From the IMG/VR virus record IMGVR_UViG_3300003323_000449, positions 1 to 30,689 of that record: 30,689 bases of DNA. One strand, given 5' to 3'. Position numbers and translations under genes: made by a program. The notes under the pieces are model-generated. The model worked only from the letters and a program-made list of their open reading frames with translations. It had not been told where the DNA came from and ran no database searches. Position 1 is the stretch's first letter; each line of letters starts with the position of its first letter. Shown here piece by piece: positions 1-30,689 of this stretch. The DNA comes from a virus.

Positions 1-221
1 ATGTAATACTTTATAGAGAAGATGCCGGAGTGTTTACCGGATTTTACGGAAACTATGCAGAATGTCTGCCTGATAATATTGTTGAAGAAATGGGCTACTT
101 GTCAGAAGAAGAATTATTTGAAGTTCGTTTTTTTTACTACGATTTCGGAGGAAACGGAATTTTAGAATTAGACACGGAGCCAACTCATTGGATGAAATTG
201 CCTGAACCTCCGGAAAATTAA
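1..221 (+). CDS. DUF551-like small protein (5' partial)
   Basis: The reading frame is open at the left edge (first full codon at position 3), so the gene starts outside the window; a GTG at 30 is an internal valine rather than a convincing start. The C-terminus reads PTHWMKLPEPPEN, the signature end of DUF551 proteins (THWMPLPEPP), small proteins common in phages and prophages whose function is unknown. The visible N-terminal part (VILYREDAG...FTGFYG) fits the beta-rich body of that family. It is the first of a run of small plus-strand early genes. The assignment rests on the C-terminal motif; the role is not known. Confidence 0.6.
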   Translation, partial: VILYREDAGVFTGFYGNYAECLPDNIVEEMGYLSEEELFEVRFFYYDFGGNGILELDTEPTHWMKLPEPPEN

Positions 222-225
222 CCCC

Positions 226-248
226 GTGCCATCTTAGGGTGGCACTTT
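226..248 (+). terminator. weak hairpin, possible terminator
   Basis: GTGCCA at 226-231 pairs with TGGCAC at 240-245 around an 8-nt loop, followed by only three Ts. It lies between the DUF551-like gene and the next gene. The short T-run makes it at best a leaky terminator or an RNA-processing or stability hairpin. Confidence 0.3.
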
Positions 249-260
249 AAAACAAGAATT

Positions 261-488
261 ATGGAAGATAAAAAAATAAAAATAACATTTGGAATTCAAC
301 AAAAACATATTGAAAAGATAGAAGAGCGAGTTGCTCACTACGACAGCCTGTTAACAGAGGATGATACACTAAAAGAAGGGTGGATATTGTATGATCGATC
401 TTTCTGGATTAATCGTGGAGAAGAATTCGGATGGGAGCCTTTAACTCTTGCAATCCATTATTTTAAATACAAAAATAAGAACTCATGA
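261..488 (+). CDS. hypothetical phage early protein (75 aa)
   Basis: I do not recognise this small charged protein. Its N-terminus is lysine-rich (MEDKKIKITFG) and the body carries several aromatic residues (W/Y/F in the last 35 residues), suggesting a compact globular fold without membrane segments. Its stop overlaps the start of the next gene in an ATGA at 485-488, the first of three such overlaps linking four genes, so it is very likely translated and co-expressed with its neighbours. Confidence 0.6.
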   Translation: MEDKKIKITFGIQQKHIEKIEERVAHYDSLLTEDDTLKEGWILYDRSFWINRGEEFGWEPLTLAIHYFKYKNKNS

Positions 489-844
489 TAGCACCACAAG
501 AACTTAGAATAGGAAATATTGTTAGGTTAAAATCAAAGAATAAAGATTATGTCATTGATTCAGGATATGAAATTGACACTGGAACTGATTCGGATGATTT
601 TGAGCCCATAGAGCTAACAGAAGACTGGCTCAGAAAATTAAACTTTGTTTGTTTGGGTAAAAAACGTAATTGGTTTGATTATAACCTTAATGGCAGAATA
701 GTTTTAAGCATTTCTTTGGACGGAATACTTTTAATTAACTTAAATGGTGAATTTTCAAATATAGGATCAGTTAAATATGTCCACCAACTCCAAAACTTAA
801 TATTCGCCCTTACCGGGGAAGAACTTAAAATTAAAGAATCATGA
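485..844 (+). CDS. ELRIGN-family phage protein, copy 1 (119 aa)
   Basis: This belongs to a family of small proteins frequent in Bacteroidota phages that begin with (Q/K)ELRIGN, have an ITPEWL-like segment in the middle (here LTEDWLRKLNF) and end with YVHxLQNL followed by ExELK. Here these read QELRIGNIV at residues 5-13, the central tryptophan segment, and KYVHQLQNLIFALTGEELK near the end. A divergent paralogue sits at 9031-9438. No catalytic residues are evident and the function is unknown; it may be an adaptor or regulatory protein. It is coupled by ATGA overlaps to both neighbours (485-488 and 841-844). Confidence 0.8.
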   Translation: MIAPQELRIGNIVRLKSKNKDYVIDSGYEIDTGTDSDDFEPIELTEDWLRKLNFVCLGKKRNWFDYNLNGRIVLSISLDGILLINLNGEFSNIGSVKYVHQLQNLIFALTGEELKIKES

Positions 845-1218
845 ATCTACAATTGTCTTTAAAAACGAAATGGTTTGAAATGACTAAAGCTAGAATTAAA
901 CCAGAAGATTACCGAGAAATAACACCATATTGGTGTAGTAGATTGTTGCAATTTAAATCACAAAATATAAAACAATCAAATTTTGAAGCATTGTTTAATC
1001 TGAATAACTATCAATTTGTCATTGACTTTATAAGTGAGAATTACGATTTCAAACCTTTCGATTTAAATGTTATGACGTTAGGCTATCCTTCAAAAGATGA
1101 TCAGGAAAGAATCTTAAAACTGGAACATGCAGGAATTGAGATCCGGGAAGGAAATCCTGAATGGGGTGCGGAACCAGGTAAACTATACTTTGTAATTAAA
1201 CACGGAAAAAGACTATGA
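841..1218 (+). CDS. ASCH-domain-like protein (125 aa)
   Basis: The N-terminus (LSLKTKWFEMTKARIKPEDY, then REITPYW) matches the pattern of phage ASCH-like proteins, L(S/T)VKxxWFxMIxxGxKxxEYREI-PYW, which belong to the PUA-related superfamily thought to bind RNA or modified nucleotides. The C-terminal part, with GNPEWGAEPGKLYFVI, is also typical of these phage versions. No further catalytic prediction can be made. It overlaps its neighbours by ATGA at both ends, so it is part of the same translationally coupled early operon. Family assignment is by remembered pattern and the molecular role is inferred. Confidence 0.6.
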   Translation: MNLQLSLKTKWFEMTKARIKPEDYREITPYWCSRLLQFKSQNIKQSNFEALFNLNNYQFVIDFISENYDFKPFDLNVMTLGYPSKDDQERILKLEHAGIEIREGNPEWGAEPGKLYFVIKHGKRL

Positions 1219-1646
1219 AACAGTTAGAGATAACCACCAATAAAAGACTCCTTATTGTGGAGTACCCTTCGATAGATTTTGCTAATGGTATTGAGAAAAT
1301 TTCAGAATTTCAGGAAAAATATAAACTCATCTGCAAAGGCTCCGATCTTACTGATGATATTGCGAAAGGGCTAGTTGAAGAAATATACCATCCATCCATT
1401 AGTTTTTATAAAGACTATAATTCTGAAAATCCTAATGAAATTGGGTCCCATTGTGAAATTAAATCCTTCATTTCCGCTATAGAATCGAAAAATTACTATT
1501 GGGGAGAGAATCCATATGAAAAAGAATTAGACAGTTGTAATGCGTACACAGATATGTTTACAATTGCTAAAAGAGCTAGGAAGTATGAAGAAGCAAAAGA
1601 TAGGACCTTCAACCCATCAAAATGTATAATCTTTGAAATAGTGTAA
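1215..1646 (+). CDS. conserved hypothetical early protein (143 aa)
   Basis: This soluble protein of unknown function starts in the ATGA that ends the ASCH-like gene. Segments such as LICKGSDLTDDIAKGLVE and YYWGENPYE recall hypothetical proteins common in Bacteroidota phage early regions, but I cannot name a domain. It has no signal peptide or membrane segment and no obvious metal site. It closes the run of four overlapping genes; after it the coding density drops for about 330 bases. Confidence 0.65.
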   Translation: MKQLEITTNKRLLIVEYPSIDFANGIEKISEFQEKYKLICKGSDLTDDIAKGLVEEIYHPSISFYKDYNSENPNEIGSHCEIKSFISAIESKNYYWGENPYEKELDSCNAYTDMFTIAKRARKYEEAKDRTFNPSKCIIFEIV

Positions 1647-1695
1647 ATATGAAGTATATATTTTACTATTATGTGCAAATATAATTTTTGCAATA

Positions 1696-1788
1696 ATGAA
1701 CTTTAAAGTGAAAAATTATAAAACAGCTTTATTTAGTTCTTTCATATCTGGATTAATTCTTGGAAGGATACTAAGTATTTTGTTTTAG
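1696..1788 (+). CDS. tiny single-span membrane ORF (30 aa)
   Basis: An ATG at 1696 opens a 30-codon frame ending TAG at 1788. The peptide starts MNFKVKNYK and continues with a hydrophobic stretch of about 19 residues (TALFSSFISGLILGRILSI), giving a basic N-terminus and one predicted membrane span. Length and topology resemble the small membrane peptides often found in phage early regions. No family is recognised, and expression is inferred only from its sensible composition in an otherwise gene-free stretch. Confidence 0.35.
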   Translation: MNFKVKNYKTALFSSFISGLILGRILSILF

Positions 1789-1842
1789 TTTAATTACGGA
1801 AACCCACAATACAAAACCAAATAACCAAACTAAATTAGATGT

Positions 1843-1965
1843 ATGAAAGAATTTATTAACGAATGCATGTTCTTCCGGAATAAGGATACTGAATTGAGAA
1901 TAATCGGTGCGCTTGCTTGGTTTTGGATTGCCTGCGTTGTTTATTTGATTTGCTGGATGTTTTAG
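1843..1965 (+). CDS. small membrane ORF (40 aa)
   Basis: An ATG at 1843 opens a 40-codon frame ending TAG at 1965. A polar N-terminus (MKEFINECMFFRNKDTELR) is followed by one hydrophobic, tryptophan-rich segment (IIGALAWFWIACVVYLICW), a clear candidate transmembrane helix. It ends immediately upstream of the promoter for the next gene. Together with the ORF at 1696 it accounts for the 330-base stretch after the early operon. Function unknown. Confidence 0.4.
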   Translation: MKEFINECMFFRNKDTELRIIGALAWFWIACVVYLICWMF

Positions 1966-1973
1966 TATCTTTA
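1944..1973 (+). promoter_or_regulatory. putative Bacteroidota-type promoter
   Basis: TTTG at 1944-1947 and TATCTTTA at 1966-1973, separated by 18 bp, fit the Bacteroidota housekeeping pattern (-33 TTG/TTTG, -7 TAnnTTTG). The expected transcription start falls at about 1977, almost on the ATG at 1978, so the downstream gene would have a very short leader or start at its second ATG (1987). Confidence 0.5.
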
Positions 1974-1977
1974 CACC

Positions 1978-2196
1978 ATGGAAGACATGGAAGAAATAGA
2001 GAAGCAAATAATTGAAATCGTTACCGAACAATTTGAAAAAGATGGAGGCTCAAACGGTGTCACTATGGGAGCGTTTGATCACATTTTAAAATTGCCATTG
2101 CAAGAAAGAAACGAGTTTTTATATCGGATGGCCAAACAGAAGAAAATACATATTTTTCAAAGTTTGAATAATATTCGAGTTACGTTACCAAAATAA
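1978..2196 (+). CDS. hypothetical small protein (72 aa)
   Basis: This short, mostly helical soluble protein (EIEKQIIEIVTEQFEKDGG..., then LPLQERNEFLYRMAKQKKI) looks like a small winged-helix or adaptor-sized fold, but I recognise no family. Two in-frame ATGs, at 1978 and 1987, are possible starts. The promoter box ending at 1973 puts the transcription start at about 1977, so ATG 1987 would leave a short leader and ATG 1978 almost none. The gene stands alone, with its own promoter upstream and a strong terminator directly downstream, and it converges on a minus-strand cassette. Confidence 0.6.
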   Translation: MEDMEEIEKQIIEIVTEQFEKDGGSNGVTMGAFDHILKLPLQERNEFLYRMAKQKKIHIFQSLNNIRVTLPK

Positions 2197-2197
2197 A

Positions 2198-2226
2198 GCC
2201 CCTGAATTAACAGGGGTGTTTTTTTT
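2198..2226 (+). terminator. rho-independent terminator between convergent genes
   Basis: CCCCTG at 2199-2204 pairs with CAGGGG at 2211-2216 around a 6-nt loop, followed by TG and a run of T to 2226. The opposite strand continues from the same stem into a moderately T-rich tail, so it may also stop the minus-strand cassette that ends at 2225. Confidence 0.8.
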
Positions 2227-2422
2227 AATTTATTTTAACCTTTGAAATTTTGTACTTATCAATTATAATAAACCTTTCTAATTCGTCTTTGTATTCTGTT
2301 TTTGCAGAAGACCATTTATTGCGAACAGTGCTTTCAGTAAAATCATACTTACGAACTAGTTCGGATAGCTTTGCAAAGTATTCGCTTTGTAATGTTTGAA
2401 TATTTAGTATTTGCCAAATCAT
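2225..2422 (-). CDS. hypothetical small protein, possible helix-turn-helix (65 aa)
   Basis: This is the second gene of a minus-strand pair, starting 6 nt after the stop of the upstream gene. The centre (LSELVRKYDFTESTVRNKWSS) has the spacing of a helix-turn-helix: a helix, a short turn and a second helix with the STVRNKW segment in the recognition position. It lacks long flanking domains, so if it binds DNA it would act as a small regulator or need a partner. Its stop codon lies in the T-tract of the convergent terminator. No family is recognised and the HTH reading is inference. Confidence 0.5.
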   Translation of the reverse strand: MIWQILNIQTLQSEYFAKLSELVRKYDFTESTVRNKWSSAKTEYKDELERFIIIDKYKISKVKIN

Positions 2423-2428
2423 GATATA

Positions 2429-2890
2429 TTAACTTAGTCTAGTCGCTGTATATTCGATGTCAGAAATTTCGCCTTCAAATTCATCATAGTAATTAAAATT
2501 AAGGCTTCCCCCAATTTTTAAATCTGTCATTTCACCTTTTCTATTAAGGGTATATCCTTCTATTTTTTCACCAATAACACTCAAAGCATCTGTAAAAGTC
2601 TGGCTGTTATTTGTTAGATTATCCTTGATAATTAAAGAATACATTCGATTGTCTATTTCTTGTAAGCCCAAGAAATATGGACTATCTTTTTTGAACCGTC
2701 CTTGATATTCAACTTTTATAAGCGAATTATCTTTTTTCCAAATATTGCAAGTTCCTATTACATAGTGAAAATCAATTGTTTCAATACTATTTAGATACTC
2801 ATTGGCAATTTCTGTAGCTAAATTTATATCTGTTGTATTTATCCAAATAGCTTGAAGTCTGCTGTCGTGTCTAATTACTTTAATATCCAT
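2429..2890 (-). CDS. hypothetical protein of a minus-strand cassette (153 aa)
   Basis: I recognise no family. The sequence begins MDIKVIRHDSRLQAIWINT and looks like an alpha/beta soluble protein with many strand-forming segments (FHYVIGTCNIWKK, LIKVEYQGRF, MYSLIIKDN) and an acidic C-terminus. A longer frame would begin with TTG at 2911, but that codon lies inside the TATATTTG promoter box, so the ATG at 2890 is preferred. It is the first gene of a two-gene operon pointing against the rest of the phage, a common arrangement for accessory (moron, immunity or anti-defence) genes. Confidence 0.6.
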   Translation of the reverse strand: MDIKVIRHDSRLQAIWINTTDINLATEIANEYLNSIETIDFHYVIGTCNIWKKDNSLIKVEYQGRFKKDSPYFLGLQEIDNRMYSLIIKDNLTNNSQTFTDALSVIGEKIEGYTLNRKGEMTDLKIGGSLNFNYYDEFEGEISDIEYTATRLS

Positions 2891-2908
2891 GATTGTTATT
2901 TTATACAA

Positions 2909-2916
2909 CAAATATA
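2909..2916 (-). promoter_or_regulatory. -7 box of promoter for the minus-strand cassette
   Basis: Read on the minus strand this is TATATTTG, an exact match to the Bacteroidota -7 consensus TAnnTTTG, 18 nt upstream of the ATG at 2890. No good -33 TTTG is seen at the usual distance; the region there is a run of A/T that overlaps the TATACTA inverted repeat, so activation or repression by a regulator is plausible. Confidence 0.45.
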
Positions 2917-2930
2917 CAAAAAAAAATTAA

Positions 2931-2975
2931 TATACTAAAAATAGTATAAAAATATAACTAGTTAAATTTATACTA
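2931..2975. promoter_or_regulatory. operator-like repeated TATACTA half-sites
   Basis: TATACTA at 2931-2937 and its inverse TAGTATA at 2942-2948 form a perfect 7-bp inverted repeat with a 4-nt spacer (AAAA). A third half-site, TATACTA, is at 2969-2975. Between them is the perfect palindrome TAACTAGTTA (2955-2964). A weaker relative with the same 4-nt spacer (TAGT-AAAA-ACTA) follows at 3011-3022. The cluster lies between two divergent promoters, where an operator for a dimeric repressor would be expected. Low-complexity AT sequence makes chance repeats possible. Confidence 0.45.
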
Positions 2976-3043
2976 ATTACTGTGTTGTTAGATTGATGAA
3001 TAAAAATTGTTAGTAAAAACTATAAAAAAAGTTAGATTGAGTG

Positions 3044-3074
3044 TTGTTTTGTAATTTTCGTTTTCGTAACTTTA
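3044..3074 (+). promoter_or_regulatory. putative promoter for ninG
   Basis: TTG at 3044-3046 and TAACTTTA at 3067-3074, spaced 20 bp, approximate the Bacteroidota -33/-7 pattern. The predicted transcription start is near 3078, giving a leader of about 14 nt to the ATG at 3092. This placement argues against a longer ninG frame that would begin at 3041 inside the promoter. Confidence 0.45.
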
Positions 3075-3091
3075 CTGTAAAGCAGTTGGAA

Positions 3092-3643
3092 ATGAAGGAG
3101 ATAAAGCCTAAGGAGTGCGTAGTATGTGGGGAGGATTTTATGCCGTTTAAGACAACTGAAAGAGTTTGTTCTTTGACCTGCGCACTTGCTTATGCTAAAT
3201 CAGATGTCGACAAGAAAAACGCTAAAGCTTGGAGAAAAGAGAAGAAGATCAGGAAGGAGGGGCTTAAAACTCACAAAGATTATTTAAACGATTTACAGAA
3301 AGTATTTAACGAGTTTATTAGAGTTAGAGACAAGGGTAAGCCGTGTGTGAGTTGCGGATGTAGAGTTAAAGGAAACGGGCATGCTAGTCATATGTTTTCG
3401 GTTGGATCAAGCCCTTCATTACGTTTTAATGAGGATAATGTTTGGAGAAGCTGTGTAGAATGTAATCTTCATAAGCATGGAAATATAGCAGAATACAGTA
3501 TAAGACTTAGAGAAAAAATAGGTGAAGAAAGATTCAATAGTTTAGTTGTGAATAGAAATATTCCTTTAAAGCTTTCGGTGGAAGAAATTAAGCAATTGAT
3601 TGTAGAATATAGGCAGAAAATTAAATCATTAAAATATGCGTGA
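3092..3643 (+). CDS. ninG: NinG-like recombination protein
   Basis: This matches the lambda NinG (Rap) family, proteins that act on recombination intermediates and stimulate phage recombination. With the ATG at 3092 the protein has 183 residues, near the usual length. Paired cysteines at 9/12 and 26/30 form an N-terminal zinc knuckle; a basic helical linker (about 40-75) follows. A second metal-binding, HNH-like core contains C85-x2-C88, H97-x2-H100 and C121-x2-C124-x2-H127, with RSCVECN typical of the family. The upstream frame to 3041 is excluded because it crosses the promoter. It overlaps the HNH endonuclease gene by 8 nt. Confidence 0.85.
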   Translation: MKEIKPKECVVCGEDFMPFKTTERVCSLTCALAYAKSDVDKKNAKAWRKEKKIRKEGLKTHKDYLNDLQKVFNEFIRVRDKGKPCVSCGCRVKGNGHASHMFSVGSSPSLRFNEDNVWRSCVECNLHKHGNIAEYSIRLREKIGEERFNSLVVNRNIPLKLSVEEIKQLIVEYRQKIKSLKYA

Positions 3644-4217
3644 AATCTGGAAGGATGTAGTAGGTTACGAAGGTTATTATCAAGTCTCTAATCTAAGTCG
3701 AGTAATGAGGATTGCAGGATATGTAAAATACAGAGGCGATAAGAGATGGTGTAATGGCAGGATATTGACGCCTCAGGATAATGGGATGGGATATTATAGA
3801 GTTAAACTAACTGTTGATAATAAGCCAAAGGCTATTATGCTTCATAGAATAATTGCTATGGCATTTATAGAAAATCCTAAAAACGATCCATGTGTAAATC
3901 ATAAAGATGGAAATAAGAAAAATAATAATATTTCAAATCTCGAATGGTGCACGCAAAAATATAACATACTACATGCCAGAGCAACCGGATTAGTTGATTT
4001 AGAGAAGCTGAGAAAAGCGACATCTGCTACTGGAAAGAAAACAGTTAAAAATATTTGTGGATGGAATTCAAGAAAAGTAATAAATAAAAGGAATGGGTTT
4101 ATATATCCAAGTGTAGTGGCAGCGGCAAAAGACCATGGTATAAATAGAAGATATTTACATGATGTTCTTAGTGGGAAGGGTAAAAATGAAACTACATTGG
4201 AGTTCCTTAAGATATGA
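3636..4217 (+). CDS. NUMOD4-HNH homing endonuclease
   Basis: This 193-residue protein carries an N-terminal NUMOD4 domain (EIWKDVVGYEGYYQVSNLSR), an HNH_3-type nuclease core, and a C-terminal NUMOD1-like DNA-binding motif (IYPSVVAAAKDHGINRRYL, residues about 155-180). Expected core residues are present: H70 in MLHRIIAMAF and H89 in VNHKDGNKKNN, followed by SNLEWCT. It is therefore probably an active free-standing homing endonuclease, a mobile gene that cuts alleles lacking it. It starts inside the last codons of ninG and ends 100 nt before the PAPS-reductase-like gene, as expected for insertion between functional genes. Confidence 0.9.
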   Translation: MREIWKDVVGYEGYYQVSNLSRVMRIAGYVKYRGDKRWCNGRILTPQDNGMGYYRVKLTVDNKPKAIMLHRIIAMAFIENPKNDPCVNHKDGNKKNNNISNLEWCTQKYNILHARATGLVDLEKLRKATSATGKKTVKNICGWNSRKVINKRNGFIYPSVVAAAKDHGINRRYLHDVLSGKGKNETTLEFLKI

Positions 4218-4317
4218 TTAATTGTTGTTGAATTACCAAGCACAGATGATGAGTGCAGAGGGGGAGGAGAGTTGGTTGATGAAGGAGGGTGCTTGGTGTT
4301 TTTTAAAAAATGCAAAA

Positions 4318-5163
4318 ATGGATAGATTAATACAATTGGAGGAAAAAGCTCTTAGATTTATAAAAACAATCCGAAGAGCTACCGAAGGCGAAACTCTATT
4401 TGCTTCAAATTCTGGTGGAAAAGATTCTGCTATTGTTGATTATCTTCTGCAGTTAAGCGGTATTGAATATAAGGCATATCACACTAATACAACGCTTGAT
4501 CCTCCAGGGACTATTCTTCATTTAAAAGAATTTTACCCACATGTAGAAATCTTAAAGCCAAATGAAACCTTCTATCAATTAATAAGAAGAAAAGGATTGC
4601 CAACAAGATTAAATAGATATTGTTGCGAACATCTTAAAGAATACGGATCTATAGCTAAAATGGTTTTCGAAGGTGTAAGAAGTGCTGAAAGCAAGAAGAG
4701 ACAAGGGCGTGATTACGTTCAATGTGATAATCGTAAATGGCAAGAAGGTGCACAACATATTTACCCGATCTATGATTGGACAGATAAGGATGTTTGGGAA
4801 TATATTAAGTTTAGAAATATTCAATTAGCACCTCATTACGAAAAATCAAAACCATTTGGATTGAAAAGATTGGGTTGTGTAGGTTGTCCATTGGTAAGTC
4901 CTACAATCAGGCAGAAAGAATTTAAATTATATCCGAAAATTTTAGAAAACATTACTAAAGCTATTGAAGAAGGAATGAAGAACAATCCACAATGGAAATT
5001 ATCTGTTGCAACAGGAGGTGACGCAGGAATTGCTATTCAATGGTGGTTAAGCGGGAAAACAATGAATGAATTCTTCTCTGGAATGAAATTCAGTGGAAGC
5101 AAACAAAACGGATGGTCAGTGTTGAGTGCGAATAAAACTCAACTAGAATTAGAATTTGATTAA
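4318..5163 (+). CDS. PAPS reductase-family (DndC-like) ATP pyrophosphatase
   Basis: This is a member of the adenine-nucleotide alpha-hydrolase superfamily. The PP-loop SGGKDS is at residues 32-37. Cys-Cys at 102-103 (RYCCEH) and C187-x2-C190 (GCVGCP) supply four cysteines that could hold an iron-sulfur cluster, as in assimilatory PAPS/APS reductases and the DNA phosphorothioation protein DndC. YPIYDWTDKDVWEYI is the typical family helix. The C-terminal 90 residues are tryptophan-rich. In phages the substrate is unknown; sulfur transfer to DNA, tRNA or a nucleotide is possible. The ATG at 4318 begins the conserved part; earlier in-frame ATGs (4246, 4249, 4279) add a purine-rich leader of doubtful coding value. 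Confidence 0.85.
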   Translation: MDRLIQLEEKALRFIKTIRRATEGETLFASNSGGKDSAIVDYLLQLSGIEYKAYHTNTTLDPPGTILHLKEFYPHVEILKPNETFYQLIRRKGLPTRLNRYCCEHLKEYGSIAKMVFEGVRSAESKKRQGRDYVQCDNRKWQEGAQHIYPIYDWTDKDVWEYIKFRNIQLAPHYEKSKPFGLKRLGCVGCPLVSPTIRQKEFKLYPKILENITKAIEEGMKNNPQWKLSVATGGDAGIAIQWWLSGKTMNEFFSGMKFSGSKQNGWSVLSANKTQLELEFD

Positions 5164-5204
5164 ACGTGATGCTAGCATATAGGTAATGCGATAAAAAAAT
5201 AATT

Positions 5205-5336
5205 ATGATTTCAAGATGGCTAAATGGTAGGGATTGGATTTTAATTGGATGTTTGATTGTTATTGGATTAACAACTGTTATATATCTTTTTATAAAAGGT
5301 ATTATATGGCTGTTTAATAATATTCAAATATTTTAA
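5205..5336 (+). CDS. small membrane ORF (43 aa)
   Basis: An ATG at 5205 opens a 43-codon frame ending TAA at 5336. MISRWLNGRDW is followed by about 22 hydrophobic residues (ILIGCLIVIGLTTVIYLFI), then a basic residue and a second short hydrophobic run (GIIWLF). This gives a clear single-span, perhaps hairpin, membrane peptide. It lies between the PAPS-reductase-like gene and the structured noncoding region. Function unknown. Confidence 0.4.
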   Translation: MISRWLNGRDWILIGCLIVIGLTTVIYLFIKGIIWLFNNIQIF

Positions 5337-5340
5337 AACG

Positions 5341-5409
5341 TGTTGCCAGTATATGAGATATACGACCTTAACAATAGTTAAGTGTTACTGAGCGAAACAG
5401 GGGGCAACA
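5341..5409 (+). ncRNA. cloverleaf-like structured RNA
   Basis: A perfect 7-bp stem (TGTTGCC 5341-5347 with GGCAACA 5403-5409) encloses three hairpins. These are GTATAT-GAG-ATATAC (5349-5363), CTTAAC-AATA-GTTAAG (5367-5382), and CTG with CAG around the 7-nt loop AGCGAAA (5388-5400). The proportions resemble a shortened tRNA: the third loop keeps C-R-A at the positions conserved in T-loops and sits next to the closing stem. However, the 'anticodon' loop is 4-6 nt and the spacer after the first stem is only 1 nt. A degenerate phage tRNA or another structured RNA are both possible. Confidence 0.4.
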
Positions 5410-5461
5410 GCAAAGTAACTTTAAATGTATCGACAGACAGCCTGGATAGACGGGCAACCAA

Positions 5462-5554
5462 AGAACAGTGGCGGAAGTAGACGCAGAATCCACTAATGGC
5501 AAACTCCATTCGAATAATAGTACAATGGTGCAGGTATCAAATCCTGTCTGTTCT
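5462..5554 (+). tRNA. tRNA-Leu-like sequence with aberrant anticodon arm
   Basis: AGAACAG (5462-5468) and CTGTTCT (5548-5554) form a 7-bp acceptor stem. The D-arm GTGGCGGAAGTAGACGC is strikingly like bacterial tRNA-Leu (GTGGCGGAATTGGTAGACGC) minus three loop bases. A T-arm (GCAGG, 8-nt loop TATCAAAT, CCTGT) abuts the acceptor as in real tRNAs, though its loop is one base too long. CCATT (5506-5510) and AATGG (5524-5528) form a class II-type variable arm. The segment 5485-5505 gives no 5-bp stem with a 7-nt loop, so no anticodon can be assigned. CCA is not encoded; a T-run follows. Probably a pseudo-tRNA or tRNA-like RNA. Confidence 0.45.
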
Positions 5555-5564
5555 TTTTTAAATG

Positions 5565-5578
5565 CCTCGAATTCGAGG
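5565..5578. repeat. 14-bp perfect palindrome
   Basis: CCTCGAATTCGAGG is fully self-complementary, in a gene-free stretch just after the tRNA-like sequence. It could be a dimeric protein-binding site; as RNA it has little loop and would not make a good terminator. Confidence 0.5.
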
Positions 5579-5637
5579 GAGATTGATTTAATGCAGTAGG
5601 AACTATTTTTTTCATATTAATATTTTGTGATTTGGTG

Positions 5638-5668
5638 TCCCGCTGCTATAATAGGTAGCGGGGTTTTT
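5638..5668 (+). terminator. rho-independent terminator
   Basis: CCCGCT (5639-5644) pairs with AGCGGG (5657-5662), with an inner CTAT/ATAG stem, followed by GTTTTT. It ends the structured noncoding region and sits 13 nt before the next start codon, so it may also act as an attenuator for the gene at 5681. Confidence 0.75.
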
Positions 5669-5680
5669 AATTTAGGGAGT

Positions 5681-5980
5681 ATGGATAGAAAAGAATATGA
5701 GTATAATTTACAGAAGTTATTATCTGAAAAAGCACAATTAACGAAAGCTTTAATCAATAAAGATAATGAGCTGTCTGATTTTAGAAGATTAGAAGATAGT
5801 GTGCTTGAAGAACATGCTTTGATACCTAAAAGCTGTAAGACAATAGAAGAATGGTTGGAAGGACATCCATTTCCTGATGCTTGCAATAGTATGAGATTTG
5901 AGAGTTATGCAATAGCAAGAGAAGTGCAAATAAGTTCAAATACTTACTATTTTGACTATCACATTGTAAAAACCAAGTAG
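5681..5980 (+). CDS. hypothetical coiled-coil protein (99 aa)
   Basis: The first 45 residues (MDRKEYEYNLQKLLSEKAQL..., then LINKDNELSDFRRLED) have heptad spacing of leucines and predict a coiled coil. The second half is a compact domain beginning IPKSCKTIEEWLEGHPFPD. No family is recognised. The ATG at 5681 is chosen because a longer frame from a TTG at 5627 would run through the terminator hairpin at 5638-5668. The start lies close behind GGGAGT. Its location between the RNA region and the second HNH-like gene gives no clear functional hint. Confidence 0.6.
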   Translation: MDRKEYEYNLQKLLSEKAQLTKALINKDNELSDFRRLEDSVLEEHALIPKSCKTIEEWLEGHPFPDACNSMRFESYAIAREVQISSNTYYFDYHIVKTK

Positions 5981-6009
5981 AAAAAATCTAAATACTAAAC
6001 TAATTTTCT

Positions 6010-6588
6010 ATGGCAGAGGGAGTGACAGGGAGTGAGGTGAAGGCGAAATACTCAATGAGTAGAAGTAAGGAGGATCTACCTGGTGAGGAGTGGAGAGAGT
6101 TAAAAAACTATCCTGACAGATACCTGGTTTCTAATTACGGCAGAGTAAAGAGTACTATAAAAAAAATTCCGGTTATACTTAAAAAGTCTTTTCTAAACAA
6201 TAGATTTCATGTTGTACTTACTGACAAAAGAGGAAGACAAAAAATAGAATTGTGCGGAAGGTTGCTCGCTTCAGAATTCTTAAGGTATCCAGAAGAGAAC
6301 GAAGTTATAAAATATAAGAACGGAGATAAAAAATTAGACGTACTTGATAATATTGAGTGGACTACCAAAAGAGAAAGTATAATTGCTGCGGTAAATAGAG
6401 GATGCTACCCAAAGAGTCTAAATAAGAATGAAAATAACGCAATGGCAATTCTTTCAAAAGAAGACGTTAAAAATATTAGACGAATGAGAGCTGAAGGCGT
6501 CAAATGTATTGATCTAAAAAACAACTACAATGTGTCAATAGGTTGCATTCAAAAAATAGTAAGTAATAAAACCTGGAAAGATATTTAA
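6010..6588 (+). CDS. degenerate NUMOD4-HNH-like protein with C-terminal HTH
   Basis: Residues about 26-50 (GEEWRELKNYPDRYLVSNYG) form a NUMOD4 domain and the middle follows the HNH_3 layout, but both histidines expected in the active site are replaced. The first position reads LCGRLLASEF (G83 where H is expected) and the second reads IKYKNGDKK (Y102 in place of H). NIEWTTKRES retains the family end. The C-terminal 50 residues (ILSKEDVKNIRRMRAEGVKC..., SIGCIQKIVSNKTW) form the helix-turn-helix common in phage HNH proteins. It is probably DNA-binding without nuclease activity. The start may instead be the ATG at 6055, since the first 15 residues come from an unusually purine-rich stretch. Confidence 0.8.
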   Translation: MAEGVTGSEVKAKYSMSRSKEDLPGEEWRELKNYPDRYLVSNYGRVKSTIKKIPVILKKSFLNNRFHVVLTDKRGRQKIELCGRLLASEFLRYPEENEVIKYKNGDKKLDVLDNIEWTTKRESIIAAVNRGCYPKSLNKNENNAMAILSKEDVKNIRRMRAEGVKCIDLKNNYNVSIGCIQKIVSNKTWKDI

Positions 6589-6589
6589 T

Positions 6590-6778
6590 ATGGAAAATCA
6601 AACATATACAGAGAAAGACTTGGTAAGATTCGGAGAATATCTGCTTTCTAAAGAAAGAGAGAAAAGAATTGAAGGAGATTTGCAGGGTAAAAGAACATAT
6701 CAATCCGTAGATACTAAAAGAAGAGTTTATCACGCTGATTTAGAAAACTGGAAAAATAAAAAAGATGGGAGCGCCTAA
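6590..6778 (+). CDS. small conserved phage protein before terminase (62 aa)
   Basis: This is a short charged helical protein (YTEKDLVRFGEYLLSKERE..., VYHADLENWK). Proteins with FGxYLLSxER and HADLxNWK segments recur directly upstream of terminase genes in Bacteroidota phages, so the reading frame is credible. The function is unknown, with no nuclease or membrane features. It begins 1 nt after the preceding stop and overlaps terS by 14 nt, suggesting co-translation. Confidence 0.7.
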   Translation: MENQTYTEKDLVRFGEYLLSKEREKRIEGDLQGKRTYQSVDTKRRVYHADLENWKNKKDGSA

Positions 6779-7277
6779 AGGGAATCAGTTTTGGAAGTTG
6801 AGAGCAAAACATGGAAGAGATAAAATATTCTCATCACCTGAAATATTATGGGAGTCTGCTTGTGAATATTTTGAATGGTGTGAAAACAATCCTTTAATTG
6901 ATATAGATTATAAAGGTAAGGATGCTGATAGGGTTGAAATATATAAAATACAGGCATTTAATTTACATGGACTATGTTTATTCTTAGGAGTCAATACAGC
7001 ATATTTTAGACAATTTAAACAATCATTAAAAAATATAGATAAGGACTCAAAAGATAATGATTTAGATAATGATTTTTCGACAATCATTACGCGTATAGAA
7101 GAAACTATATATAGTCAAAAATTTGTTGGAGCAGCCGCAGGGCTATTGAATCAGAATATTATTGCTCGTGATTTAGGATTAGTTGATAAAAAAGAAGTTG
7201 AAAACCGGGATTTGATTTTAACACCTGAAGAAAGGGAGCAGAAAATAAAAGAATTGCTGGAAAAAGCAAATAAGTAA
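6765..7277 (+). CDS. terS: terminase small subunit
   Basis: This 170-residue protein starts MGAPKGNQFWKLRAKHGRDK, a well-known beginning of Bacteroidota phage small terminases, with SPEILWESACEYFEWCENNP forming the next helix. It recognises viral DNA and loads the large subunit. A basic N-terminus and a HTH-like segment (LHGLCLFLGVNTAYFRQFKQ) fit DNA binding; the charged helical C-terminus (TPEEREQKIKELLEKANK) is where partner binding usually resides. The gene is coupled to terL by a TAATG overlap at 7275-7279. Confidence 0.9.
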   Translation: MGAPKGNQFWKLRAKHGRDKIFSSPEILWESACEYFEWCENNPLIDIDYKGKDADRVEIYKIQAFNLHGLCLFLGVNTAYFRQFKQSLKNIDKDSKDNDLDNDFSTIITRIEETIYSQKFVGAAAGLLNQNIIARDLGLVDKKEVENRDLILTPEEREQKIKELLEKANK

Positions 7278-8701
7278 TGGCATTAAGTGACTCTGAAATA
7301 TTGTTATTAGAACGACTTCTCCGAGAAAGGGAAGTCGATTGTCTATATAATAAATTGACAACGATAGATGAGAATACTAATCCAAATTACAAAGTGCTTT
7401 ATGAGGCTATTAATGATCAGCAATGGGGTTTTATTAATGGTAAACCTGCTTTAATTTCGGGTTATGCTGGTGCGGCACTTGAAGGAAGTTCGAGATCTGG
7501 TAAAACATGGTCAGGCGTTGATATAATTATTTATTTGTCAACTATAAAGCACAAAAAGGAGGGGTGTACTATCAATATATACAGGGAAACCTACAACGAA
7601 TTCAAAACAACGGTTTACGAGGATTTTAAGAGAAGATTGGATGATTATGGTTTGCCAAATCCATTTCATAATGCAAGAGAGGTTCCAAGTTTTAGGATAG
7701 GGAAATCAACAATTAATTTACTTGGAGATGGTAAACACGGTGGGGGATGTGATTACGCTTTCTTCAACGAAGCAATGATGATCAGTAAATCAATATTTGA
7801 TCAGGTTAAAATGCGCTGTCGTAAATTCTGGTGGATGGATTACAATCCATCATTCACTGATCACTGGGTATTTGATAATGTTCTGCAAAGATCAGATGTA
7901 ATATTTTTACGAACAACTTTCCTAGATAATCCATATATATCGCCTAATGAGTTAAAAGAAATATTAGGATATGAACCGTGGCTTCCTGGTAGTTATGAAG
8001 TAACTGTTGACGGAGTGTATTACAATGGATTGCCCGTGACAGAAAAAAATCAGCCTCCGCCACACCCGACAAACAATAAAGAAGGAACGGCTAATGAATT
8101 CATGTGGAAAGTATATGGACTTGGGTTGCGTGGTGCAATGCAAGGCGTTATATTTGACAATATAGTATGGATAGATGAGTTCCCGGACTACTTAGGATAT
8201 ATTGGTGTAAATGATTTCGGTTTCACCTCTGATCCTAACTCGTTTAATAAATTTTCAGAGACAGAAGACTGCATATTTGTCGAGCCCTTAATTTATGAAC
8301 CTATAGAAACGGCAGATGTTTTAAGTGCATCAATTGAAGGTCATGATTTTGACAAAGAAGCCGCCATAGTATGTGATTCGTCAGATAAGCGAGTTTCTGA
8401 AAAAAACGGAACTGTTCAAATGGTAGCAGATTTAAAAGAGTTAGGATGGGACGCAATAAAGGTTTCTAAGGTAAAATCTATAACATATTGGATTCTTTCA
8501 ATGAAAAAGAAGAAGATATGTATAGTTAAAAATGCTCTTTATACTAAGATTAAAAAAGAAGCTGAAAATTATAAATGGATGGAAATAAACGGCATTTTAA
8601 TAAATCAGCCAGTAGATAAGTTCAATCACTTCTGGGACGCTGTAAGATATGGTCATATGGCATGGAATCAATCATATACCGTGGAATCGGAAAGGAATTA
8701 A
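7277..8701 (+). CDS. terL: terminase large subunit
   Basis: This is the ATP-driven DNA packaging motor with nuclease. In the ATPase half the Walker A reads GSSRSGKT (residues 70-77) and the Walker B strand is DYAFFNEA, with catalytic E165. The nuclease half shows the RNase H-like acidic triad: D313 in VNDFGFTSDP, D367 in IVCDSS, and D454 in FNHFWDAVRYG. The length of 474 residues is normal and all key residues are present. It starts on the last base of terS. The sequence alone does not reveal headful or cohesive-end packaging. Confidence 0.95.
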   Translation: MALSDSEILLLERLLREREVDCLYNKLTTIDENTNPNYKVLYEAINDQQWGFINGKPALISGYAGAALEGSSRSGKTWSGVDIIIYLSTIKHKKEGCTINIYRETYNEFKTTVYEDFKRRLDDYGLPNPFHNAREVPSFRIGKSTINLLGDGKHGGGCDYAFFNEAMMISKSIFDQVKMRCRKFWWMDYNPSFTDHWVFDNVLQRSDVIFLRTTFLDNPYISPNELKEILGYEPWLPGSYEVTVDGVYYNGLPVTEKNQPPPHPTNNKEGTANEFMWKVYGLGLRGAMQGVIFDNIVWIDEFPDYLGYIGVNDFGFTSDPNSFNKFSETEDCIFVEPLIYEPIETADVLSASIEGHDFDKEAAIVCDSSDKRVSEKNGTVQMVADLKELGWDAIKVSKVKSITYWILSMKKKKICIVKNALYTKIKKEAENYKWMEINGILINQPVDKFNHFWDAVRYGHMAWNQSYTVESERN

Positions 8702-8713
8702 TAAATTTTAAAT

Positions 8714-9013
8714 ATGACAAACACAGAAGCAAAATTAATCCACGGATTAATCAAAAAAGAAAATAGAATCAAGGCTACAGAGATAGTAGGCTTCTTCAAT
8801 ATATTGCATGTTCAGGGAAAATGTAATGATAAGCTTATTGAAGATATTAACGCATACGTTGATATACTCAGTATTTTATTCAAAAAGAATGATGGTCTTC
8901 CGGTGTATAAAATACAGAAGAAGGCAAACCCGATTGAACCAGATGCGTTTGCTGCTTTTACTAAGTTCCATGTAGAAATTACGGAACTAATGAAAATGTA
9001 TAAAGAACAATGA
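8714..9013 (+). CDS. hypothetical protein after terL (99 aa)
   Basis: This is a helical, soluble protein with no recognisable domain (LIHGLIKKENRIKATEIVGF..., DAFAAFTKFHVEITELMKMY). It starts 12 nt after terL and ends 17 nt before the ELRIGN paralogue, so the three genes are probably on one transcript. It has no membrane segments or metal motifs. Its position between terminase and portal suggests an accessory packaging or head role, but nothing in the sequence shows this. Confidence 0.65.
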   Translation: MTNTEAKLIHGLIKKENRIKATEIVGFFNILHVQGKCNDKLIEDINAYVDILSILFKKNDGLPVYKIQKKANPIEPDAFAAFTKFHVEITELMKMYKEQ

Positions 9014-9030
9014 ATTAATTTTACAGCCAT

Positions 9031-9438
9031 ATGGATGCAAAAGAATTGAGAATAGGAAACATTTTAAACGCTGTTGTAAGTAATGGTGTTGAAACTTTTA
9101 CTTTTAATGAAATCGTAGTTCATGAGCTCACTAAAGATGGAATGAAAGAAGAGAAAGGATTTAGATTCCCATATGATACCCTTGTTGGAATACCTTTAAA
9201 TGAATGGTGGTTGCTTGAGTTTGGATTTGAAATATCAAAGGGAACTATTCAAAATGAGAATGATAAAATATATAGATTGAGAGATTCAGATGACGAATCT
9301 TTTTATATTTCTTTCGGAGATAACTCTATGTTATGTATAGATGGATTTGGAGGATTACACTACCTTGATTATGTTCATGAACTACAAAACTTATATTCCA
9401 CTCTAGGAATTAAAGAACTAAAATTACAACAGTCTTAA
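9031..9438 (+). CDS. ELRIGN-family phage protein, copy 2 (135 aa)
   Basis: This shares the family layout of the gene at 485-844: KELRIGNIL near the N-terminus, an IPLNEWWLLEFGFE segment in the middle and YVHELQNLYSTLGIKELK at the C-terminus. The central part is quite different and 16 residues longer overall, so this is an old paralogue rather than a recent duplication. Function unknown. It is the last gene before the terminator at 9428 and the promoter for the head genes. Confidence 0.8.
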   Translation: MDAKELRIGNILNAVVSNGVETFTFNEIVVHELTKDGMKEEKGFRFPYDTLVGIPLNEWWLLEFGFEISKGTIQNENDKIYRLRDSDDESFYISFGDNSMLCIDGFGGLHYLDYVHELQNLYSTLGIKELKLQQS

Positions 9439-9453
9439 CAGGCTGTTTTTTTT
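9428..9453 (+). terminator. rho-independent terminator overlapping a stop codon
   Basis: AACAGTC (9428-9434) pairs with GGCTGTT (9441-9447, one T-G pair) around the loop TTAACA, followed by a T-run. The stop codon of the ELRIGN gene lies in the loop. It separates the packaging genes from the portal block, which has its own promoter. Confidence 0.8.
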
Positions 9454-9464
9454 ATTTTACACAC

Positions 9465-9500
9465 ACTCATCAAGTCATAATTACATCAGGGTTAAGTTTG
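9465..9500 (+). promoter_or_regulatory. phage promoter, copy 1 (18-bp element + TAAGTTTG)
   Basis: ACTCATCAAGTCATAATT (9465-9482) is followed after exactly 10 bp by TAAGTTTG (9493-9500), a Bacteroidota -7 box. The identical 18-mer with the same 10-bp spacing and TAAATTTG occurs at 25390-25425. The 18-mer covers the region from about -40 to -20, including the usual -33 site, but carries no TTTG there, so a phage-specific activator or sigma factor is likely. The start of transcription should fall near 9504, at the portal start codon. Confidence 0.7.
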
Positions 9501-9502
9501 TA

Positions 9503-11218
9503 GTGTATTTAATTAAACACATTGCATTGAGCCCGGCTGAGTTCATAAAAAAGAAAGTAAACCACGATAATCTCCTTAAAGCTAAACAACAGCATAAGGA
9601 CATTTCTTATTTGGTGCAATCGGAGCTACAGTCTGAGATAACAATAGAGTATCTTACGGCATGGGCAAACAGACAATATGCAACTGATAATAAATTTCTA
9701 AATTGGGTAAAATCCGTTTTCAAGACGGATAACTTCCTTTCTTTCTACAAGTATTTAAGACATCCACTTCCATCGGCAAAGATCGTGAACGAGGATGTAA
9801 AACCAAAACTAAGAAGAGTATTTCACGCTGAAGACTCTATTTTCAAATATACATTAAGGGGTAAGGTAGAATCATGCCATTCAGATCTCAATTCTAAGGA
9901 GTTTGATGAAGAGTTATTCAATGCTATCCTTTTTAATCACAACGCCATAGTTGCCCAGGATGTTAGCAGAACGGATGACGAATACCGAGAAGTGATTCCC
10001 ATTACTTCAATTGTTTCAGTTGACTGTGATAAGGACAAGATCAATAAGATCGCCTATAGCTCTTATTTAGATACCGAAAATGGAAAAATATATGGCTACA
10101 CATATCTGGATAAAGAACAGTATTTATTCTTTGATAGAGATTTTAACTTAGTCAGTCAGAGCGTGCATGATCTTGGAGAATGCCCGGCGGATTGGATTTC
10201 AAGTGAAAATATGTTCACTACAAATAATGTAGTTAAAAAGTCTATTTTCTCATATGTCATTGCTGATCTAGAAGAATATGTTTTTTTAAAGACGCTTCAA
10301 AGGATGACTGAGCCTAACGGGGCTATACCTGTTGCGGTACAATTAAATTCTAAGGAAACCAAAGCAGCAGGGGAATTAAAGAAAGGACTATCAAAAGAGC
10401 CAATGTCGCCAACTATTCTGGGCTCCAATTCAGATAAAGACATTTATCCGGTTCCTTCTTCCGAAAGTCAGCTACAAGCTGGTACTATCATAAAAGTAAC
10501 ACCTCCTTCAGATGCTGACGGAAATATCAACATGGATGTAGTACAGAACTACTTCCAATTCCATTATATGCCAATTGAGGCTTTGACTTATATTGATGAC
10601 AGGATAAAAGATATTGAAAATAGAATTAATTCGTCTTTAATCGGAGACTATAAAGAGCAAAATGAAGCTGCTAAAAACGAATTGCAGGTAGAAAAAGGTT
10701 ACAACGGCAAAGAAGATAGATTAAGATGGCTCTCAAACGAATTAAGTAGAATTAAGCAGCTTTCTGACTTTAAAACATTGGCCTTATTACATGGTAAGGA
10801 TAATGTAACTGTTGAAGTTTTTTTTGGAACTGATTTTTTCATTGAAACACTTGATGAGCTTTTTAATTCATTCGATAAAGCGCCGAACGCAATTGAACGT
10901 AGAAAGATTCTTAAAAGAATTTCTCAGAACAGAAATAAACATAATCTACAACAGGCAAAGAGAGATGTTATTCTCTATACACTTATCCCTTACATATCAG
11001 ATAAAGACTTTGAAACGGCGCTTAAAAGGGATATTGATCCGATAACTTTTGAATTCTATACGAGGTTTGAATACTGGATTTCTCTTTTTGAAGCAGAATA
11101 TGGTCAGATAGAAGAATTCTATGAAGGATTGGGAGATATGAAGGATAGTGAGAAGATAATAAGGATAAATAATTTAATCAAAAATATAATTCAAAATGAG
11201 AGTACAATTAAAGCTTAG
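9503..11218 (+). CDS. portal protein
   Basis: This 571-residue protein follows terminase and precedes scaffold and capsid, and its sequence suits a portal: mixed N-terminal alpha/beta region, a central wing-like part, and long amphipathic helices with QNEAAKNELQVEKGYNGKEDR typical of portal proteins of this group (the segment after YMPIEALTYIDDRIKDIENR). The portal forms the dodecameric ring through which DNA enters. The start is a GTG at 9503; no in-frame ATG lies upstream and conserved-looking sequence (IKHIALSPAEFIKKK) begins at once. The promoter box ends 2 nt before, implying leaderless translation, or a later TTG at 9527. Confidence 0.8.
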   Translation: MYLIKHIALSPAEFIKKKVNHDNLLKAKQQHKDISYLVQSELQSEITIEYLTAWANRQYATDNKFLNWVKSVFKTDNFLSFYKYLRHPLPSAKIVNEDVKPKLRRVFHAEDSIFKYTLRGKVESCHSDLNSKEFDEELFNAILFNHNAIVAQDVSRTDDEYREVIPITSIVSVDCDKDKINKIAYSSYLDTENGKIYGYTYLDKEQYLFFDRDFNLVSQSVHDLGECPADWISSENMFTTNNVVKKSIFSYVIADLEEYVFLKTLQRMTEPNGAIPVAVQLNSKETKAAGELKKGLSKEPMSPTILGSNSDKDIYPVPSSESQLQAGTIIKVTPPSDADGNINMDVVQNYFQFHYMPIEALTYIDDRIKDIENRINSSLIGDYKEQNEAAKNELQVEKGYNGKEDRLRWLSNELSRIKQLSDFKTLALLHGKDNVTVEVFFGTDFFIETLDELFNSFDKAPNAIERRKILKRISQNRNKHNLQQAKRDVILYTLIPYISDKDFETALKRDIDPITFEFYTRFEYWISLFEAEYGQIEEFYEGLGDMKDSEKIIRINNLIKNIIQNESTIKA

Positions 11219-11636
11219 GTTATACTACGGTAAGCAGATGTATGACTCTAAAGGAAATGTAGTAACGAGAAACGAAGGTGTTTCTGTTCAATATGATACA
11301 TTGGAGTACATGAACTTTATGAAGCATTTACTTGCTAACGGGGTATCTATGGTTAAGGTAGAAAAAGCCTTTAATCTCAATGAAGTTAACGACAATGAGT
11401 CTGTAGAATCTCCAAATAGATACAAAGAGATTGAAGATGTTTCAGAATACGAAAACGATATTAAAAAGTATCTGGAAATTCCTGAGAAAGAATTGACACC
11501 TGAGCAAAAAAGAATTAAAGATTTAGAAGAGAAGATTGATTCATTATTACAGAATCAGCCAGAACAGAAAGAGACTAAGCCGGGGTTATCTGTTGGAAGA
11601 AAAAAAACAACAGAATCACCAGAACCGAAAGAGTAA
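11196..11636 (+). CDS. hypothetical head-region protein (146 aa)
   Basis: It overlaps the end of the portal gene by 23 nt and precedes the scaffold gene. The N-terminal 45 residues (VQLKLRLYYGKQMYDSKGNV) suggest a small beta domain; the C-terminal half is acidic, lysine/glutamate-rich and probably helical or disordered (EKELTPEQKRIKDLEEKIDS), ending in a basic tail. No family is recognised. Position suggests a role in head assembly, for example as a minor scaffold or portal partner, which is inference only. Confidence 0.65.
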   Translation: MRVQLKLRLYYGKQMYDSKGNVVTRNEGVSVQYDTLEYMNFMKHLLANGVSMVKVEKAFNLNEVNDNESVESPNRYKEIEDVSEYENDIKKYLEIPEKELTPEQKRIKDLEEKIDSLLQNQPEQKETKPGLSVGRKKTTESPEPKE

Positions 11637-11671
11637 GATCAAAAATAAAACAATTTAATTCATAAAAGATT

Positions 11672-12553
11672 ATGGAAATATTATCAGAAGAAGTCATTAA
11701 AGAAACTGGATTAACACCTGAACAAGTATCAGCGTTAACCCCAAAACTTACAGACTATTTTTCAGATCAAAAAAAAGAATGGGATAAAAAAGCTAATGAT
11801 AACGCAGAAGGAATTCTGACAGGTGCTGCTAATTATCTTCAAGAAAAAACAGGCGTCAAAGTAGAACGCCAACAAGGAGAAAAGTTTGGTGATTATGTCG
11901 CGAGAATCTCTTCTACAGCTTTAGAAAGTAAATCTTCAGAGATAGAAAGATTGAAATCTGAATACCAGCAAAAAATAAAGGAGTTCAAAGGTGATGATGC
12001 AACTAAAGCTGAATTAGAAATAGCAAAGCAAAAACTTGATGCAGCTCAAAAACAATTAGCCAACTACGAAGAATTAAATGAAAAGGCAGGTAAATACGAA
12101 ACTGTATCAAAAGAGTTGTCAGAATTCAAAGTTATGGCAGCTTTTGGCAATGTTAAGCCAGCCTTCTCTAAAGAAGCTAATCAGTACGAAGTCAAGGCAA
12201 AATGGGATGATTTTCAGAAAAGAGTTCAGGAGAAATACAGTATTGAAATAGTTGACGGGGAGTATATTGCTGTAGATAAAGAAAACCATTATAAAAATAT
12301 AAAGCTTTCAGACCTGGTCAATAGTGATTCTGAATTGAAAAGTATCACGGGAGAAAGAGTTGTGCCTGGTTTGGGTTCAAAATCATTTAAAATCGAAGGA
12401 CTTAATGAAGACGTGCCAGAGGAAGCTAAAAAAGACACCGCTAAAAGAGCAGCCTTTATTGAGGCTCAATTAGCTAAAGAAGGGTTAACTGTTACGTCTC
12501 CGGAATATGCTAGACGATTCGGAGAGCTAAATAAGAAAATAAAAGAAAGTTAG
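11672..12553 (+). CDS. capsid scaffolding protein
   Basis: This is an almost wholly helical, charged protein of 293 residues, with a long coiled-coil segment (about residues 90-150, with ERLKSEYQQKIKEFKGD and IAKQKLDAAQKQLANYEELN), directly before the major capsid gene. These are the usual features of tailed-phage scaffolds, which guide capsid assembly and then leave. No protease motif is seen, so no separate maturation protease is identified in the head block. The C-terminus (EYARRFGELNKKIKES) is basic and may contact the capsid protein. Confidence 0.75.
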   Translation: MEILSEEVIKETGLTPEQVSALTPKLTDYFSDQKKEWDKKANDNAEGILTGAANYLQEKTGVKVERQQGEKFGDYVARISSTALESKSSEIERLKSEYQQKIKEFKGDDATKAELEIAKQKLDAAQKQLANYEELNEKAGKYETVSKELSEFKVMAAFGNVKPAFSKEANQYEVKAKWDDFQKRVQEKYSIEIVDGEYIAVDKENHYKNIKLSDLVNSDSELKSITGERVVPGLGSKSFKIEGLNEDVPEEAKKDTAKRAAFIEAQLAKEGLTVTSPEYARRFGELNKKIKES

Positions 12554-12600
12554 ACGCGAAAGACCGCAAAACGTATTAAATATTAATTAAAACAAAAAAA

Positions 12601-13671
12601 ATGAATTTAGATGCTACAATGTGGCTGGATTATCAAGACGTCAATTCGACTAATGAGAAGCGTTTTGCGCAACTAGGCGTTTTAGATCTTGTTAAGGACA
12701 GCACACAATTTACAGATTACATCTCGCCAACAGCGAGACAAAGATTAAGCGAATCTTCTTCTTTAAGAAATGTTAAGATTCCAGTGATTAAAGATCAACA
12801 GATCGAAGTTACATCAACTCCTGGGTTTGTCATTCCGGCCAACCAAGAAGTGTCTGATGAATACTCATTTGTTGCTTATGATGTTTTCTCAGGATTTAGA
12901 CATCATCCAGCATTGTACGGAAACAATACAGTAGATGCTGATTTTGCTCTAAGAGAAAAAATGAAGAACATCAGCTATGAAATGGGGAAAAGAGTTGAAT
13001 CTATCCTTGTAACCAATTTGGAAGCGAGAAAAACACAAAAACTTGATTACACAACTCAGGTGAGCCAGGGAGATGGAACATTCAACTTCAATACTACTAC
13101 TGATACACTAGAGGTAAGCAAAGCTGCTCAAAAGGAAACAATGTTCTTCAATATTGATACGCTTATGGGTGCTAACGAAGTAGGTGGAGGCTACAGTTAT
13201 GTTACATCTAGAGGTGGATTAGCTGTTCAAAAGTCAGAATTAGCTAAATACGGAATGGCTAACCAAAAAAACCTGCAGGCTCTTAATTTCCCTACAATGG
13301 AAAGACTGTATGAAACTGGGACTATCCTTCCAAATAGTTCTGTTTTCAACGGGTTTGCCGTAAGAGATGGAGCTATGGGTATTATTGAGAATTTCCCTTG
13401 GGATTTCAGAAATGGAACTGTCATTGACGGTAAGAAATGGTCTACATCAGGAATTGAATTACCGTTTACAAGAATGGTTGCTAATGTTTACGTTAATAAT
13501 GCTGCAACAGATGCTACCGCCATGGTTAGTGCTGGTAAAGATTCAAACCTTATCATGACTCACTTCCAGGAGATGGCAATATGGCATAGATTCTATGTTG
13601 TATACAGATATAACAGTGATCTGGCTAATAGAGTGAACGACATTGTAAAAATTACAGGATTAACAACTTAA
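12601..13671 (+). CDS. major capsid protein (HK97-type fold expected)
   Basis: This 356-residue protein lies immediately after the scaffold. The sequence begins MNLDATMWLDYQDVNSTNEK and has an E-loop-like region (IPVIKDQQIEVTSTPGFVIP), a long spine-type helix (ALREKMKNISYEMGKRVESI) and a C-terminal domain ending in HFQEMAIWHRFYVVYRYNSD. Order, length and composition match the major capsid protein of Bacteroidota siphoviruses. It is highly expressed in such phages; here a 47-nt AT-rich leader precedes it but no separate promoter box was found, so it is presumably read from the portal promoter. Confidence 0.85.
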   Translation: MNLDATMWLDYQDVNSTNEKRFAQLGVLDLVKDSTQFTDYISPTARQRLSESSSLRNVKIPVIKDQQIEVTSTPGFVIPANQEVSDEYSFVAYDVFSGFRHHPALYGNNTVDADFALREKMKNISYEMGKRVESILVTNLEARKTQKLDYTTQVSQGDGTFNFNTTTDTLEVSKAAQKETMFFNIDTLMGANEVGGGYSYVTSRGGLAVQKSELAKYGMANQKNLQALNFPTMERLYETGTILPNSSVFNGFAVRDGAMGIIENFPWDFRNGTVIDGKKWSTSGIELPFTRMVANVYVNNAATDATAMVSAGKDSNLIMTHFQEMAIWHRFYVVYRYNSDLANRVNDIVKITGLTT

Positions 13672-13681
13672 AAATAAGAAA

Positions 13682-14107
13682 ATGGATTATAATGTTTCAT
13701 ATTCAAATGGAGAAGTCGGGGAAAGTGAAAAGGTTTACGCAGTTGTTGTAACCGATAATACAACTCTTACGGCAAATGATTCAGGAAAAATCATTCTTGT
13801 AGGAACCGATGCAAAAACCATTACGCTTCCAGCTTCTAAAGCAGGATTAACTTTTACTTTTGTTAATATCGGTGCTGCTGGAAATAACATTCTAAAAGTT
13901 TCGCCTGTATCGACCGAGGGGATTTCTGGAACCATTACACTGGCAAGTTCAGTTGTTGTTCTTGATGGTACTGTAAACAAGGCGGCAATTAATACTAAAG
14001 CCACATCTGTAACGGGAGATAGTTTGACGATACTTGGAACTGGTCTAGCAGGAACAAAAGCTTGGGTAGTATTATCATCAACTGGTATTTGGGCTAGAGA
14101 AGCATAA
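13682..14107 (+). CDS. putative capsid decoration protein (141 aa)
   Basis: This small protein is rich in beta strands and in small residues (Gly, Ala, Thr, Ser). Segments such as KTITLPASKAGLTFTFVNIG and SGTITLASSVVVLDGTVNKA have the rhythm of beta-sandwich or beta-helix phage decoration and fibre domains. It begins 10 nt after the capsid stop, the usual place for head decoration proteins. The assignment is from position and composition; an alternative is a short head fibre. Confidence 0.5.
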   Translation: MDYNVSYSNGEVGESEKVYAVVVTDNTTLTANDSGKIILVGTDAKTITLPASKAGLTFTFVNIGAAGNNILKVSPVSTEGISGTITLASSVVVLDGTVNKAAINTKATSVTGDSLTILGTGLAGTKAWVVLSSTGIWAREA

Positions 14108-14120
14108 AAAATATAGTATC

Positions 14121-15248
14121 ATGAAGTTAGGATTTGCAGAGGAATACACGAGCAACGTAAAATTAGATGAAGAACTAATACTGAATTCAAAAACAGGAAT
14201 AGTTCTGAACAGTGGTATTCACCCATATATTACCGTAGATAATCTTCTGCATTTTCTGCCTTCAATTGATATTCAATTTAATCAATATGAATCAGGGAAA
14301 ACGTATAATAATTATTCCGAAAGCAGGAACAGGTCAGATGTCGTAATATTTAACGATAATCTGTATCAATGCCTTGTAGATGGAACGACTGGAGCGACAC
14401 CTGATACAAATTCAAACAAATGGTTGTTGACTAATAAAGAAAGTTTAGTCATTAAATCATGGATTGAAAAAGTTAAAGATAAGGCTGTATCTGATTTATA
14501 TCTATCTAAAAGACTTATTAATTCCCAATACATATATGAAAATGGAGAAAGTAACGTGACTTTGCCAAATGATTATTCAGGGTGGATTTTTGAATCGAAA
14601 GGAAGCGATTATATAACTATTACTCTTAATGAAATATCGGTACAGGCTACTACAAATAATCCAATAAGCTTATATGTTATAAATCAGGGAAAATTAGTTG
14701 ATACACTCACTTTGCATCCTAAAAATGGAGAATTATTTTTTGAGGAAATAAACTATTCTTTTTCAGGACCAGGTAGATGGATTTTTGCAATAGATAGTCG
14801 AGAGGTAAAATCAAACTTTGGATGGGTTGACGAACTTAAATATGATGGGTTTATCTGTTATCCGGTTACCGGAATAGGAAATAGTCCGGAAAGTTCAAAT
14901 TTCACTTACAACAATGTTTCTAATGGTCTTGGATTTAATGTGTCTGTGTCGTTAAACAGTGACAGTTACATAAAATATAATTTTCAAAATTTTACTTCTT
15001 ATGTGAAAGCTTGTTTCGAGTACATGACATTATTGATGTTCTCTGCAAATTCACATCAGCGAAGTAATCGCACGGAAAATGGTATCAACAAAGACATGCT
15101 TCTCGTGGAAACTAAAGATCTGGATGCTAATACTTCAGTAAAGAGGTATTTTCATGAACTTAAAGAAGCAAAAAAGGTAATCCAGAAATCGTTTGACACG
15201 CAGATAGGATATGAAGGGGGATTTGATGTTGAAGTAATATCTGTATAG
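14121..15248 (+). CDS. putative head-tail connector with inserted sugar-binding-like module
   Basis: The N-terminal 50 residues (ILNSKTGIVLNSGIHPYITV) and the C-terminal 45 (YFHELKEAKKVIQKSFDTQI) look like parts of an assembly or connector protein common after the capsid genes in Bacteroidota phages. In between, residues about 56-101 (YESGKTYNNYSESRNRSDVV..., FNDNLYQCLVDGTTGATPDT, then KW) follow the pattern of chitin-binding family 5/12 modules: a gap-free Y/W-rich strand set with LYQC and PDTNSxKW. The rest is beta-rich. It is virion-located by context; the sugar-binding reading is from pattern only. Confidence 0.5.
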   Translation: MKLGFAEEYTSNVKLDEELILNSKTGIVLNSGIHPYITVDNLLHFLPSIDIQFNQYESGKTYNNYSESRNRSDVVIFNDNLYQCLVDGTTGATPDTNSNKWLLTNKESLVIKSWIEKVKDKAVSDLYLSKRLINSQYIYENGESNVTLPNDYSGWIFESKGSDYITITLNEISVQATTNNPISLYVINQGKLVDTLTLHPKNGELFFEEINYSFSGPGRWIFAIDSREVKSNFGWVDELKYDGFICYPVTGIGNSPESSNFTYNNVSNGLGFNVSVSLNSDSYIKYNFQNFTSYVKACFEYMTLLMFSANSHQRSNRTENGINKDMLLVETKDLDANTSVKRYFHELKEAKKVIQKSFDTQIGYEGGFDVEVISV

Positions 15249-15250
15249 CA

Positions 15251-15778
15251 ATGATACACGAGAGAATTAATCCAATTGGTCTAGATCATTTAATTCATAA
15301 GGCGCAAAAAAAGATTTATGTGATCTTAAATAGCAAATGGGGTATTGACATTGAAGCGTATCCAAGATGCTATGTGATTGAAGATGATCAAGGGAAAAGA
15401 ACAGTCGAACATTATACATCCAACAATGAATACAGTGGTAATTTAATTGTTTCTGAAAGCGATAAGTTTTTCTTCACCACTGAAGATGATCAGGAAAGAG
15501 TAAACAATATCCAGTTTGAAACAAAAGTAAAACTATATTTCATTATTGATCTAAAATTCATTTATCCGGATGAACCTGGCAGATGTGATTCTAAAGTCTT
15601 GGCAGATATTGTAAATGCTATAGATAGAAGTGGAGGCTTCACAAATGAATACGCGATAGTAACTGACTACCAAAGTGTTTTTGAATCGTTTGAGTATAAC
15701 TTCGACAATATGCAGCCCTATTACTGTTTTCGCATAGACCTGAAAACGATTCCTTATTCAATTGATTCAATATGTTAA
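15251..15778 (+). CDS. putative head-tail joining / tail terminator protein (175 aa)
   Basis: It is located between the connector-like gene and the tail tube, where tail terminator or completion proteins usually are. The fold looks alpha/beta, with a middle strand VKLYFIIDLKFIYPDE followed by a helix (SKVLADIVNAI), which recalls small tail terminator proteins. No catalytic residues or membrane segments are visible. Starts 2 nt after the preceding stop. Assigned mainly by position. Confidence 0.5.
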   Translation: MIHERINPIGLDHLIHKAQKKIYVILNSKWGIDIEAYPRCYVIEDDQGKRTVEHYTSNNEYSGNLIVSESDKFFFTTEDDQERVNNIQFETKVKLYFIIDLKFIYPDEPGRCDSKVLADIVNAIDRSGGFTNEYAIVTDYQSVFESFEYNFDNMQPYYCFRIDLKTIPYSIDSIC

Positions 15779-15802
15779 AAAAATAAAATAAAAAAATATA
15801 AA

Positions 15803-16699
15803 ATGGCATTAACAATTAAAAAATGTAGCATATCAGATATGGTCGCCAGATTAGGGGGGCTGTATTGTGATGAAGAGCAGGTTTCCGGAATTATTTTAGC
15901 GGACCGTTCAGTCGCTTTTGATCCGGCAACTTTTACAAAGACAATCCTGGACGGATTTATCCAGCAGGATAAGATCATTGGGACTCTTAAGTACTTTTCT
16001 GCAGAAGACGCTGATGTCGATCCAACTTACACGGATTCTTCTACTGGTGAAAGTACCAAGCAAACGCTGGGAATCAAGAAGTGGAACTTTATGTTTAATA
16101 AAGGTAACTGCTTCCAAAACGAAATCAACAAGCTTGATAAAAGCGAAAGGTATTCAATTTTCATTGTTTATCAGGATGGTTCTATTCTGGGTCAGTTGAT
16201 GAAAGATGGAAAAGTTAAAGGGTTCAATGTTAAAACATTTGCAGGGATCAAGAAAGTTAAAACCGCAGCCGATGGAGGTGGTTCAACTTTAAGAGTAGAT
16301 CTTCTTCCGGATGCTATGAAATATTGGCAGGGACAATCCGCACTTGTTGAAAGTGACGAAATTGACTTTACTGAATTGATTCCCGTTGCAGGAGTTTCTA
16401 TCGACATTACATCAGCATTAGCTGCGGCGGCTACTTCAACAAAAGTGGTTGTTACAAACCAATGTGCAAATAGTAGGATAAATGGACTTACTACTGCTTC
16501 AAAGTGGAAAATGAGAAGAAATGGAACTTTAGAATCCATTACTGCAGTATCAGAAGTTAATGGCGAGTACACTTTCACTCATGCAGCATTAGTTGCTACC
16601 AATAAAATTTCATTTGAACTTAACGATGCAGGGTATCCCGTTTATGTTCTTGATACAGCATATTATGCTGGTAAGTCAGACACTGAAACAGTAGCATAA
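15803..16699 (+). CDS. putative major tail tube protein
   Basis: This 298-residue beta-rich protein begins MALTIKKCSISDMVARLGGL. Strands such as SIFIVYQDGSILGQLM and GFNVKTFAGIKKVK are followed by an Ig-like C-terminal part (about 195-298: VSIDITSALAAAATSTKVVV, YVLDTAYYAG). It is the only tube candidate, and no sheath gene follows, so the tail is non-contractile. It is preceded by an A-rich leader (15779-15802) typical of strong expression in this group. Its last base is the first of the next ATG (TAATG at 16697-16701). Confidence 0.7.
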   Translation: MALTIKKCSISDMVARLGGLYCDEEQVSGIILADRSVAFDPATFTKTILDGFIQQDKIIGTLKYFSAEDADVDPTYTDSSTGESTKQTLGIKKWNFMFNKGNCFQNEINKLDKSERYSIFIVYQDGSILGQLMKDGKVKGFNVKTFAGIKKVKTAADGGGSTLRVDLLPDAMKYWQGQSALVESDEIDFTELIPVAGVSIDITSALAAAATSTKVVVTNQCANSRINGLTTASKWKMRRNGTLESITAVSEVNGEYTFTHAALVATNKISFELNDAGYPVYVLDTAYYAGKSDTETVA

Positions 16700-16959
16700 T
16701 GTACAAAGTAGGACTATACACTATTTCACCTGAAAAGCCATTCTCTTCATTAGAGCAGGCGGTGGAATACATTCAGAAAATTTATCCGGAATTGGATAAA
16801 GAAAGCATTGAAAATTATTTAACACCTAAAATAGAAACCAATGGCAAGGATAAATCCGGAGACGTTTCTGAAGAGAATTCAGTTAGCAACCAAAATGACT
16901 CCGAAACTGGTTCAACAGGCGTTAAAAGAATCAAATCTACCTCAAATAAACCAGGATAA
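16699..16959 (+). CDS. hypothetical small tail-region protein (86 aa)
   Basis: The first 45 residues (MYKVGLYTISPEKPFSSLEQ..., then IQKIYPELDKESIENYLTP) form a folded-looking unit; the remaining 40 are polar and rich in Ser, Asn, Lys and Glu with no clear structure. This disordered tail is encoded in the same DNA as the N-terminus of the next gene (16841-16959, other frame). Starts by TAATG coupling to the tail tube gene. Function unknown; a tail-tube associated or tail assembly role is possible. Confidence 0.6.
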   Translation: MYKVGLYTISPEKPFSSLEQAVEYIQKIYPELDKESIENYLTPKIETNGKDKSGDVSEENSVSNQNDSETGSTGVKRIKSTSNKPG

Positions 16960-17338
16960 CCTTCTGCGAGGAAAAACGAGTGATGGGGGGCGAATGCCCC
17001 CTTACTCTAAAAAGTATCGAAGAGGCAATTTGTTCTATGCTGACTACAAAAACAGAATGAACCCTTTTAACAATCGTAGATGGGATTTAAAACACTGGTG
17101 GAATAAAGAATATGACGGTTTGTTTTATAAAAGCATAAAAGTAAAAGTAAATCTGAAAGATGTACAATTTTCCACAAATTATAGCCCACTATACATGCGA
17201 GGAATATATGCGATTATAAGTAAGTCAAGAATTATAGGTATTACCAAGAACCAAATGATTGATGTTCAGATAAAAAACAAGCCAAAATTAAATAGGCAAA
17301 TTTCAAGTATTATCGATGAAGGAAGATTAAAAAAATAA
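16841..17338 (+). CDS. conserved tail-completion-like protein (165 aa)
   Basis: The section NLLRGKTSDGGRMPPYSKKY followed later by GLFYKSIKVKV corresponds to a phage family often seen between tail tube and tape measure in Bacteroidota phages (LxxGxxxDGxxMPxYSxxY ... DFYKSI), possibly related to HK97 gp10-like tail completion proteins. The ATG at 16841 gives a 119-nt out-of-frame overlap with the preceding gene; a start at the ATG at 16895 (MTPKLVQQA) would halve it. The conserved part begins only near residue 35. Ends by TAATG overlap with the next gene. Confidence 0.7.
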   Translation: MARINPETFLKRIQLATKMTPKLVQQALKESNLPQINQDNLLRGKTSDGGRMPPYSKKYRRGNLFYADYKNRMNPFNNRRWDLKHWWNKEYDGLFYKSIKVKVNLKDVQFSTNYSPLYMRGIYAIISKSRIIGITKNQMIDVQIKNKPKLNRQISSIIDEGRLKK

Positions 17339-17592
17339 TGTGCAATTGTAGTAAGCCAATAACCAAAACAGAATGTTATCGTCTTAAAAAGTATGCAGAA
17401 GACGCTGAAGGTAGATTTTTTATATATCACATCTTTGATGATGAAAGAGGTTTAGATATAGCTCTTGTGCCTAAAGGAGAAATTCCAAACATAATTGCCT
17501 TAAAAAGAGGATTTATTGGTAAAGATGGATTGCCGGAGTGGTTTAATGTAAGAGAACATCCATGTTTATATGAAGAAACAATTAGAACATAA
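17338..17592 (+). CDS. hypothetical protein (84 aa)
   Basis: This is a small alpha/beta protein with an N-terminal Cys pair (CNCSKP) and a compact body (FFIYHIFDDERGLDIALVPK). The two cysteines and two later ones (C15, C78) do not make an evident zinc site. Starts on the last base of the preceding stop (TAATG) and overlaps the following gene by 23 nt. In siphoviruses the two genes before the tape measure are commonly tail assembly chaperones; this may be the first of them, though no slippery sequence is seen. Confidence 0.6.
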   Translation: MCNCSKPITKTECYRLKKYAEDAEGRFFIYHIFDDERGLDIALVPKGEIPNIIALKRGFIGKDGLPEWFNVREHPCLYEETIRT

Positions 17593-18244
17593 AATTAGAT
17601 TTTATCAAGACAGTAAAGATCTCCCATTTTGTAATTATAAAAGAATAGTTCAAACGGGAGATTTTTATTTTATGGTTAAAGGCTATGAGCCAGGCGGTGT
17701 AATAAGCCTAGATGCAAATTTACTTAAAGAAAAGTTTGAGGCCATAGAAGAAGACTATGCAAATTCTATGAATGTGAAAAACCATGATGTTATTATTTAT
17801 GGGCAGCACGCAATTTCAACAAACGAATTTAATAAATACAATATAATTCTTCAGTTAATAGAATTGACAATTAGAAGTACTGAGATAAGAGCGTATCATA
17901 AACTTCCGGTCTCTGAAGATCTAAATGCCGATACAATAAAGGATCTGCTAAAAGATTTTAAAGTTCAAAAAAGCGATGATTTATACAAACAAAGAGAATT
18001 TATCCAAAATAAGATCGAAAAGATTAAGAATGAACTTTTAAAACTTGATAGTCAAATAAAAAAAGAAGACGCTGAAAGAAAAGATTCAGAATTTGATATA
18101 GAAGAACAGTTTGTTAGTGTATGTCTTGGGTTAGAAATACCTGTTGATGATACAAAAATATCTCTTTACCAATACGGATTAATGGTTAAGGCACTGATAA
18201 AAAGGGTTGAGGAAATAAATAAGATGAATAGTCATGCCAGATAG
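17570..18244 (+). CDS. putative tail assembly chaperone-like protein (224 aa)
   Basis: It lies immediately upstream of, and overlaps by 11 nt, the tape measure gene, the standard place for tail assembly chaperones that coat the tape measure during tail building. The N-terminal half is alpha/beta; residues about 130-175 form a coiled coil (YKQREFIQNKIEKIKNELLK..., LDSQIKKEDAER) followed by a small helical domain (GLEIPVDDTKISLYQYGLMV). The overlap with the preceding gene is in the +1 frame; no classic -1 slippery heptamer is visible, so a frameshift fusion is not supported. Confidence 0.5.
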   Translation: MKKQLEHKIRFYQDSKDLPFCNYKRIVQTGDFYFMVKGYEPGGVISLDANLLKEKFEAIEEDYANSMNVKNHDVIIYGQHAISTNEFNKYNIILQLIELTIRSTEIRAYHKLPVSEDLNADTIKDLLKDFKVQKSDDLYKQREFIQNKIEKIKNELLKLDSQIKKEDAERKDSEFDIEEQFVSVCLGLEIPVDDTKISLYQYGLMVKALIKRVEEINKMNSHAR

Positions 18245-21200
18245 ATTAGCAATAATACAGGCTCAGGAGTCTATAAAAGAACTAAAGCAGATTGAAGCCA
18301 CAGGAAAGGATGTCAATAAGATGTTCAAAGAAATGGTTGCCAATACTAATAAAATTAACCAGGCTTTTAATTCCGGTAGGATTAGAGAGTATTCTGCTGC
18401 TATAAGAGAGCTTAGCCAGTACACTTCTCAATATACCGCAATGGAAAGACAATTGGCGGATGCCTTATCACGAACTGCTAGGTTAGAGCAGCAACAGGCA
18501 AGACTTCAAACCGAACAAGCCAGAACGAGAACCCAGCTTGCAGAAGCTAGAAGAGCAGAAAGTAGAGAGAGACAACAGGCGGCGAGAGAATCATCAGCTG
18601 AAGCGAGAGCAAACAGAGATGCTTCAAGTGCTCATGCTCAGTTGACTCGTCAAACCCGACAGGCAGTGCAAAGCGCTAGAGACTATGCGGCTGAAATATC
18701 AATGTTGAAAACTAAGCTTAGACAAGGAACAATTACTCAACAGGAATATAATGCCCAAATTAGAGGTCTTGAATCTAGTTCAAGAACTGCCAGACAAGAA
18801 GCTATCCGACTGCAAAGGGAACTTCGCGGAATTAATCAGGCAACACTACCATCTAACCAAAGAGGTGGAGCATTACAAGGTAGAGTAACCGACATACTGA
18901 AAGGAGTTGTGGGTGCTAGTGCTATTGGTAATGCAGCAAATACACTTGTAGGTATCGCTTCCGATGCCTATGATACTGTTAAGGCGCTGGATGCTCAAAA
19001 TTTAGCTGCTAAAAGTGTATTTGAAACTGAGACTCAGGTGGCATTTCAAAAAGAACATCTGGCTGAATTGACTGATAAATATGGATTAGAGTTAGTTTCC
19101 ACTACAGATGCTTATGTAAAGTATTCAGCAGCAGTAAAAGGTACATACTTAGAAGGTGAAAAAGCTCGTAAAATATTCGACAACTTTTCAGGTGCTTCTG
19201 CAAAATTAGGTTTATCTGCTGAACAATCTACAGGAATATTCAAGGCCCTGGAGCAAATGATTTCCAAGGGCAAAATCCAGGCTGAAGAATTACGTGGACA
19301 GCTGGGTGATAGAATGGCAGGTGCATTCAAATTGTTTGCTGATGGTATGGGAGTTTCCACGGCTGAATTAGACAAAATGTTGAAGGCAGGAACTGTTGTT
19401 GCTGATGATGTGCTTCCTCAGGTCGCTGAAAGACTTGCCAAAGTATATAATTTAGATACAGCTGGCAATATAGACACGATTGCAGCAGCACAAAACCGTC
19501 TAAAAAACGAATGGACTTCTTTCTTAAGTGAATTCACTGACAATAAAGACAATATGGATTTTCTGGCAGGCAGTATCGATGCCTTGTCATATGGAATGAA
19601 ATTTTTACTTGATATTCTGGTCAAAGATGGTTCAGCTGGAAAGGAAATCGTTACAGGATTGATCGATATTTTAGGCTCACTAATGGACGTTTTAGGAGCT
19701 GCAGCAGGTACAGCTGATACGACATCAACGAAAATGGAAAAGTTTCAGGCGACTTTACAATATGTAAGTGCCGATGTGAATATTCTTGCTTCTGCAATAA
19801 AATATCTGACAAGCGTTGTTTCTAACTTCTTCTCTACAATGTTTGAGGAAAACGGCTGGGATAAGTTTAACCAGAAGATGGAAAAAAGTGCAGATAGCCT
19901 AATAAATTCATATAAAAACTGGAATAAACTTACAAACGATGCTGACAGGTTATTCACAGGATTAACCCCTCAGGAGCGTGTAATTAGACAAAGGGAAGAA
20001 GAAACCAATAGATATAAAAAAGCATGGGATGATGCTAAAGCTTCCAAAGCTGCATATTTTAATTACCAGGGTAAATATTTCTCCACTGCAACTGGTAGAA
20101 ATACCGGTAAAAGTCTTGATAATTACATTGACAGAGGTGATAGGCTTGAAAAAAAGGCAAAAGTAAGTAAAACTGTTTTGGCTGATGATGGCAAACCAAC
20201 ACGACAAAGAGCTTCGTCTTTAACAGGAGGCCAAAAAGATTTTCTCATGATTTTGGAAGGCGAGAGAAATACTGAACTGGCAAATTTAGAACGTGACAGA
20301 CTTGCTTTAAAAATTGGTTATGAAGATTATCTTCAAGAAAAGCAAAACATTGCTATAAGGTATGATAAAAAGCTTCAAGACTACTTAAAAGGAGCGAATG
20401 CCAAAGAGATTAAATTGAAAGGCGATTCTTATAAAAAAGCTATTGATGCAGCTGTCCAATCTAATGAAAAGCTTTATAACGAAAGAGCCAAAAACTTAGA
20501 GACTAATTTCAATAAAGAAAAAAATATTATTGAGGGTAAGAATAGAGATATTCAAAAAATCCAAAACATCAGCGATGCTGACAGATTAAAACAGCAAATT
20601 GATCTGGACTCAGAACTTATACAGAAAACAGCCGTTTCCTACGAAAAAAGAATCCAATTGGCTGCCAGTATGGGACAAAGGGTTTTGGAGTTAGAGCGTG
20701 ACAGAGACGAAGAAATTGGAAAACTTGAAGATCAAAGGCTTCAACGTATGGCAGCTATTCCTGAAGCTGTCAGAACTGATATAGAATATCAAAACCAGAT
20801 TCTTACTGCAAACAAAGATATTTCATATGAAAAACAAAAACAGTTAATCCTAACCAATAAAAAGCTAAATGCAGAAGAAAGAGCTTATCAGTTAGCTGTT
20901 CTGGATAAACAAAACGAGATCAAAACTACTGAGCAGGAAATTGAAAAACAAACAAAGCTTAGAGATTCAATAACTAGCCGCCTTCTTAATGAAAAGGCAA
21001 TTGGTTTACCGGGAACCCCAACGAAGGAAGATATAAAATTACTTGCTGAATATGGTGCCGAAATAGAAAGGCTAACAAATGTAAATATTCAGAATAAAAA
21101 AGATCTTGATCTTCTAAACTTTGATAAGATTGCAAAAGGTTTTGAGCCCTTTGTCAATTTGATTTCCAGCGGGCTAAATGATCTGGGATTGAATCGGGTT

Positions 21201-22184
21201 TCTGATCAGTTTACAAAAATGTATCAGAAAATTCTGGATGAAGGAAAAGACTTTTCTTTATCGAATAAGGAAATATTTGAAGCAGCAGGAGCTGTAATTT
21301 CTGATTTCGCCCAAATGTTTACCAATGCTCAAAAAGAAAAAACTATTGCCGCACTTGATGAACAACTTAAATATTCGCAGAATGCAACAGAACAGGAATT
21401 AGGTTTTATCAATAGCCGTTTAGAAGCTTTAAACAATCTTGAAGATCTTACAGCTGAGCAAATTCAAGAACGTAACCGCCTTGAAGATGAAGCAAGGGTT
21501 TACCAGGACCAGCAGAGACAGCGAGAAAAATTAATTGAAACTCAGAAGGCCCGTGCAGAACAAAAGGCTGCAGCACAGCAAGCATTGATAAATGGTGCTT
21601 TGGCCGCTACAATGACACTCGCTCAAATGGGATTCATTGCCGGGGCAATTCCGGCCGCCCTCGCACTTGGTTTCGGTATCGCTCAATCTATTGCGATTAT
21701 GTCTAAAGATCCGGTTCCTAAATACTGGATGGGACGAACTGGAGGTAAAGCAGAATATGCAATTACTCAGGATAGAGGTCGTGAGATTATCGCTGGTGAT
21801 GATGGTCGTATTAAATCGTTAGGATCTGATGGAGGCTCAAAAATGACATGGCTTGATGAAGGAGATACAGTTTATACAGCAGATGAAACAAAGCGAATTT
21901 TAAAAACTATGGGCCCTTCTGCTAAAATAGGAAGCAAAGTTTTTCAAAGCATAGCCCGGGAAAGCATGTTAGCCCCGCAAATTTCTGTAGTGAATAATTA
22001 CCGGGATAATTCAGATGCTATTGCTGAAAAATTAGGAAAAAGATTTGATCAATCTTTGGCACGTTATGACAAACCTGCAATCATAAAAAGAAGTGGATTC
22101 ATCTATTTATACAGAGGTGCAAACTATGCTGAAGAGATAGGATCATACGATTTAGAAACCGGAAAAGAAACATTTTACTCATGA
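18234..22184 (+). CDS. tape measure protein
   Basis: This is by far the longest gene of the virion set, with 1316 residues. The N-terminal 215 are a charged coiled coil rich in Arg, Gln and Ala (RTARLEQQQARLQTEQARTR). Residues 353-361 (LRGQLGDRM) are in the tape measure domain, with GVSTAELDKMLKAGTVVADD following, a strongly conserved feature. Long Lys/Glu/Gln coiled coils fill about 640-1115, and a glycine/alanine-rich hydrophobic region (about 1117-1158, with MGFIAGAIPAALALGFGIAQ) may insert in the membrane during DNA ejection. At roughly 0.15 nm per residue, tape measures of this length imply a tail near 200 nm. Confidence 0.95.
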   Translation: MPDRLAIIQAQESIKELKQIEATGKDVNKMFKEMVANTNKINQAFNSGRIREYSAAIRELSQYTSQYTAMERQLADALSRTARLEQQQARLQTEQARTRTQLAEARRAESRERQQAARESSAEARANRDASSAHAQLTRQTRQAVQSARDYAAEISMLKTKLRQGTITQQEYNAQIRGLESSSRTARQEAIRLQRELRGINQATLPSNQRGGALQGRVTDILKGVVGASAIGNAANTLVGIASDAYDTVKALDAQNLAAKSVFETETQVAFQKEHLAELTDKYGLELVSTTDAYVKYSAAVKGTYLEGEKARKIFDNFSGASAKLGLSAEQSTGIFKALEQMISKGKIQAEELRGQLGDRMAGAFKLFADGMGVSTAELDKMLKAGTVVADDVLPQVAERLAKVYNLDTAGNIDTIAAAQNRLKNEWTSFLSEFTDNKDNMDFLAGSIDALSYGMKFLLDILVKDGSAGKEIVTGLIDILGSLMDVLGAAAGTADTTSTKMEKFQATLQYVSADVNILASAIKYLTSVVSNFFSTMFEENGWDKFNQKMEKSADSLINSYKNWNKLTNDADRLFTGLTPQERVIRQREEETNRYKKAWDDAKASKAAYFNYQGKYFSTATGRNTGKSLDNYIDRGDRLEKKAKVSKTVLADDGKPTRQRASSLTGGQKDFLMILEGERNTELANLERDRLALKIGYEDYLQEKQNIAIRYDKKLQDYLKGANAKEIKLKGDSYKKAIDAAVQSNEKLYNERAKNLETNFNKEKNIIEGKNRDIQKIQNISDADRLKQQIDLDSELIQKTAVSYEKRIQLAASMGQRVLELERDRDEEIGKLEDQRLQRMAAIPEAVRTDIEYQNQILTANKDISYEKQKQLILTNKKLNAEERAYQLAVLDKQNEIKTTEQEIEKQTKLRDSITSRLLNEKAIGLPGTPTKEDIKLLAEYGAEIERLTNVNIQNKKDLDLLNFDKIAKGFEPFVNLISSGLNDLGLNRVSDQFTKMYQKILDEGKDFSLSNKEIFEAAGAVISDFAQMFTNAQKEKTIAALDEQLKYSQNATEQELGFINSRLEALNNLEDLTAEQIQERNRLEDEARVYQDQQRQREKLIETQKARAEQKAAAQQALINGALAATMTLAQMGFIAGAIPAALALGFGIAQSIAIMSKDPVPKYWMGRTGGKAEYAITQDRGREIIAGDDGRIKSLGSDGGSKMTWLDEGDTVYTADETKRILKTMGPSAKIGSKVFQSIARESMLAPQISVVNNYRDNSDAIAEKLGKRFDQSLARYDKPAIIKRSGFIYLYRGANYAEEIGSYDLETGKETFYS

Positions 22185-25100
22185 TACCAATTAACCATAT
22201 AATAAACGAAAACGGAGTTAAAAATATTTTCAAATTCATAGTACCCTCTGGACTTTTTCAGGGGGAATATGTCATAAATAAACCGGATGGATGGGATGAT
22301 GTAGACTCAGTTGTAAATATTGATGATGTTCTGCTATATGTAAAAGACTTTATCATCGGTGAAAATACAAAACTGAAATTCTATCAATACAGCAATAAAA
22401 TAGCTTATGATGTTTTGTTTAATGTATATCAAGAACAAGCTGGAGACGGCCGGATAAAATTTAAATGGTTAGCAGTTAAAGATAGTGTAGAGTATGATTT
22501 ACTGAAAGATAACTTTGAGGTAAACTTGAATAAGTACAAAAATACAGTTGATAATAACACTTTCGTTATTGACGTAGAGCTGGTCAAAAGTGAAGAGCAA
22601 AACAAGCTTTTCAACCGGGATGATGTTACCATTGATTTATTCGCTGAAAAAGATTTGGATGAAAATCCAATTAATCCTGTAGGGACTTTTGTTATGGGAT
22701 ATAAAAAAGGAGCTGCAAAGCAATCTAACTTTTATTCATGGGATATTTCACAGGAAATATTTAATAGTACACCAAGATCTGATCATTTTTTTTCGTTTCA
22801 TAGGACAGATGAATATCAGTTTGGAACAAATACGAATGAATATTGCGGAATCAAAAATGTTATCGGGTTTCCTCAATGGACGAGAATAGATCAAGGTCCT
22901 TTTGTTAGCACAAATATTACCTTAAAATCTATCAAAATTGAAATTAGTAATATGCAAGTGATTTTCGGACGTGAAAACAATATTCCTGTAACTCCATTTG
23001 TTAGTTTATGCGCTGTGATTTCGGGTCCAGGATTTTTTTTCACTCAAAAATTGTTTGAAGCTGTTGAAGATCCTACACACCATACATCAGAAATTAAAAT
23101 TGACAATCAGACATTCATTTTAAATATAAATGATTCTTCTAATATTTCACCCGGACAAAATTTGAGTTTTTTATTCCTTACAGATGATCCGACGGATAAA
23201 TTTACAGTGGTTTCGCTAAAAACTAATACAAGTATAGAGATAACTACAAACATGGAATCTCCGATTGTTAGAACTAACGGAATTCGATTGATTGATGCCG
23301 TGAAACAGGTTGTAAAAAGCTATACGGATTCTGGTCTGAGTGTTATAAGTAATTATTTAGGATTAGGAGGAATTTATTATAATACCTCGATTTCTACTGG
23401 TGTTTACTTGCGAGGGTTACCAACTGTTTATACAGCAGGCCAGAAAATTAAAACTTCTTTCAAATCTCTAATTACTGAAGGTGCTGCAAAATTGTTGGTT
23501 TTAGGTTTTGACGTCTTAAACAATAACGTAGTAGTTGAAGATTTAGGGTATTTTTTCAAAGATGTACAGGTGTTTGATCTATCTAATAAAATATACTTGC
23601 AGGAAGGATATAGCATGGAAAACGATAAGGATGTCATTTTCAATACTTTGTTGTTTGGCTCGAAAAAGTTTTCAAAAAACGTTAAAGATGACATACAGAA
23701 TTTTATAACATCTGCCGAATATTCAACGCCAATAGTTAGTACTAAAAACAAATTTGACAAACAAACTGAATTGATCATTGATGAATATAAAATACAGGAG
23801 CTGATTGAGGATAAGAGTTCATCTACCAATGATAATGATGATGATCTAGTAATGATTGATTTGGTAAATGAAAATGATTATTGGGATTCTGGTGTTTTTG
23901 AAAATTGTATACATTCAGTTAAAGATAGCAAGTTGTTATTGACTTGTACTACAACTGCATTTGATACAACCTTGATGGAAGTTGGATCTTCTGTTCAAAT
24001 AACTGAAGGGTTGAATTCCGGAACTTGGACAATACTTAATATAAACGGTCCAGAATTAACGCTAAATAAAACATCGGGAATTGAACAAGGAGCAAACGAC
24101 ACTCCTATTAGATATTCTATACCCTCACTTATAAAAAATAGGTCAATAAACGATGGATTTACGGAACCTGCGTTTGTAAGAAATCCGGAAACTTCTACAA
24201 ATTCCCGTCACAACCCAAAATACCATATGGCAAGATGGTTTCAATGGTTTGGAAGCGGGCTAAGGAAAAAGCAAAATGGAGAACTTATCAAAGTGACAAA
24301 TTACAAAAACAATGATAAGGCTCAAATGCGAGCAAACTCATCTGATCTCGTAAATGAATTACCAGGTTTAATCACAGTTGGCGCAGATGAAAACCTAGGG
24401 AGAATGAGAGCGTATAAGCAGCCGTTCTTTACCGGTGAAAAAATTGAAATTTCTTACACCAATGTTACATTTAAAGAATTTATTGCTTTGTATGAAAATT
24501 GGCGTTATGGAATTTCAGGAGATAGAGCAAATAGCCGTGGCTATGTCACATTAAACACTCCATTGGGAATTTATGATGCATATCCATTCGGTGACGGTGC
24601 ATTTTCCCATGACAGGAAAGATAATATTCTAAGCTTCAAAGGAAAAATAAAAGGAAGAGCGGCTGCAAGTCCGGTTCTGTTGTCAGTTGTGCAGGATAAT
24701 AAGAATACAATTACTCTACATTGGGATTATGGAAATGAATATATCGGCCCTACAATTGACGTTCAGTATTCTTTAGATGGTATTACCTGGATAACATTAA
24801 GGCAGTTTTTCAACGTAAAAGAAGGGGTTATTATTGATGATTCTCTTTCTGATATTCTTACCGGAACAGATGTCTTTTTTAGAATTATTGCAAATACCGC
24901 TGATTTTGTGAATAAAATTTCAAATACAATCACAGTAAATTGGAAATTTAACCCATACGTAATAATTGACCGTAATAAATCCGAAAATACAGATTGTGGG
25001 TACAGCAGAATCGTTTTTGACTTAAGAGGAAAAGCAGATTTTGAAATAGAATACACTTATCAGTTCATGCCAAGCGGTGGCAAACTGTGGGCAACCAATT

Positions 25101-25381
25101 TAAACGGAACCGGCGGAAATTTAGTCGTTGAAACTGATTATGGTCAAACTTCTGTAGATGGTGTAGAAACTAGAAATATAAATGTGGATGGAAATGAAGT
25201 TAGATTATTTATAGACCTTTTTAATTCGGACAAAACAGAAACACTACTTCCGTTGAATTGTACAGTTGGAGACTACCAGTATATCTGTTATGCTAATGTC
25301 ATTATAAAGTTTACTGATACTATTACAAATACAAGTCAATCTTTTGAATTAAATGCGGAAACAATTAAGAAATATATTTAG
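22181..25381 (+). CDS. large tail-tip / baseplate hub protein (1066 aa)
   Basis: It follows the tape measure with an ATGA overlap, where distal tail and hub genes lie. This beta-rich protein has no catalytic motif. The region about 826-920 (NTITLHWDYGNEYIG, IDVQYSLDGITWITL, VFFRIIANTADFVN) has the strand pattern of a fibronectin type III domain, a common adhesive module in phage tail tips. A cluster of tryptophans and arginines (HNPKYHMARWFQWFGSGL, about 672-690) precedes it. Its size suggests a fusion of distal tail and tail-associated functions; peptidoglycan-lysing residues are not seen. The exact role is inferred from position. Confidence 0.75.
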   Translation: MIPINHIINENGVKNIFKFIVPSGLFQGEYVINKPDGWDDVDSVVNIDDVLLYVKDFIIGENTKLKFYQYSNKIAYDVLFNVYQEQAGDGRIKFKWLAVKDSVEYDLLKDNFEVNLNKYKNTVDNNTFVIDVELVKSEEQNKLFNRDDVTIDLFAEKDLDENPINPVGTFVMGYKKGAAKQSNFYSWDISQEIFNSTPRSDHFFSFHRTDEYQFGTNTNEYCGIKNVIGFPQWTRIDQGPFVSTNITLKSIKIEISNMQVIFGRENNIPVTPFVSLCAVISGPGFFFTQKLFEAVEDPTHHTSEIKIDNQTFILNINDSSNISPGQNLSFLFLTDDPTDKFTVVSLKTNTSIEITTNMESPIVRTNGIRLIDAVKQVVKSYTDSGLSVISNYLGLGGIYYNTSISTGVYLRGLPTVYTAGQKIKTSFKSLITEGAAKLLVLGFDVLNNNVVVEDLGYFFKDVQVFDLSNKIYLQEGYSMENDKDVIFNTLLFGSKKFSKNVKDDIQNFITSAEYSTPIVSTKNKFDKQTELIIDEYKIQELIEDKSSSTNDNDDDLVMIDLVNENDYWDSGVFENCIHSVKDSKLLLTCTTTAFDTTLMEVGSSVQITEGLNSGTWTILNINGPELTLNKTSGIEQGANDTPIRYSIPSLIKNRSINDGFTEPAFVRNPETSTNSRHNPKYHMARWFQWFGSGLRKKQNGELIKVTNYKNNDKAQMRANSSDLVNELPGLITVGADENLGRMRAYKQPFFTGEKIEISYTNVTFKEFIALYENWRYGISGDRANSRGYVTLNTPLGIYDAYPFGDGAFSHDRKDNILSFKGKIKGRAAASPVLLSVVQDNKNTITLHWDYGNEYIGPTIDVQYSLDGITWITLRQFFNVKEGVIIDDSLSDILTGTDVFFRIIANTADFVNKISNTITVNWKFNPYVIIDRNKSENTDCGYSRIVFDLRGKADFEIEYTYQFMPSGGKLWATNLNGTGGNLVVETDYGQTSVDGVETRNINVDGNEVRLFIDLFNSDKTETLLPLNCTVGDYQYICYANVIIKFTDTITNTSQSFELNAETIKKYI

Positions 25382-25389
25382 CATAATTT

Positions 25390-25425
25390 ACTCATCAAGT
25401 CATAATTCGCTCATTAATAAATTTG
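25390..25425 (+). promoter_or_regulatory. phage promoter, copy 2 (18-bp element + TAAATTTG)
   Basis: ACTCATCAAGTCATAATT (25390-25407), then exactly 10 bp, then TAAATTTG (25418-25425). Element and spacing are identical to the copy before the portal gene. The box ends 4 nt before the ATG at 25430, so the mRNA would begin at or next to the start codon. It opens a second virion transcript for baseplate, fibre and lysis genes. Confidence 0.7.
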
Positions 25426-25429
25426 TATC

Positions 25430-26308
25430 ATGCATAAATTCTGGTATCATAGCCCGGTAAGATTCTACAGAACAATTGAAGAGTTAGAAGACATGACCAA
25501 TCCGCAAAACGCACAGTATTACGGGCACGTAAAACCTTACCCTTTAGAAGTAAATTCCTATCATAGATACTTGATACCAAATTACCAAAATGAAATTTCA
25601 GATCAGGATTTAAGCCTATACTTGGTAGGTGATGATGAAGTTAAAATTCCTTGTGAATTTGGTATTAGTGATAGTAAGTTATACCGAATAACTTTTATTT
25701 ATTCTGAAGAAATAGAAGGACGTTTTGAAATAAGAGACTCTGCTGGATTAGCTATTTTTTATTCTAGCTGTGTTCAATTTCATGATAGCACAGATAAAGA
25801 AGGGAGGAAACATATAAGAATTGCAACGCAATGCAACTACAATAGAAATCTATTCTCTTATGCTGACGGACAACATGATTGGATGATAACAACTCTTCCA
25901 GCTTATTGTATGGGAGAATTTGATATTGATGAAGATATTAAATCAGGGAGAATAGGAAGTTTAGGTTCAACGGAAATAAATTCTGCGTGGACAGAAGAAA
26001 ACGTTAAATATACAATCATGGCTGAAGGAGATAACAACATTTTGTCCTTTATAGCTGTTCACTCTACAAATCAAGATTTATACATTGACGGAACAAAACG
26101 TACCAGAAAGGAAAAACCAGAAACAACTGACTTTACAAATGAAATTACAATGAAGTTTTCCAATGTGAAAGATGACAACGGACTGAATATCATTTTTAAT
26201 GAAGATGCTGTATTCTCAGATGTGTTTAAACAGGCCTTAGCTAATGGAGATTTGACAGCGGTTTATGTATATAATTCTAACTATATAATACCTACAGAAG
26301 ATGTCTGA
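25430..26308 (+). CDS. putative baseplate / tail protein (292 aa)
   Basis: The first strand (MHKFWYHSPVRFYRTIEELE) and later parts (NSYHRYLIPNYQNEISDQDL, RIATQCNYNRNLFSYADG) resemble upper baseplate proteins that precede receptor-binding proteins in Bacteroidota siphoviruses; the fold is beta-rich with few helices. The conserved-looking sequence begins at the very first residues, supporting the ATG at 25430 despite the near absence of a leader. It overlaps the fibre gene by 8 nt. Probably links the tail tip to the fibre. Confidence 0.6.
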   Translation: MHKFWYHSPVRFYRTIEELEDMTNPQNAQYYGHVKPYPLEVNSYHRYLIPNYQNEISDQDLSLYLVGDDEVKIPCEFGISDSKLYRITFIYSEEIEGRFEIRDSAGLAIFYSSCVQFHDSTDKEGRKHIRIATQCNYNRNLFSYADGQHDWMITTLPAYCMGEFDIDEDIKSGRIGSLGSTEINSAWTEENVKYTIMAEGDNNILSFIAVHSTNQDLYIDGTKRTRKEKPETTDFTNEITMKFSNVKDDNGLNIIFNEDAVFSDVFKQALANGDLTAVYVYNSNYIIPTEDV

Positions 26309-28082
26309 TCAAATTATACAAGCACCATTTGTTAAATTCGTGCCAATAACTGAAATACCAATAACTCAAAATCCTTTAGAGGGTTATATCGCAAATTACA
26401 ATCCACAGGGTGAATTTACATTTACTCCAATTTCAACTTTCAGACAGTTAATAATGTCCGGAACAAAAGGCGAGGCGACTCCAACGAGTTCACCAACGCC
26501 ATTGCAGTATAAAATTAATGTATCCTCAGCTTTAACGATCCCACCTGGAATTGGATCTACTTACACACAAAGCACAAGTACATATAGAGTTGATGCGGTT
26601 AATATAACAAATGGGTTAGGCGATTTTTCTGTTTCAATTGTTAGTGGATCTGCGCCAACATCTACGGGAGTTTTAAATAAAGCTTCAGGAACAGGAGATG
26701 ACGTTATAAATTACTCTTCTGTATCGATTAATCAGTTTGAAAAATGGGATGTAAAAACGGCCGGGACATATACTAACTTCAAAGATGGGTCTACACCGAC
26801 TCCGCAGCCTATTGTAGTTTCAAGTGGAGACTTGACAAATAACATGGTTCAGATATGGGTGACAAATGGAGTATCGCAAAAAGTAATAACTGCATTGCCT
26901 ACTATTCCTGTTATTGACGGCTTTACATCAAGCTCAACAACGGATGCGAGTTCAGCAAAGAACGCAAAGGTATTGAATGATATTATTACGTCAAACTTTG
27001 TTCCTAAATACTCTTACACCGAATTTTACGATCCTGCTACAGTATTGAACGGATATTACAACGCATCTGGTGTATTTACAGCAAATTCGGATTGGAGAGC
27101 TACACCAAAAATAAACGTTACAGCTGGTGAACAATGGCAGTACCGTGGTAAGCCTTATACATCATTAAGCATAAGAGGGGTTTACGGTTATCGGGCAAAT
27201 GGAACGATTGTAGTTTTAGTTGATGTTATAAATGCAACAAACTTCGTACAATTTACGATTCCTTCAGATGTTGTTCAGATAGCTGCAAACTATAACGTTT
27301 CCACCGGAACATATTTTAATCTTCAGAAAATAACTACAACGCAGGTCTTAGTATCTATTGTTAAAGATACGGTTGGAAATGTTCAGTCAATCAACAATGA
27401 AAATATTTACAAGACTTTTACAGGACTGTCTATTGCATCAGTAGGAGATTCAATCACAGCAAACGGAGTTGGGGGCTCATTGAAAGGCTATCAATTATGC
27501 TTACAGGACTTGTATAATTTCACAACATACACCACCTATGGTTATTCCGGAAGAGCTTTGTCTACATTCTTAACGCCTGACGGTAATAGCATTATTGAGC
27601 AGTTTATCAATAACGCAGTGTCTAGGGATATATACACACTTTTAGCAGGCACAAATGATTTTAAATTAGATATTAGAGCCGGGGAAATAGGAACCTTGAA
27701 CGATTATAAGAATCTGACTTCTTATGGCGCTGTAGGGTCCGTAATATCTCTAAATTTCTATCAGGCATTAAAAGCTTTCGTTCTTCGTTGCTACGAATTA
27801 AATCCAAAGGCGAAAATTATATTCATGACGCCACTGCAAAGAAATAATGCAGGGTATACTTCATGGTCAACAAATAGCGTTGGTCGTACACTTTCAGATT
27901 TCGTTAACGCTATTCGTGAAGTAGCTGCATATGAAAGTATACCGGTTGTAGATTTCTTTAAAGATGGGGTTATTAATATGAGAAACATTTCACAATATAC
28001 ATCTGACGGTCTTCACCCAAATAATGATGGTTATAAAATCATGTCAAAGCTGATCGCTAAACGCCTTGATTACGTAATCTAA
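26301..28082 (+). CDS. tail fibre with C-terminal SGNH/GDSL hydrolase domain
   Basis: Residues 1-200 are a Thr/Ser-rich, fibre-like region, with a TDASSAKNAKVLNDII segment typical of phage tail proteins. Residues about 230-340 form a beta-sandwich resembling carbohydrate-binding parts of baseplate proteins (VTAGEQWQYRGKPYTSLSIR). Residues about 375-593 are an SGNH hydrolase: Ser384 in GDSIT, Asn452 in GTND, and Asp569/His572 in DGLHPN give the full catalytic set. Such domains de-acetylate or de-esterify surface polysaccharide or O-antigen. The protein is therefore the likely receptor-binding and surface-modifying tail protein. Confidence 0.85.
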   Translation: MSDQIIQAPFVKFVPITEIPITQNPLEGYIANYNPQGEFTFTPISTFRQLIMSGTKGEATPTSSPTPLQYKINVSSALTIPPGIGSTYTQSTSTYRVDAVNITNGLGDFSVSIVSGSAPTSTGVLNKASGTGDDVINYSSVSINQFEKWDVKTAGTYTNFKDGSTPTPQPIVVSSGDLTNNMVQIWVTNGVSQKVITALPTIPVIDGFTSSSTTDASSAKNAKVLNDIITSNFVPKYSYTEFYDPATVLNGYYNASGVFTANSDWRATPKINVTAGEQWQYRGKPYTSLSIRGVYGYRANGTIVVLVDVINATNFVQFTIPSDVVQIAANYNVSTGTYFNLQKITTTQVLVSIVKDTVGNVQSINNENIYKTFTGLSIASVGDSITANGVGGSLKGYQLCLQDLYNFTTYTTYGYSGRALSTFLTPDGNSIIEQFINNAVSRDIYTLLAGTNDFKLDIRAGEIGTLNDYKNLTSYGAVGSVISLNFYQALKAFVLRCYELNPKAKIIFMTPLQRNNAGYTSWSTNSVGRTLSDFVNAIREVAAYESIPVVDFFKDGVINMRNISQYTSDGLHPNNDGYKIMSKLIAKRLDYVI

Positions 28083-28092
28083 AAAAAATAAT

Positions 28093-28143
28093 ATGCCAAC
28101 ACCACCAGCGGAAAGCATAAATTTTAAAATAATAAAAAAATGA
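28093..28143 (+). CDS. possible 16-codon ORF upstream of lysis genes
   Basis: ATG at 28093 to TGA at 28143, peptide MPTPPAESINFKIIKK. It has a proline-rich start and a charged end. Its stop overlaps the start of the next gene as ATGA (28140-28143), the same coupling used by several other genes here, and A-rich sequence precedes the ATG. It could be a leader peptide that couples translation into the membrane protein gene. Too short to be sure. Confidence 0.3.
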   Translation: MPTPPAESINFKIIKK

Positions 28144-28397
28144 AAAGATTAATATTAGGATCAAGCCCTGTATCTTCAGTTTTAGGGTACGTATTAGCGG
28201 GGCTTTTAGCTTATCAGGAATATTTAGCGAATCCAAACCATGCAAGTGAGTGGGCTTGGGTAATTCCTGTTTTAATCGCTGTTTTAGGGCGTATCGTTGG
28301 AGACTCGAATAAGAAGTCTATCATGAACAGGAGCCAAGAAGAAGAGAGCGATACTGTAAATCCTGACAATCCTCAGTTTCCAAAAGACAAATATTAG
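28140..28397 (+). CDS. small membrane protein of the lysis region (85 aa)
   Basis: Two hydrophobic segments, SSVLGYVLAGLLAYQEYL (about 11-28) and WAWVIPVLIAVLGRIVG (about 38-54), are followed by a polar, acidic tail rich in Glu and Asn. Two-span proteins of this type directly before endolysins in Bacteroidota phages are often holin candidates; LGYVLAGLLAY and VLIAVLGRIVGD recall a family of unnamed phage membrane proteins. Holin function is inferred from size, topology and location. Confidence 0.6.
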   Translation: MKRLILGSSPVSSVLGYVLAGLLAYQEYLANPNHASEWAWVIPVLIAVLGRIVGDSNKKSIMNRSQEEESDTVNPDNPQFPKDKY

Positions 28398-28400
28398 ATT

Positions 28401-28745
28401 ATGAAAGTAGCTTTAATGTGCATGTCTTTTGCTATATGGATCTCTTCATACTGGATTTGTGAATTTTATTTTTCAAATTCAGTAGAGGAATGGTGGAAGT
28501 TACGAATGATTCTTTATGCTATAGTTTATTTTTTAAGCATAGCTGCAAATGGGATTTATGGTAAATCAAGAGCTGTTTTGTTTTTCAATGTTCTTTTCAT
28601 GGGAATCGTTCTTGAAGACATCACAGACAGGCTGTTTTTTGATTCAAGAAATTGGGAATTTAACGACTGGATTGCGATAGATTTTTCTATAGCCGCAGCC
28701 TTGCTTTTAACTTTTAAAAATAAAATATATGATGGCAGGCATTAA
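28401..28745 (+). CDS. multi-span membrane protein of the lysis region (114 aa)
   Basis: Three to four hydrophobic segments are evident (VALMCMSFAIWISSYWI, MILYAIVYFLSIAANGIY, AVLFFNVLFMGIVLEDIT, FSIAAALLLTF), with charged linkers. The protein has no recognised domain. It sits between two other small membrane genes in the lysis cassette, so it may be a holin, antiholin or a superinfection-exclusion factor. It overlaps the next gene by 17 nt. Confidence 0.6.
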   Translation: MKVALMCMSFAIWISSYWICEFYFSNSVEEWWKLRMILYAIVYFLSIAANGIYGKSRAVLFFNVLFMGIVLEDITDRLFFDSRNWEFNDWIAIDFSIAAALLLTFKNKIYDGRH

Positions 28746-29028
28746 GATGATTTTGATAGCTTTTTTATCATATTTGGGAATAAGGAAATTTTCTCCGGAG
28801 CTTTTAGATGATTTCAGGAAGCATATTGTCGAATATTCAATTAGTGTATTTAGCGGATTATTAGCATATATGAAAATTCCATTTGAAATAGACTATGCAA
28901 ACCCTATTACCATCGAGATGATAAAAATGAGCTTTGCAGTATTGACGGTTATTTTTGTGATTCCGGTTCAATTCATAGTTAGAAAGGCTTTGGATAAGAT
29001 TTATATAAAATACTTTAAGAAGAAATGA
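28729..29028 (+). CDS. putative holin-like membrane protein (99 aa)
   Basis: Hydrophobic stretches at about 5-17 (IKMILIAFLSYLG), 37-50 (YSISVFSGLLAYMK) and 67-84 (MSFAVLTVIFVIPVQFIV) are followed by a strongly basic C-terminus (RKALDKIYIKYFKKK). A short hydrophobic protein with a basic tail directly before the spanin and endolysin genes fits a holin. The frame could begin at 28729, 28732 or at the ATG at 28747, just after the previous gene's stop. Overlaps the lipoprotein gene by ATGA (29025-29028). Confidence 0.55.
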   Translation: MMAGIKMILIAFLSYLGIRKFSPELLDDFRKHIVEYSISVFSGLLAYMKIPFEIDYANPITIEMIKMSFAVLTVIFVIPVQFIVRKALDKIYIKYFKKK

Positions 29029-29528
29029 GAGCTTTATTATTGGTTTATGTATGCTTTTTATTTTTGATTGGGTGTGGATCCAGAAAGAAAAGCCTTTCTA
29101 ATGACGAAGAAAAAACAAGCTTCAGCCAACAAACAAATACTCAGGAAAATCAATCAGTTAATTCAGATGTGTCATCTGTAACCGATATAAAGAATTTTCT
29201 GTTAAGCAATGGTTTGAAAATAAAATCAACGGGCCAGAACTACGAATTAAAATATGGTGATATGACTTTTTCAGGATCTGCAGATCTTGAATTTTCTCAG
29301 AGAAAAGAAGAAACGATTATACATGATGTATATAATGTACACACGACTTACATAAGAGATATTAAATATCAAACAAAGACTTATTATAAAACTCAAAAAT
29401 CATCTAAAAAACTTGATATTGAAAGAGCTGGAATTTCATTTGGTTCAATGATATGGATTGTTGTTGTATCTCTATTTGTCGGTGCTTTAATAAGTCAACT
29501 AATCAGATTATACTTTAAACGAAAATGA
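29025..29528 (+). CDS. lipoprotein with C-terminal membrane segment (u-spanin architecture)
   Basis: The N-terminus (MRALLLVYVCFLFLIGC) is a lipoprotein signal with lipobox LIGC and acylated Cys17; residue 18 is Gly, not Asp, so outer-membrane sorting is expected. A polar linker (18-60) and a beta-rich periplasmic part (KSTGQNYELKYGDMTFSGSA, VYNVHTTYIRDIKYQTKTYY) follow. Residues about 142-160 (SMIWIVVVSLFVGALISQL) form a C-terminal transmembrane helix with a basic end. One protein anchored in both membranes matches unimolecular spanins such as T1 gp11, which fuse the membranes in the last step of lysis. It lies between holin-like and endolysin genes, ATGA-coupled to both. Confidence 0.75.
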   Translation: MRALLLVYVCFLFLIGCGSRKKSLSNDEEKTSFSQQTNTQENQSVNSDVSSVTDIKNFLLSNGLKIKSTGQNYELKYGDMTFSGSADLEFSQRKEETIIHDVYNVHTTYIRDIKYQTKTYYKTQKSSKKLDIERAGISFGSMIWIVVVSLFVGALISQLIRLYFKRK

Positions 29529-30031
29529 CAGCATTAGAACTATCAAATAAATATAAAACGCTTTTGAGTAAAAACGGAATTAATACTCCGTTAAGATTAG
29601 CACATTTTTTCGCTCAATTAGCACATGAGAGCATGAACTTTACCCGATTACGAGAAGTAGGGCCGGATTCGTATTTCCAAAAATACGAAGGACGTAAAAA
29701 TCTAGGGAATACCCATAAAGGTGACGGGCTTCGATTTAAAGGCCGTGGATTCATTCAAATTACTGGAAGATACAATTACACTATTCTATCAAAAGAAACT
29801 AGTATTGACTACGTAAATAATCCGGAATGGCTGGAAAGAGAAGCTGACGCAATGACTTCGGCAATTTGGTTCTGGAATCGTAATAATCTAAACAAATATG
29901 CTGATCTTGATAGAATTGATTCAATTTCTGATTTGATCAATAAAGGCAAGCTAACAGAACAGTACGGTGATGCCAATGGGTTCACCGATCGGAATAATAA
30001 GCTGAAGTACTACAAGACTGTTTTTAAATGA
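29525..30031 (+). CDS. endolysin, GH19 chitinase-like lysozyme
   Basis: This 168-residue protein has the phage GH19-type core: HFFAQLAHESMNFTRLREV, with E35 and E44 as likely catalytic acid and base, YEGRKNLGNTHKGDG as the loop, and FKGRGFIQITGRYNY as the signature stretch. The C-terminus (GFTDRNNKLKYYKTVF) is also typical. It cleaves peptidoglycan glycan strands to lyse the cell. No signal peptide or separate binding domain is seen, so export relies on a holin. It starts in the ATGA that ends the spanin-like gene and is followed closely by a strong terminator. Confidence 0.9.
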   Translation: MTALELSNKYKTLLSKNGINTPLRLAHFFAQLAHESMNFTRLREVGPDSYFQKYEGRKNLGNTHKGDGLRFKGRGFIQITGRYNYTILSKETSIDYVNNPEWLEREADAMTSAIWFWNRNNLNKYADLDRIDSISDLINKGKLTEQYGDANGFTDRNNKLKYYKTVFK

Positions 30032-30035
30032 AAAT

Positions 30036-30066
30036 TCCCCACTGTTAAGTGGGGATTATATTTTAT
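30036..30066 (+). terminator. strong terminator after the lysis genes
   Basis: CCCCACT (30037-30043) pairs with AGTGGGG (30048-30054) around GTTA, extended by T30036-A30055, and followed by an AT-rich tail. It ends the long rightward transcript. The other strand also has a T-rich side (AATTTTCATTT), so it may stop transcription from the minus-strand genes as well. Confidence 0.8.
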
Positions 30067-30192
30067 AAATTCCGTTTTTTAAACCTTGACGGAAAACAAG
30101 GAAATAAGCAATTTGTGGAGTCGAACCACGGACAGACTAAAGGGGTGCATTAGCTGCGTTTCCGGACTTACTTATTCATTACCCCAGACTCT
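30067..30192. other. structured gene-free stretch with tRNA-like fragment on the minus strand
   Basis: A hairpin CCTTG (30084-30088)/CAAGG (30097-30101) is followed by sequence that on the minus strand shows GTGG-TTCGACT-CCAC (30129-30115), a classic T-arm, and a closing stem AATAAGT/GCTTATT (30176-30170 with 30109-30103, one G-T pair). A 74-nt span fits tRNA size, but 5 nt separate the T-arm from the closing stem and no D or anticodon arm forms. It could be a tRNA remnant or an attachment-site core, as many phages integrate at the 3' end of tRNA genes. A plus-strand frame here (from a TTG at 30086) is not considered coding. Confidence 0.3.
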
Positions 30193-30417
30193 TTATGTAT
30201 TAGGTTTAAAAACCTTACAAAACAATGTTTTTGATTCTTTTATAATATCAAACCCTCTCGTTACATATGGATTGTCTTTTACAACTCGAACAGTTCTTGA
30301 ACTACCGTATGCTTTAGGCTTGTTTAAGTCAATAAAATCATCCCCATTAGACATAATGAATCTAATGATTTTTCCATATGTAGGATGCTTGTAATATATT
30401 TTTTTAATTATTGACAT
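30193..30417 (-). CDS. hypothetical protein beside the regulator (74 aa)
   Basis: This small basic protein starts MSIIKKIYYKHPTYGKIIRF, with a body SNGDDFIDLNKPKAYGSSRT and end KTLFCKVFKPNT. It looks like a compact beta-rich fold with no recognised domain. The ATG at 30417 is chosen; a GTG at 30465 would extend it by 16 residues and overlap the regulator gene by 25 nt. It is downstream of the XRE regulator on the same strand and probably co-transcribed. A plus-strand frame over the same DNA is less protein-like. Confidence 0.5.
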   Translation of the reverse strand: MSIIKKIYYKHPTYGKIIRFIMSNGDDFIDLNKPKAYGSSRTVRVVKDNPYVTRGFDIIKESKTLFCKVFKPNT

Positions 30418-30440
30418 TTCTATATTATATTTTTTTGCTA

Positions 30441-30686
30441 TTACTTTTTTCTGATACCTAGCCACTCATTTTTATCTATAAAATGCGCAAACTTTGATCC
30501 AGTAGGAAGTAGTTCAGCTATTTCACAGTCTAATACATCAGCAATAAGCTTAAGCTTTTCCAAAGGAGCCTCAATTCGACCTGTATTGTATCTGCTTAAT
30601 GAGCTAGCATCGATCTTCGTTTTTTCAGCAAGATCTTTCATGCTCATGTTTCTTCTTTTTGCTGCTTCTTTTATAAGTAATTCCAC
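30441..30686 (-). CDS. XRE-family helix-turn-helix regulator (81 aa)
   Basis: A complete HTH_XRE domain covers nearly the whole protein: KEAAKRRNMSMKDLAEKTKI (helices 1-2), DASSLSRYNTGRIEAPLEKL (recognition helix and loop) and KLIADVLDCEIAELL (helices 4-5), then a short tail (HFIDKNEWLGIRKK). It starts with GTG at 30686, directly after an in-frame stop at the window edge; an ATG at residue 14 is too late to keep helix 1. It is likely the phage repressor or a Cro-like regulator of lysogeny. Transcribed opposite to the virion genes. Confidence 0.8.
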   Translation of the reverse strand: MELLIKEAAKRRNMSMKDLAEKTKIDASSLSRYNTGRIEAPLEKLKLIADVLDCEIAELLPTGSKFAHFIDKNEWLGIRKK

Positions 30687-30689
30687 TTA

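Follow-up and report, generated by a model that had tools for sequence, protein, structure and literature searches.

In prophages of the Chryseobacterium type, an HNH homing endonuclease that has lost its active site has probably been turned into a dedicated activator of the late genes. Its asymmetric target would lead to a fast-diverging promoter element, and the resulting switch would be private to a phage, exchangeable, and moving between phages with unrelated heads. This proposal is built on four observations, namely paired sites, their conserved position, their covariation with a single gene, and the loss of active-site residues in the product of that gene.

A repeated element at the start of two late blocks

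The window, i.e. the whole 30,689-nt stretch of DNA analysed, is a fragment of 30.7 kb; most records of related prophages are 39-50 kb long. The sequence-only reading of this DNA had reported that ACTCATCAAGTCATAATT occurs exactly twice, each time 10 bp upstream of TAARTTTG and in differing surroundings, and that no TTTG is present at the normal -33 spacing. All of this was verified. Both copies lie on the + strand (see table), no third match with up to 3 mismatches exists on either strand anywhere in the window, so that the scattered copies that would have refuted the reading are absent from it, and the two 10-bp spacers are unlike in sequence. By chance 0.06 matches are expected, and two matches were obtained in none of 100 shuffles.

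The first copy had been placed at the head of a block opening with the portal gene. Its position stands, but the portal start itself had to be corrected: judging from the reading frame, translation probably begins at TTG 9527 and not at GTG 9503, since in the relative L003, with a portal at 96% identity, one additional base between the two shifts the frame. Next to this promoter, the terminator-like hairpin (-8 kcal/mol, z -6.1; 1 found, 0.1 expected) would shield it from transcription arriving from upstream.

Features of the window; promoter and regulator assignments are predictions.
Feature	Position	Strand	Remark
Late-promoter element, copy 1	9465..9482	+	about -40 to -23 from predicted start; exact repeat, paired element in 16 prophages
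-7 box TAAGTTTG, portal-side promoter (promoter 1)	9493..9500	+	G at -9
Late-promoter element, copy 2	25390..25407	+	exact repeat
-7 box TAAATTTG, promoter 2	25418..25425	+	predicted start is the A of the ATG at 25430
Intrinsic-terminator-like hairpin and T tract	9428..9457	+	directly 5' of promoter 1
Portal gene, head of late block 1	9527..11218	+	ORF open from GTG 9503
fib, first gene of late block 2	25430..26308	+	292 aa; no Pfam or PHROG match
GDSL-hydrolase fibre-like gene	from 26301		after fib
GH19 endolysin-like gene	from 29525		late block 2, after fib
Large terminase	7277..8701	+	between regulator gene and promoter 1
Candidate late regulator	6010..6588	+	192 aa; NUMOD4, HNH (predicted inactive) and C-terminal HTH, I-HmuI architecture

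The paired sites in related prophages

Terminase and portal searches yielded five relatives, G1 to G5 (IMG/VR 2903172618, 2816332188, 2585428095, 2585428060 and 2588254257), and a portal search of genome records found portals 96% and 70% identical in Chryseobacterium genomes. Briefly, every TAnnTTTG on the gene strand was taken in an unsupervised scan, and the 45 nt upstream were compared for all pairs of sites in a fixed register. As TAnnTTTG is the condition of the scan, the -7 box in the relatives is not an independent result. The window has 8 such sites on its + strand; the two under study score 18 for common upstream sequence, against 6 for the next pair and a shuffled maximum of 9. In the window phage and in G1 to G5, the best pair always consisted of the portal-side site and the site preceding the fib homologue (scores of 14-22, next pair 6-9). 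The window phage and G1 have one common element, G4 and G5 another, and G2 and G3 each have their own. Such divergence accounts for the absence of any match in a scan of IMG/VR with the exact 18-mer; the search of related phages that the sequence-only reading had recommended thus recovers the pair through TAnnTTTG sites, with element letters specific to each phage.

The pair was found at the same two block starts, where the two copies had been said to stand, in 16 distinct Weeksellaceae (Chryseobacterium-group) prophages. It is the top pair in 14 of them; for the other two, H52 and H135, the raw list has higher scores for duplications at other places of the flank, and the pair comes out on top once local duplications are excluded. 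Scores range from 14 to 27 and shuffled maxima from 9 to 14, each below the score observed for that phage. The element is about 22 bp long, and its mean identity is 0.90 within a phage vs 0.54 between phages; for the flank (-60 to -35), identity was 0.31 within a phage and, for one and the same location, 0.34 between phages (13-phage set). Five prophages with an unrelated terminase (22-30% identity) and no portal match still keep the two-site arrangement. With the same site scan, no such pair was detected in the distant relatives G7-G18.

The presence of only two copies in the window might be explained by chance, or by a repeat derived from recombination, without any regulatory role. This is very improbable, however, as it is contradicted by the 16-prophage scan, in which positions, register and within-phage identity are the same with different letters, and as shuffles do not reproduce it.

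The phage-specific consensus is confined to late-block promoters in 13 of the 16 records. The exceptions are H81, with a third perfect copy, and G1 and H52, whose weak extra matches, like a partial third match in G3, look like chance. The third copy of H81 (L125, base 7458 of the region) matches at 24/24 positions, has an imperfect -7 box, TACTTTTC, and precedes packaging genes (VRR-NUC-like, ParB-like and terminase). In this prophage, a reverse-strand cassette parts the candidate regulator gene from the terminase, splitting the usual layout.

In Flavobacterium johnsoniae, the -7 element occupies -12 to -5, transcription starts 4-5 nt downstream, G is avoided at -10/-9, and the -33 TTTG motif is itself weak (PMC6847099). 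On this ruler, the element spans about -44 to -23. None of the 32 sites of the 16 prophages has a TTTG 17-25 nt from the -7 box, which extends the absence noted for the window pair, and 8 of the 32 have a G at -10/-9. Aligned in register, the 32 sites yield roughly TAYACtC..CAAnACcAnAAAA as their consensus, with peaks at C -17 (0.97) and A -13 (0.94), counted from the T of the box. A dyad test revealed no symmetry in the elements, as expected for the long targets of elongated phage homing endonucleases (PMC3943268).

Two further observations concern promoter 2. Its downstream ATG falls exactly on the predicted +1 in 8 of the 16 phages (window: 25418-25432), so that the block-2 mRNA is predicted to be leaderless in these, a minority type in F. 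johnsoniae. In G3 (39017), H81 (29617, L125/L126 region) and K665 (32879), the -7 box lies between the arms of an inverted repeat of the ATTATGCAC...GTGCATAAT type, which is possibly an operator for another regulator.

The candidate regulator and its covariation with the element

Upstream of the terminase and outside the packaging and structural set, a single gene is present in all six of the window phage and G1 to G5, and in the window this is the candidate regulator gene. A census by blastp of ORFs of at least 45 aa in 13 phages, which a shorter or more diverged universal gene could escape, gave 8 families present in 13/13: the regulator, the only non-structural one, the large terminase, and 6 structural or tail families. 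The earlier inference of a phage activator or sigma factor is in this way supported by a specific candidate gene, whose divergence tracks that of the element. The sigma factor was dropped for want of any supporting gene, since the -7 box belongs to the main sigma factor of the host, and since the sole universal non-structural gene is not sigma-like.

The regulator meets the criterion of a NUMOD4-HNH-HTH fold by Pfam, hmmsearch and Foldseek. Pfam recognises NUMOD4 (6.9e-8) and HNH_3 only below threshold; a profile of 17 regulator sequences matches I-HmuI (1U3E, 3.5e-18), and its C-terminal HTH matches the repeat protein 8VD6; for an AlphaFold model (mean pLDDT 79.6), I-HmuI is the one PDB entry matched significantly (E 1.9e-7). 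It fails the criterion of an intact HNH active site. In 17/17 copies, other residues stand at the positions of I-HmuI D74, N96 and H56, and in 16/17 at that of H75. D74, H75 and N96 are the metal-binding residues and the general-base His, and the product is thus predicted, from its residues alone, to be a catalytically dead HNH nuclease. In three HNH relatives that are intact, H56, H75 and N96 are retained, and position 74 is an N. One of them is a NUMOD4-HNH homing endonuclease encoded in the window itself (3636-4217), 1.8 kb from the inactivated one.

Among 321 host-family genomes searched, nine have strong regulator homologs (E <1e-59), five of them without a homologous portal. Seven new prophages from these genomes (H22, H81, H133, H98, H135, H84 and H52) all have the pair at the same two positions. 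H133, H98, H135, H84 and H52 were first picked by their regulator; H98, H84, H52 and a copy of H133 were later found again via fib. No pair was found in H261 and H299, which have weak regulator homologs. In the Winogradskyella prophage H24 (L137), the HNH protein encoded upstream of the terminase was considered as a counterpart and rejected, as its active site is kept and the paired element is a different one; no dead-HNH regulator was found in this prophage. The pair specific to H24, at 7328 and 24027 (L137/L138), consists of TTTAATTTAGTCTAAATAAGAAT upstream of TATATTTG.

For a search independent of the regulator, IMG/VR was queried with fib alone, giving 21 contigs. The regulator is encoded by 8 of the 17 that are not G2-G5, hence by 12/21 with these four included, and the pair is present in 12/12; this element is found in 0/9 of the contigs without regulator. 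Regulator-bearing contigs are at least 56% identical in fib, vs 46-52% for the regulator-less ones, and since these are two separate clades, the contrast counts as a single event or a handful rather than 21. In eight of the nine regulator-less contigs, the -7 box is instead preceded by a palindrome that recurs, within one phage, at two or three late positions. It is GTTTCATAnTATGAAAC in K673, K675, K677 and K678, GGTTATATAAATTATAACC in K674 and K676 (where the second copy has diverged), a ATGTATnnnnTACAT type in K680, and GTTAGAnnnnTCTAAC in K672. K679 has only one short palindrome. Across the K672-K680 records (L189-L212), palindromes lie upstream of fib, portal and terminase genes, e.g. GTTTCATATTATGAAAC at 23609, 27139 and 43373 of K673. 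In a single-site shuffle test, dyad symmetry was marginal for K673-K678 (P 0.03-0.05) and did not reach significance in K672, K679 and K680, so that repetition is the stronger argument. These palindromic elements look like a second class of late promoters, with a different, probably dimeric, regulator. Perhaps another family of late promoters is represented in G6 (L069-L071), where three TAnnTTTG sites (5724, 43846 and 46419) have a common upstream sequence of the GTTTAATnAAA type.

Among the 16 distinct phages, element identity is correlated with regulator identity (Mantel r=0.378, P=0.0008), and the regulator tracks the element better than seven packaging and tail proteins do. The test was not significant for the terminase, the tape-measure and other tail genes. 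For fib, a P of 0.026 becomes 0.096 given the regulator, and the regulator remains at P=0.004 given fib. Individual pairs illustrate this: G2 and K664 are 92% identical in regulator and 95% in element, with terminases at 25%; the corresponding values for G5 and H98 are 59%, 89% and 25%; the window phage and H22, at 95% in tail and 87% in fib, have only 41% in regulator and 55% in element. The Mantel r is moderate, and no single regulator domain stands out in the test.

Another protein, from host or phage, might read the element, the HNH-like gene being a passenger or a packaging factor. Indeed, an active HNH nuclease beside the terminase acts in HK97 cos cleavage, and nuclease genes are found clustered around terminases (PMC10448857). 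Here, however, the catalytic residues are lost, the two copies stand some 16 kb apart before genes, unlike a cos site, and the element differs between close phages, a change that a common host factor would not call for. Together with the covariation above, this makes such a passenger quite unlikely.

The reading that we favour, and hold to be likely, is that the late genes are activated by a domesticated homing endonuclease that is catalytically dead, with the element as its target at late promoters. The two copies would be the upstream elements of two such promoters, each with the host -7 box and, in place of the -33 TTTG, the asymmetric, phage-specific element. The regulator would bind it as an elongated monomer and, lying over -33, recruit the host RNA polymerase, the portal-head-tail and fibre-lysis blocks being turned on together. 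Protein and element would evolve as a pair, so that each phage would have a private late-gene switch. Binding, initiation of transcription at these sites, its late timing, and activation as opposed to repression are all inferred, in the absence of RNA, binding or reporter data.

Repression by the same protein from the same position is the main rival and cannot be excluded. The late genes would then be silenced in the lysogen or during the early phase of infection, in the manner of I-TevI, a repressor of its own late promoter (PMC2988022), and a protein bound over the -33 region could block the polymerase there. We nevertheless consider this unlikely: with no -33 TTTG at 32/32 sites and the disfavoured G at -10/-9 in 8/32, the promoters look weak unaided, the regulator gene lies on the late strand before the terminase, outside any lysogeny module, and no copy of the element precedes it in the window within 3 mismatches, as would an operator of the I-TevI autorepressor type.

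Comparison with known systems

No study of late-gene control or late promoters in these phages was found in the open-access literature, and the fib gene was not found in INPHARED phages, hence no published transcription data could be used. Activation by the dead HNH protein, if true, would mean that a selfish nuclease was converted into a transcription switch inside phages. The analysis provides a specific regulator candidate, its target, and 16 natural matched pairs with diverging specificity, which could reveal how NUMOD4 and HTH domains read DNA, and be usable as orthogonal promoter-activator pairs for Bacteroidota.

Activator-dependent late promoters are known in phages, e.g. those controlled by Mu C and P2 Ogr. 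The arrangement described here resembles them by the common upstream element at several late promoters, the host -7/-10 box with a degenerate -35/-33, and a candidate regulator gene of the phage that precedes the late block. It differs in that the element is asymmetric and phage-specific, and that the candidate regulator is homing-endonuclease-like; to our knowledge, it is unrelated to the Mu C and P2 Ogr activators. Compared with the primary-sigma promoter of Bacteroidota (-33 TTTG, -7 TAnnTTTG), both window sites have the -7 box, but the -33 TTTG is missing, a quarter of the sites have a G at -10/-9, and a phage-specific element occupies the -33 region.

With I-HmuI and HNH homing endonucleases, the regulator has in common the NUMOD4-HNH-HTH architecture over its whole length and a long, non-palindromic target, inferred in its case. 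Unlike I-HmuI, it has had its metal-binding residues and, in all but one copy, its general-base His replaced, and its gene has a conserved position and is paired with promoter elements in place of a homing site. Finally, I-TevI of phage T4 is likewise a DNA binder of the homing-endonuclease type at a late promoter, binding being inferred in our case; I-TevI, however, is a GIY-YIG enzyme that is active and targets its own promoter, whereas here the enzyme is predicted to be inactive and two structural blocks carry the element.
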